Shown here: piece after piece, positions 1 to 64,000 of the stretch
Numbering within the stretch: the stretch's first letter is position 1
Layout: every line of letters begins with the position of its first letter
Assembly (NCBI GenBank): GCA_036873755.1
Contig: JAVTVY010025233.1
Coordinates: 1-64,000, forward strand
Direction: 5' to 3'
Source of the DNA: Hanleya hanleyi
Taxonomy: Eukaryota > Mollusca > Polyplacophora > Lepidopleurida > Hanleyidae
Length of the DNA: 64,000 nt
The notes under the pieces: generated by a model
Told to the model about the DNA's origin: nothing
Databases searched by the model: none
What the model saw: only the letters and a program-made list of their open reading frames with translations
Program-made: the position numbers and the translations under genes

Positions 1-111
1 GGTGACCGGAACTGACCTTTGACCCCGGCGCGCAAAGGTTTCCACCGCTCCGCGGTGGAAACCTTTACACTGCGCGCCGGGGTCAAAGGTCAGTTCCGGT
101 CACCTTTAGCG
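1..111. repeat. Palindromic hairpin with DR1-like motif
   Basis: The two halves are inverted copies of each other, GGTGACCGGAACTGACC... and ...GGTCAGTTCCGGTCACC, around a short centre (CCACCGCTCCGCGGTGG). Each arm carries GGGTCAAAGGTCA, a nuclear-receptor DR1-type motif, and a GGTTTCCACC segment. Closely related hairpins occur near 12,450 and 38,430-38,690, always upstream of a zinc-finger gene. The left limit is set by the window edge. It could be a regulatory palindrome or an element end; which one is unknown. Confidence 0.8.
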
Positions 112-504
112 ACGTACACCAAACAGAAGCGAGTATTTAAAATCCGTCACAGAGCTCTCGTCCAATCAGAAGCGAGTATTTTGACCCGGTGCATTATGGG
201 ACATATCCAAGATGGCGGTTCCAAAATGACGGATCCAACATGGCGGCTCCAAAATGCGCCGGGGTCAAAGGTCAGTTCCGGTCACGTGAACGGAAGCGGA
301 AGTGACCTCCGGAGCTCCGGAGCTCCGAGTTCTCTTGTAGCAACGCCCGTCAACGCCCGGTGGTGGCGTCGGAGCTCCGGAGCTCCGAGTTCCATGAGCT
401 CCGGAGCTCCAAGAGCTCGGCGAGCTCGGAGCTCTTGCATATAAACACACACATGCATCTGTGAAAGCTTCATTATACGCCTGGTGTCCGTGGAGATGAG
501 AGCC
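112..504 (+). promoter_or_regulatory. Promoter region of the zinc-finger/ATPase gene
   Basis: CCAAT boxes occur in the repeated motif CCAATCAGAAGCGAG (about 160). A YY1-like AAGATGGCGG lies near 208, and GTCACGTGAAC plus CGGAAGTGACC (E-box-like and ETS-like) near 280-308. A run of GGAGCTCCGGAGCTCC palindromes follows between 310 and 430. A TATA box TATAAA is at 440-445, about 60 bases before the chosen ATG. The same pieces recur at other element genes in the window. Binding by these factors is inferred from motif identity only. Confidence 0.6.
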
Positions 505-1761
505 ATGGTTTACGCATGTCACTTGTGTTCGAAGTCATTTTCCACGCCATTTAATCTACGTAGACATATACAGCGAAGCCATCTCAAGGAACGGAGTCCC
601 GATAACGTGCAAATTCAAAGTACGCGCGAGGAACGATCAACACCTACGTCACACACGACAGTATTAGAGCACCCTTATACGATGACGGTGAGCGGCCCTA
701 CGGGGTGTGGAAAGACGTCCTGGGTGATGAAGTTCTTAGAGGAAGGTGTGGCAACCCCAGCTCCGACACGTGTTGTTTGGTGTTATAGCCAATGGCAGCC
801 CGCCTACGAAACTGCACGACTACAGAATGTGAGCTTTGTTCCAGGAATTCCTCACGACATAGACGAACCCTATTACTTCGATTCCGAGCAGACCAACGTG
901 GTAGTGCTCGATGATCTGATGAGTGCGGCCAAGGACAATTCGAAAATCGCCGACCTATTCACCAAAGGGTCCCATCATCGAAATCTGTCCGTCATCTATT
1001 TGACTCAGAATCTCTTTCCTCAAGGGAAGGCGTCCAGAGATATTGCCTTGAACTGCCAATACTTTGTGTTGTTCTCCAATCCCATTGATAGAGCACAAAT
1101 CCGTGTGTTTGGTAGTCGAATTTATCCTCAGAACATTGACCATTTTATGTGGGCGTTTCAAGAAGCGACAATTCGTCCGTACGGCTACCTGTTCGTAGAT
1201 TTAAAAGCCCATACCCCCGAAGATCGTCGGCTGACGACCCACCTGTTACCCGGCGAGGAATCACCACAACGGCCTATACCCCTACACCATCCGCCGAGTG
1301 CACTCCTGGCAGAGCAGCAGCAGAAGCCCACCCCCATACAGCGGGCCCGCTTCATACCATCAGTCCTGGAATATCACCCAACCGTGAAGGCCCAACCCGA
1401 GGTTGAAGAACATAATGTGAACTCGAGGCTATGGAAGGATTTGTTCAAAGAAAGTATGGACGCCGAGATGGGCGGGATGTTGGAGGCCACAGGAAACAAG
1501 TTTCAACGCAAAGGGTATTCGAAAGAGGAAGCTGCAATTTTAGCCCATAACAGATTGGCACCCAGACTACGACGGGCTTTACGTCAGCAGTATGTCGACT
1601 TACTGACCCATATGAAATTGTTGGATAAGGACCCAGTCCATATGGAAATTGAAAGAACAGCGTCGATGTTGAAAACCTCGGGCATGAACTGGAAAGCGGC
1701 GTATGTCAGAGCAATAGCACAAAAGAAACATTTGTTCGAACGCATCATTAAACAACGTTAA
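505..1761 (+). CDS. C2H2 zinc-finger protein fused to Polinton-type packaging ATPase
   Basis: A C2H2 finger (CHLC...HIQRSH, residues about 5-26) is followed by a P-loop ATPase with Walker A GPTGCGKT (about 64-71) and Walker B VVVLDDLM. The signature FTKGSHHR...VIYLTQNLF matches the packaging ATPase at 55216-55824, a FtsK/HerA-type enzyme that pumps DNA into capsids in Polintons and related viruses. After a Pro-rich linker comes a helical basic C-terminal domain of about 110 residues, also present in the next gene. The frame is open from GTG at 484. ATG 505 was chosen because it has a good context (GCCATGG) and gives the MVYAC start seen as MFTC/MAYTC in the other finger genes; ATG 496 is possible. 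The Polinton ATPase has no finger, so this is a fusion. DNA targeting by the finger is inference. Confidence 0.85.
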   Translation: MVYACHLCSKSFSTPFNLRRHIQRSHLKERSPDNVQIQSTREERSTPTSHTTVLEHPYTMTVSGPTGCGKTSWVMKFLEEGVATPAPTRVVWCYSQWQPAYETARLQNVSFVPGIPHDIDEPYYFDSEQTNVVVLDDLMSAAKDNSKIADLFTKGSHHRNLSVIYLTQNLFPQGKASRDIALNCQYFVLFSNPIDRAQIRVFGSRIYPQNIDHFMWAFQEATIRPYGYLFVDLKAHTPEDRRLTTHLLPGEESPQRPIPLHHPPSALLAEQQQKPTPIQRARFIPSVLEYHPTVKAQPEVEEHNVNSRLWKDLFKESMDAEMGGMLEATGNKFQRKGYSKEEAAILAHNRLAPRLRRALRQQYVDLLTHMKLLDKDPVHMEIERTASMLKTSGMNWKAAYVRAIAQKKHLFERIIKQR

Positions 1762-1987
1762 AGCATTAAGAAAGTGTGTTAAAGCGTTGAGACGAGCGTT
1801 AAGGCGTAACGACGGGCGTTGACGGGCGTCACTGCATTTCGATGAATTGGTGTCAATTCCATGAAATCAGAGCTTCTGAGCTAATTCACCAGGGCGTTGA
1901 AGCGTTGAGCTAAGCGTTGATGGGCGTTACTGTCTATAAAAGCGAGCGTATTCCCAAAACACGCACAGTCGACGTTCAACCGTCAAC
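1762..1987 (+). promoter_or_regulatory. Intergenic promoter with GCGTTGA repeats and TATA box
   Basis: The stretch is rich in degenerate GCGTTGA/GGGCGTT repeats. It contains a block around CAGAGCTTCTGAGCTAATTC that recurs at about 36,640 and, inverted, at about 40,400. TATAAAAG at 1935-1942 lies 46 bases before the next ATG, a normal spacing for a TATA-driven gene with a short leader. Confidence 0.6.
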
Positions 1988-2560
1988 ATGGCTTATACTT
2001 GTTCTGAGTGTGAACGCACGTTCACCAGACATTACGATATGATGCGACACCAGAAAAATATACATGGGACTGAAGACGCCGAGGAGCCCGTTGAGGCAGA
2101 TACTGATACAGAGATTGATGAGAGTGCATCGACTGATACCGAATCCAAGATGGCTGACAGTCTATCTACTGATATGGAGAGCTTGACCTCAGAGAATCAG
2201 CCTTCATCCCAGGAAAGTGAGGCAGAACCTACCTTCTGGGATCGTATTGTGACAGCAGCTATCAATACTCACGCTGAAGCGATCGAGGACGCCGGAGAGG
2301 ATAATTTACAACAGACGTACACCCAAATGCGCCCCCGCATCAGGAAAACAGCCATGGCGATCTATGAACAGTATACCTTACTACCGCTTGAAATGAAAGG
2401 GGACCCCACGCACAGGTCCATCATGAAGACCAAGCGTCACTTGGAAGAGGATATGGGTTTACCACCCACCGAGGCCCTGGAAAATGCGATCAAAATGCGC
2501 AAACAACTGTTTCAGGACATGCTGCCCGAAGAATATCCAGGCCTGGCCGACGATGATTAG
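1988..2560 (+). CDS. Acidic C2H2 zinc-finger protein with ATPase-gene C-terminal domain
   Basis: The 190-residue protein starts with a single C2H2 finger (CSECERTFTRHYDMMRHQKNIH). A strongly acidic Ser/Thr/Glu-rich stretch (about 30-90) follows, then a helical domain beginning FWDRIV. That last domain resembles the C-terminus of the neighbouring finger-ATPase protein: compare DPTHRSIMKTKRHL here with DPVHMEIERTASML there, each followed by an Ala/Lys-rich helix. It is therefore the ATPase gene's tail without the motor. The layout (finger plus acidic segment) suggests a DNA-binding adaptor or regulator, but function is unknown. It has its own TATA box and its own 3' hairpin with AATAAA. Confidence 0.8.
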   Translation: MAYTCSECERTFTRHYDMMRHQKNIHGTEDAEEPVEADTDTEIDESASTDTESKMADSLSTDMESLTSENQPSSQESEAEPTFWDRIVTAAINTHAEAIEDAGEDNLQQTYTQMRPRIRKTAMAIYEQYTLLPLEMKGDPTHRSIMKTKRHLEEDMGLPPTEALENAIKMRKQLFQDMLPEEYPGLADDD

Positions 2561-2709
2561 AATAAACGGTTCAGAATGAACATGACCGAAGAAGGAACTC
2601 TCTGAAATGGCGACTTCTGATTGGACAAGAATACATCTAACGGACAGGAATGAATAGGACAGATGCAAATGGCGGTCTCTGATTGGACAAGAGTCTTTCT
2701 TGAATTGTA

Positions 2710-2766
2710 AACATACCCAACGCGGCTCCCCCAGCGTGGGTATGTTATGATGGAGGGGAAAATAAA
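2710..2766 (+). terminator. Conserved 3'-end hairpin plus AATAAA
   Basis: A perfect 10-bp stem AACATACCCA/TGGGTATGTT (2710-2746) has an inner CGC/GCG pair and loop GGCTCCCCCA. AATAAA follows at 2761-2766. The same stem, loop and spacing to AATAAA occurs at five other well-matched sites plus one diverged site in this window. Confidence 0.75.
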
Positions 2767-2844
2767 CTATATGAAAAAAAACTTGTTGTTGTTGTTGTTC
2801 CCTCATGTGTCATCCTTGTTGTTGTTGTTTTCTCTCTCTCTCCG

Positions 2845-3110
2845 GTCTATATCATGGCGTCAAAACGTCTAGCAGGACCCATACAAGGACCAGTTTTCGA
2901 CACTAGGTGACCACATCCCGACGGAATGGCCAGTTTTCGACACCGGATGTGCCGCCATCTTGAACATACGTGCCGCCATCTTGGATATGGCCCATAATGC
3001 ACCGGGTCAAAATACTCGCTTCTGATTGGCTGAGAGCTCTGTGACGGATTTGAAATACTCGCTTCTGATTGGACAAGAGCTCCGCATTACTCACTGGCGG
3101 CCATCTTGTA
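2845..3110. repeat. Shared block with CCAAT and YY1-like motifs
   Basis: It contains the phrases CAGTTTTCGACACTAGGTG, GCCGCCATCTTG (twice) and CTCGCTTCTGATTGG (twice). The same block recurs at about 34,190-34,400 and 42,480-42,700, in opposite orientations within the nested element, and in part at 118-250. No coding potential was recognised. Confidence 0.6.
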
Positions 3111-3870
3111 CCCACCTCCCACATGTCACTCACACTGGCGGCCATCTTGTACCCACCTCCCACATCTCACTCACACTCGCGGCCATCTTGTACCCACCTC
3201 CCACATCATGACACTTTCAGTTGTAAATAGTTTTAGTTGTGCGATAGATATGCATGCGACACAGAAAATTCATTCCCACATATTCCACTCACTGGCGGCC
3301 ATCTTGTATCCACCTCCCACATGTCACTCACACTGGCGGCCATCTTGTACCCACCTCCCACATGTCACTCACACTGGCGGCCATCTTGTACCCACCTCCC
3401 ACACATGATGAACAGCTCTCACAGATTTAACAAACATGGGAGACAGTAATGCACTGTTACAATGATCACTGTCATAACATGCACATAAACAGACTCACAG
3501 TGAGTGATGAACAGCTCTCACAGATTTAACAAACATGGGAGACAGTAATTCACTGTTGGTTACAATGATCACTGTCATAACATGCACATAAACAGACTCA
3601 CAGTGAGTGATGAACAGCTCTCACAGATTTAACAAACATGGGAGACAGTAATTCACTGTTGGTTACAATGATCACTGTCATAACATGCACATAAACAGAC
3701 TCACAGTGAGTGATGAACAGCTCTCACAGATTTAACAAACTACTCGCGGCCATCTTGTACCCACCTCCCACATCTCACTCACACTGGCGGCCATCTTGTA
3801 CCCACCTCCCACATCTTGCACTCACTCACACTCGCGGCCATCTTGTACCCACCTCCCACACATGACACTG
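3091..3870. repeat. YY1-like motif array flanking a 99-103-bp tandem repeat
   Basis: GCGGCCATCTTGTACCC units spaced by CACCTCCCACAT lie at 3091-3400 and 3740-3870. Between them (about 3407-3740) a 99-103-bp unit starting GATGAACAGCTCTCACAG is repeated more than three times. The short open frames across the arrays are repeat artefacts. Confidence 0.7.
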
Positions 3871-3879
3871 GCGGACATC

Positions 3880-4460
3880 GATACCTCACTCGACCCCATT
3901 GGTCCATTAGGGGCTTCCCTAGCTCCAAAACGTCTATTTCCATACCCTTGGGCCTCCGCGCATGCGCAGAATGCCGATAGCTCAACCTCGCGCCCAGCCC
4001 ATCAGATGACCCTTCATGAATGCTTCACTTTGATACCTCACTCGACCCCATCGGTCAACTAGGGGCTCCCATAGCTCCAAAAGGCTGTTTTCATACCCTT
4101 CGGCCGCCGCGCATGCGCAGAAGGCCGATATGTCAACCCCACACCCAACCCATTAGATGCCCCTTCACCTAAGCTTCACTTTGATACCTCACTCGACCCC
4201 ATCGGACCATTTTATCTAGGGACTACTTTTTCTCCGCGGAAGCTTTTTCCCGAGACCGAATCACCGCCAAAACCGCGGCCAAACCGCATCACCGCGTATG
4301 AATACATTTTTTTTTTTTTTTTTTTTTTTTTTGCCGGAACTTTTTTTTTTTGCACACCTCCCCAATAACCCCCCCCAACCCCCCAATAACCCCCCAATGC
4401 CCATACACTTATGACGTCACACAAGGTTCTGCGCATGCGCAGTGGGGGGGTATTTCGCCA
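3880..4460. repeat. NRF1-like tandem repeats and low-complexity tract
   Basis: Units contain CGCATGCGCAGAA and the phrase CCCTAGCTCCAAAACGTC, the same family as 7,085-7,900 but inverted. Then come a T tract (about 4,308-4,332) and a C-rich stretch, ending in GCGCATGCGCAG near 4,432-4,442. Confidence 0.6.
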
Positions 4461-5095
4461 ATTTACGTACTACATACTACTCATGTCAGATAACATTGAA
4501 CCAGATTCACATGTCTGAATGTCTGCCTACAGTGAGCCTATATTAACATCATTATTACGGTGAACCTATCTCAATATACCACAGCATCATGAACCAATGT
4601 TAACATCAGGGAAAAAGGAACCAATGTTAGCATCATTACACGGTGAACCAATGTTGAAATCCTGACTAAATGAACTAATGTCAATGCATGTAAATGGTGA
4701 ACCTATGTTAACGCAATTAGAATGACATCATTTAGAGATATTTTAATATGTTCTGTAGGTTCTAACTCCACGACAGAGAGTGGAAGTTGCTAAAATTTTA
4801 AACTGCTAGAATTGTGAAATCTATTCAGTTTTTGTATCGACCAATGTGTGAACCAAGACAAAAAAAAATTACACTGACTGTCGCTAATATATGTAATAGA
4901 AATTTTAAAAAAAATTCATCAATGAAACTACCAGTAGGATCATACGTCCCTGAACTGCTTAAAAATAGGTGAGTAGAAGTTGTGTAACTTACGTGACATG
5001 GAATGTAAATTACAAAAGAGTCACGTAAGTTACACGTAACAAAACCATGTAAAATGGGAAGCATTTTTTGTTGAAAGCAAATCCAAAATATTTAT
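4461..5095. other. Unassigned AT-rich stretch
   Basis: It has degenerate repeats of GTGAACCTATGTTAACAT (4,540-4,720). No gene or recognised element was seen. Confidence 0.4.
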
Positions 5096-5100
5096 TATAC

Positions 5101-5765
5101 TACTTACCAGTAACATATACCAGTACATACCGGTAACAATACCAGTACATACCGGTAGTAACATATACCTGTACATACCAGTAACATATACCAGGACACA
5201 ACGGTAACATATACCAGTACATACCGGTAACATATACCTGTACATACCAGTCACATATACCAGTACATACCGTTAACATACACCAGTACATACCAGTAGT
5301 AACGTATACCTGTACATACCAGTAACATATACCTGTACATACCAGTAACATATACTAGTACATACCAGTAGAAGCATACACCAGTACATGCCAGTAACAT
5401 ATACCTGTACATACCAGTAACATATACCAGTATATACCAGTACTAACATATACCTGCACATACCAGTAACATATACTAGTACATGCCAGTATCATATACC
5501 AGTAACATATACCAGTTCATACCAGTAACATACCAGTACATACTGGTAACATATGGCTGTACATAACAGTAACATACATGGAAACCCGTACATACCGGTA
5601 ACATATACCTGTACATACCAGTAACATATACCAGTACATACGATAACATATACCAGTGCATACCGGTAAGATTCCAGTACATACCAGTAGTAACATATAC
5701 CTGTACATACCAGTAACATATACCAGTACATATCGGTTTCATATACCAGTACATTCCGGAAACAA
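5101..5765. repeat. CATACCAGTAACATATA minisatellite
   Basis: About 660 bases are made of variants of a roughly 22-base unit reading ACATATACCAGTACATACCA. It stays open in several minus-strand frames (repeating TGMYWYMLPVCTG) only because the unit lacks stops. It is not considered a gene. Confidence 0.85.
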
Positions 5766-6370
5766 GTCCGCCTGGTTGCTTGGGTAGACACCATATATGT
5801 TTTAATTGTTCAGTAATTTGAGCACAGTCCACAGTCATATTAGGTAGATTAGAACTTGATATGGCATAGAGGTACGGCTGTTTTACACAGAAAAATCGTG
5901 TGAGTTTTTGCCTGCTGCTGTAAAAAGCATAAGTTTTCCCATTACTGAATATAGAGGAGCAGAAACTGGTCAAAGAATATTGAAGCGACAAGTCTTATAA
6001 CGCATTAAAATATCCAAATTACTCAAAGCTAATATCAGTCAATATTCTCGTGGAATATTCGCTATTCATGGAGAGAGAAAAAACATCTCTTGGGCTCGGT
6101 ACATGTGCACGAAATTTTTACTTTTTACGTACACTGGCGGGCAACACTCTCCTGTGTTCATAATGTCAGGTTGAGATGAAGACTGACACCTGAGACACTG
6201 ACCCTAATGCACTGCATATAGGGAACAATTGTGGAGACGGACACGTGAGGCACAGACCCTAATACATTGCATATAGGGAATATCTGAGGCACAGACCCTG
6301 TTATATTAGGGAAGAATTGTGAGGAGGGACACCGGAGGCACAGACACTAATATATTGCATGCAGGAAGCA
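5766..6370. other. No recognised feature
   Basis: Short repeated phrases (GACACGTGAGGCACAGACCC, 6,180-6,350) were seen but no gene. Confidence 0.4.
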
Positions 6371-6374
6371 ATTA

Positions 6375-6535
6375 TTGATGGTTGGTTGGTTGTTTGAAGT
6401 TTAACGTCGCGCCTAACCTTATTGGTCATACGGCGACGATGATCATGACACAAACAAACATACCCTAGCAAAACCCTAACCCTAACAAAAACCTAACCAA
6501 ATCTACAAACAATTTCGAATTTTGAAAGTTAGGCT
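6375..6535. repeat. Dispersed TTTAACGTCGC repeat
   Basis: It reads GGTTGGTTGTTTGAAGTTTAACGTCGC..., then ATACGGCGACGATGATCATG and an AACCCTAACCCTAAC tail. An inverted copy lies at about 13,050-13,200. Its style resembles short dispersed repeats of marine molluscs. Confidence 0.6.
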
Positions 6536-6904
6536 CTACAGACACTGGTGATCACAATGGATCACCAGAGAGCCTAATTTGTTTGGCACTTTAATTTACC
6601 TCCTGTGCCAGACAAACATGGTACAAACCATGCTGTCCTAATGCATAATGGAGTTAATATGAAATGAATTGATTTACGTGTTATCAGACTTTAGATTTCA
6701 TTTCTCTAACAAAATCTAACGTTACGGTTATTTTCCCTCCATTTCCCCATCATTTGTGTGTTAATCGGAGAGAGTGACATGAGTAGTAGTGTAAGAGTAA
6801 ACTGTCGTCCATTTCACCCGGATGTAGAGGTCATTTGTGGCGGAAATGTGGCGGTGAGATCCAATCAGAAGCGAGTAAAATTTGACCTCAGAAATTTGCA
6901 TATG

Positions 6905-7055
6905 ACGTTCTGTGGGTGCAAGATGGCGGCGTGTGGGTGCAAGATGGCGGCGTGTGGGTGCAAGATGGCGGCGTGTGGGTGGAAGAAAGATGGCGGCGCG
7001 TTCTGTGGGTGCAAGATGGCGGCGTGTGGGTGCAAGATGGCGGCGTTCTGTGGGT
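6905..7055. repeat. YY1-like array (GGGTGCAAGATGGCGGC)
   Basis: Six units match AAGATGGCGGC, mostly inside GTGTGGGTGCAAGATGGCGG. The same unit fills both arms of the nested element (33,356-33,560 and 43,330-43,556). Just upstream lie a CCAATCAGAAGCGAG motif and TTGCATATGACGT. Confidence 0.8.
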
Positions 7056-7084
7056 CGTAATGTATACGGGGAATACCTAAATAG

Positions 7085-7925
7085 ACGTTTTGTCACCTAG
7101 GGGAGCCCCTAATGGGCCGATGGAGTTGAATGAGGTATCCATGTGAAGCCTAGGTGAGGGGGCATCTGATGGGCTGGGTGTGGGGTTGACATATCGGCCT
7201 TCTGCGCATGCGCGGTGGCCCAAGCGTATGGAAATAGACGTTTTGGGATGTAGGGGAGTCCCTAATGGTCCAATGGGGTCGAGTGAGGTATCAAAGTGAA
7301 GCCTAGGTGAGGGGACATCTGATGGGCTGGGTGTGGCGTTGAACTATCGGCCTTCTGCGCATGCGCGGTGGCCCAAAGGTATGAAAATAACCGTTTTGGA
7401 GCTAGGGGAGCTACTAATGGTCCGATGGGGTCGAGTGAGGTATCAAAGTGAAGCTTATGTGAAGGGGCATCTGATGGGCTGGGTGTGGGGTTGACATGTC
7501 GGCCTTCTGCGCATGCGCGGTGGCCAAGCGTATGGAAATAGACGTTTTGGGATGTAGGGGAGTCCCTAATGGTCCAATGGGGTCGAGTGAGGTATCAAAG
7601 TGAAGCCTAGGTGAGGGGACATCTGATGGGCTGGGTGTGGCGTTGAACTATCGGCCTTCTGCGCATGCGCGGTGGCCCAAATGTATGAAAATAACCGTTT
7701 TGGAGCTAGGGGAGCTACTAATGGTCCGATGGGGTCGAGTGAGGTATCAAAGTGAAGCTTATGTGAAGGGGCATCTGATGGGCTGGGTGTGGGGTTGACA
7801 TGTCGGCCTTCTGCGCATGCGCGGTGGCCCAAGGGTATGGAAATAGACGTTTTGGGATCTAGGGCAGCCACTAATGGTCCAATGGAGTTGTATGAGGTAT
7901 CCATGTGAAGCCTAGCTGAAGGGGT
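7085..7925. repeat. Five ~152-bp tandem repeats, each with an NRF1-like palindrome
   Basis: The 10-mer GCGCATGCGC recurs at 7204, 7357, 7509, 7661 and 7813, a period of 152-153 bp. Each unit also contains GACGTTTTGG, GGGGTCGAGTGAGG and CATCTGATGGGCTGGG. The same unit occurs at 33,600-34,180 and, inverted, at 42,700-43,260. Confidence 0.85.
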
Positions 7926-8890
7926 ATTTGATAGCTGGGTGGGTGCATGTAAAAATTTTCCTGAAAAAAAAAACGGAACTCGGACTTTATCGAAAAATCC
8001 GGAAAAATGTTTAAATATGGGGTATGGGGGTATATGGGTCGCCGGGCTTAACGGGGCTCGCCTATCAATAGAGTTATCTCCCCCTAGTTCCAGGGTGGGT
8101 GTATGTAAAAAATTTCCTGAAAAAATACGGAACACGGACTTTATTCTAAATTACGGGAATATGCCTATATGGGGTATGAGGGGTATAGGACCATCCTGGG
8201 AAACCTACTTCTCGACATTTGCGGTATAGGTTGTGGGGTCTCGTTTTCTTAGTCTCGTCAAGACAAACATGATAGGAAGTGTACCGGAGCGAAACGGTGA
8301 AATTTGTGAAAAAGTACGATATAGCCCCATATAGACATATATATATAAATATATAGTCCCATACTGGGGGTATAGGTTCAATGTTTATCCTACTGGGAAA
8401 CCTACTTCTAGACATTTGCGGTAGCTAGGGTTGTGGGGTCTCGTTTTTCACGTCTCGACATTTAGAACATGATAGGAAGTGTCGTGGAACGAATCGGTGG
8501 AAATTTTTGAAAAAAGTCACCAAGGCCTGGGTAGGCCCATAGGCCTATACTGCATGGCTATGGGTGTATAGGGCCATACGGGGTGGACATGTTGGAGTCT
8601 AGGTGAGTCCCTGTTGGTCCAATGGGGTCGAGTGAGGTCTTATTTTGAAGCTCTCGTGGAGGAGCACTTGACTACACTAATGGTTCGTCCGCGTTCAATA
8701 GTCTGCGCATGCGCAGACTGGCCCGTAGTATAGAAAGTAGGCATTTTGGGGGGTATGTGGGTGTGTGTTTGGGTTAGAGATGGGCTATTCACGGTTCGAA
8801 TGGGTCGTGTGAGGTATCCATGTGAAGGCTAGATGTGGGGGCTAGACTAATTATATATTCTGTATTATACAATCGGATAGCGGTTGTCGT
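7926..8890. repeat. Long shared non-coding block
   Basis: It contains repeated phrases such as CTGGGAAACCTACTTC, CATGATAGGAAGTGTC and CGAATCGGTGAAA. It is collinear with 34,480-35,560 and inverted relative to 41,480-42,420. TGCGCATGCGCAGAC lies near 8,702. No gene was seen. Confidence 0.7.
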
Positions 8891-8922
8891 GAATAACAAC
8901 AAGTTCAGCAATGTTTATATAG

Positions 8923-8977
8923 TTTATTATCCCCAATGTTACATCATACCCAGGCTGGGGGAGCTGCCCTGTGTATG
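8923..8977 (-). terminator. Conserved 3'-end hairpin and AATAAA (minus strand)
   Basis: The stem CATACCCAGG...CCTGTGTATG (8945-8977) has a GGGGGAGC-type loop. AATAAA reads on the minus strand at 8928-8923. It terminates the pseudogene at 9129-10039. Confidence 0.65.
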
Positions 8978-9128
8978 TTTAGTATGTTAACAGCAAAACA
9001 AATTGAAATATCAAACACCATGTTTTATTATTTAATGCACCGTCACATTAGGTACAAGTGTTTACTGAGCTCAAGTCAACGATCAGCATGTAGACATAGA
9101 GAGTATGTGCGGCATGTTATGGTATTCA

Positions 9129-10039
9129 TCAATGCGCGGGTGACGCATTCAACCGATGGCGGTGGTCGGTCAGCTTGGTCAGGAAAAACGTGATATTGGT
9201 TACCCTCTCTACCACCCATTGTATGTTGGGGCGTTGGCGATGTGCCCATCTCAAGGGTTCCACGGTGTCCAGTATCTCCAGCATCGTCTCTAGTGACCTC
9301 CGGTTAATGATGGTGAACGGCTGGTCACATAGATATTATTGCCGGGATAATAATACCGTAACTGGCCCGTCTTTTTGTGACGTAAGATGTACCCGAAAGC
9401 GACATTCAATTTGAAGGCCGTAGTTTGATCTTTGAAGATGGTTTCCACGTAGCTGCGTAGACGGGTGCGGTTGGTCAGTGGAAAATTGTAAATATCTTGA
9501 ATAGGGCCATGAGGGTGGAAACAGTGCCGTGTCATGGACCAATGGCGCCGATCGATGTCACTCACTGGATGGTTGTCCTGTAAGAGATCGCCCAGAAAAT
9601 GTTCGATGTTGTCAGGCGTATGACTCGAAACCGTAACGCTGGGGTCCGGTTGGATATCCAGGCTCTTCTGAACTGTGGGTATAGGCGGGCTCTCCTTCAT
9701 CGCATCACCAGTGGCGTTCGTCTCCCCGGGCTTATCTTCACTGGGTCTGACCTTCCGCGACTCCTCTTCAGTAGGAAGTTGTCGCTCAAACCGTAGAGAC
9801 GGACCATGAATCAAACGCTGATGCCGTCTTAACTGACTGAAGAGTTGACCACAATCCTCGCATGGACGCTTGCGTCACCCATGAATTGAACGTTCGTGGC
9901 GCAGTAACTGATCCTCCCGATTAAATGACCCTGCGCAGGTTATACAAGTATACCGTGCATCGTTGTGGTTGGAGGCCTCGTGGCGTCGTAAATTATCTAG
10001 ACGAGTAAACTGCCTCTGACAAGTTGTGCAAGTGAACAC
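9129..10039 (-). pseudogene. Dead C2H2 / polymerase-N-domain gene
   Basis: Collinear with the intact gene at 10486-11472: fingers, acidic linker, then the HPVSDIDRRHWSM polymerase-N-like domain. Three lesions are visible. The start codon position reads GTG (10039-10037) where paralogues have ATG. A TGA lies in frame at 9877-9875 (codon 55) where the intact copy reads Pro. The frame is lost near 9330, so the last 60 or so residues read in another frame to a TGA at 9131-9129. The gene lies downstream of the intact copy on the same strand, consistent with tandem duplication. Confidence 0.8.
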
Positions 10040-10228
10040 CTTGGTGGAATCGCCCAGAAAATGTTCGATGTTGTCAGGCGTATGACTCTGTACCTGTCAA
10101 CGCCCGTCGCTACACCTTAACACTCTAACATAACGCCATGATATAGACCGGAGAGAACAACAACAGCAACAACAACAACAAGGATGACACATGAGAGAAC
10201 AACAACAACAAGAAGTTTTTTCATATAG

Positions 10229-10284
10229 TTTATTCTCCCCAATGTTACATCATACCCACGCTGGGGGAGCCGCGTCGGGTATAT
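10229..10284 (-). terminator. Conserved 3'-end hairpin and AATAAA (minus strand)
   Basis: The hairpin is CATACCCACGC / GCGTCGGGTAT (10251-10284) with loop TGGGGGAGCC as read on the plus strand. The minus-strand AATAAA is at 10234-10229. It sits about 200 bases past the stop of the 10486-11472 gene. Confidence 0.7.
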
Positions 10285-10485
10285 TTACAATTCAAGAAGA
10301 TTCTTATCCAATCAGAGGCCACCATTTGCATCATATTCGTTCCTGTCCGTTAGATGTATTCTCGGCTACTCTTGTCCAATCAGAAGTCTCCATTTCAGAA
10401 AGTTCCATCTTCGGCCATGTTCGCTCTGAACCGTTTGTTCTAATCGTCATCGGGCAGGCCAGGATACCGTTGATGAAACATATCC

Positions 10486-11472
10486 TCAGATAGTTGTTTG
10501 CGCATTCTGAGTATCTATCAGTGCATGGGTGAATACTTTCAGCCGATGGGGGTGGTGGGTCAGTTTAACCACGAAGAACGTAACATTGGTGACCCTCTCC
10601 ACTATCCACTTGGTGTTGGGACGCTGTTCATAGGCCCATTCCAAGGGATCCACAGTGTCCAGTTGGGCCAGCATTGTCTCTAGCGACGCCCGATTGGTGA
10701 TTGTGAAAGGATGGTCGTACACTGGGTTGATGGCACTGGAATAGAAATAGCACAATTCACGCGTCATCTTATGGCATAAGATGTACCCAAATGCTACATT
10801 TAATGTGAAGGACGTAGGTTGGTCACTGAAGATGGCTTCCACGTAGCTGCGTAGACGGGCGAGGTCGGTCAGTCGGAAATTGTACAAGTTCAATATAGGG
10901 CGATGACGGTGGAAGCAGTGTCGGATCATGGACCAATGGCGTCGATACATCTCACTCACTGGATGATCTTCGGGTAAGAGATCGCTGGGAACATCCACCG
11001 CATCTTCCAGAAAATGTTCGTTGTTGTCAGGCGTGTGACTGGAAACAGTAATGCTAGGGACCGGCTGGATATCTAGGCTCTTCTGAGCTGTGGGTATAGG
11101 CGGGCTCTCCGTGATCGCATCACCAGTGGCATTCTCCTCCCCGGGTTCATCTTCAGTGGATCTGTCCCTCCTGGGTGCCTCTTTAGTGGGAAGTTGTCCC
11201 TCATACCGTGGTGACGGACCATGAATCAAACGCTCATGCCGTTTTAACTGACTGAGTCGTTTGAAGAGTTGACCACATTCTTTGCATGGACGCTTGGGTG
11301 GCCCATGAATTGAACGTTCATGGCGCTGTAAATGATCAGGGCGCTGAAACGACAGTGTAGGCCTACATATCGTACAGCTATACCGGGCGGTTCCATCGTG
11401 CTTGGTAGCTTCATGGCAGCGCAAGTCGTGCCGGCGAGTGAATGATTTCGAGCACGTAGTACAAGTGAACAT
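10486..11472 (-). CDS. Three-finger C2H2 protein with Polinton polymerase N-terminal domain
   Basis: This 328-residue protein has three C2H2 fingers in its first 95 or so residues (CTTCSKSF..., CTICRPTLSF..., CKECGQLF...) and a charged, Pro/Thr-rich linker. A C-terminal domain of about 150 residues begins EDHPVSEMYRRHWSMIRHC. That domain aligns along its whole length with the first 170 or so residues of the Polinton polymerase at 45909: shared HPVSxxYRRHWS, HRHRPI, YNFRL, QRPNTKW, VTNVxFFV. The polymerase catalytic core is absent. ATG 11472 follows a TATAAAAAGG at 11525-11517. A role in binding element DNA, or competing with or assisting the polymerase, is inference. Confidence 0.85.
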   Translation of the reverse strand: MFTCTTCSKSFTRRHDLRCHEATKHDGTARYSCTICRPTLSFQRPDHLQRHERSIHGPPKRPCKECGQLFKRLSQLKRHERLIHGPSPRYEGQLPTKEAPRRDRSTEDEPGEENATGDAITESPPIPTAQKSLDIQPVPSITVSSHTPDNNEHFLEDAVDVPSDLLPEDHPVSEMYRRHWSMIRHCFHRHRPILNLYNFRLTDLARLRSYVEAIFSDQPTSFTLNVAFGYILCHKMTRELCYFYSSAINPVYDHPFTITNRASLETMLAQLDTVDPLEWAYEQRPNTKWIVERVTNVTFFVVKLTHHPHRLKVFTHALIDTQNAQTTI

Positions 11473-11780
11473 CTTGGTGGTTGACAGAGTGTCTGATGAA
11501 ACGGCCAGGCCGTTTCCTTTTTATAGCAAGCTAGCTGTTGATATATTTTTAGCACAATCAGTTCAACTTGGACGTCAGCGACAAGAACTCGGATGTAGGC
11601 GCGGACGTCAGCGACAAGAACCCGGATGTAGGCGCGGACGTCAAACAAGTGCACGCTTCTGTGGTGCACCATGTACCCTAGGATGTTCACGAATGTTCCA
11701 CCATCCCGGCTTTCTATCAGGCCCAGGTCAGAAGCTCTCATGGCCCGCATGTGAATGGTCAGTCATATTGTGCGTATGCA
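11473..11780 (-). promoter_or_regulatory. Promoter region with TATA box and 36-bp repeats
   Basis: The minus-strand TATA box reads GCTATAAAAAGG (about 11525-11515). Upstream is a GGACGTCAGCGACAAGAAC unit repeated about 2.5 times (11,570-11,645), with ACGTC CRE-like half sites. The leader GAGTGTCTGATGAAACGGCC also precedes the gene at 38291. Confidence 0.55.
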
Positions 11781-12160
11781 TGTGTGCGTCACTGTGTATG
11801 CATCTGTGTGTGCGTGTGTGTGTGTGTGTACGTGTGTATGTGTGTATGCGTCTGTGTGTATGTATCTGTGTGTATGTGGGTGTATGTGTATGTGTGTATA
11901 CGTCTGTGTGCGTGTGTGTGTGTGTGCTTTGGTGTGTACGCGTGTGTGTGGGCTTGCGTGTACGCGTGTGCGTGTATGTGTATGCGTCTGTGTGTATGTA
12001 TCTGTGTGTATGTGTGTGTGTGCGTGTGTGTATGCATGTGTGTGTATGCGTCTGTGTGTGCTTGCGAGAGTGTGTATGCGTGTGCGTATGCGTGCGTGTG
12101 CGTGTATTCGTCTGTGTGTATGTGTGTGCGTGTGTGTATGCGTGTATGTGTGTATGCCTG
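11781..12160. repeat. TG-rich microsatellite
   Basis: Long (TGTGTA/TGCGTG)n tract. It is open in several frames on both strands, but composition explains this. Confidence 0.9.
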
Positions 12161-12960
12161 ATGTGGCGGTGATTACGAGCTTGGTAGGATTCTAGATTAA
12201 CCTGGGAAGGATGGGCAGTTCCATTTGAACCAATCAGCGGTCGAAAAAAAGAACCAATCAGCGGTCGAACAATCAGCCAATCGATAAGCACCGGATTTTT
12301 CCATATCTCGGGGACTTGGGGTCCCTACGGTAGTCTTTCGACGCGGTTCGCAGATCAGCCGCCATTAGCCGCCATTGTGGGGAAAAAACCCAGACAAACA
12401 GAAACAAGTCTGGACATGTCCAAAGGTCACGCCTCATTCACCCAAACCGTTCACGTGACCGGAACTGACCTTTGACCCCGGCGCGCGCGGTGTAAAGGTT
12501 TCCACTGGTGGAAACCTTTGCGCGCCGGGGTCAAAGGTCAGTTCCGGTCACGTGAACGGAAGCGGAAGTGACCTCACAGTTGGTCAAAGGTCAATAAGGC
12601 CAGTGTCCCGTTAAATCGAGCCTTATTGACATTTGACCTCAGAAATTTGCATATGACGTCACTTCCGGTTTGGGTGAATGAGGCGTGACCTTTGGACCTG
12701 TCCAGACTTGTTTGTGTTTGTCTGGGTTTTTTCCCCACAATGGCGGCTAATGGCGGCTGATCTGCGGACCGCGTCGAAAGACTACCGTAGGGACCCCAAG
12801 TCCCCGAGATATGGAAAAATCCGGTGCTTATCGATTGGCTGATTGTTCGACCGCTGATTGGTTCTTTTTCTCGACCGCTGATTGGTCCAAATGGAACTGC
12901 CTATCCTTCCCAGGTTAATCTAGAATCCTACCAAGCTCGTAATCACCGCCACATCACGCA
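12150..12960. repeat. Large inverted repeat centred on a DR1 hairpin
   Basis: Left arm 12,150-12,450 and right arm 12,640-12,960 are near-exact reverse complements, sharing GAGCTTGGTAGGATTCTAG, CCAATCAGCGGTCGA and CTACGGTAGTCTTTCGACG. The centre (12,450-12,555) is a second hairpin with CACGTGACCGGAACTGACC arms and GGGTCAAAGGTCA. A further segment at 12,560-12,640 reads GACCTCACAGTTGGTCAAAG. The outer edges run into TG-rich and CA-rich tracts, so even the microsatellites are mirrored. Part of this sequence recurs at 50,450-50,525. Confidence 0.85.
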
Positions 12961-13049
12961 TACACACATACACGCATACACATACACACACATGTATAAA
13001 CACGCACACATACATAGTTACACAAATATTTATATATAAACCTTTATAC

Positions 13050-13200
13050 ATACCAAATTTTCAAAATTTGAAATTTTGTAGTTTTAGTTAGGTTTCTGTT
13101 AGGGTTAGTGCTTTGCAAGGGTATGTTTGTGTCATCGTCGCCGTGTGACCAATAAGGTTAGGTGCGACGTTAAACTTCAACAAACCAACCAACCAACCAA
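13050..13200. repeat. Dispersed repeat, inverted copy
   Basis: Reverse-complement counterpart of 6,375-6,535, sharing GTCATCGTCGCCGTGTGACC and GCGACGTTAAACTTCAA, and ending in (AACC)n. Confidence 0.6.
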
Positions 13201-14960
13201 CCGAAATACACATATAGACTATATTGTGTACAGATAGGTATATTCTATAGATATTTACACTATTTTATGCCATATTTGATAAATATTTACACAAATTATA
13301 TGCGACAAAAAATTCAAGCATTCACAAGAGAGTTATATACCTATTTGCGTATGAGAAAATTTTAAAACAGCCGGATTATGCCACTCATTGCCCATAAGGC
13401 TATACGCATATATGTATACACATACATCTAACAATGTTTACAGATAAGCTCACATTATAAACACAGGTAGGGACAATGTATTGTCTGTGGCGCAACCCTT
13501 GGACTACTGATAGCAAAAGGATGGTATGGATCACACACACACACACACACGCACATGCACACACGCGCACACACATCAAATAAATAAGGAAATGACAATA
13601 CGTTGCAAAAAACCCAGTCTCATCATATGAAAAACAACTAGAGGTTCATGAGCTATATATCCATCGTGCTCTATACCTGTAGAAATATAAATATATGAAG
13701 GATCTTAGCAAAGCTGCAATGTGTAATATGAATCCAAAGTGCCCCACTTCTGCTCGAAATCCATGTCGTAAATTTCTCGAAGCAATGTATTTATCTACGT
13801 CTCTCCTATGCATATTATCAGTTGCTTTCTTATATGCTGTTATTTACTTGGCGTACCGCACAGCACACTTGTTCAGGTACGCTCGAATATTTGTATTTCG
13901 GGTAGAGTATTGGATATATTTGAAGGTGGATAGATTCTTAACACAGATTATATTTGGTACCTTTTGAGAAAAAGGAAATAGATTCATGCTATTCGTGCCA
14001 TAAATTATCTCGGGCATATACAATGTATTTTTCGTTGCATTTATACCTGGACAAAGCTGGAAGTTCCAAATGTTGTTCATTCCACATTGTTGGAATATTA
14101 ATATGACATTTTCTATCCACTTATGTGTGTAAACACCTTGTTCTGTGTCACGGAGAAGTAAATTATACATAAAATAAGATCATTTTGGTTGATCACTCCC
14201 CATTATGGTATGCTCCCGTATACGAACAATCTTTTCTTGATCATTAACTGAAGCGGTCATCCACCTAATCGTCCTCAGGCGATATAAATCGGTCTTCCTT
14301 TATTTACTCGGAAAACGTACCTTAATAGTTCTAAATGCAGATTTTCAATCAATTAAGTTTCTCAAATCCCTATACTTCACAACCACACAACCGAATAGGC
14401 GAGATGGCTGTCAAATAGGGATAACTGCCCAGCAATGGGAATATTAAACTTTCCAGTTCAACATAAAATATGGCTCGATAGCACTATCAACGAAATATTT
14501 CTTCGCGTTGAGGCAACTTCCAATTTGAGATAAGTTAACACCCAAATACATATTAAAATTGCCAATATCAACGCTATCAAATTGGGGAAAAATACATTAG
14601 TACTCCGAGCATCTGATAGTACAACTCTAGTTGTGTTTACATTTAAATGCATTCCTCACATTTCACAATACATGGCAAACACACCTGGACTTGATGAAAC
14701 AAAAATACAGCAAAACGGTTGTGGTGCACAATGGAATAATTTCCGACACATTGTTTCTTTTATAAACTGTTTTCTTCTGTCTTCCCTCAATGCGATATAT
14801 ACCACGGAACATCAGTCGTTACCTCGTCAACACGGATTTTCGCCGATTTCTCTTTGGAGAAAATGTACGATCACACACCATCTCCGCTTATCAAGTAGAT
14901 TATAGAAAGATGTAACAATAAAACAATCACATTTAATTCGTGGTTGGGCCTCTTAAAACA
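13201..14960. other. No recognised gene; CA microsatellite
   Basis: An AC repeat lies at about 13,532-13,575. A 90-codon open frame at 13695-13967 encodes one hydrophobic helix but has no support. Otherwise AT-rich unique sequence. Confidence 0.4.
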
Positions 14961-14963
14961 CAC

Positions 14964-15670
14964 TTAACCCTATCTGGTCTGGGCGATTTGGGGTGTACCC
15001 CAGCCTGGAGGGGGTAGGGGCGGAAAGTGGCCCCCTTTATAGTTTCGTTATCGCTAAGGCTAGAGGGCTGAAACTTACCACACTGTATCTTTGGGTCAAG
15101 CTCTTGGGTTAAAAAAAATCCAAGATAGCCGCCATGATGACGTCATTTTCAAAAAAACATTTTTGGACGAATTTTCAGTCAGAAATTTCGATTTTTTTAT
15201 TTTTTGTTTTTTCTTCACGAAAACTGCATGATAAATTAGTAAATAATAATCTGATATGAAATAAAATAGCTTCTACCCACCTTTCCTTGCCGAAAAGCAT
15301 AATTTTTGAAGAAATATGACGAAAACGTCACTTTTCTGGTACCCCACATGGGTGAGTGAGTGAGTGAATAGGGTTTAACGTCGCTTTCAACATTTTTTCA
15401 GCTATATCACGACGGGGAAGGGAAGGGAGGTGAGGGGGAGGCCAGGGCAGGGGCAGGGGTACCTACTTGTAACATGGTCGCCATTTTGAATTTACCCATG
15501 ATCCTCTGCTCGGGGGTCATGCAAATAGGCTCAGAATGACCCCAATATGATAATCGAAAAAGTCACGGAGTTTCTGCTCTCATTTGTTTGTCATTCCAGA
15601 GATAGGAGCAAAAAACCAACAGAGGGGGGGGGGGCGGAAAGGGCCCCCCCCCCAGTCCGGGTAGGGTTAA
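14964..15670. mobile_element. piggyBac-type MITE, copy 1
   Basis: It is bounded by TTAA on both sides (14964-14967 and 15667-15670). The ends read CCCTATCTGGTCTGGG and, inverted, CCCTACCCGGACTGGG. TTAA duplications with CCC-starting ends are typical of piggyBac elements. It has no transposase frame, so it is non-autonomous. A SINE-like GTGAGTGAGTGAGTG...TTTAACGTCGC piece is inserted at about 15,350-15,460. Confidence 0.7.
15350..15460 (+). repeat. Gastropod-style GTGAGTGAGTGA repeat
   Basis: It reads GGTGAGTGAGTGAGTGAATA then GGGTTTAACGTCGC and CAGCTATATCACGACGG. This layout is common in gastropod genomes (from memory). It interrupts the MITE. Confidence 0.5.
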
Positions 15671-16224
15671 CCCTATCTGGCCTGGGATTTTGGGGACCTG
15701 TCCAGGGCTGGGGGCCGAAAGGCCCTCCCCCTAATTATTTTTCTTACCCTTGAGCTTGGGGGCTGAACTTCCCACACTATACCTTTGGGTCAAACTCTAC
15801 CAGAAAATGTAAGAAAAATCCATATGGCCGCTTTGATGACGTCACAGCGATTTTTCGGTCGGATTTTCCGATTTTTTTTATTTATGCAATTTCTCCCCCA
15901 AAACTGAATGATAAATTAGTAAATGTTATTGTAATGTGAAATAAAATAGTTTTTGCCCACTTTTCAGCGCTGAAAATCAGAAATTTTGAAGAAATATGAC
16001 AAAAACGTTACATTTCTAGTACCCCACGTTGCCGCCATCTTGAATTTAACCATGATCCTCTGCTTGGGGGGATATGCAAATAGGCTCAAATGACTCTAAT
16101 ATGATAAGTTATAAAGTCAAGGAGTTTCAGCTCTCCTTTTTTGTCCTTCCGGAGATAGCGCAGCAAGTTTAGTAGGGGGGGGGGAGCATTTCGCCCCCCT
16201 CCCCCTCAGGCCAGGTAAGGTTAA
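15667..16224. mobile_element. piggyBac-type MITE, copy 2
   Basis: It starts in the TTAA shared with copy 1 and ends at TTAA 16221-16224. The ends are CCCTATCTGGCCTGGG and, inverted, CCTTACCTGGCCTGAGG. The body matches copy 1 without the SINE-like insert. Two copies sharing one TTAA imply insertion of one beside the other. Confidence 0.7.
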
Positions 16225-16240
16225 CAGAAAATAAGATAAT

Positions 16241-16598
16241 ACACTCTCAGAGATATTCAGGCGAAAGACCTGAACTGATCAGATTGTATATCCACAACTC
16301 AATTTGAGGGATTTTGGCTGAAATTTAGGGCTGATTACCTGAATTTTAGGAATAAGATCCCTGAATGAGAGGATATTCCCTGAAATTCAGGCAAATTGAA
16401 CACCTTGATTAGTAAGTTCCCGACCCTATTCAGGTACGTAAAGTATTCTATACTTCAGGTAATTTAGCTTGAATTCATGGTTGATATACCTGAATGTTAG
16501 GAAATTATCCCTGGGGTTCAAGTCAAATCCCTGAAATTGAGTTGTGGATGTACAGCCTGATCTATTCAGGATTATTCCCTGAATATCTCTGAGAGTGT
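16241..16598. mobile_element. MITE with ACACTCTCAGAGATATTCAGG ends
   Basis: The 358-bp unit has a left end ACACTCTCAGAGATATTCAG and a right end that is its exact inverse. AAT flanks both sides (possible duplication). The interior has many CCTGAAT/ATTCAGG repeats and no coding frame. Confidence 0.7.
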
Positions 16599-16599
16599 A

Positions 16600-17427
16600 A
16601 TCTCGCTTAGTACGTAGCTGGCGAGGATATTGTTTTGGTTTGTTTGTTTCTCCACCTGTTTGCCTTTCTATTTCTTCCAGCTGATTGGTGAACAATTGAA
16701 AAAGTTCTCACTGGAGATTTCGTGGATTTCAGACTTGACCAGATGTTAACGTCACTATGCAAAATGTTATTCGAGCTAACAAAAATTCTTAGCGCGTTAT
16801 TCTAATGTGCTTATGATATATTTGCATCCAAAATTCAGACATATGGCATTGGGACCAGACATTCATAATCGGTAAACTAGTCTCAAACAGCTAGAAAAAT
16901 GACAATTTAGGTAAAACAGTATCGCTCATCGATGTCTCTTGAATGCCTTACGAAGATTTTTTCAACACACTGAAGCGATTGTTTAGTCCTTGAATGCGGA
17001 ATGCATTGCTTATACATTAACATGCTTCAATGCATCTATAGAAAATATTATAGGCGTAATATTACAAGAGTAATAGCAATGGCAATCATGGCACATGGCA
17101 ATCATTAAATGACCATGAAACAATAAAACAGGATATCACTTTGAGACTAAACTTCGATAGACATAATAAACAACCTTGACGTCCAATGACGATGTCGCCA
17201 GTATCCGACCACTGGCTCTGGTTCACGAATAGTTCATCGAAAGACGAATGGTTTTCTAATATTTTTCCGAATGGTTTATGAAATAGTTCCAATAACTACT
17301 ATCCTCAGATCTGAGAAAGGAGAGGGGAGTTTTGCTCCCGATGTCGAATATATCCATAGCAAAAAAACAATTGCAAAAAAATTCTGCCTAACATTTCATC
17401 AACTGAAATGATGTATCTGCGAGAAGA
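16600..17427. other. No recognised feature
   Basis: AT-rich intergenic sequence downstream of the first lectin gene; no supported gene. Confidence 0.4.
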
Positions 17428-18341
17428 TTACACATATAGATCTTGTGGTTTCCATAGAGTCCAACCGTCACTGACAGTCATCTCTTCTACCACGGGATCG
17501 GCTAAGGTATATAACCTGCACAATCCTTTCTCCTGGTGGATGTTAAACATATTACACTCGAACTGGGTTTGTTGGACACATTTCCTGGCACATTGTGATG
17601 CGGAGCGTTGTCTTATTGTATCAACGGGTTCGGTCATCAACCAGATACTGTCGTCGCCGTTAGGGCCTCTGATTTGATTGAATTGCCTGCGCTTTTCACA
17701 GCCCCAACTACCTGGTTATTCTTGGATGCATTTTGATTGGATGCTGAATATTTTGTGGTGCTGGTGGTAACATTCTTGTACGTTGTCGTGGAGGTGAGAG
17801 ATGATATAATTTCGGTAACACCGGGTGATAAATGATCGTATTGTACAGCATGGTATTCACACACGTAAGGCAGCTCTTTCTTACAATTTAGTTTATACCA
17901 GGAACCGAGAATCGCATTAAAAGACAGTTGCGCGCACGTTTCACTTCGTGTAAACCACGACGAAACTGCATCACCACCGAATGGACTCCAATCTGTATAT
18001 TCAACTGGGTCACCATCTGTCCAAAACCATTTTCCTCCGCTTGATTTGGCGCCAATCCAAAAGTAAGGTGCTCCACTAGTCTTTTGTAAGAATTGGCATA
18101 GATCTTCGTTGGTAACTTTAACCAGTTGACCCCCATTCTCCTGACAAGTTTCAGAAGCACTCTGCCAAATTTTGTCTGTTTTGTAAATTGAATAGCACAT
18201 TTCATCCCGAACCGAGTAATACATCCTCTCAGCCGACCTGTAAATCCAATCGGGGCATCTGTACGATAGTTCACCTTCTTGCGCACATGTTATTGAGGTA
18301 ATGTTCAGCAAGAGCAAGAGCAAGAGCATCTGGGTGAACAT
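17428..18341 (-). pseudogene. C-type lectin/PAN protein, frameshifted
   Basis: ATG 18341 opens a Leu-rich signal peptide (FTQMLLLLLLLNITSITC). A C-type lectin domain follows: YRCPDWIYRSAE, CQENGGQLVKV, FWIGAKSSGGKWFWTDG, WYKLNCKKELPYVCEY. Next come a Thr/Ser-rich linker and a PAN/apple domain (CARKCVQQTQFECNMFNI, CRLYTLADPV). The lectin-linker frame closes at 17637, while the PAN part reads in another frame, so one indel lies between about 17,690 and 17,715. No canonical EPN or QPD sugar-binding triplet is seen. Paralogues at 26740 and 30569 keep one frame across this point, so an intron is unlikely; a sequencing error remains possible. The expected role is secreted recognition of glycans or surfaces. 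Confidence 0.75.
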
Positions 18342-18469
18342 TTCGTTCTTGAGGAGAGATTTACGCAACTAGACTTCCCCGATTTCACTTATCTACACAT
18401 TAATCTAGACAATGCTTTCGACACAGAAACGCAATATATTTGTATGAACAAAACCGTTTATATCACAGT

Positions 18470-19020
18470 GATACAATCAGTAGGTTATCTCACAGCAATA
18501 CGGTATAGGTTATCTCAAAGTGGCTTTGTATATTATGTCACTATGACATGATAGGTGTTCTCACAGCAATACGGTACAGGTTATCTCAAAGTGACTTTGT
18601 ATGTTATGTCACTATGACACGATAGGTGTTCTCACAGCAATACGGTATAGGTTATCTCAAAGTGACTTTGTATATTATGTCACTGACACGATAGGTGTTC
18701 TCACAGCAATACGGATAGGTTATCTCAAAGTGACTTTGTATGTTGTGTCACAATGACACGGTTAGTAATCTCACAGCAATACGGTATAGGTTATCTCAAA
18801 GTGACTTCGTATGTTATGTCACAATGACACGGTTAGTAATCTCACAGCAATACGGTATAGGTTATCTCAAAGTGACTTCGTATGTTATGTCACAATGACA
18901 CGGTTAGTAATCTCACAGCAATACGGTATAGGTTATCTCAAAGTGACTTCGTTTGTTATGTCACAATGACACGGTTAGTAATCTCACAGCAATACGGTTT
19001 AGGTTATCTCAAAGTGACTC
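18470..19020. repeat. ~70-bp tandem repeat, about 8 copies
   Basis: Each unit contains CTCACAGCAATACGG, GGTTATCTCAAAGTGACTT and GTTATGTCACNATGACACG. It lies just upstream of the first lectin gene. Confidence 0.85.
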
Positions 19021-21120
19021 AGTAAGTTTTCTCCCAGACACGATTAGTGAGGTTGTCTGACAGCGATACGCTAAGTTTAGCCGCGTATGTTTCTTGTCAC
19101 TGTGCCACGAATAGACTTCCTTTAGAATGTATATCCTAATGAGACACGTGCTCCCATGCTGATGATTTGCCAAGACTAATATAATTGGTTTGTGTACTCG
19201 GATTCTAGCATAGTGCAACAGTCTGAGAATGGAAAAATACCTGCTCTATTTGTAATCTACGTCAGTGTACAATGGTGTAGTAAACAGGTAACGAGGTTAA
19301 AACACATTATGCTAATTAAAATAGAATTTAATCTGATAATATTGCCACTGTGTTGATCGTAGAAATATAAATAAGTAAACAATCTCATGGGAGGGAATTA
19401 AATATACAGAAGTCAGCATATTTAGTTTTTTCCGCCGGGAAGATACTTACTTTGAATAACTTATCGCCATTTCAATCGCTCACTTTCCATCGTCGAGATA
19501 GCCATGAATAAGTGAGTAGATGATCGATAGCAGATTTGTGGACATTGTTAGAAGAACAGGGTTAGCAGAAAATAGGTTATTACTCTCGCCCACTACGGGG
19601 TTGGCGAGGATATTGGTTTCGTCTGTCTGTTTGACCGTCTGTATGGGCTCATATCATCGCAACGGACCTTAACATCGCAATGGAACAAAATATCGACATG
19701 GTTGTCCCCTATTATCGCAATGTCTGCTGAAAGGTTCAAAAATGATTTTAGAGATAGAAGTATGATGAAGAAGTTTACTTGTCAATTCCAGACATGGAAC
19801 ATTTCATATGCGCCAATGCAGATTTCCACAAATTCAACTTTCAAGACCCCCCTTAGTCCTGAAGTATAGAACAATGTACAAACTTACCCCCACCCGCTTG
19901 GCCAGCTGCCGCCAATAATAGGTCCGGCCTCCATAAACAAAGTGCCTTATTCATACTAAAACAAGTCCGAAACTCCTATCAAATAATCTTCCACAATTGA
20001 CTTTTTTTGAAAAAGACCTCACTATGACGTCATCAAAACGTGAATCTTGGCTTATTCTTTATATATTCTATAATCCTGACGTCAACGAGCATATTGGACA
20101 ACCTAGACCATTACAACCAATCTGTATACCGCTTTTACCCATTTATTCCCCGCCAGCGTTTGTAAGGAGATGTGACTGGCTCTCAAATTGTTACCTCCAT
20201 CACCTTTGCGGCTGAGCCCATTGTGAAGTAAATTTGATCTTGAGGTTAGTATGAGGCAGCCAAATAACGAGAATTTAGCTCACATTGTTTCGTGTTGTTT
20301 CGTGTTTATCCATATTATTGCTTAAAGACCTTTGAAAATAGGTCAGTGCCATCCATTATAGAACTTGAACTGGTGTCACAACATCTACATATTCGGTCAT
20401 TAATATCCACTGTTCAATTTCGAAGTTAAGGAACGACATATCGACGCATAACATCGTGTTGCGTTGTTTAGGGCTGTTACATCCGTCTGTTTGTTCGCAC
20501 TGATTCAGGAACCCTTAATTGGTTCGGGAACCCTTCTTTTAAGTCTGCGCATGTTCATTTATGTCATTATACAAAACACTTTGTCTTATCCCAATCATCA
20601 GATTCAAGGATAATTGTCGAATCCAAGTCTTGGCCTTCTTCGCCGTCAGATAACTCCAACTACAAAATAAATAGATAGATGTCGATATATTTGTCCCACT
20701 GGCTTTGGAGAAAAACAAACATCCGCATACGCTGTCAGTCCATATTGGCTGTCCACGCTAGAATCAACAGCTATTCATCTTATGAACATTGTGGGTGGGT
20801 CTCACGAATTATTGAGATTTAAATCTTGACCCGCTTAGAAATGGCACTGTATCTTGGCGACATGTGTCTACATTCCACGAACGTTATGAATCGTGATGTC
20901 ATTGTCGCCATGTGACAAAACACGGGGGATAAAGGACAGTAAAGAACAATGTCCAAAGTGCTGACTATTCATTAAATTTTCCAAACTTTCTACATGGAAT
21001 GAACCAAATTCACTGTGATAAAGATTCGCTCCCTTTTTGAACAATTTTAAAAAGAAAATGTGAAATGATTTCTGACACATATCAAGTGTGGAATTACAAC
21101 ACATATAAGGAAAGTGGGAA
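19021..21120. other. No recognised gene
   Basis: Only short unsupported frames. The phrase GGCGAGGATATTGG near 19,605 repeats a motif near 16,620. Confidence 0.4.
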
Positions 21121-22600
21121 GATGTGCCGCCATACTGACAGAGCCTACTGACATTATAGTCTTCTGGTTAACCTATTCTAAAGCACATACCAAGAATCTA
21201 ACGATTCGTGATATGTGTTGTATCTCAGGTACGCTTTTATTGTACCTGCTCAAGTGGCAACTTGGATGACATGACCACACGAACCCTATCACGGGCAGCG
21301 GTATTACATACAAATCTAGAGAGCTATGGCGGAAATGCTCTGACAACTCGCATATTGGTGATTGGAGAGCTGTGTCGCTGTGACAACTCGTACGCTGGGG
21401 ATTGGTGAGCTGTATCATCGTCAGATAAAAATGACGGCATTTAACACAAAAGACAAGTCTGTAAGGTCCGATGTCGACCCAGCATAAACTCCCCACAATG
21501 CCAACATATATCAAAGATCAACAGGTCTGTACAGGGGGCGGGCCTCGGGGACGAAACGTCGACCAGCAGAATTTCGTCATATACAGGTAAAATTTACAGC
21601 ACATATAAGAGAAGTGGGAAGAGGCGCTGACATACTGATAGAGTCACATGACTTCACAGTATAGTCTTCCGATTAACCTATTCTAAAACACATACCAAGA
21701 GTCTAACGATTCGTGGCATGTTTTGTATCTCATGTACGCTTTTATTGTACCTGTTCATTTGGCAACTTGGATGATATGACCACACGGCCCCTAGCACCGG
21801 CATAAGCGGTATAAGACACAAATCTAGAAAGCTATGATGGAAATGCTCAGACAACTCGTATATTGATAATTGGTGAGCTGTTTCTCTGCGACAACTCGTA
21901 CACTGGTGATAGGTGAGTTGTATCGTCGTCAGATGAAAATGACGGCATTTAACACAAAAGACTAGTTTGTAAGGCCCGATGTCGACCCAGCATCAACTTC
22001 ACACAAATGCCAACATACATGTATATCAAAGACCAAATGGCTGTACAAGGGGGCGGGCCTCGGGGACGAAACGTCCACCAGCAGAATCTCGCCATATACA
22101 GGTGAAAATTACATAACATATAAGGGAAGTGAGAAGAAGTGCCGACACTATGACAGTTCACAGTAAAGTCTTCCGGTTAACCTATTCTAAAGCACATACC
22201 AAGAATCTAACGACTCGTGATATGTGTTGTATCTCATGTACGCTTTTATTGTAACTGTTCATGTGGCAACTTGGATGATATGACCACACGGCCCCTAGCA
22301 CCGACGTAAACGGTATTAGATACAAATCCAGAGCTATGATGGAAATGCTCTGACAACTCGTATATTGGTAATTGATGAGCTGTTTCGCTGTGAAAACTCG
22401 TACACTGGGGATTGGTGAGCTGTGTTGTCGTCAAATGAAAATGACGGCATTTAACACAAAAGACTGGTCTAAAAGGCCCGATGTCGACCCAGCATTAACA
22501 TCCCACACCACTGCAACATACTCATGATTGATATAACACACCTCAGATAAAGATGACAGTTGCCGCCCAGCTTCAATTTGAGTATGTGTCAATTTGATGT
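21120..22600. repeat. Three ~505-bp tandem copies
   Basis: GGTTAACCTATTCTAAA recurs near 21,168, 21,672 and 22,178. Each copy continues through TGTACGCTTTTATTG-like and ATGACGGCATTTAACACAAA sequence to GGGGCGGGCCTCGGGGACG (missing from the last). No consistent reading frame is conserved among the copies, so this is treated as non-coding. Confidence 0.75.
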
Positions 22601-22718
22601 TAGAAGAAGGATGGTTTGTTTCCCGAATTCTCAAATATAAGCCACTACGTTTTACAGATGCACTTTAGAAAATTCATTGGTCTATATGTCTCCGCGAGAA
22701 TTTTCAATATTCCCATTT

Positions 22719-22997
22719 TTACACAGATCTCCATAGATCCCAGCCCAGACGGACTGTCATCTTTTCTGTCACGGGATCAGTTAAGTAATATAACCTACAT
22801 AATCTTTATTTCAAATTAATTTTGAACATGTTACATATGAAATGGGTTTATTTTAGACAGTTCGCGGCGCATTCAGAGGAGGACCGAGCATTTATTGTAT
22901 GGACGGTTTGGACATCAACCAAGTACTCTCAGCGCCGTTAGGACCTTTGATTCGATTAAATTGGCCGCGTCTGCTCTTGATTCTTTGTCCTACTTCC
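22719..22997 (-). pseudogene. PAN-domain remnant of a lectin gene
   Basis: This matches the last 95 or so codons of the lectin genes (PAN domain, ending LGWDLWRSV then TAA at 22721-22719). At about 22,997 it jumps directly to sequence that in the next copy lies upstream of the lectin gene (GAGAATTCAAAATGCCAGCG, compare 27,893). The signal peptide, lectin domain and linker are thus deleted. Further substitutions break the PAN frame. Confidence 0.7.
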
Positions 22998-23000
22998 GAG

Positions 23001-23440
23001 AATTCAAAATGCCAGCGTCTGCCTGTCTGCGGCTTTGACAGAGGGCGATAACGCAGTCCTCGATTTTTGCAAAGTTAGACTTGTCGGAATTCATTCGTTT
23101 ACATTGTACACGATACCATGAACACAGCATTTGAGAAACAATCAGGTAGTATGGAAGCCAGTACTATTAACCCTGTCAAGTCGCGACAAGCCGGAGTACT
23201 ATACCATTAATATTTCAGATCTCATTTCTCCAACACTAGCTTCATACCTTCTAGCAAATTCAGTGCTGTTCTATAGTTACATGGCTGAAGGGATAAAATA
23301 TTTTAAAAACTTATTAAGTATTATAGTTCTGGGACTTACACAGTAGAAATTATTTCTGAAGTTATAAGGTGTGACCTATCCAGCTAAGGGTATACTCACA
23401 TCAGAATTAAATTCGGGATCTTCGCTGTTGTATATATAAT
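23001..23440. repeat. Lectin upstream block, copy A
   Basis: Collinear with 27,893-28,350: shared GTAGTATGGAAGCCAGTACT, AATATTTCAGATCT and CTATAGTTACATGGCTGAAG. Part of the segmental duplication; no gene. Confidence 0.6.
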
Positions 23441-23444
23441 ACAT

Positions 23445-24000
23445 TAGTTTAATAATAATAATAATAAGCTTTATTTAATGTCAATATGATCCCGTAGGAC
23501 AAGTCCTATTTTCAAGGTGGTCGAGAGCTATAACACAGAAATGTAAACAACAACTTTAAAACAAACACCCAGTCATATATAGATAAATTATTAATCTAAG
23601 AGCATTTGCTAAAAAATCATCAAGATATAATTTTGCACACATTTGAAGATATTAAGATTGACACTTTGTCTAATCCCGATTGGTAATTTATTGTAAAATG
23701 TAGGCCCTGGAACTTTAAAAGAATTTTTAAATAGTTCAGCCCTCGCAACGGGCAAAGAAAGCAGATTCCGGTTTGTTGAGCGAAGCTGCCTAGTACGGCC
23801 TGTAAATGATAAAAGTTCTGATAAATATTCTGGAGCTTGTCCATTCAAGACTTTGTATACTTGGATTACAATGCTGTATCTGTATCTATTGGTTATTGGA
23901 TACCAGCCAATGAGTTTATAAATATAATTACTAGAAAGTGTAGAGTCACAATCTAAAATAAGTCGCATACTACGTTTCTGTACACTTTCTACTTATCATG
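23445..24000 (-). mobile_element. LINE 3' fragment (reverse-transcriptase C-terminus)
   Basis: The minus strand ends in AATAAAGCTTATTATTATT, a microsatellite tail typical of CR1/L2-like LINEs. The open frame 23609-23968 encodes the end of a LINE polyprotein (RYSIVIQVYKVLNGQAPEYL, RTRQLRSTNRNLL, VPGPTFYNKLPIGIRQS). It is 5'-truncated, and a second fragment lies at 28,360-28,930. Confidence 0.7.
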
Positions 24001-26545
24001 GCTTCCCTTCTGACATTCCCTTATCAGAATATATAGACTCTTCCAGCGAACATTGGTGGACCCGTGACAATCCGATCGATGATAGATTGTTTTCTTTTAA
24101 TCTCATAACGGTAAAACATCCGACATCGCTGAAGCATGCTCATGATTCATCTACCAATACTCAGATAAATATGATAGGACTTTCCGCCCAGCTTCAATTT
24201 GAGTTAGAGCATCATTTCAATTTTAATTGGTGGAAAATAGACAATTTGTTTTGAAAGCATTGAACTGTAGCAGTTTTTGGCTGGACCACTCGAGTAAGAT
24301 TTCCAAATCGCGATTCACGTTTAGTTGAATTTCAAAAAAAAAAAATTTAGGGAAGAATGATGCGGGGACGAGTCCTCAGCGAAAACGTTTGTGATAATGA
24401 TAATTTTACCAGATATGTCCTTTGTACATATATAAGGGATAACAGGAGACATAACATAACACCAGTAATAGTGTTACGGATATTTCAAAGCGAATTCCCA
24501 ATTGCTACAATCTGGAATACCACTGATGTGACTGTGGAGCCACTCCATACAGCAGTCTCTTTAGTGTATTGTTGAAGTTCTACAATATCAAATGACTTTG
24601 ACATCTCACAAACAACCGCAGTCCACATGTTCAAATCAGCTATGATGTAATTCGATCGTGAGGTAACCGTGAAGAAACCTGACTTCATATTTATCTGCTA
24701 AACTATTTGAATTAAAATGATTACAAATATTTTTGAAAACAATTATTTCCGCAATCATCCAAGCACAGCCTAGTAGACAGATAAGATTGCTCAAATTTCT
24801 TATTTATGCCAGTTCTTCGAAAAAAGTGCATGATAAACTAGAAACTAATAATCTGATCTAAAATAATGGCTTTTGCCTATTTTTCCACGCGGAAAAGAAG
24901 GGATTTCATGCAGGACCACGAGAGTATATCGCTGAATCTGGTACCGGTACGCATTACTACAGATGCATGCTGATATGTTATGCCGAACACAGAAATTGGT
25001 CATACAAAAAAAACACATTATCAGCAAGATAAGTATATTAAAACAATGATTATTGACTCACAATGTTTTATATCCAACTTACCAGGTGCGCATGCTGATG
25101 TATTTGATCAAATCATAGAATAAATCATAGCACTAGATACATATTACTGGAGATGCATGCTAATATATTTAATCTGTGAACGCTGCACTGTATACACGAC
25201 TTTCTGGATATCAAGTATAGATGTATTTGATCAAACGAGGGAAGCACTCACGACGCTGTGTATACAGAGTATGAGTAATACATGCTAATATGTTATATCA
25301 AGCTAAAGTAGGTCATCCTGAATTCCAACATTTAACAAAGTTTATTATATCTGCATGCAAATATATCTGATCAACCACTGTAATAAATCAAAACACTCCA
25401 CAGATATTACTATAGATGAATGCGAATATATATGATGATCAATTACAGCCGCCTGAATAAATAAAAATGATTGATACGCATTACTTAAGATGCGTGCTAA
25501 TACATTTGTCACACATAGAAAAAAGCCACAGAATATATCACACATTTAATAAAATAAGCATGCTATCACGAATCAAAACTATTTTGCTCACAATTTGTTT
25601 CACCTGCATTCTAATATATTTTATTAAAATCGAGATAAATGGACGCATGTAACTTGGTATACCTGACCACGGATGACACCATTTTATACAAACATACTAA
25701 AATATATCATTTTTAGAGGGGAGTGCCAAAATATTTCATGAAAGCTGTTACTTTTGTGAAGCCAAAAGGATATTTAAATCTGCACAAAATGCTGTAATTC
25801 CTACAAGAAAAAATACTCAAGTTCTATATTGTAAATGTTTATGGTCAAAAGTGACGTAAAACGGCATCAACCGATGTTTGAACTTGGACTCTTCCTCGTA
25901 CGTTGTAGCAAGGGCTTTTTAATATAGTGAAATACTCCTTGAACCAACACGAATCCAATGTTCTCAATATCACGACACCCGCCATGACATTGCGGTGTAA
26001 TATTATTTTTGGTCAACAGAGCGGGTGATGGTCCATCACCTTTCATGGTGATGTTGCCCGGTCATCACCCCTTAAAGGCGACGAAAAAGGGCCATGGTCA
26101 ATGTTGTCTCCCTCTCAGGGTGATAGCCCAGATCGTCACCATTTTAGGGTGATGGTCATCACCCTTTCAGGGCGATGACCTGAACATTTGCACTCATTGC
26201 TGATCATCATTTTGGGGTGATGGCAATCACCCTTTTAAAGCGATGATCGAAAAGCGTGATGACTCCAACTCATTACGTTTTTCGGTTGATGCTGACATCA
26301 CCATTCTAGGTTGATAAGTATCACCTTTTTTCTGGCGTGAATGTTTGATATTTTAGATATAGTAATAATTCATGCTACAATGTATACAAATAAAGCCATG
26401 AAGAAAAGCACAATTTCAAACGTCCGTCGATGATGTTTACGTCAATCTTGACCCCAAGAATCTAGAAAATAAATTGGGTATATTCTCTGTATGGAACACA
26501 GTTGCAGTTGAGGAAATGAAGTTTGGTTTCACAATAGTAACAGCT
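24001..26545. repeat. Duplicated non-coding block with GGTGAT array
   Basis: Parts match 28,930-30,460, for example AATTCCCAATTGCTACAATC-like sequence near 24,490 and 29,220. At 26,020-26,340 units of AGGGTGATGGTCATCACCCT and variants form a partly palindromic array. No gene was recognised. Confidence 0.6.
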
Positions 26546-26739
26546 AATTATGTTTACGCTTACATGTAATCTTAACTATTTTTTTCTATTCTCGACTGTG
26601 CTGGGCTTGAAAGAGCTTAGAAAGTCAACGACTGATCTGTTTACCGAATTCTCAAACATGAGCCACTACATTTCGCAGATACATTTTAGAAAGTTCATTG
26701 GCCCATATATCTCCGCGAGGATTTTCGATATCCACATTT

Positions 26740-27630
26740 TTACACAAATCTCCATAGTTCCCAGCCCAGACGGACTGTCATCTTTTCTGTCACGGGATCG
26801 GTTAAGTCATATAACCTGCATACTCTCTCTTTTAGATTAATGTTAAACATGTTACATATGAACCGAGTTTGTTTTAGACATTTCCTGGCGCATTCAGTGG
26901 AGGAGCGAGCTTTTGTTGTATCGAGGGGTTCGGACATCAACCAAGTATTCCCAGCGCCGTTAGGACCTTTGACACGATTAAATTTGGCGCGTCTGCTCTT
27001 GCTTCCCTGTAGTACTTTCTGATTATCATTGAATTTGTCTTGATCGAAACTTGAGAACTTTATGGTGCTGTTAGAAACATTGCTATACCTTGTAGTTGGT
27101 AATGCAGAAGATGTAATTTCGGTGTCAGCTGTCGAAATATGGTAGTACTGCACAGCGGGGTATTCGCAGAGATAGCGAGCCAAATTGGTACAATCCCGTT
27201 GATGCCAGAAAGCATCTTGAAACATATTTATCCATACCGCACACAATTCAATTGTTTTAGTCTGTGCCAAAATTTGACTAACAGACTGTATGGGATTCCA
27301 GTCAGTAAATATGACTGAGCTGCCATCCAGCCAAAACCATTTTTCGCCTCTTTTTTTGGCAGCTATCCAGAAATGTCCCTTATTGACAATGTTGAAGAAT
27401 TTGTTAAGTTCATTGTTAGTAATTTTCACCAGTTCACCGCCATTTTCCTGACAAAGGTCAACCGCTCTTGACCAAGTTTCTACTGATGTCATGTGAAATG
27501 AAGAGCACGTTTTCTCCCACACCAAGGCATCCCACTGAACCCAATCGGGACATCTGTATGACATTTTACCTTCTTCTGTACTTGTCAATGATATGAGGTT
27601 CGAAAAGTGCCAGATTATCGTGACGAACAT
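26740..27630 (-). CDS. Secreted C-type lectin with PAN/apple domain
   Basis: ATG 27630 (MFVTIIWHF) begins a short signal peptide. The open frame extends upstream to 27720, but that part lacks support. The C-type lectin domain starts YRCPDWVQWDALVW and includes CQENGGELVKI, FWIAAKKRGEKWFWLDG and a final C..LARYLCEY. A Ser/Thr-rich linker with N-glycosylation sequons follows. The PAN domain (about the last 85 residues) has CARKCLKQTRFICNMFNI and CRLYDLTDPV. No EPN/QPD triplet is visible, so calcium-dependent sugar binding is doubtful. The whole gene is one exon. It is the only copy in the cluster with an uninterrupted frame including the signal peptide, so it is the likely functional member. 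Confidence 0.8.
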   Translation of the reverse strand: MFVTIIWHFSNLISLTSTEEGKMSYRCPDWVQWDALVWEKTCSSFHMTSVETWSRAVDLCQENGGELVKITNNELNKFFNIVNKGHFWIAAKKRGEKWFWLDGSSVIFTDWNPIQSVSQILAQTKTIELCAVWINMFQDAFWHQRDCTNLARYLCEYPAVQYYHISTADTEITSSALPTTRYSNVSNSTIKFSSFDQDKFNDNQKVLQGSKSRRAKFNRVKGPNGAGNTWLMSEPLDTTKARSSTECARKCLKQTRFICNMFNINLKERVCRLYDLTDPVTEKMTVRLGWELWRFV

Positions 27631-27892
27631 TGCTTTCGTGTTGACAGGTTTGTGTAGACTGGCTTTTTCCCCCCTATTTCCAAGATGAAGGACAGGTGGC
27701 ATGTACCATACTGTTGTCAAGTTCTAAATCTATACAGAATTCGTCGCCATCCGGCATCTGATCCGTGTAAACACTTTTATCCACATGTACTGTTGTTGTT
27801 GTTGTTTAGCTGTTGTTGTCGATATTCTACAGTATCTGGCTCGCTCCTGATTTTAACTACGCGATTGAACGAGATTGAATAATAAAACTGAC

Positions 27893-28359
27893 GAGAATTC
27901 AAAATGCCAGCGTCTGTCTGTCTGCTGCTTTGGCAGCAGAGATACAAGTTAGACTTCTGGAAATTCATTCGTTTAAATTGTACACGCTATCATGAACAGA
28001 GCATTTGAGAAACAATCACGTAGTATGGAAGCCAGTACTATTAACCCCGTCAAGTCGAGACAAGCAGGAGTTTAATTGACCTGCGCTATCATTTATTTGT
28101 ACTATACTATTAATATTTCAGATCTTACTTGTCGGACGCTAGTTTTATTCCTTCTTGCAAATTCAGTGCTGTTCTATAGTTACATGGCTGAAGGGATAAC
28201 ATATTTTTAAAACTTATTAAGTATTATAGTTCTGGTACTTACACAGTTGCAATTACCCCTGAGGTTGTAAGTCGTGACCTATCCAGCTATTAAAGGGAAT
28301 ACTCATATCACAATTAAATCCGGGAACTTCCCTATTGTATATTTGATACATTAATTTCA
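27893..28359. repeat. Lectin upstream block, copy B
   Basis: Counterpart of 23,001-23,440 in the segmental duplication. Confidence 0.6.
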
Positions 28360-28930
28360 TAATAATAATAATAACAATAATATGGTTCATTTAATCTTGA
28401 TATGACCCCGTAGGACAAGTCCTGTTTTCATTTGGGTCGAGAGCTATAACACAGAAATGTAAACAACACGGTTAAATAAAAAAAAACTAGTCATAAATAG
28501 ATAAAATTATTAATCTGTGGCAATCTAAGAGGTATTTGCTAAAAATTCATCAAGAAACAATTATGCACACTTTTAGAGATATTAAGATTGAAACTTTGTC
28601 TCATCTCGATTGGTAGTTTATTGTAAAATGTAGGTCCTGGAACTTCAAAGGATTTTTTAAATTGTTCAGTCCTCGCAAAGGGAACAGAAAGCAGATTCTG
28701 GTTTGTTGAGCGAAGCTGCCTAGTACGGTCGGTAAAAGATTAATGTTCTGATAAATATTCCGGAGATCGTCCATTCAAGACTTTGTTTTCTTGGATTACA
28801 ATGTTGTATCTGCATCTATAGATTATTGGATACCAGCCGATGAATTTATACATACCACTACTAGTCACAGTCTAAAATAAGTCGCATACTACGTTTCTGT
28901 TGGCGTTCTAGTTATCATGGCTTCTCCTCT
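28360..28930 (-). mobile_element. Degenerate LINE 3' fragment
   Basis: Same fragment as 23,445-24,000 (CCCCGTAGGACAAGTCCTGT, CAGATTCTGGTTTGTTGAGCG) but with frame breaks. It was carried along by the segmental duplication. Confidence 0.6.
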
Positions 28931-30460
28931 GACATTAATCATTTCTTAAACTTTACCAGAATATATAGACTCTTCTAGCGAACATTGGTAGGCCTGTGAC
29001 AATTCTTTCGATGATAACTGGGCTTTTCTAGATTGTTTTTTTATTATCTTATAATGGTACCAAAAAATCGCATAATGGTAGAACATCCGACACAACGGAC
29101 GATTCGAGTAAGATTTCAAAATCGCGATTCATGTTTAGTTGAATTTCAAAAATATTTATATATGCAGTTGACCTAAAACCGAGTGTTGTTTAACTCCACT
29201 AATAGTGCTACGGATATTTCAAAGCGACTAGCTGTTACAATCTGGGATACCGATATCACTAATGTGACTTTAGAGCAATTCCAGTACTACAGCAGTCTGT
29301 TTGGCGTATTGCTGAAGTTAAACAATAGGAAATACCTTTGATATGTCACAACAGCCGCCGTCCACATTTTCAAAGTATGATGTAATTCGATCGTGGGGTA
29401 ACCGTGGAGAAAACTGGTTTCATATTTGTATACTAAACTATTTGAATTGAAATGAGTACAAATATTTTTGAACACAATTATTTCCACAATTTTCCACGCA
29501 CAGCTTAGTAGAGAGACAGCTTGGATTGGTTGAAGTGCTTATTTATGCTAGTTCTTCGCAGAAAGTGCATGATCAACTAGAAACTAATAATCTGTTGTGT
29601 AGCCAAAAAGGGTATTTAAATCTGGACAAAATGCTGTAATTCGTCCAGGAAAAAATACCCAAGATATATATTGTAAATGTTCAGAGTCAAAAGTGACGTA
29701 AAACAGCATCAACTCATGTTTGAACTTGGACTATTTCTCGTACGTTGTAGCAGGGGCGATTTGATATATTAAAATACTCCTAGAACCAACACTAATGTTC
29801 TCAATATCACCACATCCACCATGACAATGCGGTGCTATATTATTTTGGGTCAACAGAGCCAGAAGAGAGGGTGATGGTCCATCACCTTTTAAGGTGATGA
29901 TGCCTGGTCATGAGAAAATGTGATGGCCAATGTTGTCACCCTTTAAGGGTAATAGCCCAGATCGTCACCCTTTTAGGGTGATCATCACCCTTTCAGGGCG
30001 GAAACCTATTAGAACATTTGCACTCATTGCTGATCACCCTTTTGGTGTGATAGCCATCACCCTTTTAAGGTGATGACGGAAAAGCGTGATGGCTCCAACT
30101 CATTACCATTTTCGGGTAATGCTGAAATAACCATTTTAGGTTGAAAAGTATCACCTTTTTTCTAACTGTGAATGTGTAATATTTTAGATATAGGGATAAT
30201 TCGTGGTACAATGTATATAAATGAAGACATGAAGGAAAGCACAACTTCAAACGTCTGTCAATGATGTTTACCTCAATTTAACTATGAAAATCTAAAATAT
30301 AAATTAGGTATATTCTCTGTACGAAACACACCTACAGTTGAAGAAATAACATTTTGGTTTCACTAACGTAACAGATAATTATGTTAGACTTACCTGTAAA
30401 CTTGACTACTCTTCCTATTCTCGACTATGCCGGGCGCTTACATGAGCTTAGAAAGTAAAA
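28931..30460. repeat. Duplicated non-coding block with GGTGAT array
   Basis: Counterpart of 24,001-26,545, shorter by about 1 kb. The GGTGAT/ATCACC array is at about 29,870-30,170. Confidence 0.6.
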
Positions 30461-30568
30461 GAGTGATTTATTTCCCGAATTCTCAAATATAAGCCATTAC
30501 GTTTTACAGATGCACTTTAGAAAGTTCATTGGTCTATATCTCCGCGAGGAGTTTTAATATCCACATTT

Positions 30569-31462
30569 TTACACAGATCTCCATAGATCCCACCCCAGAC
30601 GGACTGTCATCTTTCCTGTCACAGTTTCTGCTGAGTTATATAACCTACATACTCTCTTTTCCCGATTAATGTTAAACATGTTACATATGAACTGGGTTTG
30701 TTTTACACAGTTCGCGGCGCATTCAAGGGGGGAGCGAGCATTTATTGTATCGACGGGTTCGGACATCAACCAGGTATTCTCAGCGCCGTTAGGTCCTTTG
30801 ATGCGATTAAACAGACCGCGTCTGCTCTTGCTTCTTTGTCGTACTTCCTGATTATCATTGGAGTTGTCTTGATCAAAACTTGAGAACTTTATGGTACTGT
30901 TAGAAACATTGCTATACCTTGTAGTTGGTATTGCAGAAGATGTCATTTCGGTCTCGCCTACCGAAATATGGTAGTATTGCACAGCAGGATATTCACAGAC
31001 ATAGGGATACTTTATGGTACAATCCCATTGATGCCAGAAACCAATTCCATCCATATTTAGCCATACCGCACACATTTCAATCGGTTTAACATTCTGTGCA
31101 AATAAATGACTGAGGGACTTTTGCGCATGCCAATCGGTAAATACGACTGGGCTGCCATTGGACCAAAACCATTTTTCGTCTATTTTTTTAGCAGCAATCC
31201 TGAAGTTCCTCTTATTGCCGATGTCAAAAAATTGGTTGAGGTCATTGTTATCAATTTTGATCAGTTCACCGTCATTCTCCTGGCAAACGTCAACAGCGTT
31301 TGGCCAAGTTATGTAAGATGTTGTGTGAAATGAATAGCACATTTCTTTCCACACCAGGGCATCACATTGAATCCAGTCGGGGCATCTGTATAACATTTCG
31401 CCTTCTTCTGCACTTGTCAATGGTATGATATTTCAAAAGTGCAAGATTATCGTGGAGAACAT
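30569..31462 (-). pseudogene. C-type lectin/PAN gene with stop in signal peptide
   Basis: The lectin domain (YRCPDWIQCDALVW, CQENDGELIKI, KWFWSNGSPVVFTDW, YPYVCEY), linker and PAN domain (CAANCVKQTQFICNMFNI) are all open to the TAA at 30569. The homologous ATG at 31462 is followed in the tenth codon by TGA (31435-31433), where the paralogue at 26740 reads Ser. No other in-frame ATG would restore a signal peptide; the next Met lies at the start of the lectin domain. Export is therefore probably lost. An upstream exon supplying a leader is possible but nothing points to one. Confidence 0.7.
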
Positions 31463-33051
31463 TACTTTTGTGTTAAAAGGTTTGTGTAGACCGATTCCTT
31501 CCCCTTCTTCCCCATACGAAGGACAGTTTGCGTCTACCATTTTGTTTTAAAATGTCTAAATCTATACAAAATTCATCGCTGTTCGGTATCCGATGCGTGT
31601 AATCACTCTGGTCCACCTGCACTGTTGTTGATTATCGTTTAGCTTTGGTTGTTGATATCCTACTGCATCTTGCTTGCTCCTGATTTGAATTGCGTCTTTA
31701 ACGAGAGTGAATAGCAGAATTGCCGTAAATTCCAAATGTCAGCGTCTGCCTGTCCACTACTTTGACATCAAGTCTATAATTCATTCTACGATTTTTTTGA
31801 AGTTAGACTTCTCGGAATTCATTGGTTCACATTGTACAAGCTACGACGAGGTTAACATCTGAGGGGCAAACAGGTAATATGTAAGATAGTTAAACATAAC
31901 GCAGATAATATCGACTCTGCTGTATGTTAATGAGTTGTTTCTCCTGAAACTGAAATTCGATCCGGTTCAGTCTATGGCGAACGCTTTCTGCCGTATCGTC
32001 GCGTCGTATTATTATTGGCAGCGAGACTGAAGGACTGATCGATAACCCTACGCCATATCCAGATGGCATATTGATAAGAGCGTAATGGTAGCATCATCCT
32101 TACATACGTTTCCTCCACTTAGCTGCGCAGGTCGAGCTCGTGCTGCTGGCCTCATGACCAGGTATGATAGTAGTAGGGGAAGTGCATATTTTCTCATATT
32201 TTGCCGAGGGAGATAACTCTTGTATGTACTATCGTTGAGGTTTGTGGAGGTCAAGTTCATTACAGTTACGACAGATGGCGCCACCAGCTCAAGGTCACGT
32301 GATCGTAGCGTGACCTGGAAGTGACCCCTGGGGATGTATTCCTCAGCGTTGATCAGGTTAGGCGGTGATGCGTTTTCGGGAGAAGCCTCCGCGGACAGAA
32401 TGTAGTCCCATGTCAGCAATGGGACAGGGGTGATCATTTTTCTTTTCTTATGGATTTTACTATGGGGTGTGGCATCTTGTTTTTTTCGTCTCACCACGTA
32501 GAACACGATGGGAGGGGTCACGAGGCCAAGCGGTGAATTGTATTTTGACAGTTCGGGTAGGCCTGATGGGGTTGATAGGTCCATACTGGCGCAGTGGGCA
32601 GTGTTGGTCCCACTGGGATATCCACTCATGGACATATGCTGTATGGTGTGTGGCCCATTGAAAATCTCGAGGCCATTCGTTGAAATTTTGTCGAAAAGTG
32701 ACTATGCGCATGCGCACTTGGCAAGTATGGCTGGGATGGACGTTTTGGGGTCTAGGTGGACCCCTAGTTGTCCGATTTGTCATGTGAGGAGTCATCGTGA
32801 AGTACTCGTGGGGGCGCGTCCAATTGTATGGATGAGTGATGGAACTGACGTAATCCTGTGCATGAGCAGTAGAAAAAGTGCATTAAAATGGAGGTTTTGA
32901 GGTCGAGATTTAACCATATTGGGCCGATATGGACGTATGAGGCTTATTTTGAAGTTGTCTTGGGATAACGTCGGATTGGATTGGTAACTAGTCCGGTTTC
33001 ATTATTCTGCGCATACACAGTCTGGCCGAAGTAGCGAAGAAGAGCGTTTTG
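31463..33051. other. Intergenic; NRF1-like repeats at the Polinton flank
   Basis: A 195-codon minus frame (32048-32635) has no recognisable domain. It contains GCCGAGGGAGATAACTCTTG near 32,203, resembling a phrase in the Polinton terminal repeat. From 32,700, TGCGCATGCGCACTTGG and GACGTTTTGGGGTCTAGG mark the same repeat family as 35,300-35,700, so the Polinton inserted into that family. Confidence 0.45.
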
Positions 33052-33057
33052 GGGGTG
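33052..33057. repeat. 6-bp target-site duplication, left
   Basis: GGGGTG immediately precedes the left Polinton end (AGTAGTGTA). It is identical to 59746-59751. Polintons characteristically make 6-bp duplications. Confidence 0.85.
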
Positions 33058-33257
33058 AGTAGTGTATATTACCCGATTTGAGTAATATTCTCCCCGGATG
33101 TAAAAATGACGTCACAACTTCCTATGGTGGCGCCATCTGTACACTTTGGATGCAGGGGAGGAAACGAGGCGGTGGGGAGGTCACGGGGAGAAAAAACCCT
33201 CACATTAACCTCAAAAAGCCCTATAAGACATATAATAGTAATAAAGATACCCTATAT
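33058..33257. repeat. Left TIR, outer part
   Basis: Reverse complement of about 59,535-59,745: shared ATTCTCCCCGGATGTAAAAA, GGCGCCA, GGATGCAGGGGAGGAAACG and CCCTATAAGACATATAATA. It breaks off at about 33,258 where the nested element begins. Confidence 0.85.
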
Positions 33258-33355
33258 GTGTTGTACGATCTTATTATGACGAGTCTAGGATCAGTGCGAC
33301 CCCAGGGTCGAGCGTTTATTGTCCGGTATGTCTCCGCAAAAAGTAAACAAACAAA

Positions 33356-33560
33356 ATGGCGGCGTGTGGGTGCAAGATGGCGGCGCGTTCTGTGGGTGCA
33401 AGATGGCGGCGTGTGGGTGCAAGATGGCGGCGCATTCTGTGGGTGCAAGATGGCGGCGTGTGGGTGCAAGATGCCGGCGCGTTTTGTGGGTGCAAGATGG
33501 CGGCGTGTGGGTGCAAGATGGCGGCGCGTTCTGTGGGTGCAAGATGGCGGGTCATCTCCC
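33356..33560. repeat. YY1-like array, left arm
   Basis: About nine AAGATGGCGGC-type units alternate GTGTGGGTGC and GCGTTCTGTGGGTGC spacers. They produce open frames in every phase that are not genes. Confidence 0.8.
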
Positions 33561-33599
33561 CTGATTCGAACCTTTGCGTCTTTACGGGGAATACCTAAA

Positions 33600-34480
33600 T
33601 AGACGTTTTGGAGCTAGGGGAGGCACTAATGGGCCGATGGGGTCGAGTGAGGTATCAAAGTGAAGCCTATGTGAGGGGACATCTAATGGGCTGGGTGTGA
33701 GGTTGAAATATCGGCATTCTGCGCATGCGCGGTGGACCAAGTGTATGCAAATAGTGGTTTTGGAGCTAGGGGAGTTACTAATGGTCCAATGGGATCGAGT
33801 GAGGTATCAAAGTGAAGTATTCGTGAAGGGGCATCTGATGGGCTGGGGGTGGGGTTGAAGTATCGGCATTCTGTGCATGCGCGGTGGCTGAAGGGTATGG
33901 AAATAGACGTTTTGGAGCTAGGGGAGCCCCTAATGGTCCAATGGAGTTGTATGAGGTATCAGTGTGAAGCATTCGTGAAGGGGCATCCGATGAGCTGGGT
34001 GTGGGATTGAAATATCGGCATTCTGCGCATGCGCGGTGGCCAAAGGGTATAAAAATAGACGTTTTGGAGCTAGGGAGTCCCTAATGGGCCAATGGGGTCA
34101 TATGAGGTATCAAAGTGAAGCATTCGTGAAGGGGCATCTGATGGGCTGGGTGTGCAGTAGGAATATCATTCTGCGCATGCGCAGACGCAATGCGGAGCTC
34201 TCGTCCAATCAGAAGCGAGTATTTCAAATCCGTCACAGATCTCTCAGCCAATCAGAAGCGAGTATTTTGACCCGGTGCATTATGGGCCATATCCAAGATG
34301 GCGGCACGTATGTTCAAGATGGCGGCACATCCGATGTCGAAAACTGGCCCTTTTGTCGGGATGTGGTCACCTAGTGTCGAAAACTGGACCTTGTATGGGT
34401 CCTGCTAGCCGTTTTGGAGTTAGGGGAGCCCCTAATGGGCCGATGGAGTTGTATGAGGTATCAAAGTGAAGTATATTTCA
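33600..34480. repeat. NRF1-like tandem repeats and CCAAT/YY1 block, left arm
   Basis: TGCGCATGCGC recurs in units like those at 7,085-7,900. Then at 34,190-34,400 comes the block with CCAATCAGAAGCGAG (twice) and CAAGATGGCGGCAC (twice). Confidence 0.7.
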
Positions 34481-35640
34481 AGCATGGGTGGGTGCATGTA
34501 AAAAATTTTCTGAAAAAAATACAGAACACGGACTTTATCCTAAATTACGTGAAAATACCTATATGGGGTATGGGGGGTATAGGACCATCCTGGGAAACCT
34601 ACTTCTCGACATTTGCGGTATAGGTTGTGGGGTCTCGTTTTCTTAGTCTCGTCATTTAGAACATGATAGGAAGTGTCCCGGAGCGAATCGGTGAAATTTT
34701 TGAAAAAAGTACGATATAGCCCCATATAGTCCCATACTGGGGGTATAGGATCAATGTTTGTCCCCCTGGGAAACGTACTTCTATACATCTGCGGTAGGGT
34801 TGTTTGGATTTGCTTTTCACGTCTCGTCATTTAGAACATGATAGGAAGTGTCCCGGCACGAATCGGTGAAATTTTTGAAAAAGTACGATATAGCCCCATA
34901 TAGTCCCATACTGGGGGCATAGGATCAATGTTTGTCCCCCTGGGAAACGTACTTCTATACATTTTCGGTAGGGTTGTGGGGTCTCGTTTTTTTAGTATCG
35001 TCATTTAGAACATGACAGGAAGTGTCCCGGAGCGAATCGGTGAAATTTTTGAAAAAAAGTCACCGAGAACCATATAAACCCATATAGTCCCATACTGGGG
35101 GTATAGGATCAATGTTTGTCCCCCTGGAAACGTACTTCTGTACATTTGCGGTAGGGTTGTTTGGATTTGTTTTTCACGTCGCGTCATTTAGAACACGATA
35201 GGAAGTGTCCCGGAGCGAATCGGTGAAAATTTGGAAAAAATCACCTAGGCATGTGTAGGCCCATAGCCCTATACTGCATGGCTATGGGTGTATAGGGCAT
35301 ACGGGGTGGACATGTTGGAGTCTAGGTGAGTCCCTAATGGTCCAATGGGGTCGAGTGAGGTCTTATTTTGAAGCTCTCGTGGAGGAGCACTTGACTACAC
35401 TAATGATTCGTCCGTGTTCAATAGTCTGCGCATGCGCAGCCTGGCCCGTATTATAGAAAGTAGGCATTTTGGGTGGTATGTGGGTGTGTGTTTGGGTTAG
35501 AGATGGGCTATTCACGGTTCGAATTGGTCGTGTGAGGTATCAATGTGAAGCTTGTGTGGGGTAGAGTCAGAATGGCGTGTTTTTAAATGCATGTCGCGTC
35601 AATATGCGCATGCGCAGTCTGGCCGTAGTAGAGAAATTAG
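34481..35640. repeat. Long shared block, left arm
   Basis: Repeats of CTGGGAAACNTACTTC...GGAAGTGTCCCGGAGCG occur four times in tandem (34,580-35,230). TGCGCATGCGCAG follows near 35,427 and 35,606. Confidence 0.7.
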
Positions 35641-36620
35641 GCATTTTGGGGGTATGTGGGTGTGTGTTTGGGGTAGCGATGGACCGCTATGGGTCCGAAT
35701 GGGTCGTAGAAGGAGTCAAAGTGAAGCTTGTGTGGGTTAGAGTCAGAATGGTGTGTTTTAAGTGCAAGTCGCGTTAATCTGCGCATGCGCGGTTGGTTGT
35801 AGTAAGTAAAGTGGCCATTTTAGGGCAGTACATGAAGGTATTTGGGGTCGAGAGGGGCTATTCACGTTCGAATGCGTCCTGGAAGGTGTCATCTTGTAGC
35901 TCTCGGGGTGTAGATCCCGATTTGAGGGCTGTTCACGTCACCTGTGACGTCATCGGTGACGTCATCAGTACGAGTAGTAAGTAAATTGGGTATTTTGGGG
36001 CAGTGAAAGGAAGGTATTTGGTGTAGAGATGGACCAAATGCGTCCTCGGGAGGTGTCATTTCGTAGCTCTCGGGGTGTAGACCCCGATTTGGGGGCTGTT
36101 CGCAGCATTTGTGACGTCATTGGTGACGTCATCAGTACGAGTAGTAGCGAAAGTGTGCATTTTCGGGCTGTGAAGGAAGGTATTTGTGGTAGGGATGCTT
36201 CATCCTCAGTCCGAATGCGTCGTGTGGGATGTCCTCTTGTAGATTTCGGCGTGCAGATATCGATTTGAGTGCTGTCCACAGCATCTGTGACGTCATTGGT
36301 GTCGTCATCAGTAGGAGTAGTAGCGAAAGTGAGCATTTTGGGGCAGTGAAGGATGGTATTTGGTGTAGAGATGGACCATCCTTGGTCCGAATGCGTCATG
36401 GGAGGTGTCATGTTGTAGCTCTCGGGGTGTAGACCCCAATTTGAGGGATAGCCACAGCATCTGTGACGTCATTGGTGACGTTATCAGTACGAGTAGTAGC
36501 GAAAGTGGGCATTTTTTAGCAGTGAAGGATGTTACTTGGTGTAGACATGGACCATCCGCGGTGCGGATGCGTCGTGTGAGGTGTTATCTTGTAGCAACGC
36601 CCGCCAACGCCATTCTTAAT
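35641..36620. repeat. CRE (TGACGTCA) array, left arm
   Basis: Tandem units of about 175 bp each carry one or two TGACGTCA palindromes (for example 35945, 35957, 36111 and 36124) next to AGTACGAGTAGTAG. The CRE/ATF motif is seen in sequence; binding is not shown. An inverted copy lies at about 40,460-41,330. Confidence 0.75.
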
Positions 36621-36837
36621 GCTTCAACGCCCTGGTGAAATAGCTCAGAAGCTCTGATATTCCATGGAATTGTCACTAATTCTTCGAAATGCAGTGACGC
36701 CCGTCAACGCTTGTCGTTACACCTTAACACTCTAACATAACGCCATATTATAGACCGGAGAGAGAATAATAACAGCAACAACAACAACAAGGATGACACA
36801 TGAGAGAACAACAACGGCAACAAGTTTTCTCATATAG

Positions 36838-36892
36838 TTTATTCTCCCAAATGTTACATTCATACCCACGCTGGGGGAGCCGCGTTGGGTAT
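36838..36892 (-). terminator. Conserved 3'-end hairpin and AATAAA (minus strand)
   Basis: CATACCCACGCTGGGGGAGC...GCGTTGGGTAT at 36861-36892. Minus-strand AATAAA at 36843-36838. Confidence 0.65.
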
Positions 36893-37171
36893 ATTTACAA
36901 TTCAAGAAGATTCTTGTCCAATCAGAGGCCACCATTTGTATCTGTCATATTCGTTCCTGTCCGTTAGATGTATTCTCGGCTACTCTTGTCCAATCAGAAG
37001 TCGCCATTTCGGAAAGTTCCATCTTCGGCCATGTTCGCTCTGAACCGTTTGTTCTAATCGTGATCGGGCAGGCCAGGATACCGTTGAAGAAACATATCCT
37101 CAGATAGTTATACCGAATCTGTGCTGTATTATACCACATGAATAACAACAAGTTCAGCAATGTTCATACAG

Positions 37172-37226
37172 TTTATTATCCCCAATGTTACATCATACCC
37201 AAGCTGGGGGAGCCGCCCTGGGTATG
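37172..37226 (-). terminator. Conserved 3'-end hairpin and AATAAA (minus strand)
   Basis: Stem CATACCCA/TGGGTATG with loop in GCTGGGGGAGCCGC at 37194-37226. AATAAA on the minus strand at 37177-37172. It follows the 37398-38291 gene by about 170 bases. Confidence 0.7.
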
Positions 37227-37397
37227 TTTAGTATGTTCACAGCAAAACAAATTGAAATATCAAACACCATGTTTTATTATTTAACGCACCGTCACATTAG
37301 GTACAAGTGTTTACTCAGCTCAAGTCAACGATCAATATGTAGACATATAGAGTATGTACGGCATGTTATGGTATTCATCAGTGCACGGGTGACGCGT

Positions 37398-38291
37398 TCA
37401 ACCGATGAGTTGGTGGATCAGCTTGGTCACGAAAAACGTAACATTGGTGACCCTCTCCACTGTCCACTTGGTGTTGGGGCGTTGTTGTTGGGCCCATTTC
37501 AAGGGATCCACGGTGTCCAGTTTCTCCAGCATCGTCTCTCGTGCCGCTCTATCTGTGATGGTAAACGGTTGGTCAAATACCCGGATGTTACTGCTCGGGT
37601 AAAAATGTCGGGCTTGGTCTGTGTCCTTATGCTGCAGCACATAGCCAAACGCCAGATTTAATTTGAAGGACGTAGCTTGGTCATTGAAGATAGCTTCCAC
37701 GTAGTTGCGTAGACGGGTGAGGTCAGTCAGTCGGAAATTGTAGATATCCTGAATAGGGCGATGACGGTAGAAACATTGCCGGATCATGGGCCAATGGCGC
37801 CGATAAATGTCACTCACTGGATGATCTTCGTATGACAGATCGGTGGGAACATTTATGGGTTCGTCCACGAAGTGTACTTTGCCCTCCACGTCGTACAAAA
37901 TCTGGGCCAAGGTCTGGTCGTCGGAATTTGACTGTTGAATTAGGGCGACATCATCATCGGCCCTCGTGCGATGGGTGGGAGTTCCCCCTGTTTCGATATT
38001 GATGCCTACGGGCTCTTCTACCTGCAAACGTGGCTGTGGAACAGGGTGTCGTGTGCGTTGGTGTCGCAGCAACTGACTGGTCAGTTTGAAAAGCCGACCA
38101 CATTCTTCGCATGGACGCTTGGGTACTTCATGGCGTGCACGTGTGTGGCGCTGTAAATGATCCGGGCGCTGAAACGACAATGTACATATCGTGCAGTTAT
38201 ACCGGGCGGTTCCTTCGTGCTTGGTAGCCTCATGGCGGCGCAAGTCGTGCAGACGAATGAATGATTTCGAGCACGTAGCACAAGTGAACAT
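37398..38291 (-). CDS. Three-finger C2H2 protein with polymerase N-terminal domain
   Basis: The 297-residue protein has three C2H2 fingers (CATCSKSF, CTICTLSF, CEECGRLF). A linker follows that differs from the 10486-11472 paralogue, then the domain EDHPVSDIYRRHWPMIRQC ... QQQRPNTKWTVERVTN. The domain matches the start of the Polinton polymerase at 45909 closely (HPVSDIYRRHWS, RPIQDLYNF, QRPNTKWTVE). The C-terminus ends at LIHQLIG. Because it lies inside a Polinton terminal repeat, product and putative target are physically linked. ATG 38291 follows a TATAAAAGGG box. Confidence 0.85.
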   Translation of the reverse strand: MFTCATCSKSFIRLHDLRRHEATKHEGTARYNCTICTLSFQRPDHLQRHTRARHEVPKRPCEECGRLFKLTSQLLRHQRTRHPVPQPRLQVEEPVGINIETGGTPTHRTRADDDVALIQQSNSDDQTLAQILYDVEGKVHFVDEPINVPTDLSYEDHPVSDIYRRHWPMIRQCFYRHRPIQDIYNFRLTDLTRLRNYVEAIFNDQATSFKLNLAFGYVLQHKDTDQARHFYPSSNIRVFDQPFTITDRAARETMLEKLDTVDPLKWAQQQRPNTKWTVERVTNVTFFVTKLIHQLIG

Positions 38292-38440
38292 CTTGGTGGT
38301 TGACAGAGTGTCTGATGAAACGGCCAGACCGCTTCCCTTTTATAGCACGCTAGCTGGTATCATGTTCGGGCACCTCCGGGTCTCTTCGGTGATCTCCGTG
38401 ACATCTTCGGTGACCTCCGTGTCCCGTGTCACGTGACCGG
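38292..38440 (-). promoter_or_regulatory. Promoter of the nested finger gene
   Basis: The minus strand reads GCTATAAAAGGGAAGCGG (about 38,345-38,328), then the leader GAGTGTCTGATGAAACGG shared with 11,490. A run of GGTGACC/CTCCGTG motifs lies upstream. Confidence 0.6.
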
Positions 38441-38692
38441 AACTGACCTTTGACCCCGGCGCGCAAATGGGCGTCAACGCCCGGTGGTGATGGTGGGAAC
38501 TCCCGTGCGGCAGAGCTCTTGGATCGGATCTCTTGGAGCTTAAAGCCTGTGGAGCTCAGATCTCGGAAGTGACATTTGCATACGACCTCTGTGAGGTCAC
38601 TTTCGCTTCCGTTCACGTGACCGGAACTGACCTTTGCCCTCGGCGCGCGCGGTGTAAAGGTTTCCACCGCGTGGAAACCTTTGCGCGCCAAG
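38430..38692. repeat. DR1/E-box palindrome cluster in the element centre
   Basis: GTGTCACGTGACCGGAACTG then GACCTTTGACCCCGGCGCGC at 38,430; a second copy at 38,614-38,690 forms a hairpin (GTAAAGGTTTCCACCGCG / CGTGGAAACC). GAGGTCACTTTCGCTTCCG lies between them. It is homologous to 1-111 and 12,450-12,555. Confidence 0.75.
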
Positions 38693-38694
38693 GG

Positions 38695-38853
38695 CAGATG
38701 CTGGAGAAACTGGACACCGTGGATCCCTTGGAATGGGCCCAGCAACAACGCCCCAACACCAAGTGGACAGTGGAGAGTGTGACCAATGTTACGTTTTTCG
38801 TTACCAAGCTGACCGACCACCCCCATCGGCTGAATGCGTCACTCATGCACTGA
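38695..38853 (+). pseudogene. C-terminal fragment of a finger/polymerase-N gene
   Basis: It encodes LDTVDPLEWAQQQRPNTKW to the C-terminus only, fused directly to the palindrome at 38,690. Rearrangement debris at the centre of the foldback element. Confidence 0.75.
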
Positions 38854-39059
38854 TGAATACCATAACATGCCGTACATACTCTATATGTCTACATGTTGAT
38901 CGTTGACGTTACGGAGGTGACCGAGGAGACACGGAGGTTACCGAAGATGTCAGCGCTCCGCCCGCGACTTGGGGATAGTTGAACTGAATGTGCTAAAAAT
39001 AGATCACCAGCTAGCGTGCTATAACAGGGAAGCGGCCTGGACGTTTCATCAGACACTCT

Positions 39060-39838
39060 TGTATAATCTGCGCACGGTCATTCAATCGGGAGGATAAATT
39101 ACTGTGTCATGAGAGGGTACTCCACGCGGGTGCGACGGTACTATGTAATGATTGTGGTCGACTCTTCAAACGACCCAGTCGGTTTAGACGGCAACAACGT
39201 TTGATGCATGCCCCGTCTCTACGGATTGGGCGACAACTTTCCACTAAAGAGGAGCCGCGGAAGGTCAGACTCAGTGAAGATGAACCCGGGGAGACGAACA
39301 CCACTGGTGATGCGATGAAGAAGAGCCCGCCTATACCCACGGTCTAGGAGGGCCTGGATATCCAGCCGGACCCCAGCGTTACGGTTTCGAGTCATACGCC
39401 TGACGACATCGAACATTTATCGGCGCCATTGGCCCATGATCCGGCAATGTTTCTACCGTCATCGCCCTATTCAAGATATCTACAATTTCCGACTGACTGA
39501 CCTCACCCGTCTACGCAACTACGTGGAAGCCATCTTCAATGACCAAGCTACGTCCTTCAAATTAAATCTGGCGTTTGGTTATGTGCTGCAGCATAAGGAC
39601 ACAGACCAAGCCCGATATTTTTACCCGAGCAGTAACATCCGGGTATTTGACCAACCGTTTACCATCACAGATAGGGCGTCACGAGGGACGATGCTGGCGA
39701 AACTGGACACCGTGGATCCCTTGAAATGGGCCCAACAACAACGCCCCAACACCAAGTGGGCAGTGGAGAGGGTCACCAATGTTACGTTTTTCGTGACCAA
39801 GCTGACCGACCAACCCATCGGTTGAACGCGTCACCCGT
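39060..39838 (+). pseudogene. Broken finger/polymerase-N gene, right arm
   Basis: 39,060-39,420 is a degenerate version of the finger-linker region, with frame losses and a TAG (in ACGGTCTAGGAG) where paralogues read Gln. From 39,436 the polymerase-N domain is intact for 129 codons (MIRQCFYRHRPIQDIY to DQPIG, ending 39825). It is the inverted counterpart of 37,400-37,810. Confidence 0.75.
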
Positions 39839-39976
39839 GCACTGATGAATACCATAACATGCCGTACATACTCTATATGTCTACATGTTGATCGTTGACT
39901 TGAGCTGAGTAAACACTTGTACCTAATGTGACGGTGCGTTTGATATTTCAATTTGCTTTGCTGTGAACATACTAAA

Positions 39977-40031
39977 CATACCCAGGGCGGCTCCCCCAGC
40001 CTGGGTATGATGTAACATTGGGGATAATAAA
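39977..40031 (+). terminator. Conserved 3'-end hairpin and AATAAA
   Basis: CATACCCAGGGC...GCCTGGGTATG (39977-40009) with loop GGCTCCCCCA. AATAAA at 40026-40031. Mirror of 37172-37226. Confidence 0.7.
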
Positions 40032-40169
40032 CTGTATGAACATTGCTGAACTTGTTGTTATTGATGTGGTATAATACAGTACAGAGTCGGTATAACTATC
40101 TGAGGATATGTTTCCTCAACGGTATCCTGGTGGCCTCTGGTTGGACAAGAATCTTCTTGAATTGTAAAT

Positions 40170-40222
40170 ATACCCAACGCGGCTCCCCCAGCGTGGGTAT
40201 GATGTAACATAGGGAGAATAAA
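40170..40222 (+). terminator. Conserved 3'-end hairpin and AATAAA
   Basis: ATACCCAACGC...GCGTGGGTAT with loop GGCTCCCCCA. AATAAA at 40217-40222. Mirror of 36838-36892. Confidence 0.7.
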
Positions 40223-40329
40223 CTATATGAAAAAACTTGTTGTTGCTGTTGTTCTCTAATGTGTCATCCTTGTTGTTGTTGTTGCTGTTATTATTCTCTC
40301 TCCGGTCTATATCATGGCGTTATGTTAGA

Positions 40330-43300
40330 GTGTTAAGGTGTAACGACGGGCGTTGACGGGCGTCACTGCATTTCGAAGAATTAGTGACAATTCCATGGAA
40401 TATCAGAGCTTCTGAGCTATATCACCAAGGCGTTGAAGCATTAAGAATGGCGTTGGTGGGCGTTGCTACAAGATGACACCTCACACGACGCATTCGTACC
40501 GCGGATGGTTCATGTCTACACCAAGTAACATCCTTCACTGCTAAAAAATGCCCACTTTCGCTACTGCTCGTACTGATGACGTCACCAATGACGTCACAGA
40601 TGCTGTGGCTATCCCTCAAATTGGGGTCTACACCCCGAGAGCTACAACATGACACCTCCCATGACGCATTCGGACCAAGGATGGTCCATCTCTACACCAA
40701 ATACCATCCTTCACTGCCCAAAAATGCTCACTTTCGCTACTACTCCTACTGATGATGTCACCAATGACGTCACAGATGCTGTGGACAGCCCTCAAATCGA
40801 GATCTGCACGCCGAAGACTACAAGATGACACCCCACACGACGCATTCGGACTGAGGATGAAGCATCCCTAGCCCAAATACCTTCCTTCACTGCCCCAAAA
40901 TGCACACTTTCGCTACTACTCGTCCTGATGACGTCACCAATGACGTCACAGATGCTGCGAACAGCCCCCAAATCGGGGTCTACTCTCCGAGAGCTACGAA
41001 ATGACACCTCCCAGGACGCATTCGGCCCAAGGATGGTCCATCTCTACACCAAATACCTTCCTTTCACTGCCCCGAAATACCCACTTTACTTACTACTCGT
41101 ACTGATCACGTCACCGATGACGTCAGAGGTGACGTGAACAGCCCTCAAATCGGGGTCTACACCCCAAGAGCTACAAGATGACACCTTCCAGGACGCATTC
41201 GATCCGTGAATAGCCCATCTCGACCCCAAATACCTTCATGTACTGCCCCAAAATGGCCACTTTGCTTACTACAACCAACTGAGCATGCGCAGATTAACGC
41301 GACTTGCACTTAAAAACACACCATTCTCACTCTAACCCACCCAAGCTACTCCTTCCACGACCCATTCGGACCCATAGCGGTCCATCGCTACCCCAAACAC
41401 ACACCCACATACCCCCAAAATGCCTGATTTCTCTACAACGGCCAGACTGCGCATGCGCATATTGACGCGACATGCATTTTAAAACCACGCCATTCTGACT
41501 CTACCCCACACAAGGTTCACATTGATACCTCACACGACCAATTCGAACCGTGAATAGCCCATCTCTAACCCAAACACACATCCACATACCCCCCAAAATG
41601 CCTACTTTCTATACTACGGGCAAGGCTGCGCATGCGCAGACTATTGAACACGGACGAACCATTAGTGTAGTCAAGTGCTCCTCCACGAGAGCTTCAAAAT
41701 AAGACCTCACTCGACCCCATTGGACCATTAGGGACTCACCTAGACTCCAACATGTCCACCCCGTGTGGCCCTATACACCCATAGCCATGCAGTATAGGCC
41801 TATGGGCCTACCCAGACCTCGGTGACTTTTTTCAAAAATTTCACCGATTCGCTCCGGGACACTTTCTATCGTGTTCTAAATGACGAGACGTGAAAAACAA
41901 ATCCAAACAACCCTACCGCAAATGTATAGAAGCACGTTTCCCAGGGGGACAAACATTGATCCTATACCCCCAGTATGGGACTATATGGGTCTATATGGGT
42001 CTCGGTGACTTTTTTCAAAAATTTCACCGATTCGCTCCGGGACACTTCCTGTCATGTTCTAAATGACGAGACTAAAAAAACGAGACCCCACAACCCTACC
42101 GAAAATGTATAGACGTACGTTTCCCAGGGGGACAAACATTGATCCTATACCCCCAGTATGGGACTATATGGGGCTATATCGTACTTTGTCAAAAATTTCA
42201 CCGATTCGCTCCGGAACACTTCCTATCATGTTCTAAATGACGAGACTAAGAAAACGAGACCCACAACCTATACCGCAAATGTCGAGAAGTAGGTTTCCCA
42301 GGATGGTCCTATACCCCCCATATAGGTATTTTCACGTAATTTAGGATAAAGTCCGTGTTCCGTATTTTTTTCAGAAAAATTTTTACATGCACCCACCCAT
42401 GCTTGAAATATACTTCACTTTGATACCTCATACAACTCCATCGGCCCATTAGGGGCTCCCCTAGCTCCAAAACGTCTAGCAGGGCCCATACAAGGTCCAG
42501 TTTTCGACACTAGATGACCACATCCCGACAAAATGGCCAGTTTTCGACACCGGATGTGCCGCCATCTTGAACATACGTGCCGCCATCTTGAATATGGCCC
42601 ATAATGCACCGGGTCAAAATACTCGCTTCTGATTGGCTGAGAGCTCTGTGACGGATTTGAAATACTCGCTTCTGATTGGACGAGAGCTCCGCATTGCGTC
42701 TACGCATGCGCAGAATGATATTCCTACGGCACACCCAGCCCATCAGATGCCCCTTCACGAATGCTTCACTTTGATACGTCATATGACCCCATTGGTCCAT
42801 TAGGGACTCCCCTAGCTCCAAAACGTCTATTTTCATACCCTTTGGCCACCGCGCATGCGCAGAATGCCGATATTTCAATCCCACACCCAGCCCATCGGAT
42901 GCCCCTTCACGAATGCTTCACACTGATACCTCATACAACTCCATTGGACCATTAGGGGCTCCCCTAGCTCCAAAACGTCTATTTCCATACCCTTCAGCCA
43001 CCGCGCATGCGCAGAATGCCGATACTTCAACCCCACACCCAGCCCATCAGATGCCCCTTCACGAATACTTCACTTTGAGACCTCACTCGATCCCATTGGA
43101 CCATTAGTAACTCCCCTAGCTCCAAAGCCGCTATTTGTTTACCCTTGGGCCACCGCCCATGCGCAGAATTTCGATATTTCAACCCCACACCCAGCCCATT
43201 ATGTGCCCCCTCACATAGGCTTCACCTTGATACCTCACTCGACCCCATCGGCCCATTAGTGCCTCCCCTAGCTCCAAAACGTCTATTTAGGTATTCCCCG

Positions 43301-43646
43301 TAAAGACGCAAATGTTCGAATCAGGGGAGATGACCCGCCATCTTGCACCCACAGAACGCGCTGCCATCTTGCACCCACACGCCGCCATCTTGCACCCACA
43401 GAACGCGCCGCCATCTTGCACCCACACGCCGCCATCTTGCACCCACACGCCGCCATCTTGCACCCACAGAATGCGCCGCCATCTTGCACCCACACGCCGC
43501 AATCTTGCACCCACAGAACGCGCCGCCATCTTGCACCCACACGCCGCCATTTTGTTTGTTTACTTTTTGCGGAGACATACCGGACAATAAACGCTCGACT
43601 CTGGGGTCGCACTGATCCTAGACTCGTCATAATAAGATCGTACAAC
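40330..43646. repeat. Right arm of nested element
   Basis: Inverted copy of 33,258-36,720. CRE array at about 40,560-41,130, long block at 41,480-42,420, CCAAT/YY1 block at 42,480-42,700, NRF1-like repeats at 42,700-43,260 and YY1-like array at 43,330-43,556. It has no genes; open frames across the arrays are repeat artefacts. Confidence 0.8.
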
Positions 43647-44650
43647 ACCAGTAGTATATAAAGGTGATTACAGCGCATATTTTGCCGGGGGAGGTAACTC
43701 TTGCATCCGACAGGGGGCGTTGTTTTGACCTGTGAACATGTATTGACCTGTCTGTGGGGGTTTTCCATGACGTCACAGGGGTCACTGAGTGCAAGTGTTG
43801 GTGTGGGAGTGGGACCAAAATGGCGGCTGTGGGAGTGGGACCAAAATGGCAGCTGTGAGAGTGGGACCAAAATGGCGGCTGTGGGAGTGGGACCAAGATG
43901 GCGGCTGTGGGAGTGGGACCAAGATGGCGGCTGTGGGAGTGGGACCAAAATGGCGGCTGTAGGAGTGGGACCAAAATGGCGGCTGTGGGAGTGGGACCAA
44001 AATGGCGGCTGTGGGAGTGGGACCAAAATGGCGGCTGTGGGAGTGGGACCAAAATGGCGGCTGTGGGAGTGGGACCAAAATGGCGGCTGTGGGAGTGGGA
44101 CCAAGATGGCGGCTGATGTGGGAGTGGGACCAAGATGGCGGCTGTGGGAGTGGGACCAAAATGGCGGCTGTGGGAGTGGGACCGAAATGGCGGCTGTGGG
44201 AGTGGGACCAAAATGGCGGCTGTGGGAGTGGGACCAAAATGGCGGCTGTGGGAGTGGGACCAAGATGGCGGCTGTGGGAGTGGGACCAAAATGGCGGCTG
44301 TGGAAGTGGGACCAAAATGGCGGCTGTGGGAGTGGAACCAAAATGGCGGCTGTGGGAGTGGGACCAAAACGGCGGCTGTGGGAGTGGGACCAAAATGGCG
44401 GCTGTGGGAGTGGGACCAAAATGGCGGCTGTGGGAGTGGGACCAAAATGGCGGCTGTGGGAGTGGGACCAGGATGGCGGCTGTGAGAGTGGGACCAAGAT
44501 GGCGGACTGTAGAAAAACGTATAAAAGGAGGTGGTTTTTAGGGGTGGGTGTATTCATTGCACTACCTGCCTGACTGACCTGACCAGCCTGCCTGCCTGCC
44601 TGCCTCACCTCTAGCCTGCCTGCCTGCCTGCCTCACCTCTAGCCAGCCTG
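43647..44650. repeat. Left TIR, inner part, with 26-bp YY1-like minisatellite
   Basis: It resumes the TIR after the insertion (AGTAGTATATAAAGGTGATT, CCGACAGGGGGCGTTG). About 27 copies of a 26-bp unit AAAATGGCGGCTGTGGGAGT plus GGGACC run from 43,800 to 44,510. The TATA box and a CCTGCCTGCCTG tract follow. The right TIR carries the same unit with about half the copies. Confidence 0.85.
44518..44570 (+). promoter_or_regulatory. TATA promoter inside left TIR
   Basis: CGTATAAAAGGAGGTGG has TATAAAAG at 44520-44527. It lies right after the YY1-like array and is mirrored at 58977-58971 in the right TIR. Each TIR therefore directs transcription into the element. Confidence 0.65.
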
Positions 44651-45800
44651 CTTGCCTGCTTGTATGAGCTGTGGAGAACCTTTTACTTCTTTTCATTTTA
44701 CCAGTGCAAATTCACCAGACTATTACACCGTAGCAGTTACTCACCAGCCTGAGCCCACAGTCATGGAGTCATCCCAGCTAGTTACGCTTCAAAAGTACCG
44801 TGTTCGCCTCATTGATGAGATGCAGCTGACCAGTATCACTCAGTAACACCAATCAACGCCTTACACGTATGTAATATAAACATCCCCCCCCGCCCACCTC
44901 TCTCGGAATTTTTCTTTCAGCTTAGGTCTTTAGGAGAACGTGTCACAGTGAAAAAAGACATCACAGTTATTTCCCTATATTAACTTTTAGCGGCCAATTT
45001 TAGTATCTACAGGTAGGCATTTATATATTGGCAGAATTTTCTCGTGCAACTCAAACATCATCCACATGCATCAGCTGTTTTTATGTCAACAAAACACCTC
45101 TATTTTTAGTTTCATTCGCGCGAATGCATGGACGTCCACTGCCGGTTTTGGACCATTTATAAATGCAAATTTCACGTATTTTTCTCAAACAGCTCATGAC
45201 ATATAACGCTCGAGTAATTCTCCACATAGGCCTATGCAGTCAGTCCTCCGGCATATTTTCCCAGCAACTTGACAAGGAACACGGAATGGGACACCGTACA
45301 TTTGTACTACGTTACACATTCCCGCTACATCATGAAATATCCGTACACCATCTCTATCTCTCTTACCCGTACGTCTCAATTTATCTCAAACTGTTCACAA
45401 TACATTCTAGAATAATATGATGTACGAATTGTGTCACAAAATGGCGCATAGGATGGCAATTGGCATCATTCCCCCGGATAATCGCACATTTCCAACCATA
45501 GCGCCATCTGAACCTTATTACGCAAGGGAGACAACTCGCACTAGGCCATGTTGTATTGGACCAAAACTATTGCCACTGTATCTTTGTGATTGTATGTTAC
45601 ATTTGTTATGTACCTGCTCATCTTGAGTGTTTGTACAATAAAATTCAATTTAGGATAATAATAAAAAAATTAAAAAATCGGCGAGTAGTAGACAAAGGGA
45701 AAATTGGGAAGTACTGACCATGCCCCAGAATACTTCAAGGTGATATGCATATCACGGCCTTAAGGCCTATGTAAGATGTAATCTACTTCACATTTTAGTA
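44651..45800. other. No recognised gene
   Basis: Between the left TIR and the polymerase gene. A 61-codon frame from ATG 44664 (MSCGEPFTSF...) lies downstream of the TIR promoter and could be a leader peptide or exon. A pyrimidine tract with CAG (about 44,920) resembles a 3' splice site. AATAAAATTC near 45,639 is a possible poly(A) signal. Confidence 0.35.
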
Positions 45801-45801
45801 G

Positions 45802-45810
45802 TATAAAAAG
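45802..45810 (+). promoter_or_regulatory. TATA box of the polymerase gene
   Basis: GTATAAAAAGCGC lies about 100 bases upstream of the polymerase ATG. Confidence 0.5.
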
Positions 45811-45908
45811 CGCAAGTCCTATTGACCTTGCCCCTCCAAAGAAATAAGAAGTCGTGACCGATTCACTGTCAAAATCGGCTCTATTTTACAGGAGTATATA
45901 CGATCAGG

Positions 45909-48900
45909 ATGAGGCGACGTGACCGATCTAGATATCCCTTGGCGCGTGAGAATGTGAGAGGCGAACACGACTTTCCTGAGGTTCCAGCTGTGCCTCCCGC
46001 TGACGCCTTGCCCGAAGACCACCCTGTGAGTGACATCTATCGGCGCCATTGGAGCACCATCCGACGATGTTTCCACCGTCATCGCCCTATTCAAGATTTG
46101 TATAATTTCCGGCTACAGGACCTCACGTATCTTCCTAACTATGCCGAGAACATTTTCAGAGACCAAGTGACAGCGTTCAAAGTGAATATGATATTCGGCT
46201 ATATTCTACGGCACAAAGAGACGGACCAGTCACGGTATTTTTATCCGAGCAATAATACCTATGTGTTTGACAAGCCATTCACCATCATCAATCGTGCGTC
46301 ACTGGAGACCCTCATCGACCAACTGACTACGTTGGACCCATTGGAATGGGCCCGGTTGCAACGCCCCAATACCAAGTGGACTGTGGAAATGGTCACCAAC
46401 GTGATATTTTTCGTGACCAAAATGAGAGATCATCCTATCGGTGCCCCTGTACTACTACCCCCTTGGCTGCGCAATCGAAAAGGACTGTATGCATTAACAC
46501 AAGGCGCAAATGGACCCTACAAAGACCAGAAATGTCTGTTCCGGTGTTTGGCCATTCATTTGGACGAATGTCATCCCCGGGCTGGTGATAGTAGGGCCAA
46601 TATCTATTGGAGACAGTATTTAGAGGAACGAGACCTGGACGCGCGGCAGTTCCGGGGAGTCCCTTTTAAGAATTTGGATGTCGTGAAGTCACTGTTCAAC
46701 GTCAATATCTTTGTGTACCGTTTACTACGGGAAGAGAAGGAGGATGAAGAGGAGGATCATGACACATTTGTGGCTGAATTGGTGCATCTGTCTTCAGAAC
46801 GGTATGCTTCCACCATGAAAGTCAACATCTTCGACGACGGCGGGGTGAATCATTTTTCCCTGATCTATGATATGAGTCTGTACGCGCAATCCTACAGTTG
46901 TGCCCAATGCCATCGGGTGTTTAAACAGTCTCAGCACTTACATCGACACGAAAAGATTTGTGACCACACTGTGAAACGGAAATTTCCTGGCGGCGTGTAC
47001 CATAACACGCCCACCATCTTCGAGGAACTGGCCGATGAAGGAATTGTCATACCAGAAGAGCATCGTTATTTCCCCTACCGGGCATGTTACGATTTCGAGG
47101 CGATTTTGGAACGATGGACGCAGCCTCGGCGAAAACACAGTGGACACAGCGCCATATTCCCCTGAGTGTCAGCATTTCCAGCAACGTACCTGGCTATGAC
47201 GCTGCACCTGTCTGTTTCGTGTCCGCTGGCGACGCCCATGACTTGATTACCCGGATGATGGTATATTTAGAAGAAGTCAGTGCAGCTAGTACAGAACTAT
47301 TGGTGTCCAAGTTCCAGGACGTACTGGACCAACTCGACGACCGGATTCCTACACTGGATGTATCGTTCAGTGACGATGAAGAGTCCGAGTCAGAGTCCGA
47401 GAAGCCGGAGCCCATGCAACCGCAGGATGTCCCTTTACATAAACCGTATGCGGAGAAATTGAAAATCCGCTTCCTGCAATACTTAAGCCAGTTACCGGTG
47501 CTCGGATTCAACTCGGGGCGATACGATCTGAACATGGTGAAGGAATTTCTCTACCCTTACTTGGCCCAGTCCGATACCATCAAGTCCGTCATCAAAAAGA
47601 TCAACAACCACATGGCCCTCACCACCACATCACTCCATTTCCTGGATGTACGGAACTACTTAGCTCCCAATTATAGCTACGATCAGTGGGTGAAGGCCTA
47701 TGACTGTGCACAAAGCAAAGGGAAGTTCCCTTACACCTACATATCGACGCTCGACCGCTTGGAGGAAACACAGCTGCCACCCCGGGACGCGTTCTATGAC
47801 GATCTCAAGCAAGTGGAATGTTCGGAAGACACGTACCAGGAACTACAGCAGGTATGGAATGACCAACATATGCACACCTTGCGAGATTTCCTTGTGTGGT
47901 ATAACAACTTAGATATGGTCCCTTTCCTCGAAGCGGCCGAGAAAATGGTTCAACTCTTTCGTCGCGAGATGCACGTCGACATCTTCAAGGAGTGTTTGAG
48001 TTTACCGGGTCTCGCGCTTCGCCATCTCTTCCAAGAGTGTCCTGCCTACTTCTCGCTGATACAACAAAAGCATGAGGACATGTATGATTGTTTAAAACAG
48101 AACATCGTCGGCGGACCTAGCCTTATTTTTCACCGCTACCATGAGAAGGATGTCACTACTCTTCCCGGTGGGAAACCCTGTGCCAAAATCATTGGATTCG
48201 ACGCCAATGCCCTGTACCTGTGGTCTCTCGCTCAACCCATGCCCAGCGGGCATTATACGCGCTGGTTGGCAGACGGTCAACATTTCACACCTCAACGTAC
48301 GCCGTACAAACATCTCGCCGACCAGTGGTTGGATTGGGAAGCCGATCGACGGGGAATTTATATACGCCATCAGACCAACGCCACAGAGAAGCGCATAGGA
48401 GATCGTCGACTCCCCGTCGATGGGTTTGCCCTTGTACAAGGAACACCGACCGTATTTCAATTTTATGGGTGTTACTGGCACGGCCACCAATGTTCAACGA
48501 ACGACGTGGGAAATCGGCAGAAGAATTACGAGCAGAAGTGGTGGAGAATGGAGATTACGTCAAAGAGTTGGGGTACGATCTTATCGAACTGTGGGAGTGT
48601 GAATTTCACACCATGTGCCAGGCCCTCCCACACTTACGCGACTTCCTTAAAGCGCGCGAGTACCCGCTCAGTCGCCGGCCACTCTTGACCCTGCCACAGC
48701 TTTTCCACGCCGTTCGTTCCGGGACCCTGTATGGATTTGTCGAATGTGATCTGCATGTTCCCGACCATCTCAAGCCACTCTTCGCCCAGTGCCCGCCTAT
48801 CTTCAAGAACACGCTGGTGGGTCGGGCTGACATTGGAGAGACCATGGGCGCCTATGCTGAGGAACATGACGTATTGAAACAACCTCGTCGAATGTTGATT

Positions 48901-49854
48901 GGGAGTATGTGGGCAGAGAAAATCTTGCTGGGTACCCCTCTGTTACAGTGGTACATGAGCCATGGCCTCGAAGTGACGCGCGTGTACCAAATCCTTCAGT
49001 ATATACCCAATGCCTGTTTCGCGCGGAATGCCGACGTCGTCACGTCTGCCCGACGTCAAGGCGATCAAGATCCTAGTCAGGCCATCATCGGTGAATCTTG
49101 GAAATTGACAGGCAATGGTTACTACGGAAAAACGGTCACCAACCAAGACAAGCACGTCAACGTCAATATCTGTACTACACCACAAGCCCGCAAAAAGATC
49201 AACTCGCCTCTGTTTCGGTCCGTCGACGTCATCGATGACGATACATATGAAATCTCTTCAGCCAAAAGGGTCATTCGTTACAACCTGCCCCTCCAAATTG
49301 GATGTATGGTATACCAGGTGGCCAAGCTGAGGATGCTCCAGTTCCTCTATGATTTCATGGGTGTGTATTTCGATCCATCCGATTGGCAACTCATGGAAAT
49401 GGACACGGACTCTGCCTCCATGGCCGTCTCTAATGCGGATTGGGAGTCCCTGGTGAAACCGGAGATACGCGCACAGTATGAGGTGGAACGGGACCAGTGG
49501 CTACCTCGACGTGACCATTACCAGTACGACAAGCGGACGCCGGGCCTCTTTAAGCTGGAGTGGAGCGGAGATGCCATGATCGCCCTGTCGTCCAAGACCT
49601 ACTTCTGTTACGGTGGAGATGGAAACAATAAGTTCAGTTGCAAAGGAGTGAACCGGCGCGATCCCGCCATCGACAAAGCCTTGTACCTGAACGTGCTCCA
49701 AAGCTAGACCAGTGCGAGTGGCACTAACCGAGGATTCCGGGTCGTCGACCACCAGATGCGGACCTACATCCAGAAACGAGATGCCTTCACATTTTTCTAC
49801 CCGAAACGGAAAGTTCTTCCCGATGGCATCAGTACCACTTACCTGGACTTGTGA
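45909..49854 (+). pseudogene. polB: Polinton protein-primed DNA polymerase B, broken
   Basis: Starts at ATG 45909. Order: HPVSDIYRRHWS domain shared with the finger proteins (about 35-175); OTU-like motif DQKCLFRCLAIH (about 205) with NHFSLIYD (about 313); a C2H2-like finger (CAQCHRVF...HEKIC); Exo I DFEAIL; Exo II GFNSGRYDLN (47.5 kb); Exo III YNNLDMV (47.9 kb); palm motif A DANALYLWSL (48.2 kb); motif B NGYYGKT (49.1 kb); motif C MDTDSAS (49.4 kb). Breaks: a frame change near 47,110-47,130, another near 48,500-48,520, and an in-frame TAG at 49705-49707. The last breaks into a conserved C-terminus that continues to the TGA at 49852-49854. All catalytic motifs survive, so decay looks recent, or some breaks are assembly errors. 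Family role: replication primed by a terminal protein. Confidence 0.88.
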
Positions 49855-50831
49855 ACATATATTATCTTATACCCGGACTTTTCTGATGGACATACATATT
49901 TGGACTCTAAATTACTCTCTATATATACATTACACCATGAACTTGTTTGTCATTCTTTTGAATAAGTACTCGATATACGTTAGTTCGATGACTCGGTTTA
50001 ACTGTTATATACTGCACTGTGATTTCTCTCTCTATACATACGCTCACCTTAATTCTTGTTTGCAACGTTCTTATATACTTGTACATACATTCTTGTTCAC
50101 TTGTTCACCTTAATAAATATTCGAACTTCACTTGGGTTTTCATGAAGTTTTTTATTGAACACCACCACCACCGAAACATTCGTACTAACCATGCTCCGAG
50201 CAGGTTATATCAGGGTCTTAACACCTCTGTTGGGTTTCTGGGTATTGATGGGTCACATCCCGAGCACTGAAAGGGTTCCAAATGTTTCCTTAGGCGTCCG
50301 GATGTTCAACCTCCGGGACCTTTCCACCGGCCTGGCCCGCCCTGGCCGCAGTGCGCGCGCGCGCTGGGGTTCTCCGGAAGTGCGCGTCATCAGCGGCAGT
50401 GTGCGCGCGGATGCATGTCGGATCAGAAGGTCAAAGAAAAGGGGATTGTAAATGAACCTGGGAAGGATAGGCAGTTCCATCTGGACCAATCAGCGGTCGA
50501 GAAAAAAGAGCCAATTTTTCCATATTTAAAAATACATAGAACTTATAGTAATAAACTCAATCTATACGTGTTGGACGAGTCTTAACTCACCGTATACACG
50601 CACCTCAATAAAATGCCCGCTCCAAACCTAGACCAAATACACGTACTTGGTCTGTGGGCTGATTTCATTGGCTCTCTATTTTACTATAGTGCTCTTGCAT
50701 TCTAACATTGATGGGGTATATTTTGGCCCCATCCTACACCACTGAATTCAGTTTGACTGAATCTCCACATTGGGCATTGATGCATTATGAATAAAACACA
50801 CAAGACAGGGTTTTTTTTTTTTGGTGAGATC
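49855..50831. other. Convergent 3' region between polymerase and protease
   Basis: AATAAA for the polymerase is at 50112-50117; minus-strand AATAAA for the protease lies at 50846-50841. At 50,450-50,525 there is a piece of the 12.2-12.9 kb inverted repeat (CCTGGGAAGGATAGGCAGTT and CCAATCAGCGGTCGA). GC-rich CGCGCGCGC runs lie at 50,350-50,410. Confidence 0.5.
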
Positions 50832-51437
50832 TCATTTTTTTTTATTCAGTGAACAACAACAACGTGAGAACAACCACGTGAAAACTGAAGCCCAGAACAA
50901 GGGGCGTGTGTACATTGAAAGAACTGAAGCCCAGAACAGCGGGCGTGTGTACATTGAAAGAACTTCAGCCCAGAACGGGGCTTGTATATTGAAATGATGG
51001 GCGGCCCAGTCATATACGAGTACATCGCGGTCCTCGGCCTTGGGGTACTCGTCAAACATCTGTACGATGGTAGATAAGGGTCTTCCCCGGCATCGATGGT
51101 ACAGGTAAAACAAGCAATATTGTCCGCACACGCTACTGGTCAGGCTTTGCAACGTTTGACTGTTCCAACACCACGTCTCTGTGCCTTGATCCATGAAGTC
51201 TGTTAAATCGGGATGGAGGGGTGGCAGGCCGTACGGGTCAAAGTATTCGCCCTGCTGTTCTGTCAAGTACACGGCCACCCAGTGTTCACCGGGCCGATCC
51301 ATCGAGTCTGTATTCAGGACGTAAGCAGCCGGATACACACGGTCTAATGGGAACACGTCTCGGGCGAATACTCCTTGAAAGACCATACGTGTTCCTGGGT
51401 CATTCTCCAGCACGGTGGTTATCTGGTCTGTATCCAT
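50832..51437 (-). CDS. Adenain-like cysteine protease
   Basis: Homologous to adenovirus-type maturation proteases (C5 family) of Polintons, which cleave capsid precursors. Catalytic signatures: GEHWVAVYL (His), EYFDPYGLPP (Asp) and VCGQYCLFYLYHR (Cys). ATG 51437 (MDTDQITTVLENDP) was chosen; the open frame runs to 51497 but that part overlaps the capsid gene and begins with a non-ATG codon. The start lies one base past the stop of the capsid gene. The C-terminus carries a 13-14-residue repeat (LSMYTRPLFWAS, about 2.5 copies) ending in CCCSLNKKK, not expected for the family. Confidence 0.85.
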   Translation of the reverse strand: MDTDQITTVLENDPGTRMVFQGVFARDVFPLDRVYPAAYVLNTDSMDRPGEHWVAVYLTEQQGEYFDPYGLPPLHPDLTDFMDQGTETWCWNSQTLQSLTSSVCGQYCLFYLYHRCRGRPLSTIVQMFDEYPKAEDRDVLVYDWAAHHFNIQAPFWAEVLSMYTRPLFWASVLSMYTRPLFWASVFTWLFSRCCCSLNKKK

Positions 51438-51438
51438 G

Positions 51439-52743
51439 TTAGGTGGCGAAGTCACACAGCACGTTACGGCTTTTATCGATTTGAATGATGTTGTCAAACT
51501 CGGCGTAGCAGATCACATTGATGGTTTTCGGTAAAGGGGTCCCGAAATGCAGTTCCAAGCGTAAGTTGCCTTTCTTGACGAGACTCAGTTGAAGATCGTT
51601 GTCTAAGGTGGGAGTCAGATCGAAACAGAACAATGTGTACCCTCTGCCGAAATCGTCTCGACTGATCATATTTCCCTCGTCTTGGTTGATTTGGCCAGTT
51701 GCTGTGAAGAGGTTCAGATATCTCCGGATGTAATTGTCCGTTCCGAAATTAGGTTGTAAAGGCCGTGCCGATACCTGTTGGCCATCCACATGCAGGGCCA
51801 CGAAATTGATGTTGAACGCTTTTAGGTTGAACGGATTCCTCGAGAGAGTCCCATTATAACTGACGTTCTCCACACAGGCTAGGGTTAAACGCTTGGGCAA
51901 ATCCCCCAGGAACAGGTTTTCTTGATTGACAATCATATTGCCTTTAGGAACGGAAAAGACCTTGGTCTGTACTCGTCGAATCGGGTACTGGGCTGGTTTT
52001 TTCTCCAAGGCTCTGATGTGCCCCAACTGTACACCTGGGCTGGGTTTCACTTTGCGTACAAACAGACTTGCTTCTTGGATGACAATGTTATACTCGAGGT
52101 CCTCATTCGGGGCCATCAAGACAAACGCAGGCGTTGCGCGCAATAGTCGTATTTTGACAGGTACTCCATTCAAGGGGTATCGGTCCTGCATGAATAAGTC
52201 CGCATGCAGACGTCCCATCATATCGACCGAGTGACTCTCTGCTGTGGCATCCACTCTCTCCGTATAGCCGTCATTATCAGGACTCGCTTCCATCTTGCCT
52301 GGGGTATCTCGGTAGAACAACGGGGCTGTCAAATACGACTTTTTAGCGTCACGCCCGTAGGATAACAGTGTTTCGATGTAGGCTCGGTACGGGTAGGTGT
52401 TGGTCGAGGCGCTCACCAGTTTATCACTCAGGGCTATATCCACTTGCTGGAATAGCGAATGAAGCCAGACATTCACTGGACCCACGGGTGCATCTGCTTT
52501 GAGGACTGTCCCATCTTTATTGGTGATTTTAGCTTTCACATATAGGTACGTATGGGCCAAATCCAGGTAGGTCGTATCGGCGTTGGTGATGGTGAATTCA
52601 ATGGGGCCTGTGGCTGTAATGCTGGAAAGGGGCAGATGTTCCACCCACTGACCCTCTTCGGCACTGGTCTGAGTACGTGGGACGGTCCATAAATCAAATT
52701 CACTGTTGGTAGAAGGACACGACTCGGCATGGATGAAAGCCAT
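51439..52743 (-). CDS. Major capsid protein, double jelly-roll
   Basis: The 434-residue protein begins MAFIHAESCPSTNSEFDLW. It has the pattern typical of Polinton/adintovirus hexon-like capsid proteins: LPLSSITATGPIEFTI near the start, and LHSLFQQVDIALSDKLV and YPYRAYIETLLSYG in the first third. A C-terminal half holds FNLKAFNINFVALHVDG and GYTLFCFDLTPTLDND. It would form the icosahedral shell by trimerising. The frame is intact. It lies between the pX-like gene (2-base gap) and the protease (1-base gap), suggesting a late gene cluster. Confidence 0.85.
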   Translation of the reverse strand: MAFIHAESCPSTNSEFDLWTVPRTQTSAEEGQWVEHLPLSSITATGPIEFTITNADTTYLDLAHTYLYVKAKITNKDGTVLKADAPVGPVNVWLHSLFQQVDIALSDKLVSASTNTYPYRAYIETLLSYGRDAKKSYLTAPLFYRDTPGKMEASPDNDGYTERVDATAESHSVDMMGRLHADLFMQDRYPLNGVPVKIRLLRATPAFVLMAPNEDLEYNIVIQEASLFVRKVKPSPGVQLGHIRALEKKPAQYPIRRVQTKVFSVPKGNMIVNQENLFLGDLPKRLTLACVENVSYNGTLSRNPFNLKAFNINFVALHVDGQQVSARPLQPNFGTDNYIRRYLNLFTATGQINQDEGNMISRDDFGRGYTLFCFDLTPTLDNDLQLSLVKKGNLRLELHFGTPLPKTINVICYAEFDNIIQIDKSRNVLCDFAT

Positions 52744-52745
52744 CT

Positions 52746-53150
52746 TTAAGAAAAGATATCCTTGGTCTTCGATGTGCGTCGTCGCTGGGTCGGTCGTCGA
52801 CTTGTGCGTGGTCTCGGTGGGGCAGGTCTTTTATTCCCTACGGTGCGTTGTGCTTTGGTGACCAAGACGCCTCCCGCTTCTTTGGCTCGACGTTTCAGTG
52901 CTTCTTTGGGTGCCGCACCGCCCAAGACATCACCCGCGACTTGCAGTCCACTGCGCACCGCTTGTTTGCCGATCGCTTTGACCCCACGCGTCACCAAGGG
53001 CAGGAACGATTTGACGATGCTCCCGAGTATGTTCCCCAGCCCATGTCCTCCTTGCATGCGTGTACCCGCAAAGACAGGAAAGTTACCCCCGGCCTGTTTG
53101 GTGTAATGATCGACGTAACTGGCTGTATGGCATTGATAAGGCACCTTCAT
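52746..53150 (-). CDS. Basic pX/core-like protein with Gly-rich motif
   Basis: 134 residues. After MKVPYQCHTASYVDHY comes AGTRMQGGHGLGNILGSIVK, an amphipathic Gly-rich segment, then a Lys/Arg-rich C-terminus (RPAPPRPRTSRRPTQRRR). The layout resembles the adenovirus pX/core-like proteins of adintoviruses, which bind DNA or membranes in the particle. Its ATG overlaps the penton-like gene's TAA by one base (TAATG). The assignment rests on composition and position. Confidence 0.65.
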   Translation of the reverse strand: MKVPYQCHTASYVDHYTKQAGGNFPVFAGTRMQGGHGLGNILGSIVKSFLPLVTRGVKAIGKQAVRSGLQVAGDVLGGAAPKEALKRRAKEAGGVLVTKAQRTVGNKRPAPPRPRTSRRPTQRRRTSKTKDIFS

Positions 53151-53938
53151 TATGCAAAGTGAACCGCTCGGACTTGACGGAAATGAAGTGTCAGCACCAC
53201 TTTTCCTCGTTCGAATGCCACCGGTCGTCCCGTGTCGTCTCTTATATCGATGACGATGGAGCTAATATCGGTCTGACTGACGGGTAGATACACGATATGC
53301 CTGAAACTATGGGTGACTTGAGCTCCATACGTGTCTTTCACCGGGCAGACGCGCAGTAGAGGTACGTTGCTGTCGCCGGCAATGTGTGCATCGACCACGT
53401 CCGAGTAGACGTACATGCCATACATACCACCACGCATGTCTATCGGGATGTGGCCTATCTCGCCGGTGGGGCCAGCGTACCCCTGGTAATTGAAACCCAG
53501 CATTTGCTGTAGGGTAGGACTGAGTTCGACACTCACGTTGGGGCTGAGCGTGAGATTGGCCTTGTCGTTGTGTGCGTTGTAATCGAAGTCCACATGATTT
53601 TTGAAGGGGAAAGATTTGATGGGTTTTGAAGTATTCGTGACGTCTCGTAGAGACTTATAATGCATCAGACTTCTCAGTCCACCCATGAACTCCTTGGGGG
53701 TATCGTATTGACCTTCGGGTAGTTTGAGTCGAGTTTCTTGTCCTTCGTAGGTCACCTCGTACCATACTTCATTGGCACGCACGTTGTACCACGAGTAAGG
53801 GTATTGGATATCCACGAGTCCACATTCCCAGCGTCCAGGTAAATACAACGGTTGCGGTAACTGGGTCACGTACTTGGTCAAGGTGTTGTCAGGAAACACA
53901 TCAGCCGAGCTGTTACTGGGTAGGGTGAGGTAAAACAT
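53150..53938 (-). CDS. Minor capsid (penton-like) protein
   Basis: 262 residues starting MFYLTLPSNSSADVFPDNTL, the typical beginning of Polinton/adintovirus penton proteins, followed by LPQPLYLPGRWECGLVDIQY. The C-terminus is rich in beta-type segments (HIVYLPVSQTDISSIVIDIR). The single jelly-roll fold is known for the family. It would occupy capsid vertices. Intact frame; ends in the overlap with the pX-like gene. Confidence 0.8.
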   Translation of the reverse strand: MFYLTLPSNSSADVFPDNTLTKYVTQLPQPLYLPGRWECGLVDIQYPYSWYNVRANEVWYEVTYEGQETRLKLPEGQYDTPKEFMGGLRSLMHYKSLRDVTNTSKPIKSFPFKNHVDFDYNAHNDKANLTLSPNVSVELSPTLQQMLGFNYQGYAGPTGEIGHIPIDMRGGMYGMYVYSDVVDAHIAGDSNVPLLRVCPVKDTYGAQVTHSFRHIVYLPVSQTDISSIVIDIRDDTGRPVAFERGKVVLTLHFRQVRAVHFA

Positions 53939-53971
53939 GATAACTGAGCTGTCCTGCTGCTGCTGTTGGTT

Positions 53972-54718
53972 TTAATACTTCTCCCAGCCCTTGGGCGCTA
54001 ATCGTCGTGATGGTCGCGGTGACTTAGCTCTTGGTGGTTGCAGGGGGTGGCGTGGTAAAAGGGATGAAAAAGTATGTGCCCGCCGTGGTGGTGATTTGGG
54101 GGGTGACTCCGGTTCCCAAGGTTCTGGTGGTGTACTCACACTCTGCATAAAGGCCCAGCACTGAGGGTTCCCCACCAATTCCTGTGGTACATGCATGTCT
54201 TTCAAGCCTTGAGCGAAGACCTCCCATCCTTGAGGATCCGTGTGCGTCCTGTGTTGACGCATCAGGTCATTCACTAAATCCGTCATGTGGGTCCCGGGGA
54301 CCACCTGATTCTGTACCAGGAGTTCACCTTTATCATTCCAAGTCATGTTAGGATTTTGTTTCATCCGTTGTAATACCAGGCCAGCTTGTTTCTTGAACGA
54401 TGCAGGTACACTCTTCAGGACTTCGTCTTCCACCCACTGAGGGGCTATGGGTGGTACTCCACCCGGCTGTTGGAGCGGTGCTGAGGTCGGCGGTGTGTCA
54501 ACTGGTGGTGGTGGTGGTGCTGGAGTAGAGAGGGTTTTGTATTAGTACATGAACGTCATGTACCGCTGAAGCGTCTCATTGTACCGTTATTGTAAGATCT
54601 GTTGCATCTCTCCATCGAGGGTGTTTATCGTCTTCACCGTAGGTGGGACAGGGTAGGGTGATTGGAGGTTTTGAAGGAGCCGAGGTTCGACGAGGACCAT
54701 TTTTTTCGTGTGGTTCAT
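53972..54718 (-). pseudogene. Conserved Polinton protein of unknown function, two in-frame TAA
   Basis: The frame opens at ATG 54718 (MNHTKKMVLVEPRLLQNL), which overlaps the previous gene's stop as ATGA. It is interrupted by TAA at 54589-54587 (codon 44) and at 54544-54542 (codon 59), then runs open to 53972. Reading is conserved through both stops without a shift (RYNETLQRYM lies between them). The downstream part has a Pro-rich stretch, then WVEDEVLKSVPASFKKQAG and GWEVFAQGLKDM, and a basic C-terminus. No ATG precedes the long downstream frame. Related proteins recur in Polintons, but I know of no assigned function. Confidence 0.7.
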
Positions 54719-55059
54719 TGTCGGCCGAAGAGTCCACCCAATACTGGACCCAACACGGAAGCGGCCAACGGTGCTAAGATAGCCCCGATAAATCCACCTT
54801 TCTGTAACACCTTTTTCTTTTGTGTTTGAGAGACTTGCTTATGGACTAAGGTTCGGAGACCTGTCTTATGCTTGGTCAACTTGGTCTTCTGAGCCGGAGT
54901 CAGTGGTACGTTGCCTTTTAACAGATTGTACCCGATCTCGCACAGACAGCGTACAAGGGCAGGGTCCGCACCGCGTACAATGGTTCGCACCAACTCGGGT
55001 GGGGCCGTCTTCAATACACGGAGCGTGGGAGCGTGCTTCCGTACTCGCGCAGACATCAT
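54715..55059 (-). CDS. Membrane-active peptide-like protein
   Basis: 114 residues from ATG 55059 (the frame extends two codons upstream). A basic N-terminus with two Met (MMSARVRKHAP) and a helical middle (LCEIGYNLLKGNVPLTPAQK) are followed by a hydrophobic Gly/Ala tail (GGFIGAILAPLAASVLGPVL then GGLFGRQ). This matches the layout of the membrane-active (Mem) proteins of adintoviruses, thought to help the particle cross membranes. The stop overlaps the next ATG. Confidence 0.7.
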   Translation of the reverse strand: MMSARVRKHAPTLRVLKTAPPELVRTIVRGADPALVRCLCEIGYNLLKGNVPLTPAQKTKLTKHKTGLRTLVHKQVSQTQKKKVLQKGGFIGAILAPLAASVLGPVLGGLFGRQ

Positions 55060-55151
55060 GTACAACTAATGCTAGAACCCACAACTGTGCTCTTTTTATC
55101 TACTTCAGAGAACAGAGACCAAGCCAACCCTGCTGTGGTATTCATTCTTTT

Positions 55152-55212
55152 TTATTATCCCCATCATCAACACACACACCCCCCAGCTCGGGGAGCCACT
55201 GTAGGTGTGTTT
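55152..55212 (-). terminator. 3'-end hairpin and AATAAA, diverged version
   Basis: On the minus strand AACACACCTAC...GTGTGTGTT encloses GTGGCTCCCCGAGCTGG, the same GGCTCCCC-AGC loop as the other hairpins. AATAAA follows at 55157-55152. The stem sequence differs but the pairing and layout are kept. Confidence 0.65.
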
Positions 55213-55215
55213 ACA

Positions 55216-55824
55216 TTATTTTTGCATGTACACGTGGTGAGTCTCTCCGGGAAAGATGCCGGTCCGTAGTCGAAGGTGTTCGAGGGTGGCTTGCTTCAGG
55301 TCGAAGAGCATACACCCGTGCTGATGGGTTGTGGCATCTTTGAAGGCTTCCAACGCAAACGGTGTGCGGCCGGGATACATCTGTCTCGCCAAGTGCAGCA
55401 GTTGAGTGGTATCTCTCGGGTTTTTGAAGACCATCAGGTAGTGGGCATTTAAGCTGATGTTCCGATGTTCTTTGTTTTTACTGAACAGATTCTGCACAAT
55501 GTAGATGATGCTGAGCCGTCGATGATGGCTGCCTTTGGTAAAGAGTTGGGTGACCCGACTGTCCGTCTCCGCCATGAGATCATCCAGAACCACCAAGGTG
55601 TCGGGTTCCAAATCGGCCAGGTTGGGTAGGCCTTCCACGAACGTGATGTGGGGCATTGCTGCATACGCTGCCTGCCATTCTCCGTAACACCACACGACTC
55701 GGGCAATGGGTGGAGTGATCATGCTGTCGGCATGTTGAAGGAGCTTCCTGACGAAGTGCGTTTTGCCGGAACCCGTCGGTCCTGCGATGACGCAGGTGAA
55801 GGGATGTTGCCACCGAGGGTCCAT
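55216..55824 (-). CDS. Polinton packaging ATPase
   Basis: 202 residues. Walker A GPTGSGKT (15-22), Walker B LVVLDDLMAE (about 75-84), then FTKGSHHRRLSIIYIVQNLF, the sensor region shared with the fused ATPase at 505-1761. FtsK/HerA superfamily; it drives genome packaging into capsids. The ATG lies 105 bases inside the upstream membrane protein's frame. Intact. Confidence 0.9.
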   Translation of the reverse strand: MDPRWQHPFTCVIAGPTGSGKTHFVRKLLQHADSMITPPIARVVWCYGEWQAAYAAMPHITFVEGLPNLADLEPDTLVVLDDLMAETDSRVTQLFTKGSHHRRLSIIYIVQNLFSKNKEHRNISLNAHYLMVFKNPRDTTQLLHLARQMYPGRTPFALEAFKDATTHQHGCMLFDLKQATLEHLRLRTGIFPGETHHVYMQK

Positions 55825-56294
55825 GGTTGGAGGTGTATCCGCTGTCGTGGTAGTCCGTTCTTGTAAATTTGGTACGAGTGAACTGGAGTGGTGGGTACAA
55901 CGTCGGTCGTCGTTGTCTGTTCACTGTTAGGGATGATGATGGTGGTGGGTACAACGTTGGTCGTCGTTGTCTGTTCACTGTGAGGGATGTACTCCGGTGG
56001 GTCTTGAGACGTAGTGGGTGTACTTGGCGTTGGTGTGGAGCTCGTTGTGGCTTGTACACGGGGTGTGGTGGTGATGACTGGGCTCGATACGGGGTTGACT
56101 GGTGCTCTCTGTAGACCGGTTTCACTGATGGCTGGTGTTCTCAGTTGGTTAAGTAACGTGCTGACATAGGCTACGTCGTAAAATACACCTCCGTACAACA
56201 CACTCAGCAGGGTTAGCACTATCACAACAAAGCCTACTTGCGCTTTGCGCGTTTTGGAAGACGCTGTGATGAGAGACGGTTGCACCGTGTTCAT
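55719..56294 (-). CDS. Thr-rich single-pass membrane protein
   Basis: 191 residues. A short basic N-terminus is followed by a transmembrane helix (about 20-42: VGFVVIVLTLLSVLYGGVFY) and a long Thr/Ser/Pro-rich domain. A tandem repeat reads SEQTTTTNVVPTT and SEQTTTTDVVPTT. A signal-anchor with a mucin-like ectodomain is likely. The last 35 residues overlap the ATPase gene in another frame. It could be an attachment or fibre-like protein; that is inference. Confidence 0.6.
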   Translation of the reverse strand: MNTVQPSLITASSKTRKAQVGFVVIVLTLLSVLYGGVFYDVAYVSTLLNQLRTPAISETGLQRAPVNPVSSPVITTTPRVQATTSSTPTPSTPTTSQDPPEYIPHSEQTTTTNVVPTTIIIPNSEQTTTTDVVPTTPVHSYQIYKNGLPRQRIHLQPWTLGGNIPSPASSQDRRVPAKRTSSGSSFNMPTA

Positions 56295-56336
56295 GGTCGG
56301 ACGTGGAATGAAGGATGACGGTAGTGGTGTCTGGCT

Positions 56337-57398
56337 TTATAGTCGTTTCACCTGGTTGGCTGCGACCCAGGAATTGAAGCCTTGCCATTTCACGAAATGA
56401 AACAGTTTCCCACGTCGACGTTCCGTTTTCAAAATCTGCTCCACCGTGTGGTAGTCTTGCTGTGTTTTTACCACAGGCTGTAATTCCGTATGGTAAAACG
56501 TCCCTAGCAACGGTTCCCCTTGAAGATCTTCCAGTTCATAGACTCGCTGCTGTCGGGGTAGGCGCCGCTTAATCAGGAAGTGCTCATCGCTCCAGTTGGG
56601 CAAGTAACTTTTCTCGAACTTGCCCTTGATTTTACTGATCCGTACAGGGTCCCCGACCTTGAACACCGCCTTCGGTGCTCGTTGCGATGGCATGGGGTAC
56701 AAGACACGCCGGGCTTGGGCTTCATTGCGTTGGATCACGGTAATGGGGGCTCTCTGTATACTCCGGTGATAGGCTCGATTGTAACCCCTTACAAGTTTCG
56801 GGAGAACATCGATGTACCGCCTTGTATTCTTATAGGTGAAATATTTATACATGCGGTCTTTGAATGTCCTGTTGAACCTTTCTACCACGGAAGCCTTGGT
56901 CTCGTTGTACGTATGGAAGAAGAAGACCTTCTGTTTCTTGAGAAAGGCTTGGAACGGTCTGCTGAGGAATTCCGTGCCTTCGTCGGTTTGCAAATACAAA
57001 GGTTTGCGCCCGGTCTTGAAGATGTCTTTGAACGCCGCTATGAGATTCGCCCCAGTTTTCGTCTGGATGGGTACCACCCACGCATACTTCGATAGGATAT
57101 CGATGCACGTCAAGATATATCGATTCCCATCGTTGTGTTTGGCAAAGGCACTCATATCGACCAAATCCGCTTGCCACTGGGCATCTATTCCTCCCACGAT
57201 GACCCGGTTCCGTAGAAAATGGCGACGGACAGCTCGATGTAAGGTATAGGTGTCTTGTTTTCTTAACCAATGTCGGACTTGGGCACGTTGTATCCCCTGG
57301 GGTTTGGCCGCTCGATAAAGAGCCGACAATGCACTATAGGCCGCCGGACTGTCGGGACTGCAGTATAAGTTATCCAACACCTTCTCCCAGCGCTTCAT
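56337..57398 (-). CDS. int: Retrovirus-like integrase with chromodomain
   Basis: 353 residues. An N-terminal helical zinc-binding-like region is followed by the DDE core: D78 (QADLVDMS), D139 (YLQTDEGTEF) and E173 (ASVVERFNRT). An SH3-like segment (FKVGDPVRISKIKG) comes next, and a C-terminal chromodomain (YHTVEQILKTERRRG...FHFVKWQGF). It inserts Polinton DNA with 6-bp staggered cuts, consistent with the observed GGGGTG duplication. The chromodomain suggests targeting to particular chromatin. Intact frame; minus-strand TATAAATAAA at about 57442-57433 lies upstream and doubles as a poly(A) signal for the previous gene. Confidence 0.9.
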   Translation of the reverse strand: MKRWEKVLDNLYCSPDSPAAYSALSALYRAAKPQGIQRAQVRHWLRKQDTYTLHRAVRRHFLRNRVIVGGIDAQWQADLVDMSAFAKHNDGNRYILTCIDILSKYAWVVPIQTKTGANLIAAFKDIFKTGRKPLYLQTDEGTEFLSRPFQAFLKKQKVFFFHTYNETKASVVERFNRTFKDRMYKYFTYKNTRRYIDVLPKLVRGYNRAYHRSIQRAPITVIQRNEAQARRVLYPMPSQRAPKAVFKVGDPVRISKIKGKFEKSYLPNWSDEHFLIKRRLPRQQRVYELEDLQGEPLLGTFYHTELQPVVKTQQDYHTVEQILKTERRRGKLFHFVKWQGFNSWVAANQVKRL

Positions 57399-57450
57399 GG
57401 TGACACAATGATGATGGACCCGGAGAGTATGGTTTATTTATAACAAGTTT

Positions 57451-57948
57451 CTACCACCGTTGTGTTGGTTGACTCAGTTCAGCCGGATAGTCTATAGCCT
57501 CGTCGTCTGGTTCATGACTAGACAGTTGTTCATTGGGTTCAGCCAGCGCGTCCTCAATAGCACGAGCCCACCCCAACTGGTCTGATGACCGCTCGTCCGG
57601 TGTAAACAGCTGGTCCACAATAGGCGCCACTTTCTCCAAGGCTGTCCACAGGTCAGGGTCTAGAGTGACGCTTTGCGTAGGATCGTGGTAACGCCCCACA
57701 CGGGCAAAGAAGGGTCCACGGTGTACGTAGTTGGCGTTCTCGAGGTGGATGAGGTTTCCGTCGAGCTCACCGCTCAACACGCGTTTAAATTTGGTCCAAC
57801 CATCACGGTGTAGGGTAACCGTAGTGGATGTGTACTCCGAATTCCACCCACAGGCATCCCGATCTTCCACGAGGGTGACTTTATCTTCATAGACGTGTAA
57901 CCCCACCTGGGGTGTAAGGGACAGGATGGCTCGTAGGACGGGTGACAT
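57451..57948 (-). CDS. Small acidic protein, possibly PC4-like
   Basis: 165 residues from ATG 57948 (MSPVLRAILSLTPQVG); codons upstream to 57981 lack an ATG. Two similar blocks contain VTLHRDGWTKFKRVLSGELD and VTLDPDLWTALEKVAPIVDQL. This strand-then-W-then-helix pattern resembles the ssDNA-binding PC4/p15 coactivator domain. The C-terminus is acidic. It is a paralogue of the 58443-58844 gene. A TATAAATA box is at 58006-57999. The PC4 link is a pattern guess. Confidence 0.6.
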   Translation of the reverse strand: MSPVLRAILSLTPQVGLHVYEDKVTLVEDRDACGWNSEYTSTTVTLHRDGWTKFKRVLSGELDGNLIHLENANYVHRGPFFARVGRYHDPTQSVTLDPDLWTALEKVAPIVDQLFTPDERSSDQLGWARAIEDALAEPNEQLSSHEPDDEAIDYPAELSQPTQRW

Positions 57949-58020
57949 GCTTGACCCAATGACGAACGGTGAATGACACACACTGTGTCTGACCCTCGTA
58001 TTTATAGTCAGGTCCCACTG

Positions 58021-58314
58021 TCAATACCTCAGCGCCAGGGTCAATAGGGCGCAGCCTATTGTGAGGCCAACCAGCCGTCGCTGGTTCCGGCGTGAGCGCT
58101 CGTGGTACATAGCCCGAGCATCAAGGATGGCTGTCATAGTCCAGTAGTGGTGAGTGATGGCACACCTCTCCATCGAGTGCACTCTGTCGAGGACCGCTTC
58201 GTGGTCGTCGCCATCTGCAAACATGGACCGAACCACTGCTCGGTAACCCGTGAGTGAACTCACCACGGTCGCATGCTGTAAAATGCGAGTCGCATAGGGC
58301 TGGATCTCCGTCAT
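58021..58314 (-). CDS. 97-residue tail-anchored protein
   Basis: Starts MTEIQPYATRILQHATVV and is mostly helical, with a basic patch (HERSRRNQRR) immediately before a C-terminal hydrophobic segment (LVGLTIGCALLTLALRY). This is the layout of a tail-anchored membrane protein. Its place among early-type genes near the TIR might suggest a host-interaction role. No family was recognised. Confidence 0.55.
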   Translation of the reverse strand: MTEIQPYATRILQHATVVSSLTGYRAVVRSMFADGDDHEAVLDRVHSMERCAITHHYWTMTAILDARAMYHERSRRNQRRLVGLTIGCALLTLALRY

Positions 58315-58442
58315 GGCTCTGAAACCGTAGAAATGAAGGTGTAGGATCCCGAGGGACGTGTTTTTTAGACCAGGTCACACATGCGCGCCTAGCTGTCGGG
58401 TGTAGTCCGTGATACGTACTATTCTGATGGGTTATGTGGCTC

Positions 58443-58844
58443 CTATAGAGATAGTACTTCATCGACCATGGGGAATACTTTTTCCAAGGCTGTCCATAGA
58501 TCAGGGTCCAGAGTAAAACCACCTTGCTTGAGACAGAGGAGTCGAGCAAAATAGGGACCGCGGAAAATGTAGACGTCGTCACACAGGTGAATGCTATCAC
58601 CGTCGAGGTCAGCCAATAACACCCGTTTCAAGGTAGTCCAGCCTTCCGGGGATAAAGAGACACGCGCTGGTTCAGACGTACACCAACACCTACTGTCGTC
58701 ATCGATGAGCTCCACGCGTTTGGGATACAACAATAGGGTGCAGTCCGGTGTAAGAGTGCGGGTCTCCCTCACACGCTCGTCTTCAGGCAAGACTTCAACC
58801 GGAGGTACTGCTGGGTCCCAGGGAAAATCTTCTCCACGTCTCAT
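58443..58844 (-). CDS. Small acidic protein, paralogue of 57451-57948
   Basis: 133 residues starting MRRGEDFPWDPAVPPVEVLP, with VSLSPEGWTTLKRVLLADLD and FTLDPDLWTALEKVFPMVDE. The latter is nearly identical to the matching block of the 165-residue paralogue, so tandem duplication is clear. It is the first gene inside the right TIR and is presumably driven by the TIR TATA box at 58977-58971. A possible PC4-like ssDNA-binding fold; function not established. Confidence 0.6.
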   Translation of the reverse strand: MRRGEDFPWDPAVPPVEVLPEDERVRETRTLTPDCTLLLYPKRVELIDDDSRCWCTSEPARVSLSPEGWTTLKRVLLADLDGDSIHLCDDVYIFRGPYFARLLCLKQGGFTLDPDLWTALEKVFPMVDEVLSL

Positions 58845-58864
58845 GCTTTCGTCTAATACAAGCT

Positions 58865-59745
58865 GGTAGGCAAGCAGGCTGGCAGGCTAGAGGTCAGGCA
58901 GGTAGGCTAGTGGTCAGGTCAGTCAGGCAGGTAGTGCAATGAATACACCCCACCCCTAAAAATCACCTCCTTTTATACGTTTTTCTACAGTCCGCCATCT
59001 TGGTCCCACTCCCACAGCCGCCATCTTGGTCCCACTCCCACATCAGCCGCCATCTTGGTCCCACTCCCACATACGCCGCCATCTTGGTACCATTCCCACA
59101 TCAGCCGCCATCTTGGTCCCACTCCCACATCAGCCGCCATTTTGGTCCCACTCCCACATAAGCCGCCATCTTGGTCCCACTCCCACATCAGCTGCCATCT
59201 TGGTCCCACTCCCACATCAGCCGCCATCTTGGTCCCACTCCCACAGCCGCCATCTTGGTCCCACTCCCACATCAGCCGCCATCTTGGTCCCACTCCCACA
59301 GCCGCCATCTTGGTCCCACTCTCACAGCCGCCATCTTGGTTCCACTCCCACAGCCGCCATTTTGGTCCCACTCCCACACCAACACTTGCACTCAGTGACC
59401 CTGTGATGTCATGGGAAACCCCCACAGACAGGTCAATACATGTTCACAGGTCAAAACAACGCCCCCTGTCGGATGCAAGAGTTACCTCCCCCGGCAAAAT
59501 ATGCGCTGTAATCACCTTTATATACTACTAACACCTATAGGGTATCTCTATTATTATTATATGTCTTATAGGGCTTTTTGAGGTTAATGTGAGGGTTTTT
59601 TCTCCCCGTGACCCCCCCCCCCTCCCCCCACCGCCTCGTTTCCTCCCCTGCATCCAAAGTGTACAGATGGCGCCACCATAGGAAGTTGTGACGTAATTTT
59701 TACATCCGGGGAGAATATTACCCAAATCGGGTAATTTACACTACT
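58865..59745. repeat. Right TIR with YY1-like array and TATA promoter
   Basis: Inverted copy of the left TIR. It contains a CAGGCAGG/GGTCAGG tract, TTTTATACG (TATA, minus strand), about 14 GCCGCCATCTTGGTCCC units (58,983-59,375), CCCTGTCGGATGCAAGAG, and the outer end TTACACTACT at 59745. Many units have CAT inserted (CACATCAGCC), unlike the left TIR. Confidence 0.9.
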
Positions 59746-59751
59746 GGGGTG
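59746..59751. repeat. 6-bp target-site duplication, right
   Basis: GGGGTG, identical to 33052-33057. Confidence 0.85.
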
Positions 59752-60250
59752 CGCGCGGTGTATTTGGGCGATTGAGTGACCATTCTTCGTCCGAATGCGA
59801 CGTGTTAGATGTCATCTTGAAGGTCTCGTGGCGACGACATCAGTAGGACCTTCGCATATCATTAAATCGCATGACCGAAAGTGACCTTTGATCCTGCGCA
59901 TAACCACCACCCGACAAAGGAAACTGCACTGCGCAGGGTCGAAGGTTACTCTTAGTCGTGATTTAATGATATTCAAAGATCAAAGTTTAATTTGACATTT
60001 TTCCATATATCTTCACGCAAGTGTTGGACATGTTGGGGCAATGAACAAGTCTGAAATTGTCGGAGACTGTTTTAGAATTTTCCATGACGTTATCAATTCT
60101 TGACAGAAGTCTCAACATCTTTTGAGAAATTCCGATATGTCATAAAAGTTTTATAAGGCGATGAACGCGTTGGGAGCTATGCGGTATACATACACTCATT
60201 ATTATTGCATAGCTATACGGTATACACACTTAACCATTATAATACGGTAT
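59752..60250. other. Right flank of the Polinton
   Basis: The first 100 bases (CGTCCGAATGCGACGTGTTAG, ATGTCATCTTGAAGGTCTCG) belong to the CRE-array repeat family of 35,800-36,600. Near 59,870-59,960 a degenerate GTGACCTTTGATCCTGCGCA palindrome resembles the DR1 hairpins. Confidence 0.5.
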
Positions 60251-61015
60251 ACATCTATAGCCATTACACTTAATATTTCAGATCTCACTTTTCGAACACT
60301 AGCTCTATACCTTCTCTGAAAAGAAGAAGGTAAGTGCCCCTAAATATTTTCGCCATCCTTGAGTCTAGACAACTGAAACTTACAATTCTATATCTTTGGG
60401 TCAATCGCTACACGAAAATGTAAAAAATCCATAATGGCCGCCATGATGACGTCCCATCGAATAAAATAGGTTTTACGCACCTTTCCATGTAGAAAAGCAA
60501 AACTTTTGAGGATGTATGACGAAAATAACACGTTTCTGGTCCACATGATCGCCATGGGAGGGTCCTGCAAATACGCTTAAAATGAACTACAAAGTACCGG
60601 AGTTTCAGCTCTCAATTTTTTGTCGTTCCGGAGATAGGAAAAATCAACAACATAGAGGGGGAGGACACCAGGTCAGGACAGGTTAAATGTATTTCGGTTG
60701 GTTTAGCCATTTTCTATTGGTGAATAGTTATCAATTTGTTTGAAGGCTATGCACCCTAGGGGCATTTGATTTAACCATTCGGGTAGGATTTCCAAATCGC
60801 GACTCATGGTTAGTTGAATTTCAAAAATATTTACGGACGAATGATGCGTGGACGAGTTAATATCACAATTTTTTTTGTGATACTGATTATTTTTCCAGCT
60901 ATGTCTTCGATATTTCCAGACGGAATCCCAACTGCTACAATCTGGGAGATACCACTAATGTAACTTTGGAGACATTCCAGTACAGCACTCTCCATACTAC
61001 GGAGCCGTAAAAGGG
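60250..61015. repeat. Diverged copy of the lectin-flanking block with a piggyBac-type MITE
   Basis: AATATTTCAGATCTCACTTT matches 23,210, and AATCCCAACTGCTACAATCT matches 24,490. Between them (about 60,325-60,686) lies a partial copy of the 15-kb MITE, ending CCAGGTCAGGACAGG|TTAA. No lectin coding sequence is present. Confidence 0.6.
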
Positions 61016-61039
61016 GCATAGAAATTATGTTTTTCAACC

Positions 61040-61305
61040 CCTGAAAAGTGTTATTATAACGACTTAAAAAAAAATGGGGGCTGAATTTTTTTTTCTTCTT
61101 ATTAAGTCGTTATAACGACTTAAAAAAAAATGGGGGCTGAATTTTTTTTTCTTCTTATTAAGTCGTTATAACGACTTAATAAAAAAAAAAGATAGGGGCT
61201 ATTCTTTTTTTTATGTCGTTATAACGACTTAATTGACCAAAGAAATTGCAGCATTAAGTCGTTATAACGACTGATTAAGTCGTTATAACGACTTAATTGA
61301 CCAAT
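61040..61305. repeat. AAGTCGTTATAACGACTT palindrome cluster
   Basis: The perfect 18-base palindrome or its half occurs about seven times, alternating with A8-10, ATGGGGGCTGAATTTTTTTT and CTTCTTATT spacers. Confidence 0.85.
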
Positions 61306-62230
61306 GAAATTCTGTCTTACTTCTGCAGCTTTTATTTTGTAAACTGACAACTCCCCGGTGAAACAGCGTTTAGATAGGCACTATCAAGGGCAGATCTACG
61401 AAGGGTGGGGTTCAGGGGGTCCCCCGCATTAGACCTGTGAAAAAATGAGAGAGAGATCAGCGAACCCTGGAATTTCACGTAGAAATAATATCTTGAAATT
61501 ATATGTAAAATAAACGAATGTGGATTATGTAATCAGAGTATCTATTGATATATTAAACAGACATCTATTTATGTGGTTTGTGAGCGTACTATATTTCGAT
61601 GTTGAATATGCAAACATTATGGCTACGAGCGCTCCACGTGTGAAGTGTTAGTCCTGATTTGTATGTGTTTTACCAGAATGTCAAATGGGGCATAAGGTCT
61701 GATACTTTTCAATATCGATGCGTGCTTATGCGAAACAAAAGTGAAAGTTAATCTACATACATTATGTTCGATTTATTTTGTTTTGGTGCATTTTGACTGT
61801 ATATTTTCTGTTTGTTTTGAATGAACATTATAGTACAGAAGCCAGGACCGGCTCGAAATGGTTTCGTGCAACACCAGCTACACAGTTGGTTTGTCACTTC
61901 AGGCTGTTTGGGGAATGTCTCTGGAATATTTCTAGCCATGATGCACAGTTGATTTTGGCAGCAACAATAAATGGCGGCCTATTGTCTATAGGGGGAGTGG
62001 CGTATGAAGCACAAATCTGTAAAATCTGCAGAATTGTTTTTCTCAGCTTCCACAGCCACGATTTCTCGCCAGTTATTATTTACAGGAGACAGGTTTTCAC
62101 ATTGCTGCTTAGTAGCAAGTTCAATTTTATCTATATATAATGCTATGTCATGAAATAAAACACAAAATTGAATGCTTGTTCTTTTTGTTTTCTGTTTCGA
62201 ATGTAATTGTCCAATAATGTCTTTGAATGG
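61306..62230. other. No recognised gene
   Basis: A 120-codon plus frame (61778-62140) has hydrophobic segments but no recognisable domain. ATAAAACACAAAATTG near 62,155 could be a 3' end. It is treated as unsupported. Confidence 0.35.
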
Positions 62231-62233
62231 ACC

Positions 62234-63026
62234 ATCTGGTTGCCAGTGCAGTTAGAGCAGTAAATGTCATCTATCTACTATTAAAAAGAAACAAATAGAG
62301 TTGACATTCCTCGAGTTAAACCAAAAATGAGGGCTTTTACCTTCCCCTACCCCCAAGTCACAAAAGTCTAGTAATCTCACGAAAACTACCTCTCAAGGTC
62401 ATCTGTCTACATATAATAATTAGTCATACACTCAAAATATTAATACAGTGATGACAATGTCTTTACAATGTCTGTCTGGATCTATCAACACACTAAACAG
62501 TCGTTTCTAAGGAGTTTAATCAGTCTGCCTTGATCTGTCTGAATGCACACCCATGGTATTTCGTTACGCAGGCACAATATAGGTGGTTCGTTATAATGCA
62601 GATGCCGTATCCCAACATGCTGTCAGCTCAACCAATCCAACTGGAGCAGGGTCTTTAGACATCAAGGAGGGTTGGAGAGTTCCATCCTTGATGGCCCATC
62701 CATTCCCATCTGGCTCTGGTAACCCACTCTGGTGGTTGGCGAGCAGTGACGCCTTCCACGCCTTGTACTTGTAACTAGCTCGATGGATGTGCAGACGGGT
62801 GCTGTCAGAAGTTGATGGGATGCATTCACTCTTCTACAGGCAGGACATCCAATATCTGACTTCGTCTGCTGTGTCACCAGACCCCTGAGCTGTTGAGTAG
62901 AGGGAGCATACAAACCACTCGCTTTCAAGGATCGTGTCATCTCTCGGTTCGATGATATCCCCTAGCGGAGACACTCGCTTTTGTAGGTCTTCATGTTTCT
63001 GGAGTTTCCCCAAAGCAATTTTCTTC
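62234..63026 (-). pseudogene. Decayed element-associated gene, inverted left copy
   Basis: On the minus strand it encodes pieces of the same protein as the right copy (FVCSLYSTAQ, GDTADEVRYWM, LLELTACW-like), in several frames. It lacks the Cys-rich C-terminal segment (about 130 bases). The 3' flank (CGAGGAATG, ACTTGGGGGTAGGGGAAGG) mirrors 63,830-63,960. Confidence 0.65.
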
Positions 63027-63654
63027 CATCCTTGCATGCTCTTACAGAATGTGATTCGGCGACTGCCTTCAGTGGCATCGGGAAGAAAACTGCCTTGATG
63101 AAACTCCAGAAAAATGGAGACCTACAAAAGCAAGTGTTCCAGCTAGGAGATATCATCCCACCGACAGAGGACATCATCCTACACGCGAGCGAATTGTATG
63201 TTCCCTCTACACAACAGCTCGGGGAGCTGGTGATACAGCAGACGAAGTCAGGTATTGGATGTTCTGCCAGAAAATGCAGAAGAGTGAATGCCTTACACCA
63301 ACTTCTGACAGCACCCGTCTGCACATTCATCGAGCTACCTACCAGTCCTTTATCTGGAAGGCGTCACTGTTCGCCAGCCAAGGGTTATCAGAGCCAGATG
63401 GTAATGGATGGGCCACCAAGGATGGAACTCTCCAACTTACCCTAATGTCTAAAGACCCTGCTCCAGTTGGATTGCTTGAGCTGACAGCATGTTGGGGTAC
63501 GGCATCTGCTTGCCAACGCAGCCACATATGTGCCTGCAAAAGCAACGATATGCCATGTACAGAAGCCTGCAATTGCATGGGAGGCGAGACATGCAGAAAA
63601 CCAAACAAAGTTCCATCAAGCGACACGGAAGACGATGATGATGATGATGATTAA
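63027..63654 (+). pseudogene. Decayed gene with Cys-rich C-terminus, right copy
   Basis: It begins within HALTECDSATAFSGIGKKTAL, a motif familiar from many invertebrate repeat-associated proteins. The frame changes near 63,180-63,190 and continues to LELTACWGTASACQRSHICAC then CTEACNCMGGETC and an Asp-run stop (63654). In the family, the HA(F/L)TGCD motif and a Cys-rich tail flank a conserved middle; here the N-terminal half is missing. Function unknown. Confidence 0.65.
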
Positions 63655-64000
63655 TGACATCTTGGTGATTTCGCTCCATTCGGACTGGATAGTTCATAGG
63701 CAGACTGATCAAACTCCTGAGAAACGACTGCTTAGTGTTGATAGATCTAGACAGACATTGTAAAAATATTGTCATCACTGTAAATTAATATTGAGTGTAT
63801 GACTGTAATTACTATATGTAGACAGATGACCTTGAGAGGCAGTTTTCCTGAGATTACTGGACTTTTGTGACTTGGGGGTAGGGGAAGGTAAATGCCTTTA
63901 TTTTTGGTTTAACTCGAGGAATGCCAACCCCGTTTGTTGTTTTTTGAATAGTAGATGGATGACATTAATTGCTCTAACTGCATTGGCAACCTGGTGGTCC
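63655..64000. repeat. Right arm 3' flank of the inverted duplication
   Basis: Mirrors 62,234-62,560 (TTGTGACTTGGGGGTAGGGG, TGGTTTAACTCGAGGAATG, CTGCATTGGCAACCTGG) and continues to the window edge. Confidence 0.7.

What the first reader, a model, noticed from the sequence alone, without database searches (positions are those of the whole stretch)
505..2560. Zinc-finger tagging of Polinton modules: candidate satellite or host-control system
Three kinds of finger fusions carry modules of the virus-like element: finger+ATPase+tail (505-1761), finger+tail (1988-2560), and three fingers+polymerase-N (10486-11472, 37398-38291). They share promoters, repeats and 3' hairpins with one another, and one is nested in a Polinton. 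This looks like parasites of a Polinton, or a domesticated control layer that redirects packaging and replication by sequence-specific DNA binding. The layout is seen; the role is inference.
Basis: partly seen in the sequence, partly recalled or inferred. Interest (0 to 1): 0.88.

Follow-up and report, generated by a model that had tools for sequence, protein, structure and literature searches.

The report
Two-gene satellites of animal Polintons
The zinc-finger genes belong to small, very numerous mobile elements that look like parasites of virus-like Polintons: they jump like Polintons but carry only a finger-tagged DNA-packaging motor and a small partner protein, which may let them use another element's virus shell.

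Summary
The four ORFs are real. Finger-ATPase-tail (505-1761) and finger-tail (1988-2560) are the whole recognised gene content of a mobile element: copies elsewhere in this 2.48-Gb genome measure 5.1, 6.0 and 6.5 kb, with AGTAGT...ACTACT ends and perfect 6-bp target duplications, and show no integrase, polymerase or capsid gene. Three-finger+polN is a second stand-alone gene of the family; here it sits in a 10.8-kb fold-back element (33058-59745, TSD GGGGTG). The searches scored 100, 150 and 132 copies of the three genes (98-100, 99-100 and 91-100% identical), mostly open, and 97 capsid-gene copies. Finger-ATPases are a wide family (584 homologs); 8 of 8 Polinton-type ATPases read here lack a finger. 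Against a pure satellite reading, 3 of 32 sampled copies adjoin Polinton halves, two of them an integrase-capsid half. A satellite that redirects packaging is the best reading (about 0.5); no function was tested.

The parts
1..309 (.). central region of element A: palindrome 1-104 and the 25-mer repeated at 261-285; same motif at 12455-12551 and 38433-38641
505..1761 (+). finger-ATPase-tail gene: C2H2 finger (aa 3-26), packaging ATPase (about 52-250), disordered linker (259-303), helical tail (302-417)
1988..2560 (+). finger-tail gene: C2H2 finger, acidic linker, tail homologous to the ATPase tail
2708..2793 (+). 3' hairpin (loop GGCTCCCCCAGC) and AATAAA signal of the finger-tail gene; matched by 10188-10287, 37135-37230 and other copies
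4476..4481 (.). proposed right end (ACTACT) of element A, 80% alike over 77 bases to proven or proposed ends of other copies; its other end lies outside the window, so no TSD could be tested
6782..13014 (.). element B: proposed left end AGTAGT at 6782, polN genes, centre near 12455-12551; its right arm stops about 13014; no TSD found
9147..10039 (-). broken three-finger+polN copy in element B
10486..11472 (-). open three-finger+polN gene in element B
33058..59745 (.). fold-back finger element F (about 10.8 kb without the inserted Polinton); arms about 94% identical; TSD GGGGTG
37398..38291 (-). open three-finger+polN gene in the left arm of F
39051..39822 (+). broken three-finger+polN copy in the right arm of F
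43650..59529 (.). Polinton, 15,880 bp, inserted in the right arm of F; TSD AACACC; ends 5'-AGTAGTATATAAAGG
45909..49707 (+). PolB of the Polinton, split over three overlapping frames; no finger seen before its polN domain (frames read by eye from 44700); one finger-like motif lies further in (aa 329-350, E 0.035)
50832..51497 (-). adenain-type protease (PF00770, E 0.0017, below cut-off)
51439..52743 (-). putative major capsid protein, by position and 51% identity to the matching gene of the tubeworm Polinton L002; no Pfam match
55216..55824 (-). ordinary, finger-less packaging ATPase; its 3' UTR (within 55130-55240) is homologous to the 3' UTRs of the finger genes
56337..57398 (-). rve integrase (E 7.8e-11) with a weak chromodomain match (E 0.08)

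Best explanation
The finger genes belong to a family of non-autonomous, Polinton-type mobile elements that behave like satellites of capsid-encoding Polintons. Shown: two-gene elements with Polinton-like ends and 6-bp target duplications; fold-back relatives that carry the three-finger+polN gene; very high recent copy number; Polintons with open capsid genes in the same genome; recombinants between the two. Inferred: the satellite borrows polymerase, integrase and capsid from a Polinton; its finger-ATPase (with the finger-tail protein as partner through the shared tail) replaces or competes with the helper's packaging motor and favours satellite DNA; three-finger+polN binds satellite ends or origins during replication.
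Against: No protein, packaging or DNA-binding test exists. 3 of 32 sampled finger-ATPase copies adjoin Polinton genes, and L021+L049 and L030 share one junction apart from 137 bases, so a Polinton carrying the finger genes has itself multiplied. Among recent copies the finger-ATPase shows no purifying selection (16 synonymous, 55 non-synonymous, ratio 0.98; finger-tail 0.75), as expected of passively multiplied DNA; in the fetched loci only 20 of 25 finger-ATPase and 22 of 33 finger-tail copies are intact. The 3' hairpin was not found in L001-L008. One C2H2 finger alone seldom gives sequence specificity (recalled). In Bathymodiolus (L007) a finger-ATPase lies head-to-head with a decayed PolB, so the ancestral element may have been autonomous.
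Confidence: 0.5

Rival explanations
1. The finger-ATPase and finger-tail are accessory genes of an autonomous Polinton lineage; the two-gene and fold-back elements are internal-deletion derivatives moved passively, whose genes are open only because the burst is recent.
For: L021+L049: finger-tail, finger-ATPase, centre, integrase, ordinary ATPase, p53, penton, p52, capsid and protease on one contig, in open frames; L030 has the same junction apart from 137 bases and is 99% identical over 4 kb, though its capsid gene is interrupted and cut by the contig end. Neutral-looking recent substitutions.
Against: The junctions lie inside Polinton genes (only residues 123-152 of p57 remain in L021; only residues 82-175 of the protease in L022), which suggests that the fusions are the derived state. 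The one Polinton read from end to end with its TSD (window) has no finger gene. 13 of 32 sampled copies have a second, inverted finger-ATPase (whole or partial) across the centre, 8 of 32 a terminal repeat. Finger and ATPase stay joined over deep divergence.
Confidence: 0.3
2. The finger-ATPase family marks a separate autonomous Polinton-like lineage with its own fingered PolB and no capsid; the window copies are reduced members.
For: L007: finger-ATPase head-to-head with a decayed PolB; tubeworm PolB L002 has finger-like motifs before polN.
Against: No PolB, integrase or capsid match inside L024 and L026. None of the 132 best polN copies lies in a frame over 410 aa (more distant copies were not scored). 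A packaging ATPase without any capsid has no obvious use.
Confidence: 0.13
3. A host-domesticated control layer that restrains Polintons.
For: C2H2 fingers are common in host regulators (general knowledge).
Against: High copy number at 98-100% identity, TSDs and terminal repeats.
Confidence: 0.03

Closest known systems
Polintons/Mavericks (Polintoviruses) and adintoviruses
   Same: AGTAGT ends as in the window Polinton, terminal inverted repeats, 6-bp duplications; ATPase of the packaging type; polN domain of PolB
   Different: two-gene copies lack integrase, PolB, protease and capsid; the ATPase is fused to a finger and a helical tail; finger+polN is a separate gene. In the 2014 survey nine Polintons without capsid genes had also lost ATPase and protease (PMC4028283, passages seen; its main text holds no 'zinc' or 'finger'); here a capsid-less element keeps an ATPase
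Ziftr zinc-finger genes of some adintoviruses and an adomavirus (PMC11071296, passages and section 16 seen)
   Same: zinc-finger proteins in adenovirus-like elements of animals
   Different: described in the passages as separate zinc-finger genes, not as fusions to the packaging ATPase or to polN
Phage-inducible chromosomal islands and other phage satellites (PMC6739421, outline and abstract seen)
   Same: small helper-dependent elements; Rpp shows that a satellite protein can redirect helper packaging
   Different: bacterial; Rpp binds the helper's small terminase, whereas here a whole packaging motor is encoded; redirection here is inferred only
Non-autonomous DNA transposons as a class (PMC6431247, passages seen)
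   Same: cis ends without the transposition enzymes
   Different: these copies keep two open virus-type genes, one of which is conserved across distant hosts

Membership tests
Polinton/Maverick (autonomous), for the two-gene element | terminal inverted repeats and 6-bp target duplication (6 bp recalled as a Polinton trait; seen here for the window Polinton) | tested here: met
   three copies
Polinton/Maverick (autonomous), for the two-gene element | rve integrase | tested here: not met
   no ORF of 190 aa or more besides the two finger genes in L024 and L026; no integrase match there
Polinton/Maverick (autonomous), for the two-gene element | protein-primed PolB | tested here: not met
   L024 and L026
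Polinton/Maverick (autonomous), for the two-gene element | capsid proteins and protease | tested here: not met
   L024 and L026
Polinton/Maverick (autonomous), for the two-gene element | FtsK/A32-like packaging ATPase | tested here: met
   homology to the Polinton ATPase and B204 fold, but fused to finger and tail
Viral satellite | mobile element without the full replication and capsid genes, beside a possible helper | tested here: met
   two-gene elements; 97 scored capsid-gene copies, 92 without stop; that any helper is competent was not tested
Viral satellite | dependence on, and packaging by, the helper | not testable with these tools
   needs particle DNA or expression data
Domesticated host gene | stable, low copy, not mobile | tested here: not met
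Adintovirus (window Polinton 43650-59529) | PolB, rve integrase with chromodomain, adenain-like protease, capsid genes | tested here: inconclusive
   PolB and rve met; chromodomain E 0.08 and protease E 0.0017 below cut-off; capsid only by homology to L002; OTU-like domain not tested

The most novel reading that the evidence does not exclude
Animal genomes carry an abundant class of endogenous satellites of Polinton viruses that bring their own finger-guided packaging motor (and, in fold-back relatives, a finger-tagged piece of the replication protein), so that they are copied and packed in place of their helper, an animal counterpart of phage satellites.
Probability: 0.4. Interest if true: 0.92.

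Novelty: new variant of a known kind. Interest (0 to 1): 0.76.

Why it matters
Whether Polintons still form particles in animals is, to my knowledge, open. A heavily multiplied element whose only recognised products are a virus packaging motor and its partner is hard to explain unless a capsid is or was being made somewhere, so it gives a direct test: look for the two-gene element in DNase-protected particles. It would also extend packaging piracy from phage satellites to animal genomes, and it points to a wide protein family (584 homologs) that the literature searches made here did not find described.

Tried and rejected
Viral contigs: four scans (finger-ATPase alone, A1, Polinton ATPases A4, capsid A5) confirmed no relative, so context came from animal-type contigs inside bacterial MAGs and from the window's own genome. 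Finger-tail found no homolog in the protein database; three-finger+polN found three, two with polN and one a bat zinc-finger protein.

Single origin of all finger-ATPases: not rejected (p-AU 0.179, 33 finger rows against 7) but not shown; the label needs 2 changes on that tree and 3 on a larger one. In one search the L007 row was cut at a wrong place and its branch is meaningless; one search replaced it and left out L008.

Selection: the two open polN genes differ with dN/dS 0.30 in polN and 0.40 in the fingers, but fresh copies of the finger-ATPase look neutral (0.98, pooled over copies that are not independent). The three polN copies were all flagged frameshifted and are not relied on.

The 32 copies were chosen among the 100 best hits, mostly for having sequence across the centre; they are no random sample. 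L046, counted under terminal repeat, also has a protease fragment 1.4 kb away, and L036 has capsid, protease and polN pieces further upstream.

Literature: (and 130 for phage satellites); no listing or passage that I saw describes finger-fused packaging ATPases. Most subscription papers are not in the library. Papers opened: PMC11071296, PMC4028283, PMC6431247 (passages; one section of the first), PMC6739421 (outline and abstract).

Full report

THE FINGER-ATPASE IS A FAMILY. 584 proteins match at E up to 1e-3, of 5421 candidates, 120 of them listed. Of those 120, 67 carry a C2H2 finger before the ATPase, 10 a variant finger, 12 start inside the finger, and 31 show none by the pattern, many of these beginning at or after the finger's end. 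45 of 120 match the tail profile at E below 1e-3. Hosts are mostly unnamed; the sea anemone Actinostola and a Thiodiazotropha MAG (a clam symbiont, recalled) are named. By contrast the ATPases of seven Polinton-like contigs found inside bacterial MAGs (L001-L006, L008) and of the window Polinton have no finger (8 of 8). The window protein groups, on a long branch, with 15 other finger-ATPases (support 92/84).

THE WINDOW CONTAINS NESTED POLINTON-TYPE INSERTIONS. The Polinton spans 43650-59529, with terminal repeats and the duplication AACACC on both sides. It interrupts the right arm of another element, F, 33058-59745, whose ends read AGTAGTGTA and whose duplication is GGGGTG. F without the Polinton is about 10.8 kb and folds back on itself, its arms about 94% identical. 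Each arm holds a three-finger+polN gene, open at 37398-38291 and broken at 39051-39822. Element A (1-4481, right end only) holds the two genes of the finding, and element B (from 6782) holds two polN copies. A, B and F share the central 25-mer (7 matches, 0 expected). A and F share subterminal sequence (for example 2861-3088 against 34189-34416, 96%), B and F likewise. The 3' hairpin recurs in all three, with AATAAA behind the three genes tested that have it; the finger-ATPase gene has no AATAAA in the 300 bases after its stop. The same hairpin-and-signal 3' UTR follows the Polinton's own ATPase gene (alignment scores 64, 51 and 57; maxima of 300 shuffles 33, 32 and 37), but the loop was not found in L001-L008. 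This ties the finger genes to this Polinton lineage.

COPIES IN THE SAME GENOME. In the unnamed 2.48-Gb genome the searches scored 100 finger-ATPase copies at 98-100% identity, 93 without a stop and 16 identical; 150 finger-tail copies at 99-100%, 149 without a stop and 40 identical; 132 three-finger+polN copies at 91-100%, 114 without a stop, none in an open frame above 410 residues, so these are stand-alone genes and not pieces of an open PolB; and 97 capsid-gene copies at 96-100%, 92 without a stop. First-look candidates number 37,798, 45,100, 46,149 and 29,320; only the best were scored, so the counts are lower bounds and lean to the best-kept copies. In the loci that I fetched, 20 of 25 finger-ATPase and 22 of 33 finger-tail copies were intact.

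TWO-GENE ELEMENTS WITH BOTH ENDS. Among 168 AGTAGT...ACTACT pairs tested in the loci and the window, four had matching 6-base flanks: F, the Polinton, L024:3199-9196 (5998 bp, GGCGTG) and L026:661-5805 (5145 bp, GACCCC), the last two with 40 of 40 terminal bases paired. L026 has a 100-base assembly gap inside, so its length is nominal. A fifth, on contig C1484, 26251-32756, has AACCGG on both sides and terminal repeats 98-99% identical; two further candidates (L034, L038) showed no matching right end in the stretch fetched. In L024 and L026 the only ORFs of 190 residues or more are the finger-ATPase and the finger-tail. On C1484 the gene search covered the stretches L009 and L029, not the last 1.8 kb, much of which matches the left terminal repeat. 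The end of L026 matches the Polinton end for 14 bases; the other nine ends compared match for 6-13. 22 of 22 full finger-ATPase copies with enough sequence are followed by finger-tail, whole or broken, at 229-239 bp (two rows are one locus).

WHAT LIES ACROSS THE CENTRE. In 32 places, not a random sample: a second, inverted finger-ATPase, whole or partial, in 13 (L017 has arms of 2346 nt reported as 100% complementary), a finger-tail piece or a weak relative in 2 (L023, L025), a terminal repeat in 8, the polN gene in 3 (L032, L040, L045), Polinton genes in 3 (L021, L022, L030), finger-tail in the same direction in 1 (L044), nothing recognised in 2 (L028, with 454 bases only, and L031). In L021+L049 the finger pair faces an integrase, ordinary ATPase, penton, capsid and protease half in open frames; L030 carries the same junction apart from 137 bases and is 99% identical over 4 kb, with an interrupted capsid gene. 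In L022+L050 it faces a PolB half whose protease is cut. The breaks fall within Polinton genes, so I read these as recombinants; they show that both kinds of DNA meet, and they are also the best evidence for the rival reading.

FINGER+POLN. In a tubeworm Polinton (L002) two finger-like motifs, one cut by the contig end, precede polN in one long PolB frame. In this genome the two PolBs read (window and L050) show no finger before polN, whereas the stand-alone gene has three. The two open window copies share their truncation point and following non-coding sequence and differ with dN/dS 0.30 in polN and 0.40 in the fingers. So the fusion was probably inherited from a fingered PolB; what is new is its life as a separate gene.

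HOW IT MOST LIKELY WORKS. Shown: mobility with Polinton-type ends, lack of recognisable integrase, polymerase and capsid in the two-gene form, open capsid genes of Polintons in the same genome, recombination with Polintons, virus-type packaging motor. Inferred: replication and integration by Polinton enzymes; packaging into Polinton particles by the finger-ATPase, with the finger-tail protein as partner through the common tail; preference for satellite DNA through the fingers. A single finger would need oligomerisation to be specific; packaging ATPases that form rings would provide that (inference). Phage satellites set the precedent that a satellite protein redirects packaging (PMC6739421, abstract).

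LIMITS. Whether most capsid Polintons of this genome carry finger genes at one end could not be sampled. No expression, binding or particle data exist. Recent copies show no purifying selection on the finger-ATPase, so selection is supported only by deep conservation.

Noticed in passing
L017 (C16109), L018 (C46211), window 33058-59745: Fold-back forms with nearly perfect inverted arms (2346 nt reported as 100% with 126 nt between in L017) look like snap-back or defective genomes of a linear protein-primed replicon that then integrated.
   Followed up: partly
window 4482-4487 and 6776-6781: The flank of element A's right end (CATGTC) is the reverse complement of the flank of element B's left end (GACATG), perhaps the trace of an inversion of the 2.3 kb between them, perhaps chance.
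   Followed up: no
window 57451-57981 and 58443-58844: Two tandem related genes (45% identity over 112 aa) lie between integrase and terminal repeat of the Polinton; the composite element L021 keeps only a fragment of the first.
   Followed up: partly
L001-L008: Contigs filed as bacterial MAGs (symbionts of Escarpia and Bathymodiolus, groundwater and others) carry Polinton-type genes and are probably eukaryotic contamination.
   Followed up: partly
window 62229-64000: Another large inverted repeat (62552-63557 against itself, 80%) was not examined.
   Followed up: no
window 26740-27720 and 30569-31420: C-type lectin plus PAN domain ORFs, probably host genes.
   Followed up: no
L025:2631-4027: A diverged, broken relative of the finger-ATPase and finger-tail pair lies across the centre from a fresh copy, so older waves of the same element probably exist.
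   Followed up: no
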